From a virus, in IMG/VR virus record IMGVR_UViG_3300029267_001921, positions 1 through 53,515 of that record: DNA of 53,515 bases; one strand, given 5' to 3'. Both the position numbers and the translations under genes were made by a program. How positions within the stretch are numbered: the first letter of the stretch is position 1; each line of letters starts with the position of its first letter. Shown here one piece after another: positions 1-53,515 of this stretch. The notes beneath the pieces were generated by a model. It ran no database searches. It was not told the origin of the DNA and saw only the letters and a list, made by a program, of their open reading frames with translations.

Positions 1-2
1 CA

Positions 3-593
3 CTTACAGTTGAAATTGAAGGAAATAATTCTCATATGCTTCACTTTGGTGTACCTATTATTGAAATCACTTCTTTAAAGATTAATGATTCAGAAGATGA
101 ATATGACACAAATGCCTATAAAGTATACAATTCAAGAATTCTTCCAGATGATCGTAGGAATCCCAAAATTAAAATTGTAAGTAGAGGGTATTCTATATAT
201 ACCTATATGGGTACTAAAACTGTATTCTATAAAGGTCGATTTAGCACAATAGAAGGATCATTTGGATTTCTGGAAGCAGACGGAAGTACACCTGATTTAA
301 TCAAATGGGCAACAGCCAAAATAGTTATGAATGAATTAACAAGGGATATTTCAGCATCAGGTAGTTCGGCAGTTATTAAAAAGGAAAAGACAGACCTTCA
401 TGAAATCGAATACGAGACAGGCTCTAACACATCACAGAGTGCTGGATTACAAAGCAAACTAACAGGTGATGATTCAGTAGACAGAATTTTACTAATGTAT
501 AAGGCTCCGTTTGCTATAGGTGGTACTGATCCATTTTTCAGTACAATTGAAAATTATTATTATGGGTGGAATGAATGCAACCGAATTTATTAA
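3..593 (+). CDS. Neck or head-tail connector protein, 5' end outside window
   Basis: The frame is open to the left edge, so the start codon lies upstream; the first internal ATG is at 36 but codons before it (LTVEIEGNNSH) continue the same frame. I do not recognise a catalytic motif. The protein is soluble, mixed alpha/beta, with no signal peptide or membrane segment. It lies immediately before an adaptor-like gene, a gp10/gpG-like tail-completion gene and the sheath gene, so a head-tail connection or tail-terminator role is inferred from position only. It overlaps the next gene by 19 nt, which suggests translational coupling. Confidence 0.6.
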   Translation, partial: LTVEIEGNNSHMLHFGVPIIEITSLKINDSEDEYDTNAYKVYNSRILPDDRRNPKIKIVSRGYSIYTYMGTKTVFYKGRFSTIEGSFGFLEADGSTPDLIKWATAKIVMNELTRDISASGSSAVIKKEKTDLHEIEYETGSNTSQSAGLQSKLTGDDSVDRILLMYKAPFAIGGTDPFFSTIENYYYGWNECNRIY

Positions 594-997
594 ATCCTAT
601 TTTAGTTGAGATAAAACAAGTCGATGATTCGGCAACTGTTTTCTCCAATAGACGAAGGGAACCAGTTAATAGAGTTAAAAGATCGGTTTCTTTTAAAGTG
701 AATGCACAAATTGTTTTTATGGAAAATGTTTATATAGATGCAACAAAAGGTAAGAGTCCAGATGAAAGAAATTTGGGTGGTGTTATCGAGAACGCAGTAG
801 GTTATATTATTGTTAGAAAAACTGATCTTCAGTCAGTTGGAAAAACATTAGATATTGGTGACCAAATTGTTTCATATGGAAATGTAGGTGTTGAAGAGGA
901 TTGCAAATATTTTTTAATAGGAAAGAAGGACGCTGCGCATTATTCAGATATTGGACAATGCACACTTGAAAAGTGGTTCTTCGAGGATAGATCATAA
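575..997 (+). CDS. Putative head-tail adaptor/stopper-like protein
   Basis: This 140-residue soluble protein starts inside the end of the preceding gene and its TAA stop shares a base with the next ATG (TAATG). The size, beta-rich pattern and position between a connector-like gene and a gp10/gpG-like gene fit a small head-completion or stopper protein of the neck. No diagnostic motif was found. Phrases such as 'VKRSVSFKVNAQIVF' suggest alternating beta strands. A tail-terminator function is an equal alternative. The assignment is mainly by gene order. Confidence 0.55.
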   Translation: MQPNLLNPILVEIKQVDDSATVFSNRRREPVNRVKRSVSFKVNAQIVFMENVYIDATKGKSPDERNLGGVIENAVGYIIVRKTDLQSVGKTLDIGDQIVSYGNVGVEEDCKYFLIGKKDAAHYSDIGQCTLEKWFFEDRS

Positions 998-1539
998 TGC
1001 CAAATTATGGACCAACAATAAAAATTGGTGGAGATTGGAAAGCGTTTTCCAAGTTTTTGAAATATACATGGAGAAGTGATTTTGATAAAATAATGAATAA
1101 GGCAACTGAAAGATCAGCAAGATATTTATTATCTCAAATCCGAGAACGGATAAGAAATAAGGAATATCAAATTAATAAACTTTCAACTGCTATTAAAAAG
1201 GGATTTAAAACAGCGTCAGAGGCAACACCATTAGTTGATACAGGTGGATTAATTGCAAAAGGAATGGTAGTTAATCAGTTAAAGAATTTGGTTTATGAAG
1301 TTGGTGTACTTGCCAATCATCCTATGGATGAAAGAGGCAAGAAAGCAATGGAAATTGTTCCAGTTTTACATGATGGTGCAACCATTACACAAACAAGAGG
1401 TAGCAAAAGAGTAACGATTAGAATTCCACCAAGGCCATTTTTAAAGGAGGTATTTGAAGACGATAATGTTATAAAGAAAGTAGAAAGAGAATGGCATAAA
1501 GGAATGGAATATTTATTGAAAAAACATGGTAAACTATGA
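997..1539 (+). CDS. Tail-completion protein, HK97 gp10 / Mu gpG-like
   Basis: The 180-residue product has the layout of the gp10/gpG virion-morphogenesis family. It has a helical N-terminal half with 'RSARYLLSQIRERI', then the motif 'TPLVDTGGLIAKGM' around residues 75-88, and a 'PPRPFL' motif near residues 143-148. In this family the PL(V/I)DTG and RPFL motifs are characteristic, and the protein acts at the head-proximal end of the tail. The start overlaps the previous stop by one base, and the stop overlaps the next start (ATGA, 1536-1539), so it is probably translated by coupling within a neck operon. Confidence 0.72.
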   Translation: MPNYGPTIKIGGDWKAFSKFLKYTWRSDFDKIMNKATERSARYLLSQIRERIRNKEYQINKLSTAIKKGFKTASEATPLVDTGGLIAKGMVVNQLKNLVYEVGVLANHPMDERGKKAMEIVPVLHDGATITQTRGSKRVTIRIPPRPFLKEVFEDDNVIKKVEREWHKGMEYLLKKHGKL

Positions 1540-3044
1540 TACATAAGTTAATAAAAAGTTGGATATTTGACGAAGCAAACAGATCGGTTACTGAAATAGT
1601 AACATCCGATAAAGCAAGACTAAACGCAGAAGATCCAGCGTATTCAAGACTACAACTAAAACAAGTGGGGGTTGGTGCAAGTGGTAGACCTATTTATAGC
1701 ACAGATAATGATATTACAGTTCGCTCCAGATTGTATACGCCAAACGCAATCCAGAAATGGACAATGTTCGAACCCTATTACAAAACTAATGAAACAGATT
1801 ATTTGGAATACTCTCTGGAATTAAGTAATAAGGTTGGCAACACATTTGATTTTGGCGATGTGATGTTTCCACCAAAAGAGGGTGATAGAGTATATCAGGG
1901 AGATTATTCAACTACAATTGATTCCTTTCTTGGTGGTCAGGTTGTTTTAACTGATGCAACAAACATAAGTAACGGAAGAGTATATTGTTTAAGAAGTGAA
2001 TGTGAGGTTAATTTTAGAATATATGATAGTTCAAACAATAAGTGGTACTATAATGTTGGAACGAGTAGTTGGGAGGCTGCTGGTGCATCTGATTGGAATA
2101 CCGAATTTCAAATTAGTAATAATATATCCACTTTAGATATAGCAAATATAGGAAAAGGGATAGGGTATGAGATAAATCTTAAAACAAATGACGAGAGATA
2201 TACTCCTTTATTGTCTGAATTAAAAATGCTTGGTGAATTTGAAATAGAGTTTGCTGAGGATATAATATTTGATTCTGTTATTCATGCAATAGAGGATGAA
2301 TTGGTAGTAACCACACAAATAGATATTCAATTGGGTTCAGCGACAGATACAATTGATTTTGCAAATGAATATCAATTAGAAAATATTGGTTATAATTTTA
2401 CTGATGGGATGTCAGTATATAATTTAACAACCGATCCAGATAGATTAGTGAATTTATTTAGTTCTTATACACCTGGGGCAGCAAGAAGAGGGGGAGGGAA
2501 TGACCCTGGGGTATTAACATTAACTGGTGTTCAGGCACAGGATTCGGTATTAGGAATAAAAATGAAATACTTTCCTGAAATTGCCGTAAATACCAGTTTG
2601 GATTTTTATGAGGTTGCAAGGATTCCATCTATTGTTTTTGAAAGAGTAGAGAGAGTGAATACAATGGTTGGAGAAAACAGTAATATAGGAATTCATGCAA
2701 TTAGAAATAAATTAACTTTAACAGGGGTTAAGTTAGAACCACCTGCTGTAAATGATTTAATATTTGAGTATGCAGTTTTCACAGGCAATCAGTCAGATCA
2801 ACACCGAATGGGTGAAGCACTCCAACGCCTCTTTAACAAGTTACATTACATTTATTCATGGGGTCTGGACGAACCTTATCCAGTTGTTGTTAGAGATGTA
2901 TTTAGGGCAAGTAATAATCCTAACGCATCTAACGTCAATACCCATACTGGACAATTTATAGTTCAGAATGTAATGACTTCCATTAAAGAGCCGAGGGATG
3001 TGTATCTGGTTGACTACCTTCAAAACAGCATGTCTACAAATTAA
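1536..3044 (+). CDS. Uncharacterised neck/tail structural protein
   Basis: I do not recognise this 502-residue protein. It is soluble and beta-rich, with a middle segment containing 'DSSNNKWYYNVGTSSWE', like surface-exposed loops or a small beta domain of virion proteins. It starts at an ATGA junction with the gp10/gpG-like gene and precedes the sheath gene by only 32 nt, so it is cotranscribed with tail-completion genes. A role as tail-terminator accessory, decoration or collar protein is possible; nothing in the sequence decides between them. Confidence 0.6.
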   Translation: MIHKLIKSWIFDEANRSVTEIVTSDKARLNAEDPAYSRLQLKQVGVGASGRPIYSTDNDITVRSRLYTPNAIQKWTMFEPYYKTNETDYLEYSLELSNKVGNTFDFGDVMFPPKEGDRVYQGDYSTTIDSFLGGQVVLTDATNISNGRVYCLRSECEVNFRIYDSSNNKWYYNVGTSSWEAAGASDWNTEFQISNNISTLDIANIGKGIGYEINLKTNDERYTPLLSELKMLGEFEIEFAEDIIFDSVIHAIEDELVVTTQIDIQLGSATDTIDFANEYQLENIGYNFTDGMSVYNLTTDPDRLVNLFSSYTPGAARRGGGNDPGVLTLTGVQAQDSVLGIKMKYFPEIAVNTSLDFYEVARIPSIVFERVERVNTMVGENSNIGIHAIRNKLTLTGVKLEPPAVNDLIFEYAVFTGNQSDQHRMGEALQRLFNKLHYIYSWGLDEPYPVVVRDVFRASNNPNASNVNTHTGQFIVQNVMTSIKEPRDVYLVDYLQNSMSTN

Positions 3045-3076
3045 ATAAACAAATTAATCTTTGAGGAGGATTCAAA

Positions 3077-5620
3077 ATGACACAAAGACGCTATGGCCCA
3101 ACATTGGGCGCAGGAACGGTAGTCATAGAAAAGGATGCCGAGAAACAAATCGAGAAGGGCACACTTGGAACGACTACTTACATTGGTATTTTGGAGAAAG
3201 GACCAACAAATCAACTATTCAGAGCAGCGACAAAGACAGAGTTTCTTAGAAAGGCTGGAAGTTATATAGATGATTCTTTGGTTCCTGATGCAGCATTTGA
3301 TTTTTACAAAACAGGTCGTGGGGCTGGAGAACTTTACTTGCTTAGAATCACCGATGGTTCTGAGGTACAATCCGAATTAACAATTAAGGCTCGTAAAAAA
3401 GAGGCATTGATTGCTGATCCAGCACAAGACTGTAGTGGAGCAAATTGTTATCTTCTGGCTGCTGATTATGTAAACATGGGATCGCCAGCAGTTGGCGAGA
3501 GGATGGCTGTATTTAATGATGATGGTTGTACTGATTTTTATCGTATTAAAACAATCACACCAGATACACCAGTTGCAGGAACATATGAGATTGAACTCGA
3601 TGGTGCTGCTTTAGCCGTTTATACGGTTGCATCTGGAACCCAAATTGTGCTTTACAATACAGTTATTAATCCTGATGTTATGAAAGTTAAAGCACATAAT
3701 GGTGGACGTTGGGGTGGAAAACAACAGGTTGAATTCGATCAAGCATTTGGTGTTGGTGGTCTTACCGCTACAACATTCGATACAGGAAAGACAATGTTGC
3801 TGGATGAATTTGTTGGTGCAACACTGAGTTTTGCCGCAATGCCGGGAAAATCATATACAGTTGTTTCCAATGATATTGCTGGTGTTGTTACTGTATCATC
3901 CGATTCCGATATGGCTGCGGATTACGCTCTTACTGGAAGTGCTGATGAGCATTGGAAATTAGAACTATTTAATGAATCAAAAATGGTTGAAATTCTAATT
4001 AAGGACGGTCTACAAAATCCAACCACAGAATTTGGTATGGAAATTTATGTAGATGAGGAACAAGTTCTTAATTATGACGATCTTTCAATGGACCCAACCT
4101 CTGAATATTATTTTGAAAGTCTAATTAATGACGATGAAAATAATGATTTTATTGAGGTTGAGAACCTTTGGACTGGTGGAGTATATGACTGGGTTCGTCC
4201 TGCAAACAGGCATGGGCAGTCAATTGGTTTAACCGATACTGTTCTCACAATTGAAGCCGCAGAAATAGCAGCAGATGGTGGAAATACAGGTGACGGTTAT
4301 GTTGATGCAATAACCTACGGTGGCGATTGTCAACCAGATGTTATTACAGTTGAGTGTACTGACGCAGGGGCGCAAGAATGGAGTTACACCAGTGCAGCAT
4401 TAGGCTTAGTTGTTGGTGCTGTTCCTGTAACCGGAACAACATTTGCTGCACCAAATGAGTTTGGGGTAGGATTTAAAATCATTGCTGGAGCAACTGCATT
4501 TGCGTTGGGTGATAAATTTGTACTTTATGTTAACCCATTAAAACCAAGTGCATTGGTTGGTGGAACAGTATATCCTAATGTTGATACACAGCGTAGACAG
4601 GGATACAAGATCATTTCCAACACATATGACACTATTACAGCTAAACCAAGTGCTGATATGCTAACTGTTGCAGCAGTTGGAAATAGTTACAGAGTAGAGT
4701 TTGCAGAAGACCTTGGTGGCGGGTATGATGGTGTTGCAGACATTCAGGATAACGATTACATTAATGCTCTTGATCCAACAACTTGTGCCATTAATGTATT
4801 GTTTGGAAAGAAAATGGGTCTTGTGAAGATAGCGATGCCGGGTGTTACCTCTACTGCCGTTCAGAAGGCTGGTATTGAGTATGCCGAATCAAGAAATTAT
4901 CAATTCAGGATTGAAATACCATCTAATATTACAACAGATGATGGTGCTGAATCTTATGTAAATGATACTATTGGTCGAAATGACTTTGCGGTTGTATCAT
5001 TTCCGAGTTATATGTATGTGACGCATCCAACCATTAGTGGTTATAAATTGGTTCCAGCAACGGGGGCTATTCATGGAAGGGAAGCACTGTTCGCAAAGAA
5101 TTATAATGGATACCATAAGGCCGCTGCTGGTATTGATGCCACAATTCCACAGTGTATTAAGTTACCAACAGGCGACAGAGAATTGGATGAAGAACTACTA
5201 AATAAACACGGTGTTGGTGTGTTGAAGTTCAAAACTGGAAATTGTATTATTTGGGGTGACAGAACAGTCAGTCTTGATCCAGCATGGAAGTGGAAACATC
5301 AAAGGGAATTGATGTCTTATTACGAGAATGACCTAAGAGAAAGTTTTGATTGGATAATTTTCGCTATTAATGATGAGAAGGAACAGAAAATTGCCCATTC
5401 GGCACTCAGGTCATATTTCGAGCCAGAGTATAAGAAGCGAGCATTACGAGGCGATGAGTTTGCCGATGCGTGTCAAATCAAGGTCGATAATGAGATTAAT
5501 ACTGATGCAACAAGGGCAGCAGGAGATATGCTCAGTGAGGTTTCATTAAGGCTTGCAGATACTGTGGAAAGATTTATAATTACAATGAGCAAAATGGGTA
5601 TCTTTGAAAGCGTTGAATAA
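3077..5620 (+). CDS. Contractile tail sheath protein
   Basis: The 847-residue product is a tail sheath subunit, which polymerises around the tube and contracts during DNA delivery. The N-terminus (residues 1-100) has the pattern 'GTTTYIGILEKGPTNQ' followed by 'AFDFYKTGRGAGELYLLRI', as in sheath proteins where the N-terminal strand leads into the domain that displays subdomain insertions. The C-terminal part has 'NCIIWGDRTVSLDPAWKW', 'YYENDLRESFDWIIF' and a helical end with 'RLADTVERFIITMSK', typical of the conserved sheath core. At 847 residues it is longer than T4 gp18 (659), so the middle probably carries extra surface domains. A strong SD (GAGGAGG) precedes the ATG, and an intrinsic terminator follows. 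Together with the tube gene it shows this is a myovirus. Confidence 0.9.
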   Translation: MTQRRYGPTLGAGTVVIEKDAEKQIEKGTLGTTTYIGILEKGPTNQLFRAATKTEFLRKAGSYIDDSLVPDAAFDFYKTGRGAGELYLLRITDGSEVQSELTIKARKKEALIADPAQDCSGANCYLLAADYVNMGSPAVGERMAVFNDDGCTDFYRIKTITPDTPVAGTYEIELDGAALAVYTVASGTQIVLYNTVINPDVMKVKAHNGGRWGGKQQVEFDQAFGVGGLTATTFDTGKTMLLDEFVGATLSFAAMPGKSYTVVSNDIAGVVTVSSDSDMAADYALTGSADEHWKLELFNESKMVEILIKDGLQNPTTEFGMEIYVDEEQVLNYDDLSMDPTSEYYFESLINDDENNDFIEVENLWTGGVYDWVRPANRHGQSIGLTDTVLTIEAAEIAADGGNTGDGYVDAITYGGDCQPDVITVECTDAGAQEWSYTSAALGLVVGAVPVTGTTFAAPNEFGVGFKIIAGATAFALGDKFVLYVNPLKPSALVGGTVYPNVDTQRRQGYKIISNTYDTITAKPSADMLTVAAVGNSYRVEFAEDLGGGYDGVADIQDNDYINALDPTTCAINVLFGKKMGLVKIAMPGVTSTAVQKAGIEYAESRNYQFRIEIPSNITTDDGAESYVNDTIGRNDFAVVSFPSYMYVTHPTISGYKLVPATGAIHGREALFAKNYNGYHKAAAGIDATIPQCIKLPTGDRELDEELLNKHGVGVLKFKTGNCIIWGDRTVSLDPAWKWKHQRELMSYYENDLRESFDWIIFAINDEKEQKIAHSALRSYFEPEYKKRALRGDEFADACQIKVDNEINTDATRAAGDMLSEVSLRLADTVERFIITMSKMGIFESVE

Positions 5621-5635
5621 CAATTTCAGATACCA

Positions 5636-5661
5636 GGGGGTCTGAAAAGAGGCCCCCTTTT
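5636..5661 (+). terminator. Rho-independent terminator after sheath gene
   Basis: The inverted repeat GGGGGTCT / AGAGGCCCCC (5636-5657, one G-U pair, loop GAAAAG) is followed by TTTT. It starts 16 nt after the sheath stop and 40 nt before the tube start. It would partly separate sheath and tube transcripts and stabilise the sheath mRNA 3' end. The T run is short, so read-through into the tube gene is likely. Confidence 0.75.
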
Positions 5662-5696
5662 AACAAATTGTAACTGACTCGGAGGAGGTAAATAAT

Positions 5697-6140
5697 ATGA
5701 CTTTAAAGAACTTAATTCAACCCAATCATGCTCCGATAAATAAGTATGAGTTATTGGTATTGGGTCTACCAAGCGTACTGTTTACGGATGTAACAGGTAT
5801 TGAGCAGGAAACTCAAAAGGTCACATTGCCAGACCGCACCGCAGCAAGTGGTGGTCAATCGGAACCTTTTGAAGTTGTTGCCAAATTGCCTCTTCACCAT
5901 ACATCAGAGGTGTCGGCCATTGAAGCATGGTATAAAGAAGGGCAAGATCCAGTGACAGCGAATTACAAAAAGACGGGAACTATGATTTACAAAGCAATCA
6001 ATGATACAATTGTGAAGTCATATTCCTTAATTGGTACATGGATATCTAAACTTAAATACCCAGATACCGATATGACTAATGAGGGGGAACCTGCACTATT
6101 AGAGGTCACCTTCACTGTTGATGATTACGATCTACTTTAA
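5697..6140 (+). CDS. Tail tube protein
   Basis: This 147-residue protein directly after the sheath is the inner tail tube subunit, which stacks as hexameric rings around the tape measure. The start 'NHAPINKYELLVLGLPSVLF' (residues 10-29) and a late beta strand pair ('YSLIGTWISKLKYPDTDM', then 'ALLEVTFTVDDYDLL') fit the gp19/XkdM-type tube fold, where the C-terminal strand completes the beta barrel. Its length is typical for T4-type and Gram-negative myovirus tubes (about 140-165). The RBS GGAGGAGG is among the strongest in the window, as expected for an abundant protein. Confidence 0.85.
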   Translation: MTLKNLIQPNHAPINKYELLVLGLPSVLFTDVTGIEQETQKVTLPDRTAASGGQSEPFEVVAKLPLHHTSEVSAIEAWYKEGQDPVTANYKKTGTMIYKAINDTIVKSYSLIGTWISKLKYPDTDMTNEGEPALLEVTFTVDDYDLL

Positions 6141-6161
6141 GAGTAGAATTACAGGGGGATA

Positions 6162-6190
6162 GGGGTGTCTGTGTTTAACATAGACACCTC
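6162..6190 (+). other. Strong hairpin downstream of tail tube gene
   Basis: GGTGTCTGTG / CATAGACACC form a 10-bp stem (one G-U pair) around a TTTAA loop, extended by one G-U and one G-C pair at the base. The DNA after it (atatctgc) has no T run, so it is not a standard intrinsic terminator. It may be a processing or mRNA-stabilising structure protecting the tube message. Confidence 0.55.
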
Positions 6191-6223
6191 ATATCTGCAA
6201 TGATATACTGAGGTTGTATGATT

Positions 6224-6243
6224 TAAGTAACATTATTTACTTA
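6224..6243. other. Inverted repeat in tube-chaperone intergenic region
   Basis: TAAGTAA and TTACTTA flank CATTAT, giving a 7-bp inverted repeat. It lies in the 164-nt gap (6141-6304) that separates the tube gene from the chaperone gene. The gap otherwise holds the upstream hairpin and a strong RBS (TTGGAGGATTAGGGAT) for the next gene. I found no convincing sigma70 promoter here. A protein-binding site is possible but unproven. Confidence 0.35.
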
Positions 6244-6304
6244 CTCATAATCAATATAGGCTTTAGATTAATTCTAACAAACGTTTAATTGGAGGATTAG
6301 GGAT

Positions 6305-7129
6305 ATGGAAAGCCAAGACAATTCCACAGAAAAAAAGATATTACTCAAAGAACTTCAAAACAACCTACCAGTTGAAGTAAAAGGCAAACAAGATCAATCA
6401 TTCGCATTTAAAGATTGGGGAATGGAAGAGGAAAAGAAGATTGCCAAGTTTAAGGAAAAGAATCCTAGTATGGGTAGGTTTATTACATCCATTTTAAATC
6501 TCATGCTTAAAGATTTGTATGGTGAAGACTTTCAAGGAAAAGAGTATAACCAAAAGATACTAACACTCAATCAAATGCCAGTAGCCAATGTTTTGTATAT
6601 GTATCTTTTCCTACGTTACGATCAATTAGGATCAGATATTAATATTGTTTCTAACTGTCCTTTTTGTAATAACACTATTGAAGACTTTACTGCCAGCCTT
6701 GATGATATTGATGTTGATTGTAAAGTAGGTGATTATAAAGAGGAAGTTGTTTACAAATTAAAGAAACCAGTCACCTTAGATAAAGGTGAGCAGTTAGTAG
6801 AAAACTTAAAAATAGGTATTGCTAAATGGGATGTAATGGAAAAGGCAGATATGCAAAAGGCAGTTGATGAAGCGTATATGAAAGAGACTACGTTTAAGAG
6901 TAGTATTGTTGGTGTAGATGATTCATCTACCCCTGTTGTTATAGAGGAAATCATTAAGAAACTAAAAAAGGTTGATATTGAATTTTTAAATTTGTTTATA
7001 TCTAAACACAATGCAGGCCCAACAATTCAGGCTGAAATGTTTTGTAACCGTTGTAAACAGACATTTTTCAAAGTGATAGATTGGGGATATGAGAGTTTTT
7101 TCGGAATTGGGTCTCTACCTACTCGGTAG
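6305..7129 (+). CDS. Tail-assembly chaperone, zero-frame product (gpG-like position)
   Basis: The 274-residue protein sits between tube and tape measure genes, where tail-assembly chaperones lie in most long-tailed phages. They coat the tape measure and recruit tube subunits and are not kept in the virion. It has four cysteines in two pairs, 'CPFCNN' (about residues 119-124) and 'CNRCKQ' near residues 248-253, which likely bind zinc. It also resembles T4 baseplate-assembly proteins of the gp26 type; I cannot separate these by eye. Its last codons contain the slippery heptamer T TTT TTC at 7096-7102 and a downstream hairpin, so a fraction of ribosomes should make a 329-residue fusion (266 zero-frame residues plus 63). 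The zero-frame product ends eight residues after the shift site. Confidence 0.75.
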   Translation: MESQDNSTEKKILLKELQNNLPVEVKGKQDQSFAFKDWGMEEEKKIAKFKEKNPSMGRFITSILNLMLKDLYGEDFQGKEYNQKILTLNQMPVANVLYMYLFLRYDQLGSDINIVSNCPFCNNTIEDFTASLDDIDVDCKVGDYKEEVVYKLKKPVTLDKGEQLVENLKIGIAKWDVMEKADMQKAVDEAYMKETTFKSSIVGVDDSSTPVVIEEIIKKLKKVDIEFLNLFISKHNAGPTIQAEMFCNRCKQTFFKVIDWGYESFFGIGSLPTR

Positions 7130-7135
7130 AAGACC
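7096..7135 (+). promoter_or_regulatory. Programmed -1 ribosomal frameshift element
   Basis: The heptamer T TTT TTC occupies 7096-7102 in the correct X XXY YYZ register for the zero frame. Seven bases later a hairpin begins: GGTCT and AGACC (7110-7114 with 7131-7135) plus CTACC and GGTAG (7115-7119 with 7125-7129), loop TACTC, one bulged A at 7130. Ten base pairs and a 7-nt spacer are classic for -1 frameshifting. The zero-frame TAG (7127-7129) is within the hairpin, and the -1 frame stays open to 7290. Such frameshifts are conserved in tail-assembly genes preceding tape measure genes. Confidence 0.85.
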
Positions 7136-7293
7136 TGTACGAAGAGGAGTTTTTATTGCTTTATCATATTAATGGAATGACGCCAGATAGAGTTAATAAA
7201 ATGAGTTATAAAGAAAGGCAATGGTGGTTAATTAGATTGGATAAACAATTTAAAAAAGAAAAAGAGGCAATGGAGAAATCAACCAAAGCATAA
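7102..7293 (+). CDS. Tail-assembly chaperone, -1 frame extension (T part of GT)
   Basis: This frame has no usable start of its own. It is entered by the -1 slip at 7096-7102 and encodes 63 residues beginning RNWVSTYSVEDLYEEEF and ending at TAA 7291-7293, 12 nt before the tape measure ATG. The sequence looks like a real protein domain: acidic/aromatic helix 'EDLYEEEFLLLYHI', then 'MSYKERQWWLIRLDKQF' and a lysine-rich tail. In lambda-like systems the T domain of GT contacts tube subunits. An internal ATG could in principle start a short product, but it has no good RBS. Confidence 0.8.
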   Translation, partial: RNWVSTYSVEDLYEEEFLLLYHINGMTPDRVNKMSYKERQWWLIRLDKQFKKEKEAMEKSTKA

Positions 7294-7305
7294 CAGAGGA
7301 TACAA

Positions 7306-9675
7306 ATGGCTTTCAATTTATCTGCGATTTTAACTTTCAGTCAAAAAGGATTCCAAAAAGGATTAGGTCGAGCGTCAAAGAGTTTTGATAAATTTAATAC
7401 CAGAGTAAAAAAGGCAGGCGCACAGGCTAGAGCAATGGGTCCAGGGTTGCGGAATGTTGGATTAATGGGAACTGGTATGGCTGCTGGAATTGGGGTTGCA
7501 GTTAAATCCTATATGGATTTCTCACGTCAGATGGATAGTGTTGCAGCAAAAATGAGTGATGGAAAGCAACATTATAACGAGATGTCTGATTTAGCAAAAC
7601 AAATGGGTTCAACAACCATTTTTACATCTAAGCAAGCAGCACAAGGATTGGAATACTTAGCCCTTGCTGGGTTTGGTGCTAAAGACGCAATGGGCGTCTT
7701 GCCTACCCTCCTTTATACTGCTGGTGCAGGAGCGTTAGAATTAGGTGCAGCATCGGATATTATTACAGACAGTATGAGTGCATTGGCTCCAATTATGGGT
7801 AAGTTTGGTGATAAGACAAAGCAAGCCACAGCACTTTCCGATATGATGGCGTTAGCACAGGCAAGAAGTAATACCAACATTGAGCAATTAGGTGAAGCCA
7901 TTAAATACGGTGGTGGTGCCCTTGCTAATCTTGGTATTCCATTACATGAAGTTATTGGTTCAATGGGTGCGTTAGCGGATGCTGGTATTAAAGGCTCAAT
8001 GGGTGGTACAGCATTAGTTAATATGATGAATAAGTTAGCTAAACCTTCATCGAAGGCAAAGGGATTAATGGAAAAGATGGGTATTTCGATGGAGGATATT
8101 AAATATCGTGCCGCAGACGGAACGATGAGATTAAAATCAATGTCTGAAGTGATGTCAGTATTTGAAAAGGCATTGAAAAAGAATCCAGACCTATTAAATA
8201 GGGCTGGTGTGGCTACAGAAATATTTGGATTGAGAGGCCAAAGAGCATTCTTCGCTTTACAAAATAAAGGTGCAGCGAATTTGAATAAACTATACTCTGA
8301 GTTAGACAAGAGTGAAGGTGCAGCGAAGAAAATGTATACAGATATGACTGATAACTTATATGGTGCGTGGGAAAGTATTAAGTCTGCTGTTTCAGGTTCA
8401 ATATTGAACCTTGGTGAATTATTTTCAAAAATGTTTGACGCAAAAGGCGCATTACAGGCTATTACCAAACCTATTTCAGATTTTGCTATGGCAATAATGA
8501 CTGTAATGAAACCAACAGAGGATTGGTCTGAAGCACAGAAAAGACTGATGCAGACAGGATTAGGTCAGTTTGTGTTGGGTATGGTTGATGGATTTAAACT
8601 CGTAAAGCAAACCGTAGTTGGTGTAATAAATATATTTAAAGGAATGATTAAGACAGCATCAAAAAGTGGATTTAATTTTCGATCATTTGCAAAGATAGCA
8701 ACAATGGTAGCAATGGCTATAGCTGCTATTGGTCCACCTATATTAATGATTGGTGGTGCTCTTTTATTATTGACACCTGTTGTGTCAGCAGTAATAAGTG
8801 GAGTAGGATTGCTTGGTAGTGTTTTGGCTCTATTAGCAAGTCCGATTACATTAGTTATTGCTGGTGTTGCTTTATTAACTTATGGTTTATATAAACTAAT
8901 GGGTGGATGGGAAGGTATAACAAGTGCTGTAAAAACATTTGCGGCTGGTTTTTGGGAAGCATTTAAACCAGCATGGGAAGCAATTAAAGTATCCCTTATG
9001 CCAACAATCAATATGCTTAAAGAAACATTTAGTGAATTGTTTAAAACATTAGGGTTTGGTAGTAAAGGTGCAAGTAGTGATTTAACAAGTTTTGGTCAAA
9101 CAGTAGGAAAGGTTGTGGGATTTATTGCGAAGGTATTAGTATATCCAATTAAAGCAATAGCCCATTTAATAAATTTATTTGCAAAATTAGCAACATTTGG
9201 TGCTGGTGTTGCAAAAGATGTTTTGGGTTGGTTTGGTTTTGGGAAAGGAAAGAAAGCACCAATTGAAATGGGTGAAGTCGCTAAAGGAATGGGTGAACCT
9301 GTTACACCACCAGAAGGAAAGAAAGCAACAGTTATTGATTTTGAAAAGGCAAGAACTCGCCTTAGGCCAGAAGAACAAGTAGGATTAACACCAGAGGAAA
9401 GAGAGAGAAGAAGGCAAATGTCTGTTGCTGAACAGGTTAATAAACAGCATTTGGCTGCAACACAGGTTAGAGTTGCACCATCAAATGTAAACGTAATAAC
9501 ACCAGCAGCACAAACAACTACACCACAAGTGAATATACAGGTGAATAATGAGGTGGATGAAAACGGAATAAGATCAATGGTTCAGAAATCAGAACGACAT
9601 GAAAGCAATAAACAAGGAACGCAATTGCAGACAACTTCGGCAGAACGTCAATCACAAGTGAGTTATGGGAGGTAG
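7306..9675 (+). CDS. Tail tape measure protein (TP901-like)
   Basis: This 789-residue protein sets tail length and is the scaffold inside the tube. The N-terminal third matches the PhageMin_Tail pattern: 'SYMDFSRQMDSVAAKM', 'LAKQMGSTTIFTSKQAAQGL' and 'LEYLALAGFGAKDAMGVLP', as in TP901 family tape measures. Residues about 460-530 hold strongly hydrophobic stretches (around 'MVAMAIAAIGPPILMIGGAL'), seen in many tape measures that later contact the host membrane. The C-terminal 130 residues are charged and Gln/Asn-rich. At roughly 1.5 angstrom per residue the tail would be near 120 nm (inference). It follows the frameshifted chaperone gene and overlaps nothing; RBS is AGAGGA. Confidence 0.88.
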   Translation: MAFNLSAILTFSQKGFQKGLGRASKSFDKFNTRVKKAGAQARAMGPGLRNVGLMGTGMAAGIGVAVKSYMDFSRQMDSVAAKMSDGKQHYNEMSDLAKQMGSTTIFTSKQAAQGLEYLALAGFGAKDAMGVLPTLLYTAGAGALELGAASDIITDSMSALAPIMGKFGDKTKQATALSDMMALAQARSNTNIEQLGEAIKYGGGALANLGIPLHEVIGSMGALADAGIKGSMGGTALVNMMNKLAKPSSKAKGLMEKMGISMEDIKYRAADGTMRLKSMSEVMSVFEKALKKNPDLLNRAGVATEIFGLRGQRAFFALQNKGAANLNKLYSELDKSEGAAKKMYTDMTDNLYGAWESIKSAVSGSILNLGELFSKMFDAKGALQAITKPISDFAMAIMTVMKPTEDWSEAQKRLMQTGLGQFVLGMVDGFKLVKQTVVGVINIFKGMIKTASKSGFNFRSFAKIATMVAMAIAAIGPPILMIGGALLLLTPVVSAVISGVGLLGSVLALLASPITLVIAGVALLTYGLYKLMGGWEGITSAVKTFAAGFWEAFKPAWEAIKVSLMPTINMLKETFSELFKTLGFGSKGASSDLTSFGQTVGKVVGFIAKVLVYPIKAIAHLINLFAKLATFGAGVAKDVLGWFGFGKGKKAPIEMGEVAKGMGEPVTPPEGKKATVIDFEKARTRLRPEEQVGLTPEERERRRQMSVAEQVNKQHLAATQVRVAPSNVNVITPAAQTTTPQVNIQVNNEVDENGIRSMVQKSERHESNKQGTQLQTTSAERQSQVSYGR

Positions 9676-9678
9676 TAT

Positions 9679-10635
9679 ATGGCTTTCGATATAAATAGAG
9701 TTTCAGGTGTTGGAAGCACAATAGCACGAACCGTTCCTGGTGTCGCTAATATGTTAGGTGATACTTGGATAGGTGAGTTTTTGGGTCTTTCTACCAAAAA
9801 TATTTGGCGTTTAAAAATGAAAGATCCTCCAAATACAGACTTTAAAGGTCAGTTTGTTGCACAAAATTTAACTGAAAATGTAGGTCAGCGATTATCAAAT
9901 GATCCCTCACTTAATCAACAAGATACGGATAAAAAATATTTAGGTGGACAAGGTGAAACAATAACATTTGCAACCAGAATTTGGGCATCTCATTCACTTA
10001 AAAATGTTAAAACAGCAATTGAAACATTAAAAGGATTTACAAAAAGAGATCCAGTTCTTAAACGTGCTCCTATATTCACATTCACATCTGGCACAGAATT
10101 TCAATGTCTTTGTTTTGTTCAGTCAGTTGGTGGGATTGTATATGATGAACCAAGATCAGATGGAACAATTCGAGGTGCAACATTTAGTGTTGCATTAACA
10201 AAGATAGAAGATATTGAAACGCCGCAACAAGGAATGAGTATCGCTGCACTCGTCAAGACCGGATTAGGCGTTGTTAGTGCGGTTTCCAGAGGATCATCAA
10301 ACTTAGGAAAGATATTTATTCCAGGTGGTTCACTTCACGTTAAGGGTAGACAGATAATAACAAAACAAAATCAAACATTTGAGCATATTGCTCAAATAGA
10401 ATACGGTGATGCCCTTGTTGGTGACATATTAAGAAGGGCATACTATCAGAAACCATTAAGTCAGGCAAAACTATCACTTGAAACAGGTGATGTTATTGAT
10501 TTAGTTGATAAAGATGAAATATTTCAAATCTCTGTAACTCCACAGTCTATAGCATTAGAAGAATCGACTGTGAATTTAGAGAACATAAAAAATCATTTTG
10601 AGTTACGTGGAGAAGATAGGACGATTTACGTATAA
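9679..10635 (+). CDS. Baseplate/tail-hub protein with C-terminal LysM-like domain
   Basis: The 318-residue protein has an N-terminal structural part, then around residues 222-275 a LysM-like segment ('QTFEHIAQIEYGDALVG', ending 'LETGDVIDLVD'). Phage baseplate proteins such as P2 gpX, Mu gp43-type proteins and T4 gp53 use LysM-like modules to clamp baseplate to tube. Its place between tape measure and gpD-like hub supports that role. It starts three bases after the tape measure stop with a GGGAGG SD overlapping that stop, and ends in TAATG with the hub gene. Confidence 0.72.
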   Translation: MAFDINRVSGVGSTIARTVPGVANMLGDTWIGEFLGLSTKNIWRLKMKDPPNTDFKGQFVAQNLTENVGQRLSNDPSLNQQDTDKKYLGGQGETITFATRIWASHSLKNVKTAIETLKGFTKRDPVLKRAPIFTFTSGTEFQCLCFVQSVGGIVYDEPRSDGTIRGATFSVALTKIEDIETPQQGMSIAALVKTGLGVVSAVSRGSSNLGKIFIPGGSLHVKGRQIITKQNQTFEHIAQIEYGDALVGDILRRAYYQKPLSQAKLSLETGDVIDLVDKDEIFQISVTPQSIALEESTVNLENIKNHFELRGEDRTIYV

Positions 10636-11858
10636 TGGCTATTAGAAACGACCCATATGCTCCGTATTATGAATTAATTATTGGTGGGGCAAAGATGGAC
10701 GACAACTTTATGAAGTTGGTCTCTGAGGTTTCGTTTGAGGATGAAGCATTGATGATCTCCTCCTTAAAATTTAAAGTAAAATATAGAAGAAATATCAAAG
10801 GTGGCACAAGCGATGATATTTTAAACATGAAAGCACTAAGTCCGGGTAACTTGGTTATACTCAGAGGTGGTTATGGTTCTGATATAAAAGATATAGGCGC
10901 AGGTTATATCATGGACCTTGACCCAGATTTCTCTGATAATGCCGACCCAACGGTTTCGGTCACTTGTTACGACCAACTTCAGAAGTTGTCTCTACGCAAA
11001 TCAGAAAAAGGTGAGGTATTTAAAAACTTCAGAGATAGTCAAATATGTTCAATACTTGGGGAACGTAATGGTTTTTATATTAGAATAGCGGATGCTTCAA
11101 CTTGGTTTGGTATTAGAAAAACAACAGGAAAGAAAGTAAGAACAATAAAAAGAGGTGCATCTGATCTTGATATGTTGAAGGAATTAGCAAAATTAAATAG
11201 TTTTGATCTTTACTGCAAATGGATGCCTGAGAAAAAAAGATTTAATCTTTTCTTTGAACCACCAAAAGATAGAACAAAACAGGTTGTTAAATATGTATAC
11301 GGTAGCGGTGATGTTCCAGTTGTTCCACAAGACTTTAATGGTGAAGTTATTGGAAAATTAGTTTCTTTTAATCCTAAATTCTCAGTCACAACACAATTTA
11401 CTCGATATAAAGTATTTTCTTGGGATAAAAAGGCAGCACGAAAGATATCATACACATTATCAATGGATGAGTTTATGGCAGGGCAAGAGGATTTAAAAAT
11501 AGGTGGAAATAAATCTGATACTCTTTTAAAAAAGAATGCTGCAACAAGTGGTGCCGGAGTAAGAAAGAAAGCGTTTGGTGAAGTAACTGAAATAATTGGA
11601 AAAAGATTATTCACAAGTGAAGCAGACGCTAAGAATTATTTGATTATGCACATGAAGAAAATGGCAAAGGACTTCATTAAAGGTAGCGGGAAAGCCGCTG
11701 GTAATCAGTATTTGCAGTCAAGACAGGTTCATGAATTTGAAGGGCTAGGTGCAATGTTTAGTGGAAAGTATTTTATGGATAAGGTTACGCATAAATTTAG
11801 CCCGTCAGGATATAATTGCACATTTAATGCAAGACGAGTATTGAGAGAGTTAATATAA
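10635..11858 (+). CDS. Baseplate hub protein, P2 gpD / T4 gp27-like
   Basis: The 407-residue product corresponds to the hub that joins the tail tube to the central spike. The pattern 'GNLVILRGGYGSDIKDIGAG' (about residues 74-93), then 'VSVTCYDQLQKLSLRKSEK', a helical region 'SDLDMLKELAKLNSFDLYC' near residue 178, and 'SFNPKFSVTTQFTRYKVFSW' are typical of late-control-D/gp27 folds with two tube-like barrels. The start overlaps the previous stop by one base and the stop abuts the ATG of the spike gene. It probably assembles as a trimer on the spike. Confidence 0.78.
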   Translation: MAIRNDPYAPYYELIIGGAKMDDNFMKLVSEVSFEDEALMISSLKFKVKYRRNIKGGTSDDILNMKALSPGNLVILRGGYGSDIKDIGAGYIMDLDPDFSDNADPTVSVTCYDQLQKLSLRKSEKGEVFKNFRDSQICSILGERNGFYIRIADASTWFGIRKTTGKKVRTIKRGASDLDMLKELAKLNSFDLYCKWMPEKKRFNLFFEPPKDRTKQVVKYVYGSGDVPVVPQDFNGEVIGKLVSFNPKFSVTTQFTRYKVFSWDKKAARKISYTLSMDEFMAGQEDLKIGGNKSDTLLKKNAATSGAGVRKKAFGEVTEIIGKRLFTSEADAKNYLIMHMKKMAKDFIKGSGKAAGNQYLQSRQVHEFEGLGAMFSGKYFMDKVTHKFSPSGYNCTFNARRVLRELI

Positions 11859-12926
11859 ATGGGAAAAGAACAGCACATTGGAATTGTAACAAGGAACGTA
11901 GAAAAGGCGTCTGGTGCAACCAGTTTTGAACAGACAGCCAAAGTAAGTTCCCAATCTTTAGTTGGTGCTGTTTATTTTAAGGCCGAAACATTATACGATG
12001 GCGAGTATCCTCTTCCAGCACTTCCTTCATTCGGGTATGCTGGTGAAAATAATGCAGGATGGTTTTGGGTTCCTAAAGTTGGAGATACAATTATTGTTGA
12101 ATTAGATGAGTCATTGGATGAACCTGATCCAAGATATGTAGCCTGTCTTTATACAAATGTCATTACAATGCACAGGGACTTCAAAAAGAATTATCCTTAT
12201 CGTTTAGGGTTGGTTACTAACTCAAATCATAGATTTATTTTTGATGACTATAGTGGTGTTGAAATAATAAATCTGGAACATACATTTGGTTCAAGAGTTA
12301 AATTTTATGAAGATGGTTCACTTGAATTAACAGCAAGAGAAGTAACAAATCGTGATGATAAAGATGAAGATAATGATACAGTAAATGAAGATCATTTATT
12401 TAAGTTGGGCCTCGATTATACACAGAAGGAAATGGATTTAAAATATACTTACTCAAGTGGAAAGTTTGCTCAATTGAAATTTGATGGTGCTGGTGAGTTA
12501 ATTGAGTTGACCGATCATAGAGGAAATAAAATTACTTTAGATGATAGCGGTATTGAGGTTGTGGATAAAAATACCAATAAGGCTACGTTTGATAGTGATG
12601 GGGTGAAAGTAGAAGATAAAAATGCAAATAAAGTAACAATGGATAGTTCGGGTGTTGAGGTTGAAGATAAGAATTCAAATAAGAAAACATTTGATTCATC
12701 TGGAATTAAGTTAGAAGATAAAAATGGAAACACTTTTGAAATGAGTGCAACAGGGGTCAAAATACAAGACGCAGCAGGGAACATATTTCAATTTACTCCG
12801 GCGGGTCTTGTATTAAACACCACTGCTAATTTAGTAACAATTGATGGCTCTATTTATGGAGTTCATCAGCATCTCGGTAACTTAGGTGTACCAACAGGTC
12901 CACCAATGGATGGGAATACAGCATAA
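11859..12926 (+). CDS. Baseplate central spike, gpV/gp5-like, with beta-helix repeats
   Basis: The 355-residue protein starts with an OB-fold region (about residues 30-110, 'GYAGENNAGWFWVPKVGD' then 'DPRYVACLY'), as in gpV and gp5 spikes that cap the tube and pierce the outer membrane. Residues about 220-320 contain about five repeats of roughly 18-20 residues with the pattern DxxGxxxxDKxxNxxT (examples 'DDSGIEVVDKNTNKATFD', 'DSSGVEVEDKNSNKKTFD'), forming a triple-stranded beta helix. Near the C-terminus, H336-Q337-H338 resembles the HxH iron-binding tip of P2 gpV, suggesting the point of the spike. No lysozyme domain is present. Stop and next ATG overlap (TAATG). Confidence 0.82.
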   Translation: MGKEQHIGIVTRNVEKASGATSFEQTAKVSSQSLVGAVYFKAETLYDGEYPLPALPSFGYAGENNAGWFWVPKVGDTIIVELDESLDEPDPRYVACLYTNVITMHRDFKKNYPYRLGLVTNSNHRFIFDDYSGVEIINLEHTFGSRVKFYEDGSLELTAREVTNRDDKDEDNDTVNEDHLFKLGLDYTQKEMDLKYTYSSGKFAQLKFDGAGELIELTDHRGNKITLDDSGIEVVDKNTNKATFDSDGVKVEDKNANKVTMDSSGVEVEDKNSNKKTFDSSGIKLEDKNGNTFEMSATGVKIQDAAGNIFQFTPAGLVLNTTANLVTIDGSIYGVHQHLGNLGVPTGPPMDGNTA

Positions 12927-13480
12927 TGGGTGCAGCAGAAGATTTTGTAAACCCTATAATGGATTGCATGGATTTTGCAGGTGTCGGACTGCCCATACCT
13001 GACATTGCAGGACCAGGTGGTCTTCCAAATTTCTGTCTTGGTTTATTCTTATCTCAAATGGCAGGAATAAACTTTGTTTTGGATTTCATTCCACCTGATC
13101 CTGCAAACCTTCCTTCGCTTCCATCTTTACAAATCTTTATTGATGCGTTCTTGGGTGGTATTGATTTCCCATATTATATGCCTGAATTTGATCTTGGTGG
13201 GGGTTTTACTATTCCAGAAATGCCGGGTTTGCCTGATATTGACGGTACTGGTGCGATTAAATTGTGTGCAATATTCATTAAATTGCCTTTCCAATGTATT
13301 GAATTAATTATTGATAAGATTATAAGTGATCTAACAGTTGAAATACCGGGGATTCCAGATATTGAGGCATTATTTTTATCACTAGCCGCTAGTTTTGGGT
13401 TGGCTGGTTTGGGTATAATAAATTTAGCATTGTGTGTTGCAACGGCTTTGTTTAACCTGTTAACCGATATGTTATTATAG
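12926..13480 (+). CDS. Hydrophobic Pro/Gly-rich protein of baseplate operon
   Basis: I do not recognise this 184-residue protein. It is unusually hydrophobic, with repeated PxLPxx and PGxPDI phrases ('PPDPANLPSLPSLQIF', 'EMPGLPDIDGTGAI', 'EIPGIPDIEALF') and a C-terminal hydrophobic stretch 'LAGLGIINLALCVATALF' (about residues 158-175) that could cross a membrane. It has five cysteines. It lies between spike and gp25-like genes with tight spacing, so it is probably a tail-tip component or a membrane-interacting factor. No signal peptide is seen. Confidence 0.65.
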   Translation: MGAAEDFVNPIMDCMDFAGVGLPIPDIAGPGGLPNFCLGLFLSQMAGINFVLDFIPPDPANLPSLPSLQIFIDAFLGGIDFPYYMPEFDLGGGFTIPEMPGLPDIDGTGAIKLCAIFIKLPFQCIELIIDKIISDLTVEIPGIPDIEALFLSLAASFGLAGLGIINLALCVATALFNLLTDMLL

Positions 13481-13489
13481 GAGGACGTT

Positions 13490-13882
13490 ATGCCAATAGG
13501 ATTATCAGTTCCAGTATATGTTAACAAAGGCGGTGGTGCGCAAATGCAAAAGGAAGAAAATCAATTAGATAAATTGGTTGTACTTGCGCTCCAAGAGGGT
13601 GAAGATGACAATCCATTCCAAGAATTGGGTTTAGATCCTCGTATTATATATAGGGTGAATGATGACGCTGCTAAATTTGATGCCAGAGATGATATTGAAA
13701 ATATATTGAAATCGTTTAAAAATAGACTAGAATTAGGACCAGATGGAGTTGTGATTAATAAGGAAGATAATACACAACAAACAGAAGAAGGCGAACTGCA
13801 TGTTTCATTTGAGTATATTAATTTAGATGTAAATGAAGCAAAAGAATTTGCAGCACCGTTTGAAGAATTAGGAGATAAATAA
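13490..13882 (+). CDS. Baseplate wedge protein, gp25/gpW-like
   Basis: This 130-residue protein has the order and size of gp25-like baseplate proteins, which start sheath polymerisation at the baseplate. After a short N-terminus ('IGLSVPVYVNKGGGAQM'), it has 'NQLDKLVVLALQEGEDDNPF', then 'DDIENILKSFKNRLELG' and a strand 'HVSFEYINLDVNEAKEF'; this mirrors the gp25 fold, where a helix pair is followed by a beta hairpin. The RBS is TAGGAGGACGTT. It ends in TAATG with the gpJ-like gene, the usual gp25-gpJ-gpI order. Confidence 0.75.
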   Translation: MPIGLSVPVYVNKGGGAQMQKEENQLDKLVVLALQEGEDDNPFQELGLDPRIIYRVNDDAAKFDARDDIENILKSFKNRLELGPDGVVINKEDNTQQTEEGELHVSFEYINLDVNEAKEFAAPFEELGDK

Positions 13883-16341
13883 TGGCTGGAACATTAATAG
13901 AGATACCGACTATTGATTATTCCGATATGTATTATCCTGACATACTGAAAATGTTAATTCAGTATAGAAGAGAACATGCACCGGAAGTAACAGAAGAAAA
14001 TGAATATGAACCATATGTACAGTTAGAAAGAGCGTATGCGCTGGTCGGGCATTTGAATAATGTTCTACTTGATGTTGTAGCAAATGAGAGCCTTTTGCCT
14101 ACGGCTAAGTTATTGGAATCAGTAAGAAATCATCTAAGATTAATTGATTATCATTTAGCTTTGGCTACTCCTGCGAGTACAGATGTCATATACGAATTAT
14201 CAAAAGTATTCACTGCCACAACTGATTTTGTTCCTCAAAATTCTCAATCAGGGACTGAGGAAACAGAAGAGAGAGCATCGGTATTATTTGAGGCAGTGGA
14301 AAATCATACAATTGATAGAACAGATGAAGTGAGTTACGTATTCAGTTGGAATTCTGGATCAATCGAAATTGTCAATAATACATTTGATGCTGGCGACACA
14401 ATAATTATAAACACAGCCAACTTTATATATGCAACTCATTTCACCGCTGGTATAGACACAGCCGCAACAGCACAAAATTTAGCAGACGCAATAAATACAT
14501 CAACAAATGATAATATATTTGGAAAAATAAAGGCTATCGTATATGGTAGCAAAATCTCATTGGTCAACCTTGACGACTCAACTGAAATAACAGTAACAAA
14601 AATAGACGGTGTTACATTAAACTTCAATATTAGTAGTGGCTCTTTTTCTTCGGATAACGCAGCAACAGCGAATACTGATGCTGTATTCTTCACTGTATTC
14701 ACCGATCCTAAACCCGGTGATTGTCTATATTTCGGCCATAAACACGTTCAAGAAGATAAAATTGTAATGAGTTTCAATGTACCAGCATCAGGTATCACAG
14801 GTGTTTGGGAATATTATGATGGTGAATTAGAAGATGTTAATCCAACTACTGTAACCAATCTTGGTTCAAATTTAAAATTTAATGTATCAGAATTACTTCC
14901 AGATGGAACAGACTGCACAGGAACAATTGTAAGAGTTAAATTACAAGAAACATCTGCGTTTGAGGACTGTGTATCATATTATGATGCAGGGACAAACTAT
15001 ATAGAAACAACAGAATTGTTAGGTCAGGTTTCGCCAAGTACAGATGAAGAGGATTATGTTGTTGGTTCCAATTGGCAATTACTTCCTGAGATAGAAGATA
15101 AAACATTGGATATGACAACAGATGAGGAAATAAATTTTCAATTGCCAGAAGATGTGGATATGGAATGGGAATCCAGAACGATTAATTCTCTGTATAGTGC
15201 TTACTTTCTGCGTTACAGAATTATTTCAATAGTTGCTCCTGTTTCTGCTGTGATAGATCGTATTCTAATTGATGAAGGCGCACAATATTTAAAAGTGTTA
15301 GTATCACAAGGTGAAACAAGAACAGAAGATCCACTTGGTAGTTCTGATGGGACATCAAACCAAGAATTTGCTTTAACATATGCTCCTTTGATTCCTGATT
15401 CATTAGTTATTGAGATTGATGAAGGAACAGGATTCACAGCATGGAGTGAAAAGACAAATTTCCTTTCTTCAAATTCCAATTCAAAAGATTATGTTTTGGA
15501 AGTGAAGGCTGATGATACAGCAATAGTAAAATTTGGAGATAATATTAGAGGAAAAATACCTGCTGCTGGCGTAGATAACATAAAGGCTACATATAAAACA
15601 GGTGCAGATGAGGATGGAAATGTTGGATCAAGTACAATTACAGTCAATAAGGCTGGTATTTCCTTTGTAAATAGACTATGGAATCCAAGGCAAGCAACAG
15701 GCTGGACAGCGAAAGAAGGGTCAACAGAAGAGGATTTAGCCAGAGTAAAAATAGAAGGTCCAGCATCTATTAGAGTATTAAGTAGAGGAATAACCGCTTA
15801 TGATATTGAATACTTAACCAGCAACTATACAAACACTGCGGGTTCCAAAATTGTATCCAGAGCAAAGGCGGTTGAAGAAACATTTGGAGTAAAAACAATA
15901 GAGAATATAGTTGTTGGGCAGGGTGGAAATCAGTTATCCGCATCAGAAAGAAATGAAATTGAAACATATTTTAATGGCGATAGAACACAGGGTATAAATG
16001 GTGTATTAGTTACTAATCATGAGGTTACAGTGGTTAATTACACCAAAAAGATAATTGATGTAACTGCCACTGTATATGGTGGAAATCGTACAGAAATTGA
16101 GAATGCGGTTAGGAATTTTATTCATCCAGAGGCTAAATATTCCGATGGTGTAACATATAGGTGGGAGTTTAGTACAGCAGACACTATACAATATTTTAGG
16201 GTTGCATTATTGTATGCTATCATTTACGAGGTTGATCCTTTAAATATTTCTAACGTGGTTATTAGTCAACCAGCAAGTGATATAGCATTTGATTTAAGAG
16301 AACTTCCCTACGCAGGGACAGTGAGTATAACGGTGGTTTAA
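13882..16341 (+). CDS. Baseplate wedge protein, gpJ / gp6-like
   Basis: The 819-residue product is a baseplate J-like protein, the wedge that forms the ring around the hub. The N-terminus carries the helical LxxLVxxLNNVLLD-type segment ('ERAYALVGHLNNVLLDVVAN', about residues 49-68) seen in J proteins that span large ring bundles. The C-terminal half has the conserved J core: 'SIRVLSRGITAYDIEYLTSN' (about 632-651), 'IVSRAKAVEETFGVKTIENI', 'IDVTATVYGG' and the end 'ISNVVIS'. Residues about 120-480 are extra beta-rich material compared with P2 gpJ (302 residues), likely surface domains. It is coupled at both ends (TAATG). Confidence 0.8.
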   Translation: MAGTLIEIPTIDYSDMYYPDILKMLIQYRREHAPEVTEENEYEPYVQLERAYALVGHLNNVLLDVVANESLLPTAKLLESVRNHLRLIDYHLALATPASTDVIYELSKVFTATTDFVPQNSQSGTEETEERASVLFEAVENHTIDRTDEVSYVFSWNSGSIEIVNNTFDAGDTIIINTANFIYATHFTAGIDTAATAQNLADAINTSTNDNIFGKIKAIVYGSKISLVNLDDSTEITVTKIDGVTLNFNISSGSFSSDNAATANTDAVFFTVFTDPKPGDCLYFGHKHVQEDKIVMSFNVPASGITGVWEYYDGELEDVNPTTVTNLGSNLKFNVSELLPDGTDCTGTIVRVKLQETSAFEDCVSYYDAGTNYIETTELLGQVSPSTDEEDYVVGSNWQLLPEIEDKTLDMTTDEEINFQLPEDVDMEWESRTINSLYSAYFLRYRIISIVAPVSAVIDRILIDEGAQYLKVLVSQGETRTEDPLGSSDGTSNQEFALTYAPLIPDSLVIEIDEGTGFTAWSEKTNFLSSNSNSKDYVLEVKADDTAIVKFGDNIRGKIPAAGVDNIKATYKTGADEDGNVGSSTITVNKAGISFVNRLWNPRQATGWTAKEGSTEEDLARVKIEGPASIRVLSRGITAYDIEYLTSNYTNTAGSKIVSRAKAVEETFGVKTIENIVVGQGGNQLSASERNEIETYFNGDRTQGINGVLVTNHEVTVVNYTKKIIDVTATVYGGNRTEIENAVRNFIHPEAKYSDGVTYRWEFSTADTIQYFRVALLYAIIYEVDPLNISNVVISQPASDIAFDLRELPYAGTVSITVV

Positions 16342-18215
16342 TGGCAAAGATAAATCAAAATTTTCCGTTTGATATATTTCGGTTCATTCATAAACCGATT
16401 AGAACCGCAGATAAAGACAGGGATAACTTTCTTGAACGCTACCTCTATGGTCCTCAAATTATATGGGAGGGAATGCGTGATAAGATAGAGGATATTTCTA
16501 AAATTGTGAATCCTGAAACCTGTCCAACTGATCTATTACAGTATTTAAAAGATATAGTAGGGCTAACAAGGGACTTAAGAAACATAACAGATGCGCTATC
16601 TGAGGATGATTTAAGAAAGGTTATTTTACTAGCCGTTCCTTTATGGAAAACCAAAGGTATAGAGGTAGGGCTAAAGAATATAATTAAACTGTTCACTGGA
16701 TTCAATGCCCGAATTTTTAACTGGTTTGATTATAGGATGATAATTGGTGAGAAAGCAATTGGTGAGGAACAGTTAGGTGAGGATGCTTGGATTATTTCAA
16801 GGCCAGGAGTTGCTGGTACAACCCCATTAGGTGAAGTTCAATTACTTTTACAATTTAATACGTTTGATGAAATAGAGGATGGTTCACTATTTCAAAATCC
16901 TATTGTTCCTTACGGAACATATGTATTTCAAAGTGGTGGTCCTTTTGCTACAAGTGATTATTATTTATTTGGAAATCCTTTTTATCTTCATATTCCACAT
17001 AGATCAATATTTGATTTTTCAGGGCATTGGACAATTGAAGGATATGTTATAACAAATACAACCCAAATGATTCCTTTATTTCATAAATATGACTCTACCC
17101 TAAACAAAGGCGTTAAATTAGAACTCAATACAACAACAAGTGAAGTGACATGGACAATTGCAGATGGAACAACAACACAAACTCAAACATGGTCTGCTGG
17201 GGTTCCATTAGCAAATGGTTTATTTCATCATGTTGCTTGGGTTGTTGATTGGGATGAAGATACAGACGGCGAAACATCTGTCTGGGTTGACGGCAATAGA
17301 ATTGGAAATGTTGATCTATCTGGTGCGTTTGTTAGGCAGGGAATCAATAATAGTGAAGATATATTTGTTGGTGAAGATGCACTCGGTGGAACAGGCATCT
17401 ACGCCGGAATAGACGGAATAAGGGTTACAAAAGACGTTAGATATGCTGTCACGTTAGCAACAATTACATCTCCGGGAGTTAATTTTGTTGAGTATCAAGA
17501 GGAACAATTAGATGAATTCCAAATAGATGTAAGGGTTGTTGATGATGGAACACTTGATAGAACAATATTGAAGCGTATTTTAAATCTTATGCGACCTGTT
17601 TCAGAAAGAATAAATATTCTTTATATTGATTTCTATGATGAATTTGAAGATGGAAAAGGTCAATATAATACAATTTCAGGTAGTGCATATGTTGAAAAAA
17701 CAGATGATGTTTATTATTTTAAACTACCTGAATTATCATTAGAACACGCTGATGTATTAGGTGCATCTGATTGGAAAAACTATTTAGTGCAACATAGGTG
17801 TACCATTTATTCAGGTGATGAATTTGAAATAAGGTATTTAATTCAAGATGTTGATAACTACTATGCGTTTAGAGTGAATTCAAATACAAAGAAAGCACAT
17901 ATGGAAAGAGTTGTTGGGGGAGTGAGAACAGCATTAGCAAGTTCAGTGGACATTGATATTGAAACCGCTAATCTTCCAATTTATATTCCATATTATGTTT
18001 TTATGGTGACTTGTTTTAGGAACGAAACAACAGGTGTTACAACATTAAAGGCGTATATAGATTCCAATAAAATATTTGATGTGGATGATACTAATTTTGA
18101 AAAGGGTACATTTGGACTATATACATACGCTGGAACAACGGTCTGGTGCAGCGAAGCAGAGATGTTTCAAATGCCACTCGACCACGATAGAATTGATCCT
18201 AATAGTGAATTTTAA
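16341..18215 (+). CDS. Baseplate gpI-like protein with LamG-type domains
   Basis: Residues 1-145 match the gpI-type tail protein: 'FLERYLYGPQIIWEGMRDKI', 'CPTDLLQYLKDIVGLTRDL' and 'RKVILLAVPLWKTKGIEVGL' are characteristic of the family that attaches tail fibres to gpJ. Residues about 225-375 form a LamG/concanavalin-like beta sandwich ('HWTIEGYVITNTTQMIPLFH', 'FHHVAWVVDWDEDTDGETS', 'VWVDGNRIGNVDLSG'). Residues about 430-624 look like a second jelly-roll ('YLIQDVDNYYAFRVNSNTKK', 'LKAYIDSNKIFDVDDTNF'). The gpI-LamG fusion implies that the baseplate edge itself may bind glycans. Its start overlaps the gpJ stop. Confidence 0.78.
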   Translation: MAKINQNFPFDIFRFIHKPIRTADKDRDNFLERYLYGPQIIWEGMRDKIEDISKIVNPETCPTDLLQYLKDIVGLTRDLRNITDALSEDDLRKVILLAVPLWKTKGIEVGLKNIIKLFTGFNARIFNWFDYRMIIGEKAIGEEQLGEDAWIISRPGVAGTTPLGEVQLLLQFNTFDEIEDGSLFQNPIVPYGTYVFQSGGPFATSDYYLFGNPFYLHIPHRSIFDFSGHWTIEGYVITNTTQMIPLFHKYDSTLNKGVKLELNTTTSEVTWTIADGTTTQTQTWSAGVPLANGLFHHVAWVVDWDEDTDGETSVWVDGNRIGNVDLSGAFVRQGINNSEDIFVGEDALGGTGIYAGIDGIRVTKDVRYAVTLATITSPGVNFVEYQEEQLDEFQIDVRVVDDGTLDRTILKRILNLMRPVSERINILYIDFYDEFEDGKGQYNTISGSAYVEKTDDVYYFKLPELSLEHADVLGASDWKNYLVQHRCTIYSGDEFEIRYLIQDVDNYYAFRVNSNTKKAHMERVVGGVRTALASSVDIDIETANLPIYIPYYVFMVTCFRNETTGVTTLKAYIDSNKIFDVDDTNFEKGTFGLYTYAGTTVWCSEAEMFQMPLDHDRIDPNSEF

Positions 18216-18241
18216 GGATGTATAACTAAGGAGAGTTTATA

Positions 18242-21200
18242 ATGTCAACGGGTGATCGCAAAGTAAATATATTTTTAAAGAAATTCTTAACCCAGCAACA
18301 CATTACAGACAACTTTCTTGATTACTTACACGAATTAATCATGGAAGACCATCAAAAGTTAGTGCCGAGTTCAGGTGTGTATTCTTATCCTGTTACGGCT
18401 AAATCCACGCTGGTTGATACAATTGATTTTTTAACGCCGGGTGAGATTAACGCAGGTGATGGGAACGGACCACAATTGGAAGCAGATGATGGACACGGTA
18501 GGATACTTAAACTTGATGATCTGTTGAGACAACAAGTTTTAGTTCCGAATGATGTTGGTGTCAAGTATTATTCAGGTGTAAGGTTTAATTACTATCCCGT
18601 TGATACAGAAATAAATGTTAGAACAGGTATTATAAAATGGTCATTATACAATGAAGCAATTGGTGAGAGAGGTGAACCTAATTTTGTAAGTTATTATGGT
18701 TCTCAACTCCAAATGCAAGTGGACAATATTTGTAAGGACGTTAATCAACATGGTCGTGTTGTTCGTGTATGGTTGAAAACACCTGTATCACAGGCATCTG
18801 GGGATGTATATGAAGAAGTTTCAATTATACCTCAATCAATTGTATTCGGGCATGATGGTGGATTAAATTATTTTGATGTACCAAATGAAATGAGTGGTTA
18901 TTTTGCCGCCGCACAATCAGTTACAATAGATCAAGTTCCAACTAATCCTGTAACAACTACAGTTACTTTTGTTGGAGCCGATGATTCGGGTGGTTCTGGA
19001 TATACAAGAATCACAGTACCGATTGATTTAAGTGTTTATACTGTCGCCACCAGTTCATTTGTGCTGTCTGGAAATAATGTCATTAATTTAGTTGGAACAT
19101 TAGGACAGAGTTCTAATCCATCCATTGATCCAACTGATTATGAAATATTTCTTTATGGTATAACAATCACAACACAAGATTTAAGATTGGATGAATATTA
19201 TGCGTACCTATTGAACTATACAGGAACAGGTACAGGAAACAACCCTGGATCGTTTGATTTCTCAGATCAAGTTGAAGTACCAAATAATTTTTCAAGTATC
19301 TCTATCATATTAAGTAATTTTAAAAAGTATCAGATTCAACGTAATGCTTTCATACTGAGGGGTGGAGGGCAATTCAAATTTGAATCTGGAACTCTTGACT
19401 GGAATCAGGAGTTCCAGATAGTTAACCCCTTTAGAGGACTATATTCTATTGCCGCAAGTAGTTTAGGCGGCATTGTAAATGACGATATTCTTTATACCAA
19501 AATTTATATTGATCAACCAGTTGTAATTGACGGGAATGCAAGTGGAGAAATTTGGATAGAGGATACAACAGATTTCAGTGATAACGATGCGGTTATTATA
19601 GGTGATAATGATTCAAATAGGGTGACTGGTTACATAATGGGCGCACCCGGATTAGAAAAAATTGTGGTTGATGATGGATTAGGAACACCACTTGATCTAT
19701 CTGGATTCACAACACTAAAGGGCGCATGGGTTCAAAGAACAAATATCAGCCTACAGAAAGCACAAATTAATGAAGGTGATTTAAGGCCAGCAATATTCGG
19801 TGAACTTGATGAAGATGTTGCTGTAATTGCCGTTGCTCACAATAATGTTTTAGTATTTAAAGACGGCGTTCTGAGATTAGAGGACGGTGATGTTGGTGAA
19901 ATATCAAATCTTCCAAGTGGATTTACTTGGGTAAACAATATAACTGAACTCACTGATTCTATTACTAAAACACAGGATAAAGGAATCGGAGTTCTTTCTC
20001 CGGGTACATATACGCCCACCGTACAAATTGACTATAATAAGAATTTAGCATGGATAGGACTTTCCGATTGGACAATTATTCAAGGAAATCTTGCCACACC
20101 AGTTATGAAGATTCAATATGATGCAACAACAACTGATTCATATATGAGGGTTGAACTCAATCGGTTAATTATTCAAAATAATGGTGCTGGTGATGTAATT
20201 GAGATTGATAATACTGGTGCAACAAAGGGTATGGAAATTGTTCTTGATGGCTGTGTTCTTTTGGGGTCAGGTGGAAATGTATTAAAGGTCACTCATAGTG
20301 AATCCAGCCAATGGATTAAAGTTAGAATACTTAATTCAAGATCACAGGATTTTGAAGGCAGTATAGTATTTGAATCACAGAATAATAGTGATGAATTATT
20401 TATTAAGAATGTAAAATTAGCGGCTGGCGAAACAATCACATTTGGGAAAGCCGCATTTGATCCCACTTCTACGTGTACTATTCATGATTGTTGGGTTGAT
20501 CATGTTGATGCGGTTGGTGCAGGAACAAACAAATCAATCAATATAATTAATTCGTATTCTTATGAGGATAATAAACGAATTGATCTAAATGGATCTGGAA
20601 ACGCTACATTTAACGTAAATGTTGATTTAGTTGATCTTCAGGATTTCATTAATTATCAAACCAGAGTGAACGGATTAATATTTAGAGGTGGTGGACAAAT
20701 AGATTTCCTATCGAGTACATTTAGTTGGACTGCTGACTTTGAAATATTCGATCCGTTTTATGGAATATCAATTATTCCTGCTGGTTCAATCCCTGCGATT
20801 GTAAATAATGATGTATTTTATACCAAATTATACAGGCCACAGGAAGTTGTTGTAGATGGAAATCCTGTTGGTCAAATAGGCGTAAAAGATACCTCTGATT
20901 TTAACGATAATGACACAGTAGTTGTTGGTGATGCAAATTCAACACAATTAACTGGATATGTAATGGGCGTACCTGCTGGTGGTATTATAACAGTAGATGA
21001 CGGTGCAGGGAATCCATATGACCTTTCTAATTTCACAAAATCACAAGGTGCGTGGATTCAACGAACAAATATAGCGATGTTAAAAGGTACACAAAACGTA
21101 GGTGATTTAAGGCCGGATTATCTGCGTAAAACAGACAGTAGGATTTATGTAATTGCTGTCTGTAATGGAAATAATATTGTAGATAGAAACGGTGAAATAT

Positions 21201-22405
21201 ATACAAGACAATGGGTATATGAGGAGCCTCTTATTGTAACATCACCTGTTGATATAGATGACGCTATTACTCTCCCTGTTGATAGTAGGAACGGAAACGC
21301 TGTTAAATATTATAGAAACGGTACTGGCGATTTACAAATGTTTGTGAATGGAAATCGTTGGTTTACTGAACAAGTTCTTGTTGTCTCTTCATTCACCCCA
21401 ACATTTTATGATGTCGGTACAGGTGTTGTAACTGTACCTGACGCTGTTGATTTATCAAATGTTAGGCGTGAAGATCTTTTCTATGACGCACTAGGAGCGG
21501 AATTTACCATATTTGGAAATATAGATAATACGCTTGGAAACAAACAATTTAGGATAGCATCAGGTCAGGTTGTAAATCTTGGTGCTGGCGCATATATTGT
21601 CAGACAAGATTATGCTGAAACAGGAGTAGCAGAACAATTTGTAACAACCATACAAGCAAAAAGAAGAATACCAATAAATGCAATCGTTGCTTTCCGCATT
21701 ATGCCATTCGGAACAAGTGGAGGAGGCGGTGGAGGAGGCGGTGGGGGTGGAACCCTACAAGACGCCTATGTTGCGGGAAGTACAATGACAATTGCAGTTG
21801 GGAATCCTGTTATAGTGAATGGTCCGGGTGGTCAAAAGTTATTTCAATTTAATGGAGACATAGGTGTAACTGGTATTATTGATCCTGAAGGTCTTGAATT
21901 TGCAAGTCAAGTTACTAACCCTGACCCATCTAAGAATTTGGTTTATTTTAAAAACACAGGTGAACTTATTTTTAACAACTTAGTATCAGGATTGGAAGAA
22001 GTAATCAATGCTGAATCTACTGCTGTTAAAGAGTATACAAATAATCAAGGTTCACCAATATCAAAAGGTCGTGTTGTAAGAAAGTCAGCAATAGGGTTTA
22101 TAAATTATGCTGATTGGACTGCGGATGTTAATTCCAGAGCCATAGGAATCTCTATGGATAATATAAATGATGGATCAGATGGATTGGTTAAAAAATTTGG
22201 TTATATAGAACAAGGTGTCATAACAGCGGATGATTTCACTGAGGCAATGTTGCCAGCAGACGGAGCAAGGATATGGTTAGCTGATGCAGATGGAAAGATG
22301 ACTGTAACACCACCAACAACTGGGAGCGGAAACTGGGAAGTATATATGGGTATATGGGATGATGGTGGTTTAAACTTACAAATTGCCTTGATCGGGCAAG
22401 CATAG
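18242..22405 (+). CDS. Very large tail fibre/adhesin with duplicated domain and polyglycine hinge
   Basis: The 1387-residue protein follows gpI and is the likely main fibre. Its first part (1-360) is mixed beta. Residues 370-516 and 812-958 are two copies of a 147-residue domain, each beginning LRGGGQ or FRGGGQ and ending GDLRP. Between them, residues about 560-800 resemble a pectate-lyase-like beta helix ('SPGTYTPTVQIDYNKNLAWI', 'MEIVLDGCVLLGSGGNVLKV'). A run of 11 glycines (1160-1170) acts as a hinge before a C-terminal tip of about 215 residues ('PISKGRVVRKSAIGFINYAD'), similar in style to phage fibre tips. The RBS is AAGGAGAG. Receptor binding is inferred. Confidence 0.78.
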   Translation: MSTGDRKVNIFLKKFLTQQHITDNFLDYLHELIMEDHQKLVPSSGVYSYPVTAKSTLVDTIDFLTPGEINAGDGNGPQLEADDGHGRILKLDDLLRQQVLVPNDVGVKYYSGVRFNYYPVDTEINVRTGIIKWSLYNEAIGERGEPNFVSYYGSQLQMQVDNICKDVNQHGRVVRVWLKTPVSQASGDVYEEVSIIPQSIVFGHDGGLNYFDVPNEMSGYFAAAQSVTIDQVPTNPVTTTVTFVGADDSGGSGYTRITVPIDLSVYTVATSSFVLSGNNVINLVGTLGQSSNPSIDPTDYEIFLYGITITTQDLRLDEYYAYLLNYTGTGTGNNPGSFDFSDQVEVPNNFSSISIILSNFKKYQIQRNAFILRGGGQFKFESGTLDWNQEFQIVNPFRGLYSIAASSLGGIVNDDILYTKIYIDQPVVIDGNASGEIWIEDTTDFSDNDAVIIGDNDSNRVTGYIMGAPGLEKIVVDDGLGTPLDLSGFTTLKGAWVQRTNISLQKAQINEGDLRPAIFGELDEDVAVIAVAHNNVLVFKDGVLRLEDGDVGEISNLPSGFTWVNNITELTDSITKTQDKGIGVLSPGTYTPTVQIDYNKNLAWIGLSDWTIIQGNLATPVMKIQYDATTTDSYMRVELNRLIIQNNGAGDVIEIDNTGATKGMEIVLDGCVLLGSGGNVLKVTHSESSQWIKVRILNSRSQDFEGSIVFESQNNSDELFIKNVKLAAGETITFGKAAFDPTSTCTIHDCWVDHVDAVGAGTNKSINIINSYSYEDNKRIDLNGSGNATFNVNVDLVDLQDFINYQTRVNGLIFRGGGQIDFLSSTFSWTADFEIFDPFYGISIIPAGSIPAIVNNDVFYTKLYRPQEVVVDGNPVGQIGVKDTSDFNDNDTVVVGDANSTQLTGYVMGVPAGGIITVDDGAGNPYDLSNFTKSQGAWIQRTNIAMLKGTQNVGDLRPDYLRKTDSRIYVIAVCNGNNIVDRNGEIYTRQWVYEEPLIVTSPVDIDDAITLPVDSRNGNAVKYYRNGTGDLQMFVNGNRWFTEQVLVVSSFTPTFYDVGTGVVTVPDAVDLSNVRREDLFYDALGAEFTIFGNIDNTLGNKQFRIASGQVVNLGAGAYIVRQDYAETGVAEQFVTTIQAKRRIPINAIVAFRIMPFGTSGGGGGGGGGGGTLQDAYVAGSTMTIAVGNPVIVNGPGGQKLFQFNGDIGVTGIIDPEGLEFASQVTNPDPSKNLVYFKNTGELIFNNLVSGLEEVINAESTAVKEYTNNQGSPISKGRVVRKSAIGFINYADWTADVNSRAIGISMDNINDGSDGLVKKFGYIEQGVITADDFTEAMLPADGARIWLADADGKMTVTPPTTGSGNWEVYMGIWDDGGLNLQIALIGQA
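19349..19789 (+). repeat. Copy 1 of 147-residue internal fibre duplication
   Basis: This segment encodes residues 370-516 of the large fibre. It pairs with 20675-21115, which has the same 441-nt length without net indels. Shared anchors are RGGGQ, NDxxxYTKxY, GDxNSxxxTGYxMGxP, GAWxQRTNI and GDLRP. The copies are clearly diverged, so the duplication is old. Confidence 0.85.
20675..21115 (+). repeat. Copy 2 of 147-residue internal fibre duplication
   Basis: This segment encodes residues 812-958 of the large fibre and is the second copy of the domain at 19349-19789. In both copies the domain follows a helical segment of about 20 residues that could trimerise and precedes a beta-rich unit, so the whole 'helix plus domain' block seems to be the duplicated module. 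Confidence 0.85.
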
Positions 22406-22413
22406 GAGATGTT

Positions 22414-22779
22414 ATGAAAAATAAAGGAAAAAATTATGAAGTAAAGAAATCACAAGAGGCTGTCGATAAAGAAATTGACTTAGGTGAGCCTGAATCGAAA
22501 CAAGAACAAATCGAGGATGAACAACAAGAGACAAAACAACAAGAGACAAAACAAAACAACCAACCACAAGAGAAATCTTCGATTTATTTTGACAAAGAAA
22601 AGGGAATAGTTATAGTGACAGACCCAGTAAAAAAGGGTGTTTTGAGTAATCTTATTGGGACTTTAAGTCATACTTGTAAGGAATATAAGAAACCTATCGA
22701 AGTGTTGTTGGAAAATAAATTTGATGTTAAAATATCATTAAGTATTTTGCCTAAATCTGGTGAAATAGATAAATCGTAA
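22414..22779 (+). CDS. Small Gln/Glu-rich protein, possible fibre chaperone
   Basis: I do not recognise this 121-residue protein. Residues 1-55 are highly charged and low-complexity ('EQIEDEQQETKQQETKQNN', with a tandem QQETK), probably disordered. Residues 60-121 form a small folded part ('SSIYFDKEKGIVIVTDPVKK', 'PIEVLLENKFDVKISLSI'). It is tightly linked to the large fibre (8-nt gap, SD overlapping the fibre stop), and small genes directly after fibres often encode assembly chaperones. That role is inference from position. Confidence 0.65.
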   Translation: MKNKGKNYEVKKSQEAVDKEIDLGEPESKQEQIEDEQQETKQQETKQNNQPQEKSSIYFDKEKGIVIVTDPVKKGVLSNLIGTLSHTCKEYKKPIEVLLENKFDVKISLSILPKSGEIDKS

Positions 22780-22808
22780 TATAAATTCATTAAACGGAGG
22801 GATAAGAC

Positions 22809-25322
22809 ATGGCCGACATTTCTAAACTGAGACAACTGGTATCAGGTATTCCCAAGACAGTAGATCTTACTGCGACTGGGAATGTCCTGAATGCCGAAAA
22901 TTTCAAAATTACTGACGCAGGTGTCACAGCAAGTAAGCCGTTGAAGTTAGACGGTGATAAGAAGTTTACTTCTGGTGATATTGATTTGACATCTGAAGTA
23001 ACAGGTGCATTGCCATATGCCAATATGAATATTGGTGATGGTGATCTTACAATTGCAAAAACAAGTGGTTTACAGACAGCATTAGATGGTAAACAAGAAA
23101 CATCTGAGAAAGATGCAAACAACGGGTATTGCGGTCTTGATGCTGGTGGTAAAGTTCCTGCCGCAAATCTTCCAAGCTCTGTAATGGATTTCCAAGGTTC
23201 TTTTGATCCTGCCACTGCAACCTTTACTGATGCTGGTGGGAACGCTGGTGATGTTTGGTTAGCAACGGCTGCTGGATCATATGATGCTGGTAGTGGTTCC
23301 ATTACTTATGCAATTGGTGACTGGGCGGTTCATAATGGAAGTGTATTTGAGAAATCTCTTAATTCCAATGCAGTTGTAAGTGTTAATGGACAAACAGGTG
23401 TTGTTACATTAACTCATGATGGGTTCTCTGATTATGAAGCAGATGAACATTATCCTGCATTAGACGAAGACGACATGGCTTCAGACAGTGATACTTCTGT
23501 TGCCACACAACAATCAATCAAAGCGTATGTTGACGCACTTACTCATGATGGATTTGCTGACTTTGTAGCCAACGAGCATTTACCCGGAATAGATGAAGAT
23601 GATATGGCAAGCGATAGCGATGCCGCTGTTCCAACTCAGCAATCTGTTAAGGCATACGTTGATGCACTAACCCATGATGGATTTGCTGACTTTGTAGCCA
23701 ACGAGCATTTACCAGCAATAGATGAAGACGACATGGCTTCAGATAGTGACACGAGTGTTCCAACTCAGCAATCTGTTAAGGCTTATGTTGATGCTCAAGT
23801 TGGTGCTGCGGATTTCCTTGAAACTAAAACAAATAATACTGGTGGTGCATTAGTACAAGGTGATGTAGTTCATTATGCTGGTAGTTCCATTACACAGAAA
23901 GCTGGAACTGGCGGTAATATGGACGTTTACTCAATTGGTATTGTTGATGAAGCAATTGCCAATGGTAATTCTGGTAATGTTATCACAAAGGCTGGTGGAA
24001 TCAGTGCTGGACATTCTGGATTAACTGCTGGATATAGAGTATATGTTGATCCTAACAGCCCAGGTGATGTTGTTGATCCAACTGGATTTGCTGGCACTGA
24101 AAGACATATTTGTTCAGTTGGTTGGGCGATAAGTGCAACAGAAATTATATTCGATCCTCCGGGAGTCGTTTTTGACGTTCAAAAAGGTATTGGTTATAGT
24201 GATCCATTTGTAATGTCTCTTGGTGTTAATATTAATACCACAATGTTTGAGTTTGATTCTGCTGCAAGTTATGTGTTAAAAGTTAAAGCGGGTGGAATCT
24301 CTGAAACAGAATTAAACGCTTCTGTTGCTGGTACTGGTCTTACTGGTGGTGCTGGATCATCTCTCGCAATTGATTTTAAAGATGAAGATGATATGGCGTC
24401 AGATAGTGAAACGCATGCCGCAACACAACAGTCCATTAAAGCGTATGTAGACGCACTAACCCATGATGGTTTCGCTGATTATGTAGCCAACGAGCATCTA
24501 CCCGGTATTGACGAAGATGACATGAGTTCAGACAGTGATGCTCACGTTCCTACTCAACAATCAGTTAAGGCGTATGTGGATGCGTTGAGTCATGATGGTT
24601 TTGCCGACTATGTAGCTAATGAACATCTACCCGGTATTGATGAAGACGATATGTCGAGCGACAGTGATGCTCACGTTCCTACACAACAGTCAGTTAAAGC
24701 ATACGTAGATGCGTTAAGTCATGATGGATTTGCTGATTACGTTGCGAATGAACATTTGCCTGGGATTGACGAAGATGATATGTCAAGTGATAGTGATGCC
24801 CATGTACCAACACAGCAATCAGTTAAAGCGTATGTGGATGGTGCGATCAGTACAGCATCCCCAGAAGATTTGGATTTTGAAGGTGTTGCTGGTGAAGCAA
24901 TGGCAGCCAATACCACTTTTATTGTGAGGAAAGCAATAAGTGGTGAAACTGCTGGTCGTTATTATAAAGCAACATCCGATGAAGAAAACTCTCCCGGTGA
25001 ATACCATGCAATCGGTTGGGTACAGGTTGGTGGAAGTGCAGTAAGTGCTGGTGACACTGTTACAGTTAATAAATTCAAGAAAGACATCGCTCTTGCAAGT
25101 GCTGACTCTGTTATTGGTTCCGATGCAACCGATAATGGAAAACCAATTTGGTTGAATAAAGACGGTGCTTTCTCACTTGATCCTGCTGCTGGAATTGGTG
25201 GCGGCGATCAATATGCTTGTGTGATGGTTGGTGTTCTTAGTGAATACAACGCAGCCGCAACAAGTGAAAAGATACTTATGGAATGCAACCTTGGCAATTT
25301 CACTGGTATTGATATTGCTTAA
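22809..25322 (+). CDS. Tail fibre with DEDDM-S-DSD...QQSVKAYVD repeats
   Basis: The 837-residue protein has an N-terminal virion-attachment-like region (residues 1-40, 'LVSGIPKTVDLTAT'), a short collagen-free shaft with 'LDGKQETSEKDANNGYCGLD' as in many fibres, and two arrays of a 43-residue unit that pairs HDGF(A/S)DxxANEHLPxI with DEDDMxSDSDxxxxTQQSxKAYVD. The arrays lie at residues about 203-329 and 525-678. Between and after them are beta-rich segments ('ETKTNNTGGALVQGDVVHYA', 'KAISGETAGRYYKATSDEEN') like small fibre domains. The pattern QQSVKAYVD is recurrent in phage fibres and probably forms trimeric helical joints. No chaperone or peptidase domain is seen at the C-terminus. Confidence 0.78.
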   Translation: MADISKLRQLVSGIPKTVDLTATGNVLNAENFKITDAGVTASKPLKLDGDKKFTSGDIDLTSEVTGALPYANMNIGDGDLTIAKTSGLQTALDGKQETSEKDANNGYCGLDAGGKVPAANLPSSVMDFQGSFDPATATFTDAGGNAGDVWLATAAGSYDAGSGSITYAIGDWAVHNGSVFEKSLNSNAVVSVNGQTGVVTLTHDGFSDYEADEHYPALDEDDMASDSDTSVATQQSIKAYVDALTHDGFADFVANEHLPGIDEDDMASDSDAAVPTQQSVKAYVDALTHDGFADFVANEHLPAIDEDDMASDSDTSVPTQQSVKAYVDAQVGAADFLETKTNNTGGALVQGDVVHYAGSSITQKAGTGGNMDVYSIGIVDEAIANGNSGNVITKAGGISAGHSGLTAGYRVYVDPNSPGDVVDPTGFAGTERHICSVGWAISATEIIFDPPGVVFDVQKGIGYSDPFVMSLGVNINTTMFEFDSAASYVLKVKAGGISETELNASVAGTGLTGGAGSSLAIDFKDEDDMASDSETHAATQQSIKAYVDALTHDGFADYVANEHLPGIDEDDMSSDSDAHVPTQQSVKAYVDALSHDGFADYVANEHLPGIDEDDMSSDSDAHVPTQQSVKAYVDALSHDGFADYVANEHLPGIDEDDMSSDSDAHVPTQQSVKAYVDGAISTASPEDLDFEGVAGEAMAANTTFIVRKAISGETAGRYYKATSDEENSPGEYHAIGWVQVGGSAVSAGDTVTVNKFKKDIALASADSVIGSDATDNGKPIWLNKDGAFSLDPAAGIGGGDQYACVMVGVLSEYNAAATSEKILMECNLGNFTGIDIA
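23415..23795 (+). repeat. Fibre repeat array A (three 129-nt units)
   Basis: Three copies of the 43-codon unit begin with HDGF at 23415, 23544 and 23673. The protein copies differ at a few positions (for example DTSVAT, DAAVPT, DTSVPT). It is coding repeat DNA, not a CRISPR array: unit length is a multiple of three and no spacers exist. Confidence 0.88.
24381..24842 (+). repeat. Fibre repeat array B (units identical in protein, synonymous in DNA)
   Basis: Units begin at 24381, 24510, 24639 and 24768 (the last one partial). The units at 24510-24638 and 24639-24767 encode the same 43 residues, but about 26 of 129 bases differ, all synonymous. This includes serine codons switched between AGY and TCN classes. 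Confidence 0.9.
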
Positions 25323-25377
25323 TTGGAATTTAATTTGTAGGATTTAGGATAACATATTAAAGGAGTGACAAAAAATA

Positions 25378-25443
25378 ATGAATCTTAACATCATTATAAC
25401 AAATCACTCGCCTGTTAAGAGGGAAAGCGGAATTTATAGCTAA
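25378..25443 (+). CDS. Possible 21-residue leader peptide
   Basis: In the 156-nt gap between two fibre genes, an AAAGGAG motif (25359-25365) precedes ATG 25378 by 12 nt and opens a 21-codon frame that ends in TAA at 25441-25443. The product (MNLNIIITNHSPVKRESGIY plus S) matches nothing I know. Its stop falls within a hairpin (25427-25449), an arrangement reminiscent of leader peptides. The SD spacing is longer than ideal, so it may not be translated. Confidence 0.3.
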   Translation: MNLNIIITNHSPVKRESGIYS

Positions 25444-25449
25444 TTTCGC
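25427..25449 (+). other. Hairpin upstream of small fibre gene
   Basis: GCGGAATT and AATTTCGC (25427-25434, 25442-25449; one G-U pair) form an 8-bp stem with a 7-nt loop. No T run follows, so it is not a typical terminator. It ends about 20 nt before the RBS AGAGGAAAG of the 25479 gene, and may modulate its translation or mark an mRNA processing site. Confidence 0.4.
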
Positions 25450-25478
25450 CCTACAAATCCTATATAGAGGAAAGAAAT

Positions 25479-25802
25479 ATGGCAAAATTCTTAAAATTAG
25501 TAGGTGGCATTCCTAAATCAACGGACGTAACTGCCACTATTAATCAATACGATGAGAGTGTTCCTGTTACAACTGATATAGGTACTGCTGGAGCAGGATA
25601 TGATGCTGCGCATAAAGTATTTACTTTGCCAAATGCTGAAACATACGATGGTACAATTGACGAGTTGAAGGTTGACGTAAATGGTGTTGGACAAGTAGAG
25701 GGTGTGGAGTATAATTATGATAACAATGTCGCTGCAACCACAGTGACTTTTATTGATGCGATACCCAAGAACGCAAGGGTACGATTCTTTAAGGTGACTT
25801 GA
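25479..25802 (+). CDS. Small virion protein sharing the LVxGIPK N-terminal motif
   Basis: The 107-residue protein begins with 'FLKLVGGIPKSTDVTATI', closely resembling residues 6-24 of the fibre encoded at 22809 ('LRQLVSGIPKTVDLTATG'). The rest is beta-rich ('AHKVFTLPNAETYDGTIDEL', 'VAATTVTFIDAIPKNARV'), a layout typical of small head/fibre decoration or fibre-tip proteins. The shared N-terminus suggests that both proteins dock on the same virion partner. Its TGA overlaps the ATG of the next small gene (ATGA-type junction at 25800-25804). Confidence 0.65.
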   Translation: MAKFLKLVGGIPKSTDVTATINQYDESVPVTTDIGTAGAGYDAAHKVFTLPNAETYDGTIDELKVDVNGVGQVEGVEYNYDNNVAATTVTFIDAIPKNARVRFFKVT

Positions 25803-25963
25803 TGAGAAAGTATGGAAAACCATTAAAGAATTGTTTGGATTGCAGAAGACTTTGCTTCATTTTGAATAAAAAAGGTGATAAGACTTTATATTGTAAAGTC
25901 TTTGGTGATAAATTTATTTCAAAATGTGAAAGAAAAGTAACAAAAAGGGAGCATAAACAATGA
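25802..25963 (+). CDS. 53-residue Cys-rich protein
   Basis: The frame starts at an ATG overlapping the previous TGA and ends in TGA overlapping the ATG of the 1290-residue fibre, so it is held by translational coupling on both sides. The product is basic and has five cysteines (pattern C-x2-C-x4-C, then C and C; phrases 'NCLDCRRLCFIL' and 'TLYCKVFGDKFISKCERK'), consistent with a small zinc-binding fold. No function can be assigned. Being squeezed between two fibre genes, it could be a fibre assembly factor. Confidence 0.6.
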   Translation: MRKYGKPLKNCLDCRRLCFILNKKGDKTLYCKVFGDKFISKCERKVTKREHKQ

Positions 25964-28900
25964 CAATACAAGGGTTTCAAATAAAGGATGACGCTGCCCG
26001 ATCAAAACTAGGTTCCACCATAGGTGAAGAGTTAGACAACAAATGGGCGTTGATGGAGGATAAGATTTCTTATCCTTTAGACGTAACTATTTCTGGTGAT
26101 ACATTAACAGTTGATCCCGGAACAGTTCAAAAGTTAGAATCAGATGGAGCGGATAGTACACAAAATGCCTACAAATGGAGATTACCATTAATATCAGGTG
26201 TGGATGTTAGCCCAGCCCAATCAACTCTTGATCTAACAAACGGAAACACTACAGGTGATTTCAGCGCAAATCCTGAGAGTTGTCCTGCCATGACTGCTAG
26301 TTTTTATATTCAAATGGGTATAGAACTTCGTAGTGATGGAAAATTTTATGTTGTGTTTGGAAATGAAGATGCAGTCTTAGCAAACACAACCGCACCTTCA
26401 TTCACAACAAGTTCCCTTCAGGTTGCTGTTATTAAATTACAAGATAGTGGTGGCGGTGGAAGTTGGAATTTTGATACACCAGCAAAGGAAGATATTGAAA
26501 TTGTTGTTAGAGGTTCAACAGGCGGTGCTGGTGCTGGTGCTGGATTGGGTAGCAATTTAGACGGTCTATCTTACTTATCAGAATGGGAAGATTCATTTTC
26601 AAATGAGGATTTAGTTGACAGTTCCGCAGGGTATACAACTGCTTCATTTGATGGTGGAAGTGAAGCATACGGAATACAGTATGATACATCCAAACCATCA
26701 ACATGGGGTATGGCTGGTGGTGATGCTGTTGCCAATTTAGCTTGGTCAAAATCACCAGCATTCACAGTTAAAGCAGGTGATGTTGTTATAGCCAGACTAT
26801 ACCAAGCAAGCGGAACAGCAGCAGGTTCACTTAGTGGAAATGAATTAGAAACAACTGGAAATATTTTTGATTTTACTATGGTTGGTCAAGAAGTTTGGTG
26901 TTCAACCCATAGTGAAAAGGCAAAAATTGTTGAATATATAAGTGCAACAAAAGTGAAGTTGGATAGGGAAATAGACGGAACCCAAACAGGAACAAGTGAT
27001 TGGTCAGGTGATGCTGTTGCAGTATTAAGTAAACCTCATGTTAGAAAAATTATAACCATTACAGATCAAACTCCTATCGCTGGAGAAATTACTTTAGAGG
27101 CGGCATTTTCTGTCGCGTTAATTGATGCCAATGTGTGGTCAGTAACTGTTTCTCAATGTGTACATACTGTGGATATTCCTACATACTGGGACTCAGGTGA
27201 TAGCGAGAGCATCCCTGGTGTGTATGCTTTGAATCCATTATACCTTGAGAATGTTAGTGCAGGAGCAGCAGATAGTGTCGATTTCAGACAACAAACATTT
27301 GATCCAGCGGCAGATGATGTAATATTACAATACAATGGTGGTGCTTGGAGAGAAACAGTTGTATCCAGTCTTACAGACGATGAAACATTTGAACTCGCCG
27401 ATACAACCAATATGGCTGACGGAATAGCAGCCTGTATTCCAAAACAAAGTACATTTATGGTTTCATATTTGGATGATGGCCTTCATGAGATTTCTAAAGT
27501 CGGATTCAATGCGATTACTGGTTCTGATTCCGCAGGTAATTGGGATGATGAATTAGGAAAAGACAGAGGATATGGAATTGTAGATAACCTTCAAGAATAC
27601 CAATTAGGTGACTCAGCCAATGCTGGGGCGCACCTTTATATAAGGTTCTTCTCAAACATCTTTGATGATTCACAGGATAGTGGAACCGTATATTTGAATC
27701 AATATAAAGCATATTTTTACAGACAATCAACTTCATCAGTGAACGGTGGTATTAGTAATCAATCATACGGCGTGACAAACAATATTGGCACAAATAAAGG
27801 TATGTTTGTTGATGTATATAATGGAAAAACCAGAATTACACTTGATTGGGTTTACTCAATGGGTGAAAACGAAGGGTTTCCTTTTGGTGATCTTATTGTT
27901 ACATCAAACGGTCAAGAAGTGCCACGCGAAATTGATGATGTATTAACAACAGGAATATTCTACACAGAGCATAGTTCAACACAAATACTTCTTGATACAG
28001 ATTACAGTAGTGTTGCAAATGAGGTGGCCGTCTATCAGAGAATAGGAGGCGGTGCTGGTGCAACCTCTGCGGTTGATGAAGCAAACGAAACAGATTTCTA
28101 TGAGAATATTTTACCTAACTCAAATTTTGATCAAAATCATAATGGTTCATATTGGGCAACAGGAGCAAACTATGATGTGGACGGACCTTGTGGATGGACA
28201 CTTATTGGTGGAACAACAGAAGAGTATAGTATTGAAACAGCCGATCCTCCCTCTGGTTCTAATTCTTATTTAAGGTTGGCACTTCCATCAGGAACAGGTG
28301 ATCCCGGAATTAAATGTTTCTTAGGACCGGAAAAAATTGTACCACTTCAGGGGAAAAGAATAAGTTTTAGTTGCCTTTTGAAACGTGGTGCTGGATTCGT
28401 GAATGACCAATTTGCTATGGTTATCCATTTCTTTAACAAAGATTTCTCAGCAAGTGCTGGTACTTCGGCAGAGTGTTTTATTACTCCAACCGATGTAAGC
28501 ACAACAGAATGGACAAGGGTTGGACACGATGCAAGTCATTCTGGTAATCCAGTTAGAAATATTCTTGTTCCGAGTGGTGCTGAAGCAATGGTTGTTTATA
28601 TTTGGACAGCAGGAAGTCAAACTGGCGGCGCAACAGTTTGGTACGAACTTGCACAACCACAAATTGAGGTTGCTTCTGATTTTACATATTACAGAATACC
28701 AAAACAGGAAGATGATTTAACAAATAGTAGAACATTCCATTCTAATAGATATACAGACTATAGAGATGTAATTGATTTTGTTAGAACATCAAATGATACA
28801 CATGGTTGGCACATAAATGGTGTGAGTAGTTTTGCATCAGGAAAATGGTATGGGCAAGATGTCGCAGAGGGCGGTGGATCAAGTATCGGACAGATGAGAA

Positions 28901-29832
28901 ATCATTTAGGTGAGAACGTATATTGTGCGTTTGATGGAACAAATGATTTTATAGCAAGTACGGGAGCAGCAAGTACAGCACTTCAAACAACTGGTAGTTT
29001 CTATGTTGGTGGTAATTTTTACAAATCCGATTGGAGTTCATGGTCCGCTGCAAGAACATTATTTAGCCAAAAGAGTGGCAACTCTGGATGGATTTCAAAG
29101 GTATATACAGACGGAAGATGGGCAGTCCAACTCCTAAATGGTGCGGCTCTAATATTAGATCATAGACCAATTTATTTAACTGATCTTTCATCTGGTTGGC
29201 ATCATTTGGCGATTGTTATCAAGGCTGATACTCCAGGTACAGTAACACAGGTAACATGGTATGTAGATAGTTATGAAGTAGCACAATGGTCTGGAACATG
29301 GGCATTTGCCGCTGGTGGTGATTTTGAAATTGGTTCATTTGAGGGTGGTACAGATAAATGGAACGGCGGTATATGTGATGTATTCTATAGAAAGGTTGAA
29401 CCAGACAGACATTATGTGAGAAGACTACGTGCTCTTGGTTCACTTAAAAAGGCATTTTTAGACAAAGATGCAATTGTTAGAATAGCAAATGAAAGCGAAG
29501 CGGATGGATTGCAAGTGCCGATATATACAGAAGGAACAAACGGTTGGTCAACAAACCACGCCGAAGGTCTTATATATTATTCCGTAGATGGTCAGAAAAG
29601 GTTTAGATTTAATCTCCAAGGTGATGTTACATCTGGCGCAAGAACAAATACGAGAGTATATTTAAAGAATGTTTATTTTAATCAAACACAAGCAGTCGCA
29701 TGTGGTTCTAATGCCTCTGGTGCTTATTTAACTAGAGCAGTTGCGTTGGGTGGTTTTCCTGATCTTTATGTGAACCATGCTAGTGCTACAACCGTTTATT
29801 ATATATTTTCAGGAGATGTTAGAATTCAGTAA
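25960..29832 (+). CDS. Large adhesin with carbohydrate-binding and LamG-like domains
   Basis: The 1290-residue protein starts with an N-terminal region typical of fibre attachment ('GFQIKDDAARSKLGSTIGEE'). A Gly/Ala run (GGAGAGAG) near residues 188-195 may be a hinge. Residues about 715-905 resemble a CBM-like jelly roll found after NILPNxNF ('ENILPNSNFDQNHNGSYW', 'KIVPLQGKRISFSCLLKRG'). Residues about 1010-1145 form a LamG/concanavalin-like domain ('LSSGWHHLAIVIKADTPGTV', 'WYVDSYEVAQWSG', 'GGICDVFYRKVEPDRHYVRR'). No enzymatic motif is obvious. Two lectin-type domains suggest glycan-binding for host recognition. The start overlaps the Cys-rich gene. Confidence 0.76.
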   Translation: MTIQGFQIKDDAARSKLGSTIGEELDNKWALMEDKISYPLDVTISGDTLTVDPGTVQKLESDGADSTQNAYKWRLPLISGVDVSPAQSTLDLTNGNTTGDFSANPESCPAMTASFYIQMGIELRSDGKFYVVFGNEDAVLANTTAPSFTTSSLQVAVIKLQDSGGGGSWNFDTPAKEDIEIVVRGSTGGAGAGAGLGSNLDGLSYLSEWEDSFSNEDLVDSSAGYTTASFDGGSEAYGIQYDTSKPSTWGMAGGDAVANLAWSKSPAFTVKAGDVVIARLYQASGTAAGSLSGNELETTGNIFDFTMVGQEVWCSTHSEKAKIVEYISATKVKLDREIDGTQTGTSDWSGDAVAVLSKPHVRKIITITDQTPIAGEITLEAAFSVALIDANVWSVTVSQCVHTVDIPTYWDSGDSESIPGVYALNPLYLENVSAGAADSVDFRQQTFDPAADDVILQYNGGAWRETVVSSLTDDETFELADTTNMADGIAACIPKQSTFMVSYLDDGLHEISKVGFNAITGSDSAGNWDDELGKDRGYGIVDNLQEYQLGDSANAGAHLYIRFFSNIFDDSQDSGTVYLNQYKAYFYRQSTSSVNGGISNQSYGVTNNIGTNKGMFVDVYNGKTRITLDWVYSMGENEGFPFGDLIVTSNGQEVPREIDDVLTTGIFYTEHSSTQILLDTDYSSVANEVAVYQRIGGGAGATSAVDEANETDFYENILPNSNFDQNHNGSYWATGANYDVDGPCGWTLIGGTTEEYSIETADPPSGSNSYLRLALPSGTGDPGIKCFLGPEKIVPLQGKRISFSCLLKRGAGFVNDQFAMVIHFFNKDFSASAGTSAECFITPTDVSTTEWTRVGHDASHSGNPVRNILVPSGAEAMVVYIWTAGSQTGGATVWYELAQPQIEVASDFTYYRIPKQEDDLTNSRTFHSNRYTDYRDVIDFVRTSNDTHGWHINGVSSFASGKWYGQDVAEGGGSSIGQMRNHLGENVYCAFDGTNDFIASTGAASTALQTTGSFYVGGNFYKSDWSSWSAARTLFSQKSGNSGWISKVYTDGRWAVQLLNGAALILDHRPIYLTDLSSGWHHLAIVIKADTPGTVTQVTWYVDSYEVAQWSGTWAFAAGGDFEIGSFEGGTDKWNGGICDVFYRKVEPDRHYVRRLRALGSLKKAFLDKDAIVRIANESEADGLQVPIYTEGTNGWSTNHAEGLIYYSVDGQKRFRFNLQGDVTSGARTNTRVYLKNVYFNQTQAVACGSNASGAYLTRAVALGGFPDLYVNHASATTVYYIFSGDVRIQ

Positions 29833-29852
29833 GAATTAAGGGAGAATAATAT

Positions 29853-30239
29853 ATGTTGTATTTAAAATTAGATGGAACAACAATTTTAGATCATGATTAT
29901 AGTCAACATGACGATTATCAAACAGAAGTAGAATATACACAACTCAGAAACAGTGATGGTGACTATATTTATAAATATGAAAACAGTCAATTAGTTTCAT
30001 TATCGGGTGCAGAAATTACTGCTCATCCAAATTATAAGACAAGAAAAATTGGTGAATTAAAAGATCAAGTTAAAACTGATATACAAATATTAGATGAACA
30101 GAAGGCTCACTCACTTGCCTTGAAAAAGGCGATGGGAAATGAATTAACAACAGATGAAACAACATTTGTGAATAATTTTCTTACTCAAAGGCAGTCCATA
30201 TTGGACCAATATGAGACTGACAAACAACAGTATGAATAA
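29853..30239 (+). CDS. Small coiled-coil protein after adhesin, possible fibre-assembly chaperone
   Basis: The 128-residue protein has an N-terminal beta part ('MLYLKLDGTTILDHDYSQHD') and a helical C-terminal half ('KIGELKDQVKTDIQILDEQK', then 'TTDETTFVNNFLTQRQSIL'). This two-part layout is common to tail-fibre assembly proteins, with a charged helical C-terminus. It also resembles in style the 122-residue protein at 35241, which likewise follows a fibre gene. It is not a recognised family member. RBS is AAGGGAG. Confidence 0.6.
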   Translation: MLYLKLDGTTILDHDYSQHDDYQTEVEYTQLRNSDGDYIYKYENSQLVSLSGAEITAHPNYKTRKIGELKDQVKTDIQILDEQKAHSLALKKAMGNELTTDETTFVNNFLTQRQSILDQYETDKQQYE

Positions 30240-30252
30240 GAGGTAAAGCAAT

Positions 30253-32772
30253 ATGTCTATTGTAAAGCAAGCCAATAAAGGAATGAAGGTTAAGAAATCC
30301 ACACAAGCGGATATAAGAAGAGTTAACCTTTTGGACGACAATACAGTTCGTGAGGGAATGTTAATAGATGGTGTGGTTGCATTTAATAAACTAAACCCAG
30401 CAATTCAAAACTCTATGTCTGATAGTTGGCAAAATTGGGTCGGCGAACCATATGACGACCAACCCAGTTCTGCTGCAAATCCCAGAGGATTAAATTTTGA
30501 CGATCTTAAAGTATCATTTAGTTTTGAGCGAGTGACCATTGATAAAATTAGACCAATTGAGGGCGAAAAGGATGATAATAAAAGATTGGTTTGGGAGATA
30601 ATTGCACCACAAAAAGACAAGCGATGTAGAATGATGGGAACGTGGAATACCCAAACCACATCAAACGGCACCAGAACTTCAATAGTATCACCACCAAGTG
30701 GTTATACTGATATGATATTATCCATAACCTTTGTTGGAACTGGGTTAAATATCCTTCATTATGCACATCCAACAGCAAGACTTGACTGTGATATCTATGT
30801 GGATGGTGTTGACAGTGGAAATGATTACAGTTCTACCGGACTTCAAGGAATAGGTGGTGGGCGTAATGTTGATACAAATACGGTTTTTAATTTGGTTTCT
30901 GGATTATCCTATGGGGTCCATACGGTTGAGTTAATACCAAACAATGCAAATGGTAGTCGCGATATACATTTATATGGATTTGAAGTAATCACAATTGATT
31001 CGGATGAATTAAAATGTAGAGCAGGTGATTGTTATATAAAGAATCAAAAAGTAAGTAAATCAGTTGTTACATCTTGGGCAAACCCAGACGGAACACAAGA
31101 TTCAGACGGTGTGACAGTCAATTCACCAAATAGAGGTGCAAAAGTTCTGGAATGTTTAGATGAAGATGGAAACAGAAAATTCTATACAACAAATACAGAT
31201 AATAGTCATAAGTATTTTAATAATACAGATCATAGTAATGAGGAAGTGCAGAAATATTATAATTGGAGAAGTTTCGGGGTCGGAAGGGGCGATGATTTCT
31301 CACAATTGTTTAGCACAAGTGATCACGCCTTCACAATGGATGATAATCTCACTTCTCTTGTCTGTGAAGATTGTACCCACAGTTCTGCGGGTTATTCATC
31401 TCAAGATTGTTTAAGAACAACAAGTTCAAGTTCCAGAATTTATTTTACATTTGTTGGAACAGGTGTTGACATTGTATTTGATAATCCAGCGGGCGCGACA
31501 CCCGATAGTCATTCATTTAGTGTTGATAACGGAACATATGGAAGTTGGTCTGGTGGTATGGAAGAAGGTCATTATATTCGTCCTGTGTGTTCACAGGCAC
31601 CATACGGAACTCACGTATTGTCGATTTCAAGAGGTGCATCTACAAGTAATCATGCCTATATCGCTGGATTTATAGTTTATGAAAATAAGACACCTAAATT
31701 TGTCAAACTAAATAAACCAACAGATTGGGAGTCAACTGAAGGTTATTGGGATCTTCCAGATAATGTTATACCACTCACTATTTACAACATATTAGCCGAT
31801 TGGAACGCAAACACATTTTCAACTAATCCCGGTCAGATAGCAAGAGGCATAATAAGACATCATTGTTTAAGAGAATTTACATTTGGTGGAACTGGATTTG
31901 TTATATCCTCTCCTGTTGACTCAGCGAAGCCCGGTGGATTTCAAGTCTATTCACCAACATCTGGTGATTATATTGAATTTCAATTTTATGGTACAGGATT
32001 TGACTTCAGGTTCCACGGTCATGCCACATCGGATCATCAGGTAAACGTAAAAATAGACGGTGCAAATTACACAGGTGCAGCAACAGCATACGGGAGTGGC
32101 ATTACATGGACACCAGCATCATCTTATCTGGACCAGGCTGGTGTTGCTGGAGATCATAATTGTGGTTTTTATGTGACAGGATTGACGTTAGGATTACATA
32201 CCGTGAGATTCACCTGTAGTGGTGCAAGCAATATGAGAGTATCTTGTATAGATATCATTACACCAATACACCATAGTCAATTTCCACTTCCAAATAGAAA
32301 CACAACACAATCACATTTACAGAAAGGTAATTGTGCTGTTCAAGATCTAAGAGTGTTTACCCCAGTTAAAGGATTGGAAGAAGGAGAAAAAAGATGGGCG
32401 GTTGCCACAGGAATAACTTCAACCCCAAGTGTCACGGCTACATATGATATTCCTATGGCTGATATGTCTATCAACTGGTATTCAGACGGAAAGAAAGCGA
32501 CAAGAGTGCATTTTCAAGGCTCTATGAGAATTAGTGCATCTCCTCAATATATGTTTTTATCTATTTGGATTGATGGCAAACAAGTACCGAGTGGTAATAA
32601 TTATGGTTATGCAGAATATAGTTCAGCAGCAAGCGCGGACGATATTGTTTCTTTTGAGTGGATTGGACTGCTACCAAAAGGATATCACCAAATAGCAATA
32701 TATTGGAGAGTTGCAGCCAACACCGGATACAACAGAGAAGACAGAAGGGCACTACACGTACACGAAATATAA
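30253..32772 (+). CDS. Adhesin, paralogue 1, with repeated F-x-GTG-x jelly-roll domains
   Basis: The 839-residue protein is a paralogue of the one encoded next. It contains several copies of a module with the pattern (T/I)FVGTG(L/V)(N/D)I...(Y/V)VDG, for example 'ILSITFVGTGLNILHYAH', 'RIYFTFVGTGVDIVFDN' and 'YIEFQFYGTGFDFRFHG'. This resembles galactose-binding-like beta sandwiches in carbohydrate-active enzymes, and glycan binding is inferred. The C-terminus shares 'NWYSDG', 'GxLPKGYHQIAI' and a final HEI with the second copy. The first 64 residues ('KVKKSTQADIRRVNLLDDN') are unique to this copy and may attach it to the virion. Confidence 0.72.
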   Translation: MSIVKQANKGMKVKKSTQADIRRVNLLDDNTVREGMLIDGVVAFNKLNPAIQNSMSDSWQNWVGEPYDDQPSSAANPRGLNFDDLKVSFSFERVTIDKIRPIEGEKDDNKRLVWEIIAPQKDKRCRMMGTWNTQTTSNGTRTSIVSPPSGYTDMILSITFVGTGLNILHYAHPTARLDCDIYVDGVDSGNDYSSTGLQGIGGGRNVDTNTVFNLVSGLSYGVHTVELIPNNANGSRDIHLYGFEVITIDSDELKCRAGDCYIKNQKVSKSVVTSWANPDGTQDSDGVTVNSPNRGAKVLECLDEDGNRKFYTTNTDNSHKYFNNTDHSNEEVQKYYNWRSFGVGRGDDFSQLFSTSDHAFTMDDNLTSLVCEDCTHSSAGYSSQDCLRTTSSSSRIYFTFVGTGVDIVFDNPAGATPDSHSFSVDNGTYGSWSGGMEEGHYIRPVCSQAPYGTHVLSISRGASTSNHAYIAGFIVYENKTPKFVKLNKPTDWESTEGYWDLPDNVIPLTIYNILADWNANTFSTNPGQIARGIIRHHCLREFTFGGTGFVISSPVDSAKPGGFQVYSPTSGDYIEFQFYGTGFDFRFHGHATSDHQVNVKIDGANYTGAATAYGSGITWTPASSYLDQAGVAGDHNCGFYVTGLTLGLHTVRFTCSGASNMRVSCIDIITPIHHSQFPLPNRNTTQSHLQKGNCAVQDLRVFTPVKGLEEGEKRWAVATGITSTPSVTATYDIPMADMSINWYSDGKKATRVHFQGSMRISASPQYMFLSIWIDGKQVPSGNNYGYAEYSSAASADDIVSFEWIGLLPKGYHQIAIYWRVAANTGYNREDRRALHVHEI

Positions 32773-32793
32773 TACATTAACGGAGATTAAACT

Positions 32794-35226
32794 ATGACTA
32801 TACCAATTTCAGGAAATGTCCAACAGTTTGGATTTCAGAATTTTGTTGTCGAACCAAATGATGACCAATCCAGTTCCAATACGAACCCCAGAGGATTGAA
32901 TTTGGATGATCTCAAGCCGAGTTTTGGGGTTGAGAGAATAAACATAGATCAAATGTATGAACTGGAGGGTGAAAAAGACGATAACGATAAAACAGTTTTA
33001 GAAATAACAACACCTCAAAAAGATAAACGGTGTAGATTCTTTGGAAATTGGAAAATAGAAGTTGGATCTACTGGTTCACAGATATCAATACAGAATTTAC
33101 CTGCTGGTTATACAAATAAAGTATTATCCGTTACTTTCATTGGTACAGGTTTAAATATATTAGCCTTGAATGGCATCACAGCTACCAGACTTTCATGTGA
33201 TATATATTTAGACGGCGTTGATACCGGAAACACATTCCAATCTATAGCTGATAATGTTCTCAGTAATAAAAACGTGAAAACCAATGAGACTTTCAATTTA
33301 GTTTCTAATATACCATATGGAATTCATACTGTTGATCTTTATCCAACTTCCGGATCTCCGAACGGAAGTAGAGATATTAGAATGTACGGTTTTGAAATAA
33401 TCGTAGACGACTCGGATGAAATAAAAAGACAGGCAGGAAGTTATTTCATAAATGGAAAACTAACGCAGGTTAATTCTGATAGTTGGGCAAATCCAGATGG
33501 CGGAACAGATAGTGATGGAATCTCTGTCAATCCAAATGATACCGGGGCTAAGATATTAGAGTGCATCAACACTAAAGGAGAAAGAAAATATTATACTACA
33601 AATGTTCCGGCTTCACCCTCATATACATCCAGTGTGGATCATTCAGATGAAGAAATTCAGAAAGCATACTATTGGAGAGAATTTGGTGCAGGATTGACAA
33701 GTGATTTCAGCAGAGGTGTTATAAGTGGAACTGCCTACGCTTGTTTTGTGTTGGATGATAATGTTACATCACTGATGGGGCATCATATAACAACACAATT
33801 CCTGGGTTCTCCTGCAAAAGATTGTCTTTCAATGGATGGCAGTGGTGATGAAATACTCTTAACATTTGTTGGTACTGGTTTAGATTTAGTGTGGGCTGGA
33901 CACAACGCAACACCCGGAACACTTAATCAGACAACCTTTTATGTAGATGGAACAAGTGTTGAGGTATTCGCTCCTACCAATGTTGACAACACTTTAAAGG
34001 TTAAACCGATTGTTTCTGGTTTATTTTATGGAACACATACACTGAAAATCAGAACAACAGGAGCGGCAGGAACAGTAAGATTCTGTATAAAGGATTTCAT
34101 AGTATACGAACCAAAAACACCTAAATTCTTCAAACTAAATAAACCAACAAATTGGGAGTCAAACGAAGGATACTGGGACTTACCAAACGATGTAATGTCT
34201 TTGACCTGTTATAATATATTCGCTGATTTTTCTGGTTTTACTGGGGCCAGTGATATAATGAAAATGAGTCAAGGTGTTCTAAGGCATCACGCACAAAGAG
34301 AAATAGTTTATTCTGGCTCTAACTGGTCAACAAGTTATAATACAAACACACACGCAAGTTTTTATTCCAGTACCAATGCGCAGAATGAATATTGCGAGTT
34401 CATATTCTTCGGCACTGGAACGACATTCAGATATTTTGATGGTGCTGGATTCTCACAGAATGTAAGAGTGCAATTGGATGATTTCAGTGGTGCTGGATAT
34501 CAGGATCTAAATTCAGGTAATTTTGGCACTTTAACTTTTGCATATTCTGATGCTGATCCAAGAGTTGGTGCAGATAGCGCATACATCAATCAGGATGTTG
34601 AAGCTGGTTCTTTTTACAATAAGGAAGTTCGTTATTCTGACCTGCCACTGGGTTTATATAAAATTAAGTTGTTGAAAAACGATGCTGGTGTATTACCGCT
34701 TAACATCAATTCATTTGATGTCATAACACCTATCCATCACTCACAAATGCCTATAGGCAACATGAACCCAACTCAAGTAACAAACACCATAGGCAATTGC
34801 GCAATGAAGGATTTAAGGGAACTATCTCCTGTTAAAGATAGCAAAGGTGCAAAACGAATAGCAACAGCAAGAGGTGTTGCAAGTGCACCAGCAATAAGTG
34901 CCAACAGTTATGTTCCCATGCCTGATATGTATATCAATTGGTATTCCGATGGAATAAACCCCACCAGAATATCTTTTATTGGTATGATATACGGTTCTGT
35001 TGTATCTGGACCTTTGCTTACAGATATATACATAGACGGTGTTTCAGCAGATGTAGTTTCAAAGGTTGACGTGAAAACCGCCAGTTATGATGACCTATTA
35101 ACAATAGAATGGGTTGGTATTCTTTCCAAAGGAACACATCATATTGAGGTAAAATGGAGAAGTGATAACGGATGGACAATAACATTGGATGGAACATTAA
35201 GAAGATTATTTGTTCATGAAATATAA
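32794..35226 (+). CDS. Adhesin, paralogue 2, with repeated F-x-GTG-x jelly-roll domains
   Basis: The 810-residue product aligns over most of its length with the preceding protein: 'ANPRGLNFDDLK' versus 'TNPRGLNLDDLK', 'TPQKDKRCRFF' versus 'APQKDKRCRMM', 'KTPKFFKLNKPTNWES' versus 'KTPKFVKLNKPTDWES', and identical 'VITPIHHSQ'. It lacks the N-terminal 50-residue extension. The order of GTG modules is the same. The two genes are a tandem duplication, probably giving two receptor specificities on related fibres. The RBS is ACGGAGA. Confidence 0.72.
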   Translation: MTIPISGNVQQFGFQNFVVEPNDDQSSSNTNPRGLNLDDLKPSFGVERINIDQMYELEGEKDDNDKTVLEITTPQKDKRCRFFGNWKIEVGSTGSQISIQNLPAGYTNKVLSVTFIGTGLNILALNGITATRLSCDIYLDGVDTGNTFQSIADNVLSNKNVKTNETFNLVSNIPYGIHTVDLYPTSGSPNGSRDIRMYGFEIIVDDSDEIKRQAGSYFINGKLTQVNSDSWANPDGGTDSDGISVNPNDTGAKILECINTKGERKYYTTNVPASPSYTSSVDHSDEEIQKAYYWREFGAGLTSDFSRGVISGTAYACFVLDDNVTSLMGHHITTQFLGSPAKDCLSMDGSGDEILLTFVGTGLDLVWAGHNATPGTLNQTTFYVDGTSVEVFAPTNVDNTLKVKPIVSGLFYGTHTLKIRTTGAAGTVRFCIKDFIVYEPKTPKFFKLNKPTNWESNEGYWDLPNDVMSLTCYNIFADFSGFTGASDIMKMSQGVLRHHAQREIVYSGSNWSTSYNTNTHASFYSSTNAQNEYCEFIFFGTGTTFRYFDGAGFSQNVRVQLDDFSGAGYQDLNSGNFGTLTFAYSDADPRVGADSAYINQDVEAGSFYNKEVRYSDLPLGLYKIKLLKNDAGVLPLNINSFDVITPIHHSQMPIGNMNPTQVTNTIGNCAMKDLRELSPVKDSKGAKRIATARGVASAPAISANSYVPMPDMYINWYSDGINPTRISFIGMIYGSVVSGPLLTDIYIDGVSADVVSKVDVKTASYDDLLTIEWVGILSKGTHHIEVKWRSDNGWTITLDGTLRRLFVHEI

Positions 35227-35240
35227 TAAGGAGATAAGAT

Positions 35241-35609
35241 ATGATTTTCAGGGCAGAAAAAGAATTGGATACAATTGGTATCATAGATGAAATCAAAGCA
35301 CTTGGTTATACTGATATTGCGTGCCACGGCAACCACCCTGATGGTTATTGTGAGGTAGAAATATACGATGAGGTCGAATGGGATCAAGCTAAAGAAGATG
35401 AAGTAAACCAAGCCCTCACAGATCACAACAAGACAACATCCGAGGAAAACAGACAGAAGAAACTTGACGCACTTGCTTGGGCGAAAGAAGATGGCTGTAC
35501 CAAAAATTGGGATGACATGGAAACATACCATAGGAAAGCACTCAATGGTGTAGAATTGTCTGCTGGTGAAGAATCAGCAATGATTACAGCATATGAAGCC
35601 ACTCTATAA
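35241..35609 (+). CDS. Small acidic protein after adhesin, possible fibre-assembly factor
   Basis: The 122-residue protein is acidic and rich in Asp, Glu and Trp. N-terminal residues resemble a small alpha/beta fold ('ELDTIGIIDEIKALGYTDIA', 'YCEVEIYDEVEWDQAKED'), and the C-terminus is helical ('WAKEDGCTKNWDDMETYHRK', 'ELSAGEESAMITAYEATL'). Like the gene at 29853 it directly follows an adhesin and has a similar layout, so an assembly role is plausible. It is the last gene of the adhesin block. Confidence 0.6.
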   Translation: MIFRAEKELDTIGIIDEIKALGYTDIACHGNHPDGYCEVEIYDEVEWDQAKEDEVNQALTDHNKTTSEENRQKKLDALAWAKEDGCTKNWDDMETYHRKALNGVELSAGEESAMITAYEATL

Positions 35610-35642
35610 TAGAACAGTTAAACTCCTAGCAGGTATGATATA

Positions 35643-35822
35643 ATGGATAAATGGATTAAAAATGAAGATCTCAAGGAAGAATTCTCTAATTTAACCAAGA
35701 TGTTTACCGAATTATTAGTTGAGGTTGAAAGGATTTGCGGAAAAAGAAAACCAAAACGAGTGAAGGAAATAATGAATGAGATCATTGAGAAATTCAAGGA
35801 AATCCGCAATACTGTTTATTAA
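35643..35822 (+). CDS. 59-residue charged helical protein
   Basis: The 59-codon frame (MDKWIKNEDLKEEF..., end NTVY) is too short for many ORF finders. It is predicted to be helical and charged, with a single cysteine in 'ERICGKRKPKRVKEI'. The RBS is weak (AGGT). It fills the space between the adhesin block and the lysis-like cassette. It has no recognised family. Confidence 0.5.
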   Translation: MDKWIKNEDLKEEFSNLTKMFTELLVEVERICGKRKPKRVKEIMNEIIEKFKEIRNTVY

Positions 35823-35840
35823 CCATAGGAGGAAAGATTT

Positions 35841-36032
35841 ATGAACGTATTAATTTGGATCAAAGACAATTATGTAATTATTTTGGAGGCAGCAATGGCA
35901 TTAGTGGTTGCAGCAGAGGTCATCACAAGACTTACACCAACCAAGAAAGATGACGGATTCGTTGAGCGCATTGGTGGTATTATAAGAAAGACAATGGATC
36001 TTCTTAAAATACCTAATATTAAGAAACCTTAA
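35841..36032 (+). CDS. Small membrane protein, candidate holin
   Basis: The 63-residue protein has a single hydrophobic segment at residues about 9-27 ('YVIILEAAMALVVAAEVI') followed by 'TRLTPTKKDD' and a basic amphipathic C-terminus. This size, one membrane helix and a charged tail, near an endolysin, fit a small holin or holin-like protein. It is the first gene of the lysis cassette, with a strong AGGAGGA SD. Being only 63 residues, it could also be a virion membrane factor. Confidence 0.6.
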   Translation: MNVLIWIKDNYVIILEAAMALVVAAEVITRLTPTKKDDGFVERIGGIIRKTMDLLKIPNIKKP

Positions 36033-36050
36033 TCACAATATTGGACAATA

Positions 36051-36317
36051 ATGAAACACACCTTGATCCTCATATTACTGATGAATACTGTATTTGCGGG
36101 GCCTTTGCTTGATAAAAAATTGGCTGATGAAGTGAAGGCTCCAAATGCAGTCTATTATTTTAATTCAGAGGATAATGTTGTGATTCCTGCGCCGTCAAAA
36201 GAAGACTGTAAAGATCAATGTGATAATTCATGGTTTTGTAATCCTAGTTTTTTCTTGATGATGGTTGGGGTAGGTTTAGTATCAGGATTAATTATAGGTT
36301 TGGAAGTAAAACAATGA
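36051..36317 (+). CDS. Exported Cys-rich protein with C-terminal membrane helix
   Basis: The 88-residue protein has an N-terminal signal peptide (MKHTLILILLMNTVFAG, cleavage after FA), an exported middle with three cysteines ('EDCKDQCDNSWFCNPSFF'), and a C-terminal membrane segment ('MMVGVGLVSGLIIGL'). The protein at 39106 shares this layout and similar sequences in the last third (NPxF...G(L/M)...G). Candidates include a spanin-like or membrane-disrupting lysis protein; no lipobox is seen. It overlaps the next start by four bases. Confidence 0.6.
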   Translation: MKHTLILILLMNTVFAGPLLDKKLADEVKAPNAVYYFNSEDNVVIPAPSKEDCKDQCDNSWFCNPSFFLMMVGVGLVSGLIIGLEVKQ

Positions 36318-36517
36318 GAGTAGATTTGAATCAGTTACAATTCAAATTGATAAAACCAAAACAACCAGAGGAATGGTTAATGCGGATAAAAGTAAATAAG
36401 GATGGAAATGAATTAGATATCGACCTCACCTTTAAAGAAGTAATGGATTTAATTGGTTTATTAGAGGTAGGAAAAAATGAGTTATTCAAACGTAACAATA
36501 AAAAAGATGACTCGTGA
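36314..36517 (+). CDS. 67-residue hypothetical protein
   Basis: The short soluble protein starts at an ATGA overlap. It has one strand-rich half ('QLQFKLIKPKQPEEWLMRIK') and one helical half ('DLTFKEVMDLIGLLEVGKNE'), then a charged tail. The next frame begins inside its last 41 nt. No family is recognised. Confidence 0.5.
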   Translation: MRVDLNQLQFKLIKPKQPEEWLMRIKVNKDGNELDIDLTFKEVMDLIGLLEVGKNELFKRNNKKDDS

Positions 36518-36713
36518 AGAATGCAAAGAATTAATAGAGCAAGCAGAAAGTCTTATAAACAAATTAAGAACTCTGTTTAGAATATGTTGGAACTGTAATA
36601 CAAGAAATAAACACCTAAAGGATATAGAAACCCACGTTATCACCTGCCATAAATGCGGAGAATGGTTCTACATAGGATACAACATAGCTGACTTGAGGAA
36701 GAAAATTGGATAA
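36477..36713 (+). CDS. Small zinc-ribbon protein
   Basis: The 78-residue protein has a helical N-terminal part and a zinc-ribbon 'CWNCNTRNKHL' (C38/C41 region) with 'CHKCGEWFY' near residues 57-65. It lies within the lysis-like cassette and overlaps its neighbours at both ends; zinc proteins of this kind are often regulators or adaptors. The function is unknown. Confidence 0.6.
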   Translation: MSYSNVTIKKMTREECKELIEQAESLINKLRTLFRICWNCNTRNKHLKDIETHVITCHKCGEWFYIGYNIADLRKKIG

Positions 36714-37332
36714 AATTATTATCACAGTAGTAGGTATTTTTACCACATTTTCATTAGGATTGATTGCGTGGTTTTTCAGACGACTGATAAAGAATAACGA
36801 CACACAGCATCAGGAATTAAAAATAAAAACAGATTCATTAAAAACGTCAATAGAAAATGACTTTAAAGGAATAAGAGAGGAAATTCAAGATAACCAAAAA
36901 GAAATAATGGAAGTAAATAAAATTGTTACACAGGTTGACGCAAAGCAGGAAAGATTGGACATTTTTTCAACAAAAATAGATAGTATACATACAGAGGTAA
37001 AAAAACATTCAGAATTTGTGGACAAAGTAAATGAAAAAGTAGAGAATAATGTAAGAGAGATAAAACATATAAAGGATTTCATAGAAAAACCGATACCAGA
37101 TATAGATATTGCTCATATTTTGGAAAGTCCTCTGTTGTCGGTTAAAGAGAAGAAGGAAATCCAACGCCATAAGAAACACTTACTTATACATGAGCCGCAT
37201 TTGGTTGAAGCGTTTGTTAAACATTTAGAGGAGAAAATAAAGAAACTTGCCGAAAACAAAAAAGTAGGTATGGTTGACATAGACAGAGGATATAGGGTTA
37301 GCGAATCGTTAATTAAAAAGGATAAGAAATGA
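36706..37332 (+). CDS. Membrane-anchored coiled-coil protein
   Basis: The start is TTG at 36706, well placed after GAGGAA (ACTTGAGGAAGAAAA). The 208-residue protein has an N-terminal membrane helix ('IIITVVGIFTTFSLGLIAWF', residues 4-23), then a basic 'RRLIKNN' and a long coiled coil (about residues 35-140), with a charged helical C-terminus. Phage proteins of this layout include i-spanin or hemolysin-XhlA-like lysis components, and the endolysin follows immediately (ATGA overlap at 37329). The role is inferred from context. Confidence 0.6.
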   Translation: MDKIIITVVGIFTTFSLGLIAWFFRRLIKNNDTQHQELKIKTDSLKTSIENDFKGIREEIQDNQKEIMEVNKIVTQVDAKQERLDIFSTKIDSIHTEVKKHSEFVDKVNEKVENNVREIKHIKDFIEKPIPDIDIAHILESPLLSVKEKKEIQRHKKHLLIHEPHLVEAFVKHLEEKIKKLAENKKVGMVDIDRGYRVSESLIKKDKK

Positions 37333-37814
37333 ACGTATTTTCTATATTTTCGTGTCAAGAAAAGGAAACAAAATTGGATAACATGAGAAACATTGCGTTA
37401 GGGTACATTTGGAGTTATTTAGGAAAATGGTATAAATGGGGTGGTGACGATCCTGCTGGATTTGATTGTTCAGGATTAGCTGTTGAATATTTAAAAAGTA
37501 TAGGAGCAATAAAAAGGAAGTCAGACTACACTGCTGCTGCACTTTTTAAAATGTTCAAAGATTTAGGTTGTGAAGTTGAGAAACCACATAAAGGATGTTT
37601 GGTATTTTGGGAAAATGAAAATCATAAAATTATCCACGTTGAAATTATGTTAAATGAGAAACAAACCATAGGAGCATCTGGTGGTGGAAGTAAAACACTT
37701 ACAGAGGCAGATGCAATAAAACATAATGCGTTCATTAAAGTACGCACCTTTTTCTCAAGGCCCTGTGTTGCTGGGTTCGTAGATCCGTTCTTATTAAATA
37801 TATTTAAGGATTAA
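37329..37814 (+). CDS. NlpC/P60-type endolysin
   Basis: This 161-residue protein carries an NlpC/P60 cysteine peptidase domain that cleaves peptidoglycan stem peptides. The catalytic segment 'YKWGGDDPAGFDCSGLAVEY' has the nucleophile C47, and H103 lies in 'KIIHVEIML'. The third polar residue is likely in the following strand ('GASGGGS'). The N-terminal 'FSIFSCQEKE' resembles a short hydrophobic or lipobox-like lead, though it starts at an ATGA coupling and an internal ATG (M19) could be used instead. It is the only cell-wall hydrolase seen in the window, so it is probably the lytic enzyme. Confidence 0.85.
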   Translation: MNVFSIFSCQEKETKLDNMRNIALGYIWSYLGKWYKWGGDDPAGFDCSGLAVEYLKSIGAIKRKSDYTAAALFKMFKDLGCEVEKPHKGCLVFWENENHKIIHVEIMLNEKQTIGASGGGSKTLTEADAIKHNAFIKVRTFFSRPCVAGFVDPFLLNIFKD

Positions 37815-37817
37815 TTT

Positions 37818-38462
37818 ATGAAAACAATTATTGTCTTTTTCTTTTGTCTTTTTTTCTTCTCTTGTGGGCATCAAAAGTATGTCCATGATAAAGCCTTTAT
37901 CTCGCCTACAGACACAGGGTCTTCAGAATATCATGCGTTAATCAACAATGCGTTATGTAAGGATATGGATGGCAAAGTAGGAGCGTGTTTCAAGAGGGTG
38001 AAATCCAATGAGGATTTAGAAATAAAAATAATGGCACAGCAATATGAATATAGATTTGTGCTTACTTGTAGTTCAGAGTTGGATTTTAATACCTCAATTG
38101 ATGTTCTTAAAATGAAAGAATTAAGATTAACTGTACCATACACAAAATACAAAAATTTAAAATCATTTACTTGTAGGGGAAAGATCTACCCAAAGGATCG
38201 TGAAGAGGCAATTGCCATGAGATTTACTTTTAGGGTGGAGATTATAAGTGCTACATACACGCCGAGGGAGGCAATGGTTATTGTAGCAAAGGATGACAAG
38301 AATATTCTTATTTTAGGCCAGCATGCACTACACAGTAGAGTGTACGATTGCGAAGAATGGCATTACTACTACAAGGAACCTTTCATTGAGGTCCATGATT
38401 TAAAGAAACTTAGAGCAATATCTGAATCATTTTTAGGGAGAATGAATTATTATGGATTCTAA
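37818..38462 (+). CDS. Phage-encoded lipoprotein
   Basis: The 214-residue protein has a typical lipoprotein signal: MKTIIVFFFCLFFFSC with a lipobox-like FFSC (cysteine at residue 16), indicating outer-membrane anchoring in a Gram-negative cell. The mature part contains several cysteines ('LCKDMDGKVGACFKRVK', 'LTCSSELDF', 'FTCRGKIYP') and no known enzyme motif. It follows the endolysin by three bases. It may be an o-spanin-like or envelope-modification protein, for instance blocking superinfection. It is larger than usual o-spanins. Confidence 0.6.
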   Translation: MKTIIVFFFCLFFFSCGHQKYVHDKAFISPTDTGSSEYHALINNALCKDMDGKVGACFKRVKSNEDLEIKIMAQQYEYRFVLTCSSELDFNTSIDVLKMKELRLTVPYTKYKNLKSFTCRGKIYPKDREEAIAMRFTFRVEIISATYTPREAMVIVAKDDKNILILGQHALHSRVYDCEEWHYYYKEPFIEVHDLKKLRAISESFLGRMNYYGF

Positions 38463-38748
38463 AGGTGATCCTAAGAAACCCGATTATAAGAAACATCTAC
38501 AGCACAAATTGACTGTCGAGCAGTTGGACAATCTGGCAAATGAGGTGTTGGATCGCTCTGGTAAACTAGGCACCATAAAGAGAATCTATTTTGCCGTGCT
38601 CTTATTAGCCATTTTTGCATATTTCTGGACAAGACGCAAGATAGTCAAAGAGCAGTTATTGGCTGAGAAACAAATCTTAGAGCAGGAGCAAAACTTGACA
38701 GACCAAGAAGAGTTTGGTAAAGATGACATGGATGTGGAGAAAAATTAA
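38452..38748 (+). CDS. Single-pass membrane protein, candidate spanin partner
   Basis: The 98-residue protein has one membrane segment ('RIYFAVLLLAIFAYFWTRR', about residues 44-62) in the middle, with a charged helical N-terminal half and an acidic C-terminal tail ('QEEFGKDDMDVEKN'). It overlaps the lipoprotein gene by 11 nt, which resembles lysis cassettes where spanin genes overlap. No homologue is claimed. Confidence 0.55.
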   Translation: MDSKGDPKKPDYKKHLQHKLTVEQLDNLANEVLDRSGKLGTIKRIYFAVLLLAIFAYFWTRRKIVKEQLLAEKQILEQEQNLTDQEEFGKDDMDVEKN

Positions 38749-38839
38749 AAGGTATTTGAAAGCAGATCGGAAAACGTGGATCAATCGTATAATGTTTATA
38801 TTTACAAAAGTTATAAGGCTTCATTATGAGCGAAAATGA
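38732..38839 (+). CDS. Possible 35-residue basic peptide
   Basis: The frame starts at ATG 38732 inside the previous gene and ends in TGA overlapping the next gene. The product (begins MWRKIKRYLKADRKTWINRI) is very basic and amphipathic, with a hydrophobic 'IMFIFTKVI' segment. It has no clear RBS. The overlap with both neighbours and the absence of a better reading of 38749-38825 make it a candidate gene, but it may be chance. Confidence 0.35.
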   Translation: MWRKIKRYLKADRKTWINRIMFIFTKVIRLHYERK

Positions 38840-39113
38840 AATCAAAACAGTAACAAATAAAAAGATAGCAAAATTGATCGAAGAATTTGATAGCAATCCA
38901 AATGCCTTTAATGACTCCCCCCTTAAAGACTTAATACTTGAGCGTAAGGATGTAGCGGATAAAGAAAGACTGTATGTAAAGGAAATCAAAGAATTTCAGC
39001 AACAAATCATGAATAAATTAAAAGAGGCATCTGATAATTTTTTAAAAATGAAAGGCCAAATTGAATATATAGAGAATAAGTTGTTGAAAATGATGGAGAA
39101 ACAAAATGTCTAA
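38826..39113 (+). CDS. 95-residue coiled-coil protein
   Basis: The protein is highly charged and helical throughout ('KKIAKLIEEFDSNPNAFND', 'KEIKEFQQQIMNKLKEASDN', 'MKGQIEYIENKLLKMMEKQN'). It has no signal peptide. It overlaps the next gene by eight bases. A scaffold or regulatory partner of the following exported protein is possible, but unsupported by sequence. Confidence 0.55.
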   Translation: MSENEIKTVTNKKIAKLIEEFDSNPNAFNDSPLKDLILERKDVADKERLYVKEIKEFQQQIMNKLKEASDNFLKMKGQIEYIENKLLKMMEKQNV

Positions 39114-39432
39114 AATAGCAATTATCCTTATTTTGACTCATTTTAGTATGGGTGGGTTAAGGGCTGAACCCCTACCACCTCCACCAGCCGATGATATTAA
39201 AAAGGGTGAAACATACATAGCTGAAGAGGATTCAAAGGTTTTACCAAAGGTGGAATATGACTATTTTCTGAAAATGGAACGTTGTTGCGATAAGTACACG
39301 GATATAGCAATAAATTGCATGGAGGGCGAACTGCCAAAGAAATCTAAGCCGTTAATCGGCAATCCATATTTTTGGGGAGCATTAGGAATGGGGTTGATAG
39401 GAGGATTTGCGGTCGGTTATTTTGCACGTTAA
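39106..39432 (+). CDS. Exported Cys-rich protein with C-terminal membrane helix
   Basis: The 108-residue protein has a signal peptide (MSKIAIILILTHFSMGGLRAE, cleavage after RA), a Pro-rich start ('PLPPPPADDI'), three cysteines ('ERCCDKYTDIAINCMEG') and a C-terminal membrane segment ('GALGMGLIGGFAVGYFA'). Its layout and the 'NPYFWG' region parallel the protein at 36051 ('NPSFFLM'), so the two are probably paralogues. It is the last gene before the control region. A lysis or envelope-interaction role is inferred. Confidence 0.6.
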   Translation: MSKIAIILILTHFSMGGLRAEPLPPPPADDIKKGETYIAEEDSKVLPKVEYDYFLKMERCCDKYTDIAINCMEGELPKKSKPLIGNPYFWGALGMGLIGGFAVGYFAR

Positions 39433-39449
39433 TGGTCCCATCTTTTTTC

Positions 39450-39478
39450 TTGACGAATCCAAAATGATGTAGTATATT
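39450..39478 (+). promoter_or_regulatory. Sigma70-type promoter TTGACG-17-TATATT
   Basis: A -35 TTGACG (39450-39455) and -10 TATATT (39473-39478) are separated by 17 nt. It is the first and best-spaced promoter in the 353-nt non-coding region 39433-39785. The expected start is near 39485. Inverted segments GGCCCCTA (39480-39487), TAGGGGCC (39534-39541) and TGGCCC (39558-39563) lie just downstream. Confidence 0.6.
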
Positions 39479-39630
39479 AGGCCCCTAATGTAAATACCCT
39501 CTAATTTGTTTTTTAGGGAAAATCACAGCGTAATAGGGGCCATGTACGGGATGTATTTGGCCCATTTATTTTCTATAATGCGGTGCGCGATAAATGACAT
39601 TTTTAGGGAGAAAAAAAATTCACTTTTTCC

Positions 39631-39661
39631 TTGACAGGCTTAGATACTCCATGAATAAAGT
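39631..39661 (+). promoter_or_regulatory. Possible promoter TTGACA-19-TAAAGT
   Basis: A perfect -35 TTGACA (39631-39636) is followed at 19 nt by TAAAGT, a poor match to the -10. It follows an A/T-rich tract (aaaaaaaattcac) that could act as UP element. It may be regulated or weak, so it is less certain than its neighbours. Confidence 0.35.
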
Positions 39662-39683
39662 ATCCTAAAAGAAGAAAAATATC

Positions 39684-39711
39684 TTGATTTCTACCCAGAC
39701 TCACATATAAT
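39684..39711 (+). promoter_or_regulatory. Promoter TTGATT-16-TATAAT upstream of helicase gene
   Basis: TTGATT (39684-39689) and a perfect -10 TATAAT (39706-39711) are 16 nt apart. It is the most downstream promoter before the helicase start at 39786, about 70 nt upstream. A palindrome overlaps the -10 box, so it is probably controlled. The polymerase gene has a promoter of the same TTGATT-16 layout. Confidence 0.6.
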
Positions 39712-39723
39712 AACGGTTATTAT
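39707..39723. promoter_or_regulatory. Operator-like palindrome over -10 box
   Basis: ATAATAAC-G-GTTATTAT is a perfect 8-bp inverted repeat with a 1-nt centre. It overlaps TATAAT of the helicase promoter. Binding of a repressor here would occlude RNA polymerase. The half-site GGTTATTAT recurs in the polymerase promoter region (48029-48037). Confidence 0.5.
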
Positions 39724-39785
39724 TACGCAGGATTTGAAGTAAAAAAACCATTATCCCGTAAAATCCAAGTGGAGGGATCTTAGGC

Positions 39786-42038
39786 ATGGAATTAATTGCA
39801 CGTGAACAATTATATGTTCACGCTGATAATTACGATATTTTAAAAGAACTCAAAAGTAATCTCACCTTTAACAACCCAGATTATGGCAAAAAGAAAGCGT
39901 TAGGATTTAGTGTATGGAATACCCCTACCCATATCACTCTTTATAAAAAACATGAAGGTGGTCTTATTATACCCAGAGGGACAGGGAAACTAGCCAGATC
40001 CTTAGCGGAGAAGTATAATGAACCATTTAAAATACTGGATCAGCGTACAGATGGTGAATTAATAGATGTGAGTTTAACTCCTGAAATCACCCCATTTTGG
40101 TATCAAAATTTGTCAGTTGAAAAAATGGTCAAATTTCAACAGGGTATGATTGAGGCTCCTTGTGCGTGTTTAGTTGGTGAAACAGTGATTAATTTTAATA
40201 GAGGAAAAAAGGGATTTAGTTGCACATTGGAAAAAGCATACAAGAGATTTAATAATCAAGACAACAATGCGTTCTATAATTGGGATAAAAATATACCAAC
40301 AATGGTTAGATCATTCAATGGGGAAAGAATAAGATTACATGAAATTGAAGATATAGTTTATAACGGCAAAACAGAAGTTTGGCAACTGATATTAGAAAAT
40401 GGTAATTCAATTACTGGCACACATGACCACAAAATAATGACTAAACAAGGTTGGGTTCCTTTAGATAAATGTTCTAATCAAGAAATTATGTGTGATGTTT
40501 TGAAACCGTGTAAAACACACACAGAAACAAAAAGAAGAGGAACACAAAGATTAACAGAATTGCATTATCATCCATATGCAAGAACTCAGAATTCACCAAA
40601 AAGTGTTAATGGTATTTCAAAAGTGATAGAAATACATAGAGGGATTTACGAAGCACATATTAATAAATTACCACTCAAAGATTTCCTAGATATCGTTAGA
40701 TTAGATAAGATCAAAGCAAGAAAATTGAAGTATATTGATCCATCAAAATATCATATTCACCATAAAGATGGGAATCACTTTAATAACAATATTGAAAATT
40801 TAGAATGTTTATTAATTACAGAACACAAACAAGCACATATAAATATCGATAATTTCCATCAAGGGATACCCATATATTCGAGATGTGTTGATATTCGATA
40901 TATTGGTTTAAGAAAAGTTTATGACATACTGTGTAAAGATCCTTATCATAATTTCGTGGCAAACGGAATAGTGGTTCATAATAGCGGAAAAACCATAATG
41001 GGTTTGACCTTTATTTCCCATATTAAAAAGAGAGCTCTAATTGTGGTCCACACAAAGGACTTATTTAAGCAATGGGAAAAGGAAATATCGGACAAATTGG
41101 ATGGAAACTTTAAAAAAGGTGTAGTTGGTGCTGGGCGTCATAAACATGGGGATGTAACAATTGCCATGATCCAAACACTTGTAAAAAGTACACCCAAGCA
41201 ATGGAAGGATATTCAGGGGCGTTATACCATCTCTATTTGGGATGAGAGCCACCACGCAGGGGCTGACACCTATGTGAAGTGTATTAGTCGAATGCAGGGT
41301 CGTTATATCATTGGTTTGACCGCTACACCAAAGAGAAGGGATAAGAAGGATTTTTTGGTTAAAAATTATCTTGGTGACGTGGTGCATAAAGTCACTTATG
41401 ATGATTTGGAGCAGAGCGGCAGAACGGTAGGGTGCAAGGTAAAAATTATGAATACAGGCTGCACGTTTGATATAACGGATATTTTGGATAACCATAGTGA
41501 GATTTCCTCAACATTATCAAGAAACATAAAGAGAAATGATTTTATTGTAGACTGCATCATGGAGGATTTAAAAGAAGGAAGGATCCCAATGATATTAACA
41601 GAGAGGAAATATCATGTCTACATATTAGTATCAAAACTAAAAGAAATGGGAGTCAAAGTAGGCGAAATCACAGGTGAAATACCAGATTTCAAAAGGGTTA
41701 AAATAAAGGAACAAATAAAAAAGGGTGAATTGGAGGTCTTGGTTGCCAATAAACAAATCGCTGCGGAAGGATTGGATATTCCCAACATTGATAGCGTGCA
41801 TATAGCGTTTTGGACAACCAATAAAGGTCTTATAAAACAAATGGTTGGAAGAGGTAGGCGAGTCCATAAAGGTAAGGAATATTGCAAGGTTTGGTTTTAT
41901 AAAGACGACTTTCAACACTTGGTTTTCGATAATAAGAGATTCACAGAGGAATTAATGGAAGTGAACAGATACAAATACGGTATTTTGAACATAAAAAAAT
42001 GGTTCTATGGGCAAGGTTTTGAGGTGAAAATATGTTAG
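39786..42038 (+). CDS. uvsW: UvsW-like SF2 helicase split by an HNH intein in its Walker A motif
   Basis: The ORF encodes 750 residues, of which 128-399 are an intein; spliced, the helicase would be 478 residues, near T4 UvsW (503). UvsW-like helicases remodel replication forks and recombination intermediates. After splicing the Walker A reads APCASGKT. Motif II is DESHH (D486), motif III is GLTATPKR (about residue 510) and motif VI is QMVGRGRR (about residue 685), all SF2 signatures. The N-terminal region contains 'TPFWYQNLSVEKMVKFQQG', a Q-motif-like segment before the P-loop. It is the first gene of the replication module after a promoter/operator region, with an RBS GTGGAGGGA. Without splicing the P-loop is broken, so ATPase activity depends on intein removal. 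Confidence 0.85.
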   Translation: MELIAREQLYVHADNYDILKELKSNLTFNNPDYGKKKALGFSVWNTPTHITLYKKHEGGLIIPRGTGKLARSLAEKYNEPFKILDQRTDGELIDVSLTPEITPFWYQNLSVEKMVKFQQGMIEAPCACLVGETVINFNRGKKGFSCTLEKAYKRFNNQDNNAFYNWDKNIPTMVRSFNGERIRLHEIEDIVYNGKTEVWQLILENGNSITGTHDHKIMTKQGWVPLDKCSNQEIMCDVLKPCKTHTETKRRGTQRLTELHYHPYARTQNSPKSVNGISKVIEIHRGIYEAHINKLPLKDFLDIVRLDKIKARKLKYIDPSKYHIHHKDGNHFNNNIENLECLLITEHKQAHINIDNFHQGIPIYSRCVDIRYIGLRKVYDILCKDPYHNFVANGIVVHNSGKTIMGLTFISHIKKRALIVVHTKDLFKQWEKEISDKLDGNFKKGVVGAGRHKHGDVTIAMIQTLVKSTPKQWKDIQGRYTISIWDESHHAGADTYVKCISRMQGRYIIGLTATPKRRDKKDFLVKNYLGDVVHKVTYDDLEQSGRTVGCKVKIMNTGCTFDITDILDNHSEISSTLSRNIKRNDFIVDCIMEDLKEGRIPMILTERKYHVYILVSKLKEMGVKVGEITGEIPDFKRVKIKEQIKKGELEVLVANKQIAAEGLDIPNIDSVHIAFWTTNKGLIKQMVGRGRRVHKGKEYCKVWFYKDDFQHLVFDNKRFTEELMEVNRYKYGILNIKKWFYGQGFEVKIC
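40167..40982 (+). mobile_element. Intein (272 residues) with HNH homing endonuclease motif
   Basis: Residues 128-399 of the helicase gene have intein features. C128 starts block A ('CLVGETVINF'), block B has 'NGNSITGTHDHKI' with T210-x-x-H213, and the C-terminus is 'NFVANGIVVHN', with the splicing Asn followed by extein Ser (SGKT). A central HNH endonuclease is visible: 'YHIHHKDGNHFNNNIENL' (H325, H326) then 'LLITEHKQAHIN'. The insertion is exactly within APCA/SGKT. HNH inteins can home into intein-less alleles of the helicase gene. All key splicing residues are present, so it is probably active. Confidence 0.88.
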
Positions 42039-42123
42039 GAAAAATAGAGGTCAAAAAAGGTCTACACCGAGTATTCAATCCCTCTTTTAAAATCAAATTT
42101 TCTCATCATGATTTATTTTTCTC

Positions 42124-42175
42124 TATACTAAGATTTATATACTACTACGTAGTAGTAGTTATAAATATTAGTATA
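42124..42175. repeat. 52-nt near-perfect palindrome in non-coding region
   Basis: The left arm 42124-42148 and right arm 42149-42175 are complementary except for one mismatch and a 2-nt bulge: 24 of 25 left-arm bases can pair. The central 18 bp TACTACTAC-GTAGTAGTA are perfect. No T run follows, so it is not an ordinary terminator. It lies in 42039-42315, which has no credible gene, and is followed by the AT tract ATATATATATAAAAAAAT. A cruciform, origin or regulatory structure is possible. Confidence 0.75.
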
Positions 42176-42254
42176 AATATATATATAAAAAAATATACCC
42201 ATATATTGATAGGAAAATTTGATTTTAAAAAAAAAGAAGGATGGATTGCTCGGC

Positions 42255-42278
42255 TACCTAGGTACCCAGTAACTGGGT
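42255..42278. repeat. Palindrome TACCTAGGTA plus hairpin ACCCAGT-A-ACTGGGT
   Basis: TACCTAGGTA (42255-42264) is a 10-bp palindrome, and it shares its last base with a 7-bp inverted repeat ACCCAGT / ACTGGGT (42264-42270, 42272-42278). They lie about 30 nt before the RBS AAGGAGG of the 42316 gene. The second could form a small stem with a 3-nt loop. They could be operators or a translational control element. Confidence 0.5.
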
Positions 42279-42315
42279 GGGTCTCTTGAAAAAAAACAAA
42301 ACCTAAGGAGGAATG

Positions 42316-42732
42316 ATGGATAAAGTAGACACAAGAAAGGAGAATAAAGAGGTGAATGAGAAACTCCTTAGTGGCATTATGAAGAGGACCAAAATTAAGG
42401 AGGGAGAGTTAAAGGAACTCCTGTTGGTTTTGAAACTGAGAATTGACACCAAAAAGGCCACTCGTTTCTTAGTACGGATCAGACAACATAGTGGAGATGT
42501 GTTGCGTGATGCGTTATTTCAGTATAAGAGTTATCGGAAACATATTCCACCGAATTGTAATGGGAGGATAAAACAATTCTTCCGTTTTCTTTTAAACTCA
42601 AGTAAAACCGTTGATAGTTATGGTGATATTAATTTTAAGAAAAAAGAATTGAATGATGAGTTAAATGAGGATTTAATAAACGCCATTGATGGAGAGGATT
42701 CAATGGATTTAGAAGGTGTGATAAATGAATGA
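42316..42732 (+). CDS. Hypothetical basic helical protein at head of replisome operon
   Basis: I place the start at the second of two ATGs (42313, 42316), because AAGGAGG at 42305-42311 is too close to the first. The 138-residue protein is charged and helical ('KLLSGIMKRTKIKEGELKEL', 'ATRFLVRIRQHSGDVLRDAL') with an acidic C-terminus ('DGEDSMDLEGVINE'). It overlaps the helicase loader gene by eight bases. Position before a loader suggests a role in primosome assembly or a DNA-binding adaptor; the sequence itself does not show it. Confidence 0.55.
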   Translation: MDKVDTRKENKEVNEKLLSGIMKRTKIKEGELKELLLVLKLRIDTKKATRFLVRIRQHSGDVLRDALFQYKSYRKHIPPNCNGRIKQFFRFLLNSSKTVDSYGDINFKKKELNDELNEDLINAIDGEDSMDLEGVINE

Positions 42733-43495
42733 TTTAAGGGATATTATACCAATTGGTCATTGTTCTATGTGTAATGACACAAGGAAGAAAATAGTTCGTG
42801 ATGATATGATGGGTGAATATAAAAGAGATTGTGATTGTGTGATGAATTATAGAAAGGGTTTGAAATTAATAAAGGAAAGTAAAATTCCTGATAATTATAT
42901 CCATTTCACTTGGAATGATTACTACCCAAAGGTTGGAAAAGAGAAGGAAAAGGAAAATAAAAAGGCAGTTAAAGAATTAAATGATTGGATAAACGATCAG
43001 GAATATATGAGAAAGAATAATGGAGATTTATTAATTATAGGTGGGAAGGCAAGCGGAAAGACGCTCCTAGCCTGTATTGTGCTGAAAGAAATAATGGAAA
43101 AATACGCCTATAGTGGTCTTTATGTGACAGCGGAGGAATTGATTTTAAATACAGTTGCACAACAATCATTTAATCCAAATGAGGAAGTGGAAGATCTTTT
43201 TAGAAATATGACCAGATGTGATTATTTAATTATTGATGGATTTCATTTACTGAATGAGCAGGATATTTCAAAAATGTCTTTGTTTAGGATTCGGAATATG
43301 CTAAAGAGAAGAAAACATTATCGGAGGTGTTGTATTTTAACCTCAAATATTCCATTTAAGGATTTAAGTAAGAGTAGTACATTTGTTTCCGAAATGGTCT
43401 ATAGTCTTACAAAAGTACGTCTTTATGGGGACTATAGTTTAGATAGCTGGAAGAAATTTAAAGAAGGTAAGAATGGGGTTTCAAAGAAAAAATAA
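42725..43495 (+). CDS. DnaC/DnaI-like helicase loader ATPase
   Basis: The 256-residue protein has an N-terminal cysteine cluster ('CSMCNDTRKK' and 'DCDCVMNY', residues about 14-39), probably binding zinc, followed by an AAA+ domain. Walker A is GGKASGKT (about residues 106-113), Walker B is YLIIDGF (about 167-173, Gly in place of the usual second acidic residue), and sensor I is 'CCILTSNIPF'. DnaC/DnaI-type proteins load the replicative helicase on DNA, and the DnaB-like helicase gene overlaps its end by 23 nt. This pairing strongly supports the call. Confidence 0.8.
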   Translation: MNDLRDIIPIGHCSMCNDTRKKIVRDDMMGEYKRDCDCVMNYRKGLKLIKESKIPDNYIHFTWNDYYPKVGKEKEKENKKAVKELNDWINDQEYMRKNNGDLLIIGGKASGKTLLACIVLKEIMEKYAYSGLYVTAEELILNTVAQQSFNPNEEVEDLFRNMTRCDYLIIDGFHLLNEQDISKMSLFRIRNMLKRRKHYRRCCILTSNIPFKDLSKSSTFVSEMVYSLTKVRLYGDYSLDSWKKFKEGKNGVSKKK

Positions 43496-44858
43496 GGATG
43501 AGTTTAAAGTAAAAAGAATCATCCCACATGATGCAAATAATGAGCAGTTATTGTTGGGTAGTGCTTTAAACAACCATGAGATCAGAGAAATCCTAATTCA
43601 TGAAACCATAGCAAGTGATTTCCTACACGTTAACCACCAAGCCATATTTGAGTGCATAAACTACCTACACAATGAGAATCTTGAAATCAATATTGATAGC
43701 ATAGATGCCGTTAAAGAGCGGTTTGAGCATGGAATGAAAATCAAGATTGAGTATTTAGGAAAGGTGAAAAACACATTTAATGGAGAGGTGAGTGAGGAAA
43801 ATTATAAATTTCATATTAGGAAATTAAAGGCAGATAAGGTTAAAGACATGCTACAAGTGCAGATGTTGCCGGAATTTGCAAAGTCTTTAATCAACCCGAA
43901 AGTCACAATTGAGAATTTATTAGAGGAAATTAGTGTAATTAAAAACCATATTGAGGAAAGAGCGACCGATACAGCATTTAAGTTTATTCACTCAAACATA
44001 GTGGATGACAAGCATAACGTGGTGTTAAAGGCAAGAGAGGAAAAATTAATATTTGGAACAACAGGGTACAAGAAACTTGACAATATCATGACGGATGGAT
44101 TAAGTGCAAAGAAAATAACCATAATTGCAGGTAGACCGGGGATGGCAAAATCAGCATTAATAGCAAACATATTCCTTAGGTTAGGCATGTTAGGGGTTCC
44201 AGTAGCACTATATAATTTTGAAATGGATGATATAAGTATGTTTGACCGCATGGTTTCAATTAGAACACGTATTCCACTGGAGATGATAATTAAAGATAGA
44301 GAGAAAATGACAGATGAGGATAGAAAGGCAGAAAAGGCAGCAAAGGAATTGATTAGGAATTTACCAATTTATTTCTATACAGCCAGTACGCAAACAATCC
44401 AAGGTGTAAAGAGGGATCTAAAAATTTTAAAGGATAAATATGCAGTGGAAGTTGTTGGTTATGACCTATTTAAGAAAATGAAGATGCAAAGTCGCTATAA
44501 TAGCAGTACGGCAGATATGTTAAGTGAAAATTTAGACACAATGCAGGCAATGGGAAAGGATTTAGATATTCATCAAATTTTAGTTGTGCAGATTGGAAGG
44601 GCTGCGGAGAGATCAAAGGATAAACGACCACGCCTTTCTCAACTAAAAGATAGTGGTGGGTTTGAGGAGGTTGCGGATAATGTGCTTCTTCTCTACAGGG
44701 AACAATACTACCAAAAGGCAGAGGAGGATGAACCGGAATCATATGACGCATTTGAGGAGTTGGAGGTTATTGTTGCCAAACAGAGGCAGGGAAGGGCAAA
44801 TCAAAAGGTTACATTTACCTTTTATCCTGCAAACACCTCAATAACAGATGAGGTTTAG
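43473..44858 (+). CDS. dnaB: DnaB-like replicative helicase
   Basis: The 461-residue product is a hexameric replicative helicase. Its N-terminal domain has 'HDANNEQLLLGSALNNHEIR' and 'HVNHQAIFECINYLHNEN', as in DnaB. The RecA-like C-terminal domain has 'KKITIIAGRPGMAKS' (Walker A, residues 220-227), 'VALYNFEMDDISMFDRMVSI' (the H2 region with E-M), and later 'RPRLSQLKDSGGFEEVADNV', the conserved DnaB motif near the C-terminus. Walker A is GRPGMAKS rather than GRPGMGKT/S: the glycine before Lys is Ala. It overlaps the loader gene, with RBS AAGGTAAGA. Confidence 0.85.
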   Translation: MGFQRKNKDEFKVKRIIPHDANNEQLLLGSALNNHEIREILIHETIASDFLHVNHQAIFECINYLHNENLEINIDSIDAVKERFEHGMKIKIEYLGKVKNTFNGEVSEENYKFHIRKLKADKVKDMLQVQMLPEFAKSLINPKVTIENLLEEISVIKNHIEERATDTAFKFIHSNIVDDKHNVVLKAREEKLIFGTTGYKKLDNIMTDGLSAKKITIIAGRPGMAKSALIANIFLRLGMLGVPVALYNFEMDDISMFDRMVSIRTRIPLEMIIKDREKMTDEDRKAEKAAKELIRNLPIYFYTASTQTIQGVKRDLKILKDKYAVEVVGYDLFKKMKMQSRYNSSTADMLSENLDTMQAMGKDLDIHQILVVQIGRAAERSKDKRPRLSQLKDSGGFEEVADNVLLLYREQYYQKAEEDEPESYDAFEELEVIVAKQRQGRANQKVTFTFYPANTSITDEV

Positions 44859-44888
44859 TGAATAAAAATGGAATTTAGGAGGGAACTT

Positions 44889-45827
44889 ATGGATTCAACA
44901 GGATGGTATATAGATAGCACAGGCACTTCCTCCACTGAGTTAACAACGGCTGGCACAATTTCGGTTTCAACCACACCAAATATAGTTGTTGCCAGTGATG
45001 ATTTCACAACGAGGGGTGGGCTGAAGGGAAAACTCCAATATAAACAAAATAATGGAGCAAAACGTTTACCCATTAGTCCAAAGGTGTATTTTAATTTTGT
45101 GAAGATGAAATTAAATAAGTTGGAGATGACAAGGTTAAAGGAACGGCTTGGAAAACTCCAAAAATTAGTACAGGAATCAAAAGAGTTAGGGCAGCACACA
45201 CTCCATGAACACACAGCCCTAATGTTAGCGGTTGTGGCAAGGGAGAGTGAAGCATACGCATGTGGATTCAAATATTGGGTGAAAAAGAATGTTATAACCA
45301 AATATATCAGCAACGTGAAGGATAAGGTTATAAAATTTGATAAATTTGAGGAGTTTCCAAGAACCGTACCAGTGGGTGTGAGAAATAAGATTAGAGCGGT
45401 TAAAAAGAAGGAATTGTTTGATGAATTGTGGGTTTTGTATACAGACTACACAGGGGAGAAATTAAAGAGTAATAAACAAAAGATTAAGGAAAAGGATCCT
45501 ATTTTGTTTGGAAAGTATGCCTATCAAAATGATAGGTTTTATTTTATCGCAGATTGGGAGGATGAGTATTGTGATTTAACCTTAGATGAAATGGTTAAAG
45601 TGGTAGAAAGGGAAAGTAATTTAACCGCTGTGAATGAAGTGCCAGAGGTTGATGAGGATTTAATAAAAGAGATTAGAAGACAGGTTATGAGGAGACACAA
45701 ACGACTTGAGGGCACAAATCAGGAAAATTATAAGGAGTTAATGAAGGAGGAAGATGAAGAAAAGAAAGTTGAACCTGTTGTTGTACAACCAAAAAAGAAG
45801 GGATTTTGGAAACGGTTATGGTCATGA
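44889..45827 (+). CDS. Hypothetical protein of replisome operon
   Basis: I choose ATG 44889 because TTTAGGAGGGAACTT lies directly upstream; the earlier in-frame ATG (44868) has no SD. The product is 312 residues. The first 50 residues are Ser/Thr/Gly-rich ('DSTGTSSTELTTAGTISVST') and probably disordered; the rest is charged and helical ('KMKLNKLEMTRLKERLGKL'), with 'FYFIADWEDEYCDLTLDEM' and a basic end 'KKKGFWKRLWS' that could be amphipathic. I recognise no family. It lies between the helicase and a set of zinc-containing proteins preceding primase. Confidence 0.6.
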   Translation: MDSTGWYIDSTGTSSTELTTAGTISVSTTPNIVVASDDFTTRGGLKGKLQYKQNNGAKRLPISPKVYFNFVKMKLNKLEMTRLKERLGKLQKLVQESKELGQHTLHEHTALMLAVVARESEAYACGFKYWVKKNVITKYISNVKDKVIKFDKFEEFPRTVPVGVRNKIRAVKKKELFDELWVLYTDYTGEKLKSNKQKIKEKDPILFGKYAYQNDRFYFIADWEDEYCDLTLDEMVKVVERESNLTAVNEVPEVDEDLIKEIRRQVMRRHKRLEGTNQENYKELMKEEDEEKKVEPVVVQPKKKGFWKRLWS

Positions 45828-46060
45828 AAGATTTGAATAAAGTATTGAATAAAAAGAACATTACAAATGAGAGAAGGTGGCCTGTTTGTGCTGTATGTGG
45901 AGAACCAATATCCAAAATGGAAACCAGTTATGTGGATGCAGAAAAGAAAGTGATTATAAAAATGTGGTGTCATGGTGATGTGGAAATTGTGGAGAATACG
46001 GATATGAAAATGAATGGAATTGATGATTGTATACCAGAGAAGGCATTTGAGAAGAAATGA
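45824..46060 (+). CDS. Small zinc-finger-like protein
   Basis: I choose ATG 45824 (ATGA overlap with the previous stop) over a TTG at 45806. The 78-residue product has 'WPVCAVCGEPISKMETSY' and 'IIKMWCHGDVEIV', giving a probable zinc site from C-x2-C and C-H. It is coupled to the next gene by a four-base overlap. The function is unknown, but it belongs to a block of zinc-binding proteins next to primase. Confidence 0.6.
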   Translation: MKDLNKVLNKKNITNERRWPVCAVCGEPISKMETSYVDAEKKVIIKMWCHGDVEIVENTDMKMNGIDDCIPEKAFEKK

Positions 46061-46422
46061 ATTGTGATATACATAAAGGATTACGATTGCAATGTAGATA
46101 TTTTATTAATGAGAGTGATGGTTTTTGTAAGCGACCAAATTACTTTCTTTGTGAGGGCAGAAAGAGTATGGGAAGATTTGTGGTTAAACCAAAGGATGAC
46201 AAAATACCAATAGTTGATAAAATACCAACAATTGATTTAAGTGCAAGTGCGGATGATAAGTTGAAGTATTTGTTGGTTAATATTAACTTATTTAAGGATC
46301 AAAAAATGGTTGATGCGATATGTGGTATTGATAATTTTCATAAACGTGCTAAACGTCTTACAGAGGATCAGGGAAGGTATATTGATTATTTGGTTAGGCA
46401 AGCATTGGAGTTAAGAGGATGA
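46057..46422 (+). CDS. Cys/His-containing hypothetical protein
   Basis: The 121-residue protein starts with MNCDIHKGLRLQCRYF and 'GFCKRPNYFLCEGRK', a C-x2-H ... C ... C ... C arrangement likely to bind zinc. The rest is helical ('LKYLLVNINLFKDQKMVDAI', 'RLTEDQGRYIDYLVRQALEL'). It overlaps the primase gene by four bases, suggesting that it acts with primase or helicase. No family is recognised. Confidence 0.58.
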   Translation: MNCDIHKGLRLQCRYFINESDGFCKRPNYFLCEGRKSMGRFVVKPKDDKIPIVDKIPTIDLSASADDKLKYLLVNINLFKDQKMVDAICGIDNFHKRAKRLTEDQGRYIDYLVRQALELRG

Positions 46423-47420
46423 TTGATTTAGAGCAAATTGCCCTACATATAGACTGTGAGCGGCTATTGGTTGATGGGTTAGGAATGAAATATATACGGA
46501 AGATAGGCAAGGAATATAGGATTGAATGCCCCAATCCATTGCATGTCGATAAACACCCTAGTTGCTCACTTAGTACAGAGAAATTAATTTATCATTGTTT
46601 TGGTTGTGATGCAAAAGGCACTATTATTGATTTAATCTCAATCTTAAAGGATATGAAACGTGATCGGGCTGAGGATTATTTATTAGAATTCGCTGGACTT
46701 GGAAATGATAATATGGTTGCGGAAATTGTTCATAACCGAGAGTATGAGAGGAAAATAAATAATTATAAATTGAGTTATAATTATAGTCTGGATTGGAGTA
46801 ATGCGGACAAATGTATTATGGAGTTTGTCACAAGGAGAAAATTTGATTTACAATTATTTAAAAAATATTATATTGGCTACAATAATTCTTTACGTAGTAT
46901 TACGATTCCTATTATTCATGGCAAAAGTATTGTGAATATTGGTGAACGGTTTATTTTTCCAATAGATCCCTCTATAAAGATTATGTATAAAAAGGGTAGT
47001 TCATTGGATGACTGTATTTGGGGACTAATGGACGATTATTCAAAAGATGAACCATATTTCACAGAAGGTGTTTTTGATGCCATACGGATGAGGCAAGCAG
47101 GATACAATGCGTTCGCTGTCCTTAATAACCAATTATCGGAAAAAAAGATCAGTTTAATTTTAGAATGGTTTGGTTTGGATTTGATACGTATTGTTCCAGA
47201 TAATGATAATGGTGGAAAGATGATGATTGATAATTGGAAAAAGATGTTGAATTACACAGATGTGAATGTTGTAGAGGTGAAAGAATATAAAGATGTGGAT
47301 GAAATGCCGTTAAATGAAATCCCTCAAATGGTTGATAAACAAAGGGATTTGAAGGATATTGTTTGCCCGAATCCTGAAAAAGAAGAATTTGTTTGTGTTA
47401 ATTTGAATGAGTTGAGGTAA
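46419..47420 (+). CDS. DnaG-type DNA primase (zinc finger plus TOPRIM)
   Basis: The 333-residue protein combines a CHC2-type zinc finger and a TOPRIM fold. The zinc region is 'CPNPLHVDKHPSC' then 'YHCFGCDAKG' (C37, H42, C60, C63). The TOPRIM part has 'YFTEGVFDAIRMRQAGY' (about residue 213-229) with the catalytic Glu, then 'IVPDNDNGGKMMI' (about 259-271) with the DxD motif. It is shorter than bacterial DnaG because the helicase-binding domain is lacking. It synthesises primers for the phage replisome and fits the loader-helicase-primase-polymerase order. Confidence 0.82.
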   Translation: MIDLEQIALHIDCERLLVDGLGMKYIRKIGKEYRIECPNPLHVDKHPSCSLSTEKLIYHCFGCDAKGTIIDLISILKDMKRDRAEDYLLEFAGLGNDNMVAEIVHNREYERKINNYKLSYNYSLDWSNADKCIMEFVTRRKFDLQLFKKYYIGYNNSLRSITIPIIHGKSIVNIGERFIFPIDPSIKIMYKKGSSLDDCIWGLMDDYSKDEPYFTEGVFDAIRMRQAGYNAFAVLNNQLSEKKISLILEWFGLDLIRIVPDNDNGGKMMIDNWKKMLNYTDVNVVEVKEYKDVDEMPLNEIPQMVDKQRDLKDIVCPNPEKEEFVCVNLNELR

Positions 47421-47421
47421 A

Positions 47422-47997
47422 ATGTATCTTTGTCCAAAATGTGATAAAGGATTATCCAAAGAAGAATTAAATGAAGGGCAATGCAATAACTGTAGGTTAG
47501 AATTTACGGTTAAAAATAAGACAGATTTATCCTTATTAAATGACAATGTGCTGATAGAGAAATTTAGTGAGGAAGTTAGACGGGATAAACGGAGAAAAAT
47601 CAGTACCAATTTTTATGAAACGGCGATCAATATTCTGAAAGCGTATTTAACCAATGTAATATGTATAAGGAGGAAGGACTATTGTTCTTTTTTCTTAACT
47701 AGAAATGTTGAAATGGTATGCTTTCTTTTTAAAGTGCATCGTGTTCGTTCATATGTTTGTGTTTATTTTGATTTGAATTTAACCAAATATAAGAAAATTA
47801 GCAAGTGCCCAGATTATAAGACAAGGACAGGAAGATTTGGGCCAATGAAGTCGGTTTTAAGGACCAAAGATTTAGAATATATGATGTCCGTGTGTTTATC
47901 CGTATATGATAGGAAAACAAGGCAATATAATGAGGTCTTAAAAGGGGGAACACAGAATGTAAAGACATATCGAGTTGAGGGGTATATGGGCAAATAA
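47422..47997 (+). CDS. Zinc-ribbon protein of replication module
   Basis: The 191-residue protein has an N-terminal zinc ribbon ('MYLCPKCDKGL', 'GQCNNCRLEF'), then a charged middle and a C-terminal half with 'VCVYFDLNLTKYKKISKCPD' and 'YKTRTGRFGPMKSVLRTKDL'. It starts one base after the primase stop. It resembles no family I can name; a DNA-binding or transcription-adaptor role is possible. A 109-nt non-coding gap with a promoter follows. Confidence 0.6.
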   Translation: MYLCPKCDKGLSKEELNEGQCNNCRLEFTVKNKTDLSLLNDNVLIEKFSEEVRRDKRRKISTNFYETAINILKAYLTNVICIRRKDYCSFFLTRNVEMVCFLFKVHRVRSYVCVYFDLNLTKYKKISKCPDYKTRTGRFGPMKSVLRTKDLEYMMSVCLSVYDRKTRQYNEVLKGGTQNVKTYRVEGYMGK

Positions 47998-48014
47998 AAA
48001 AGTTGAAAAATAAC

Positions 48015-48042
48015 TTGATTTTTTGTTAGGTTATTATAGAAT
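48015..48042 (+). promoter_or_regulatory. Promoter TTGATT-16-TAGAAT upstream of DNA polymerase gene
   Basis: TTGATT (48015-48020) and TAGAAT (48037-48042) are 16 nt apart, the same -35 and spacing as the helicase promoter at 39684. The element GGTTATTAT (48029-48037) overlaps the spacer and -10 and is shared with the helicase operator. The polymerase ATG is 65 nt downstream. Confidence 0.5.
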
Positions 48043-48106
48043 CAATGGAAGTTAAGGTATAAGTAATTGTAATTAGTAGCATTTTAAAGGGAATTGGAAG
48101 TTTTTG

Positions 48107-50833
48107 ATGGGATTGAAAAATTATATACATCAATTGATTTTGAGTTCAAAGAAAAATAAACTATACCAAACCCAATTTCAAAACCTTCCCTTCCAATACG
48201 CAGTAATTCCATTTCAGAAAATTTATTTCTCATTTCCAGAAAGATTGGTTAAAGATAAATATGATATTCCTTTTTTGTTAATTTGGGAGAATGCGGATAA
48301 AGAGGGGATATACTTTTATTCATTTGCTGATTTATTAATTGGTGAAGTTGCTGGTAGACAGCGTGAACCCAAAGAATTTATTTTAGATGAGAATGTTTAT
48401 TACATAAATCAATATTTTCCTAAACCAATTGAAAAATTTGATGAAAGACAAATGTTTGCTCTTCTTGATGGTTCTTATTGGGGTATGCACAATAAATACT
48501 CCGATGTTTATGCAGAAATGAATTATTTATTTAAGACATATAGAGATAAATTTGATGACAAACGGTATAAACAAATAATTAAAAATTTCGATTGGTATTT
48601 CTATATTGAGAAAAAAGATTATGACAAAATGATGCGAACGCTACAAGAACATGCAGGGATGATTAAAAAATGTGAAGAGGACGGAAAATGGATGAGAGTT
48701 TATGCTAAATATATGGCTGGTTGGGAATGGTTTAAAAGGAAAGATGCAGCCAGAACATTAATAGAAAAATTAGATGGAAAGATACAAACATATGAAGGTG
48801 ATATTGATCCAGCAATGAGATACACAATTGATACTAATCTCTCCATTGAAACAAATTTAAAAATTCTTTATTATGATATTGAGACAGACGACACAACGAA
48901 TGAAATTGTAATAGGAAAGGATAGAATATTATCCATTGCTGGTGTTGATAGGGATGGTTTAGAATATTTTAAATGCACAAACAATGAGAAAACACTTTTA
49001 AATGATTTTACTACTTATATAAAAAATTATGATTTAATTGTTGGTTATAACAATTACAATTTTGATGATGCCTATATAATGGACAGGTGTAGGTTGTATA
49101 AATCTTATTATAAACCACATCATAGGGATTGGCGCATTGGTAGAATAGACATGATGCGTAGAATAATTGGTACATTTGGGCGTTTATCAGGGTTGAGCCG
49201 TTTTAGTTTAGAGCATGTATCCCAACATTATTTAGGGAAAGGAAAGGTAGAAAAGAATAAAAAAATTATTGATTTGTATAAAAATGATAGAGGGTTGTTG
49301 AGGGAATACAATTTAACAGACTGTTATTTGGTTAAAGAACTTGATGAAAAATTAGGTGTTGTGGATTTAATGGTTGCAATGTGTGAATGGACAGGATCAT
49401 TTGTTACACTTTTTAAACCGACCTATAATGTTTCGGGTGTTTCTGTTTCTCAACCGTTAGATATGTTTATATTACGCAAGGCAAAGAAAGAAGAAATACA
49501 CTACAAAACAGCAACATGGAAGAAAAATGAGGAGGATAGATATGAGGGTGCTCATATTTTTGAACCTAATCCGGGTATCTACAAAGATGTCCATATATTT
49601 GACTTCAAGAGTTTGTACCCGACTATTATTTGGAGTTGGAGGATTAGCCCTGAAAACCTTAAAAGGAGAGTAGGTGGATTTCAAATTAAGGAGGATATAA
49701 TTAGGGCAGCAAATGATATTAAATTTTATAAGTATAGGAAGGCAATATTTCCTCTTTTAGTGCAGGAGTTAATGACAGCAAGAAAAGAGTATAAAGCATT
49801 AATGACAAAATGTAATGCGGATTCAACTGAATATAAAAAATATAATATGATGCAATTGGTTACAAAAGAAATTACAAATGCTCTTTATGGTCAAATAGGT
49901 CAAAGGGGAAATAGGTATTTTGACACAAGTGTAGCGGAGGCAGTCACAAGTGCAGGTAGATTTCTTTTGAAAAAGACAAAGACTTTATGTGAGGAAATGG
50001 GATTAAGTGTTATTTATGGTGACACTGATTCCACGTTTGTTACAGGTTTAAAATTTAAACCAGAGTATTATATAAATGAGATAAATAGAAAGTTAAAAGG
50101 AATATTAAAAGAAGAATTTAATATTGATGAATCAATTGTGGAAATGGAATATGAAAAGAAATTATCAAAATTTATTTTAATTATGAAGAAAAATTATACT
50201 GGCTTGATGAGTGAGTTGGATGGGGAACCAGTTGATAGGGTTTTAATAAAAGGGTTGGAATGTATAAGAAAGTCTACAATTAATATAGCAAAGAAAGCAC
50301 AAAGACATTTAATTGAAACAATTTTGAGAAATGATTATTCAATCAACTATTATATAAACATGATTAATAAAATGAAGGAGGATTTCTATAAAAATGATCC
50401 ACCAATGGATGAGTTAGTTTTAAAGACATCAATTAGTAAATACCCACATGAGTTTAAAGTGACCAAACAACCCCATGTAAGGGTTGCGGAATGGCTAATA
50501 TCAAATAATTTAGAATTTTATGTTGGCATGCAAATACCATACATAATTGTTGATAAAAAGAATAGAGTTGAGGTTCATCCTTCAAAATATGAAGGAGTGT
50601 TTGATAAGGATTATTATTGGCAGCGTATTTATTCGCCATTGATGCGTATTTTAAGTGTTTGTTTTAAAGACCACGATTGGGCGCAATACGACACAATTGA
50701 AGCGGATAAAAGAGAAAGGAGGAAGAAAAGAGTAAAGAATAAAACCAGACAGAAAAAGATGTTTAAGGGGAAATTTGTAATTAAAGAAGGGAATTATAAT
50801 AAATTATTTAAAGGAGATGAAAATGCCATTTGA
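48107..50833 (+). CDS. Family B DNA polymerase with 3'-5' exonuclease
   Basis: I use ATG 48107 rather than the TTG three bases earlier. The product is 908 residues, close to T4 gp43 (898). The exonuclease motifs are 'LYYDIETDD' (D257/E259), 'NNYNFDDAYIMDRC' and 'YNLTDCYLV'. The polymerase motifs are A 'DFKSLYPT' (D499), B 'KEITNALYGQ' (K587) and C 'YGDTDS' (D639, D641), plus 'KKNYTGLM'. All catalytic residues are present, so it is probably active and proofreading. It has its own promoter and a 64-nt leader, in which translation control like that of T4 gene 43 would be possible. Confidence 0.93.
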   Translation: MGLKNYIHQLILSSKKNKLYQTQFQNLPFQYAVIPFQKIYFSFPERLVKDKYDIPFLLIWENADKEGIYFYSFADLLIGEVAGRQREPKEFILDENVYYINQYFPKPIEKFDERQMFALLDGSYWGMHNKYSDVYAEMNYLFKTYRDKFDDKRYKQIIKNFDWYFYIEKKDYDKMMRTLQEHAGMIKKCEEDGKWMRVYAKYMAGWEWFKRKDAARTLIEKLDGKIQTYEGDIDPAMRYTIDTNLSIETNLKILYYDIETDDTTNEIVIGKDRILSIAGVDRDGLEYFKCTNNEKTLLNDFTTYIKNYDLIVGYNNYNFDDAYIMDRCRLYKSYYKPHHRDWRIGRIDMMRRIIGTFGRLSGLSRFSLEHVSQHYLGKGKVEKNKKIIDLYKNDRGLLREYNLTDCYLVKELDEKLGVVDLMVAMCEWTGSFVTLFKPTYNVSGVSVSQPLDMFILRKAKKEEIHYKTATWKKNEEDRYEGAHIFEPNPGIYKDVHIFDFKSLYPTIIWSWRISPENLKRRVGGFQIKEDIIRAANDIKFYKYRKAIFPLLVQELMTARKEYKALMTKCNADSTEYKKYNMMQLVTKEITNALYGQIGQRGNRYFDTSVAEAVTSAGRFLLKKTKTLCEEMGLSVIYGDTDSTFVTGLKFKPEYYINEINRKLKGILKEEFNIDESIVEMEYEKKLSKFILIMKKNYTGLMSELDGEPVDRVLIKGLECIRKSTINIAKKAQRHLIETILRNDYSINYYINMINKMKEDFYKNDPPMDELVLKTSISKYPHEFKVTKQPHVRVAEWLISNNLEFYVGMQIPYIIVDKKNRVEVHPSKYEGVFDKDYYWQRIYSPLMRILSVCFKDHDWAQYDTIEADKRERRKKRVKNKTRQKKMFKGKFVIKEGNYNKLFKGDENAI

Positions 50834-51353
50834 GAGGAAGGAAATTAAAAATGATATTTTAGAAATGACAGACTTTAGTAAAGTTTTGCCAGAAATGACA
50901 ACACACCAGTTCGCAATGAAAATCCATGAAGAGGTTGTTAGGGATACTAAAATTGTTATGAATGAAAAGTCGCAGTTTGATATGGCAGATATTAACCGTA
51001 TTTTATCCCAATATCCTTCAAAATACGCATGGATTATTGTTATTGGCGAATTAATAAATGAGACATTTGAAAAAGAAGAGGACGAATATAATGACTGGTA
51101 TTCGGCAAAATATATTGAAGCAAGTGAAATGTTAGCAGGAAAACCCACTATAGACCGCATTAAGGCAGAAATGGTTGCAAAATTTGGTCCTGAAATCACA
51201 GAAAGAAAAAATAAAGTCAGAGATTTAAGGACAAAGGCAAACATAGCAAAAGGAATGGTCAGAGTATGGGGAAATGCAATTAACTCACTTCAATCGCTTA
51301 GCAAGAATATTGCAATTGAAATGGAAATGATTAAAAGAAATTTAGAGGTGTAA
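50823..51353 (+). CDS. Hypothetical helical protein between polymerase and SSB
   Basis: AAGGAG at 50811-50816 fits ATG 50823 (6-nt spacing) better than ATG 50817. The 176-residue product is helical, with 'KYAWIIVIGELINETFEKEE' in the middle and a C-terminal 'KVRDLRTKANIAKGMVRVW' then 'LSKNIAIEMEMIKRNLEV'. It overlaps the polymerase end by 11 nt. Position between polymerase and SSB/RecA suggests a replication or recombination-mediator role. No family is recognised. Confidence 0.6.
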   Translation: MPFERKEIKNDILEMTDFSKVLPEMTTHQFAMKIHEEVVRDTKIVMNEKSQFDMADINRILSQYPSKYAWIIVIGELINETFEKEEDEYNDWYSAKYIEASEMLAGKPTIDRIKAEMVAKFGPEITERKNKVRDLRTKANIAKGMVRVWGNAINSLQSLSKNIAIEMEMIKRNLEV

Positions 51354-51354
51354 A

Positions 51355-51609
51355 ATGAATAATAGTCAAAATCCAAGAGTTAGTTTCACAATGTCATTTA
51401 ATGGTTTAATTGTAGGAGGCACATCGGAGTATCATCCTCAAAAGGTCAATATTTCAGTTACAAGAACAGTGGACTATATTGAGGGCGAAACACCAGAGCA
51501 AACACAAACAAGGGTTAACCAAACAGACAGTTTAGTAAAGTTATTGGCAGAAAAAATTGAAGACGATGTATCATCAAAGATTAAGCAAATAACAGACAAA
51601 TTAGTTTAA
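51355..51609 (+). CDS. 84-residue hypothetical protein
   Basis: The protein starts one base after the preceding stop, with AGAGGTG as RBS. It has an N-terminal beta part ('PRVSFTMSFNGLIVGGTSEY') and a C-terminal helix ('SLVKLLAEKIEDDVSSKIKQ'). No catalytic motif is visible. It is probably cotranscribed with the polymerase and the helical protein. Function unknown. Confidence 0.6.
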   Translation: MNNSQNPRVSFTMSFNGLIVGGTSEYHPQKVNISVTRTVDYIEGETPEQTQTRVNQTDSLVKLLAEKIEDDVSSKIKQITDKLV

Positions 51610-51614
51610 CCGAA

Positions 51615-51646
51615 TTGGGTTATGGGCAAAAGGGCATTATAACCAA
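51615..51646 (+). promoter_or_regulatory. Hairpin in leader of SSB gene
   Basis: TTGGGTTAT (51615-51623) and ATAACCAA (51639-51646) form an 8-bp stem with one bulged G and a 15-nt loop. It lies 30 nt upstream of the SSB ATG, before RBS AAAGGAGG. In T4, gp32 represses its own mRNA through a leader structure; a similar role here is inference from position alone. Confidence 0.4.
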
Positions 51647-51675
51647 CGTGTAATTATTTTAAAAAGGAGGACACA

Positions 51676-52863
51676 ATGGGAAGTTTAGTAGACATTTTAA
51701 CAGACACAAATCAATTTAAGTCAGGTGGAGGGGCGTCTAATTTAGCAGATTTGCATAGGAAAATTTTAAGACAAGGAGATAACCGTTTTAGAATTGTTGG
51801 TCAAGTAAAAGTATTTTGGGTCCACAGATTTGACGCAGCAAATGGTGTAAGGGTTATGTCAATTTGTACTAAAGATGAGAAAGGCGAAGGTGAATGTTTA
51901 GTTTGTAAAAAGTATAAGGATTCTTGGAAAATAATAAATGAAGTAGAAAAGGCACAAAAGAATAACACAACACATAATTTTAATGAAGATCAGGTTAGAA
52001 TGGCAGAAATAGAAGTAGGTCGAATTCCTAATCCTATTATTGGATTTAAACAAAGTTGTGGACCGAAAAGATTTGTTGTTTTCAATGTTGTAGATCGTGA
52101 TTCAGATACTAATATTAAAAATAATCATTGTTCTGTTTTATGTAAGAGTGAATATGATTTAGGTATAAGTGCAGGGCAGAGAAGTATTTATGAAGAAATT
52201 GTTAAATTAATGTCAAGGAATAGAGATGAAATAAAAAGACATATTGAGGGTGGATTTGATTACCTGCCTTTTGATATTAATTTAATAAGAAGTGGGCAAG
52301 GTATTAATACTGATTATGATAGAGAACGATCAGAGTCATTTGATTTAACAGATCAGGAAAAACAATATCAGCGTTATGATTTAACACAATTAACAACACC
52401 AACACCTGAAGGTATAGTTAATATGTGGTTAACCACTGGAACTAAGAAGGATAGAGATGAAGATAAACAAACCCAAACACCTGTTCAGCAACAGCCATAT
52501 CAACAGCCTAAACCAACGAAAGTTGCTCAACCTGTAGTTCAACCGCAACCAGCACAAACACAGTCAACACAACCATATGCAGCACCAGCACAACAACCAG
52601 TTCAGCAACCTGTAACACAACAACCTGTAACACAACAACCAGTAACACAGCAACCAGTAACACAGCAACCTGTAGTACAACAGCCAGTGCCGCAACAACC
52701 AGTTCAACAACCCATGCAACAAACAGTAGCGGTTCAGCAAAATACGGCTCAAATGGATGCTTGCCCAACTTGTAATAAATTAATTCCTGTTACATCGGCC
52801 AAGTGTCAACATTGTGGTGAGGAGTTTTCAAGTTATATACAAGAAGACAATATACCATATTAG
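51676..52863 (+). CDS. Single-stranded DNA-binding protein with Q/P linker, zinc ribbon and acidic tip
   Basis: The 395-residue protein has an N-terminal region (residues 1-250) with features of T4 gp32-like SSBs: 'DLHRKILRQGDNRFRIVGQV', 'FWVHRFDAANGVRVMSICTK' and 'CLVCKKYKDSW', a Cys cluster that likely binds zinc. It continues with 'EEIVKLMSRNRDEIKRHIEG'. Residues about 260-360 are low-complexity Gln/Pro/Val, with QPVTQ units. C363 and C366 ('CPTC') and 'CQHC' form a C-terminal zinc ribbon. The last residues EDNIPY resemble the DDDIPF tip by which bacterial SSBs recruit partners. It lies between polymerase-linked genes and recA, as gp32 would. RBS AAAGGAGG. Confidence 0.8.
   Translation: MGSLVDILTDTNQFKSGGGASNLADLHRKILRQGDNRFRIVGQVKVFWVHRFDAANGVRVMSICTKDEKGEGECLVCKKYKDSWKIINEVEKAQKNNTTHNFNEDQVRMAEIEVGRIPNPIIGFKQSCGPKRFVVFNVVDRDSDTNIKNNHCSVLCKSEYDLGISAGQRSIYEEIVKLMSRNRDEIKRHIEGGFDYLPFDINLIRSGQGINTDYDRERSESFDLTDQEKQYQRYDLTQLTTPTPEGIVNMWLTTGTKKDRDEDKQTQTPVQQQPYQQPKPTKVAQPVVQPQPAQTQSTQPYAAPAQQPVQQPVTQQPVTQQPVTQQPVTQQPVVQQPVPQQPVQQPMQQTVAVQQNTAQMDACPTCNKLIPVTSAKCQHCGEEFSSYIQEDNIPY
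52606..52695 (+). repeat. 15-nt tandem repeats encoding QPV(T/V/P)Q in SSB gene
   Basis: Six 15-nt units run without gaps: four QPVTQ, one QPVVQ, one QPVPQ. The first five are nearly identical in DNA (consensus CAACCAGTAACACAG or CAACCTGTAACACAA), so slippage or recombination can change the linker length. It is coding; no spacer structure makes it CRISPR-like. Confidence 0.85.
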
Positions 52864-52871
52864 GGGGCGTT

Positions 52872-53515
52872 ATGAGTTTGGAAAAGATAAAGAAATCAGT
52901 TATTAAAAAATATGGGGAAGGTACAGTTATGAATTTATCTGATTCCGCATCGAAACTTGTTAAGCCTATTTGTACAACTGGTTTCATGGAGTTGGATAGA
53001 GCAATAGGTATAGCAGGATACCCACTAGAACGTATGGTTGAAATATTTGGTCCGGAATCATGTATTGCTGGAGATTCTTATATTCCGTTTGAGGTGTGGT
53101 CTAAGGATGACAAGATAAGGAGAAATCATAAGGGTGGCACTATACGTAGATTGTATGAACGATTTAATAATTGTGTTTGCGATGAGTCGCCAAAACAGGG
53201 CAGACATTTGCAAAATAATGATTCTAAATTTTATGTGAAGTCTGTAAACGATGATAATTGTATTGTTAGGAATGAAATATTGGATGTTGTTAAGACAGGG
53301 ATTAAACGATGTTTTAGAGTAGAAACAGAAGATGGTCAAGTTCTTTATAGTACGGCGGAGCATAAATATTTGACACCGGATGGATTTTTTCCACTTGATA
53401 CTATTGAGGTTGGTAATGAAATTTTTGTGCATAACAACACAAGAGTTAAAGGTAGAAAGCGTCATCCTAATAAACCAGAGGTGTTTGTTAAATATCATCC
53501 TTTTGCACCTACAAA
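52872..53515 (+). CDS. recA: RecA-type recombinase, interrupted by an intein, 3' end outside window
   Basis: The frame from ATG 52872 stays open to the window edge. Residues 1-63 match the RecA N-terminus: 'IKKYGEGTVMNLSD', 'CTTGFMELDRAIGIAGYPL' and 'VEIFGPES', which is the first half of the RecA Walker A GPESSGKT. At C64 the sequence turns into an intein, so SGKT should follow downstream. RecA promotes strand exchange in recombination-dependent replication, fitting the UvsW-like helicase and SSB. The bacterial-style GPES rather than T4 UvsX-style GPSKS suggests descent from bacterial-type RecA. The gene starts eight bases after the SSB stop. Confidence 0.82.
   Translation, partial: MSLEKIKKSVIKKYGEGTVMNLSDSASKLVKPICTTGFMELDRAIGIAGYPLERMVEIFGPESCIAGDSYIPFEVWSKDDKIRRNHKGGTIRRLYERFNNCVCDESPKQGRHLQNNDSKFYVKSVNDDNCIVRNEILDVVKTGIKRCFRVETEDGQVLYSTAEHKYLTPDGFFPLDTIEVGNEIFVHNNTRVKGRKRHPNKPEVFVKYHPFAPT
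53061..53515 (+). mobile_element. Intein in RecA Walker A (5' part, continues beyond window)
   Basis: C64 of the recA frame starts block A ('CIAGDSYIPFEVW'), and block B is visible at 'DGQVLYSTAEHKYLTPDGFF' with T-x-x-H. It shares 'YERFNN' and 'YHPFA' with 'YKRFNN' and 'YHPYA' in the helicase intein, so the two are related. The HNH region and the C-terminal HN are outside the window. Extein junction is GPES before C64. Confidence 0.82.

Follow-up and report, generated by a model that had tools for sequence, protein, structure and literature searches.

The tail-assembly chaperone gene of this virus almost certainly yields a second, longer protein by a -1 slip at the heptamer T TTT TTC, the reading that best explains the sequence features overall. 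The window (the whole stretch of 53,515 nucleotides that was analyzed, taken from an IMG/VR virus record) carries this gene within a contractile-tail module comprising sheath, tube, tape measure, baseplate wedge and Tail_P2_I-type genes (Table 1). The first-pass annotation had proposed a programmed -1 frameshift in the chaperone, and comparison across 42 loci strongly supports that proposal, with heptamer, register, stem and fused domain all conserved. Every coordinate that it gave was borne out on recheck, from the zero-frame end at 7129 (TAG, 7127-7129) and the register of the heptamer, (AG)T TTT TTC, to the 63-residue extension that stops 12 nt before the ATG of the tape measure gene at 7306. 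In the local sequence ...GAG AGT TTT TTC GGA..., TTT and TTC are zero-frame codons 265 and 266 (Phe265-Phe266). The -1 frame is closed by a TGA at 7090-7092, is open from 7093 and runs to a TAA at 7291-7293. The residues after the slip would be RNWVSTYSVEDLYEEEFLLLYHINGMTPDRVNKMSYKERQWWLIRLDKQFKKEKEAMEKSTKA, giving a predicted long form of 329 residues.

Table 1. Coordinates of the chaperone locus and neighboring tail genes in the window
Feature	Position	Strand	Remarks
Tail sheath protein (contractile tail)	3077-5620	+	phrog_23, E 2e-23; query for relatives
Tail tube protein (presumed to interact with the extension)	5697-6140	+	phrog_45 tail tube, E 1.2e-4
Short chaperone form TAC-N, T4 gp26-type (PF12322)	6305-7129	+	274 aa; ATG 6305; conserved Cys118/121/247/250
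GGGGAT, Shine-Dalgarno-like purine run, candidate stimulator	7078-7083	+	upstream of slip site
Slippery heptamer T TTT TTC	7096-7102	+	in register in 42/42 distinct loci
-1 frame extension, C-terminal domain of long form TAC-NC	7102-7293	+	63 residues + stop
Stem-loop, putative slip stimulator	7109-7136	+	encloses zero-frame stop
Zero-frame stop TAG	7127-7129	+	ends 274-codon ORF
Tape measure protein, presumed chaperone client	7306-9675	+	phrog_1533, E 3.9e-78; PF10145, E 1.6e-37
Baseplate wedge	13882-16341
Tail_P2_I-type protein	16341-18215

Relatives were obtained through a sheath-protein scan of viral contigs, which yielded 54 related loci; once duplicates and one truncated contig had been removed, 42 distinct chaperone loci, including the window, formed the comparison set. 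In nearly all of the sheath-derived loci, the sheath gene is followed downstream by a chaperone homologue, and a tape measure homologue lies 3' of the extension in 38 of the 42. The chaperones share a median pairwise identity of only 36% and fall into 24 clusters at 50% identity; thus, the set does not represent one copy counted repeatedly. Scans of viral contigs with chaperone, tape measure and wedge protein queries returned no relatives, and the sheath alone succeeded; the chaperone query found no matches in this pattern-based scan because the sequence is too divergent. Searches of cultured phages with three chaperones gave no credible homologue, and scans of bacterial and archaeal genomes gave no relative. 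The sheath of the clade, at the sensitivity used, likewise has no match in cultured phages or sequenced prokaryote genomes. These sheath relatives (L002-L055) are an uncultured group of contractile-tailed phages.

The first-pass annotation had pointed to relatives as the place to look for conservation of the heptamer, and there it is kept in register in all 42 distinct loci, always near the zero-frame stop. The sequence is TTTTTTC in 41 loci and TTTTTTT in one, and every copy opens into the same -1 frame domain, with a -1 frame length of 58-83 codons. The sole exception (L035:13174-13180) reads T TTT TTT on a contig of 68% G+C and is still slippery. The codon that precedes TTT is AGT, AAT, GAT, TCT, CAT, GGT or GCT; the residue therefore varies, while the third base is always T. 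From per-locus codon usage, the chance of a T before TTT in all 42 loci is about 10^-22 and that of TTT as the first Phe codon in all 42 is about 10^-18, both figures being upper limits of significance since shared ancestry is ignored. Other Phe-Phe pairs in the long open reading frames (ORFs) of these loci are encoded as T TTT TTC in 13 of 285 cases (4.6%), against 41 of 42 at the site, so the need to encode Phe-Phe fails to explain the heptamer. Among the 15,484 codons of the window's main genes, just two in-register copies of T TTT TTC are present.

Of 109 in-register heptamers of the form X XXY YYZ, only three open a -1 frame well beyond the gene stop. Elsewhere in the window, ORF 44868-45827 has close to its end an in-register A AAA AAG, from which an 89-codon -1 frame (45791-46060) opens; this frame overlaps ORF 45806-46060, a frame that would otherwise need a TTG start. 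ORF 18242-22405 likewise has an in-register T TTA AAC close to its end, and a -1 slip there would enter the frame of ORF 22414-22779 (22369-22779), which has its own ATG; this is probably a chance occurrence. Separately, a DNA helicase ORF at 39786-42038 is split by an intein that contains a homing endonuclease of the HNH type (PF14890, PF13392).

The extension is conserved in 42 of 42 loci, with a mean column identity of 39% in the alignment. Read from the slip point, the alignment follows the pattern FFRxFxP...LxEExFxLTYxxxGxT...M...ERxWxLxRLxKQ, in which the first residues, FFR, are conserved. AlphaFold modeled the extension with a pLDDT of 87.6 and three confident helices (residues 11-24, 30-35 and 38-64). 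The extension (7109-7293) also bears a weak likeness to DUF6760 (PF20546), which three of the 42 members match at up to 0.1, the best at 0.0041; DUF6760 may be the same C-terminal chaperone domain.

The leading alternative is that the extension is a separate small gene, translated by re-initiation after the stop at 7129, so that no frameshift is needed. The first-pass annotation had held that the segment 7130-7305 would have no gene without the shift. That statement overlooked a TTG at 7156 preceded by the Shine-Dalgarno-like GAGGAG at 7144-7149, whose good 6-nt spacing would allow a product of 45 residues; moreover, in the records of the cultured relatives LuckySocke, GiJojo and BRock this domain is annotated as a gene of its own. 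The relatives of the window nevertheless speak against such a start. According to the start list inspected, 20 of the 42 loci lack any ATG, GTG or TTG in the extension frame over the stretch from heptamer to +66; of these 20, 13 also lack one upstream in the open frame. Initiation at the TTG would also drop the conserved FFR...LxEE segment and cut into the first predicted helix, GAGGAG serves as the codons of the conserved Glu-Glu, and an independent gene would leave both the invariant heptamer and the stem unexplained. The TTG-started gene was thus rejected, and we consider re-initiation very unlikely compared with a -1 slip.

Downstream of the heptamer, the best local hairpin is GGGTCTCTACC TACTC GGTAGAAGACCT (-14.8 kcal/mol), which begins 6-7 nt past the heptamer and has its arms at 7109-7119 and 7125-7136. 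It contains ten G-C or A-U pairs, a closing G-U pair and one bulged A, in agreement with the 10-bp, one-bulge hairpin described in the initial reading. Each sequence was folded against two controls, namely dinucleotide shuffles and a redrawing of synonymous -1 frame codons by local usage. The latter was run because the codons of the FFP (TTC TTC CCG) and REE (CGG GAA GAA) motifs in the arms can be reverse complements, so that some stem could arise from the protein alone. Against the shuffles, the 50 bases after the heptamer gave a mean z of -2.24, with 31 of 42 loci below -1, while other offsets gave about 0 to -0.4, apart from +6, which covers the same region. Under the synonymous-codon control (42 loci), the mean z was still -1.85, with 30 of 42 below -1 and the window at -5.2; mean values were -0.1 to 0.2 for 3' windows and -0.25 to 0.9 for the small number of upstream windows that could be used. 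Redrawing only the bases past the zero-frame stop gave a mean z of -1.25.

One fixed stem laid across the alignment gave 67% paired cells, above any slide of that stem, with modest covariation. Several of its pairs do not form in all loci, some of which pair with a 3' arm lying closer, and RNAalifold on the MAFFT alignment found no consensus structure, as the 3' arm occupies one of two positions depending on the locus. At alignment columns 16 and 54, T-A is exchanged jointly for C-G in 14 sequences. In a few loci, for example L008, L024 and L053, the stem is weak or absent. These comparisons support a stem that has been selected as an RNA structure beyond the needs of the protein in most members of the group, although not in all. 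The notion that the heptamer and its complementary arms are a coding coincidence of Phe-Phe codons and FFP...REE motifs, for which the reverse-complementary codons speak, is contradicted by the synonymous-codon control, by the joint exchange at columns 16 and 54 and by the rarity of T TTT TTC at other Phe-Phe pairs, and its probability is close to nil.

Equally improbable is transcriptional slippage, in which the polymerase rather than the ribosome would stutter on the T-run: stuttering can occur on homopolymers and would give a similar product, but the run comprises just six Ts, few for slippage of this kind, and the ribosome is favored both by the strict register of T TTT TTC in the zero frame and by a stem spaced as at ribosomal slip sites.

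Upstream of the slip site, 31 of the 42 loci have a Shine-Dalgarno-like 4-mer 5-14 nt ahead of the heptamer, with a gap mostly of 8-9 nt. GGAG, GGGG or GGGA is found at a conserved Trp codon (TGG) in 30 of 42 loci, compared with 855 of 3397 Trp codons generally. Other bacterial frameshift sites have Shine-Dalgarno stimulators, and the run before the heptamer resembles them. This run is thus a possible stimulator of slipping, although protein conservation alone could also account for it.

By its profile matches, the window chaperone is a member of the T4 gp26/gp51 family. It matches PF12322 (T4_baseplate) with an E value of 1.2e-5 (25.5 bits; gathering cut-off, 24.5), and the same profile matches 38 of the 42 chaperones (best, 4.6e-15). 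Hits to the profile phrog_150, 'baseplate hub', were obtained for 36 of the 42 chaperones (best, 1e-17), the window chaperone taken alone falling below the phrog_150 match level at 0.001. The AlphaFold model of the chaperone (pLDDT 91) resembles T4-like baseplate hub proteins in a Foldseek search of a viral structure library, including gp26 of Aeromonas phage 25, with BCD7 as the nearest structural relative; a sequence search of solved structures and Foldseek against the PDB gave no meaningful match. The first-pass annotation had described an unusual Zn-type chaperone. The CxxC...CxxC pairs behind this description (Cys 118/121 and 247/250) are indeed kept in 39-40 of 42 loci, but they have counterparts in T4 gp26 and gp51; the appearance of a metal site is therefore a family trait, and the family is a known one. 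A second, T4-like chaperone copy was sought in the window, and none was found.

The same comparison bears on the extension. PF12322 covers the whole of T4 gp26 but only residues 1-201 of the 249 in T4 gp51, leaving a C-terminal tail of 48 residues. Alone, this tail aligns weakly with MTPDRVNKMSYKERQWWLIRLDKQ of the extension (hhalign probability 8.6%, E 0.0039). In one relative, the extension gives a hit to phrog_634, the T4 gp51-type 'baseplate hub assembly catalyst', with an E value of 1.2e-5. The extension is the counterpart of the additional C-terminal tail of T4 gp51, and T4 gp51 is, by its domain composition, a natural fusion of the same two parts as the predicted long form of the window.

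From these features we infer the following course of translation. Most ribosomes would terminate at 7129 and release the short TAC-N, of the T4 gp26 type, while a minority would slip at 7096-7102, T TTT TTC being re-read as TTT TTT in the -1 frame. Slowing by the stem-loop at 7109-7136 would promote the slip, perhaps with aid from the upstream Shine-Dalgarno-like run, and slipped ribosomes would continue to 7293, producing the 329-residue TAC-NC. By analogy with lambda gpG/gpGT, many short copies and a few long ones would then coat the tape measure protein, and the extension of the long form would recruit tail tube subunits.

Parts of this arrangement have precedents. Vladimirov, Gautam and Davidson reportedly found in 2022 (Virology 566:9) that frameshifting is conserved in several T4-like groups, with genes 26 and 51 as the T4 pair, and the window's case fits this description. 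T4 gp26/gp51 and the T4-like TAC-N/TAC-NC share with the window the family (PF12322, phrog_150), the short/long pair and, in relatives, the position before the tape measure gene. T4 itself has two genes, with gp26 as the short form and gp51 as a ready-made fusion with a C-terminal tail, whereas a single gene with a slip site is present in the window. Compared with lambda, the window differs in that its protein matches the T4 family and in its slippery site, which in lambda is G GGA AAG. Lambda gpG/gpGT is otherwise similar to the window, in that a low-level -1 slip near the chaperone end gives a minor long form just before the tape measure, and such frameshifting is conserved in long-tailed phages except T4 (PMC5009743). 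Two further papers refer to Vladimirov et al. 2022: in PMC10885494, some T4-like phages are described as having instead a pair of genes, a short one and a long one, and in PMC12846349, poly-T -1 signals, as in the window, are reported in the TAC-N genes of T4-like phages. The chaperone type and -1 frameshifting on poly-T in some T4-like groups are already published. PMC12846349 also describes the TAC locus of Vandenendeviridae and Andersonviridae (phage Adele), myoviruses in which a conserved poly-T -1 shift (GTTTTT, given for Vandenendeviridae) ends TAC-N and the extension precedes the tape measure gene, as in the window. They represent another phage lineage with another motif, and that account describes no selection test of a stem.

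A further variant is found in the cultured Streptomyces phages LuckySocke (L057:7941-9048), BRock (L060:3935-5018) and GiJojo (L061:1923-3030). Similar to the window, these phages have a PF12322/phrog_150 chaperone, the homologous extension domain and a long gene at the tape measure position; unlike in the window, the extension is read in +1 (or -2) relative to the chaperone. It follows a conserved ATCCTGTTTC, at which the shift would occur, and its frame stays open as far back as the chaperone gene; the records list it as a hypothetical gene in its own right. An unannotated +1 or -2 frameshift is likely in all three phages. On balance we favor the view that at least three routes to the long form exist within PF12322 (a -1 slip on T TTT TTC, a +1/-2 shift at ATCCTGTTTC and the two genes of T4), the mode having switched while the two-form product was kept.

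To what was known of chaperone frameshifting, the present analysis adds a deeply sampled clade of uncultured myoviruses whose 42 loci, with one heptamer, form one of the cleaner sets of sequence evidence. It also closes an annotation gap, as gene finders miss the long form in this clade and probably in the cultured Streptomyces phages as well. The findings support the view that long tails require a short/long chaperone pair, whereas the route to that pair is free to change.
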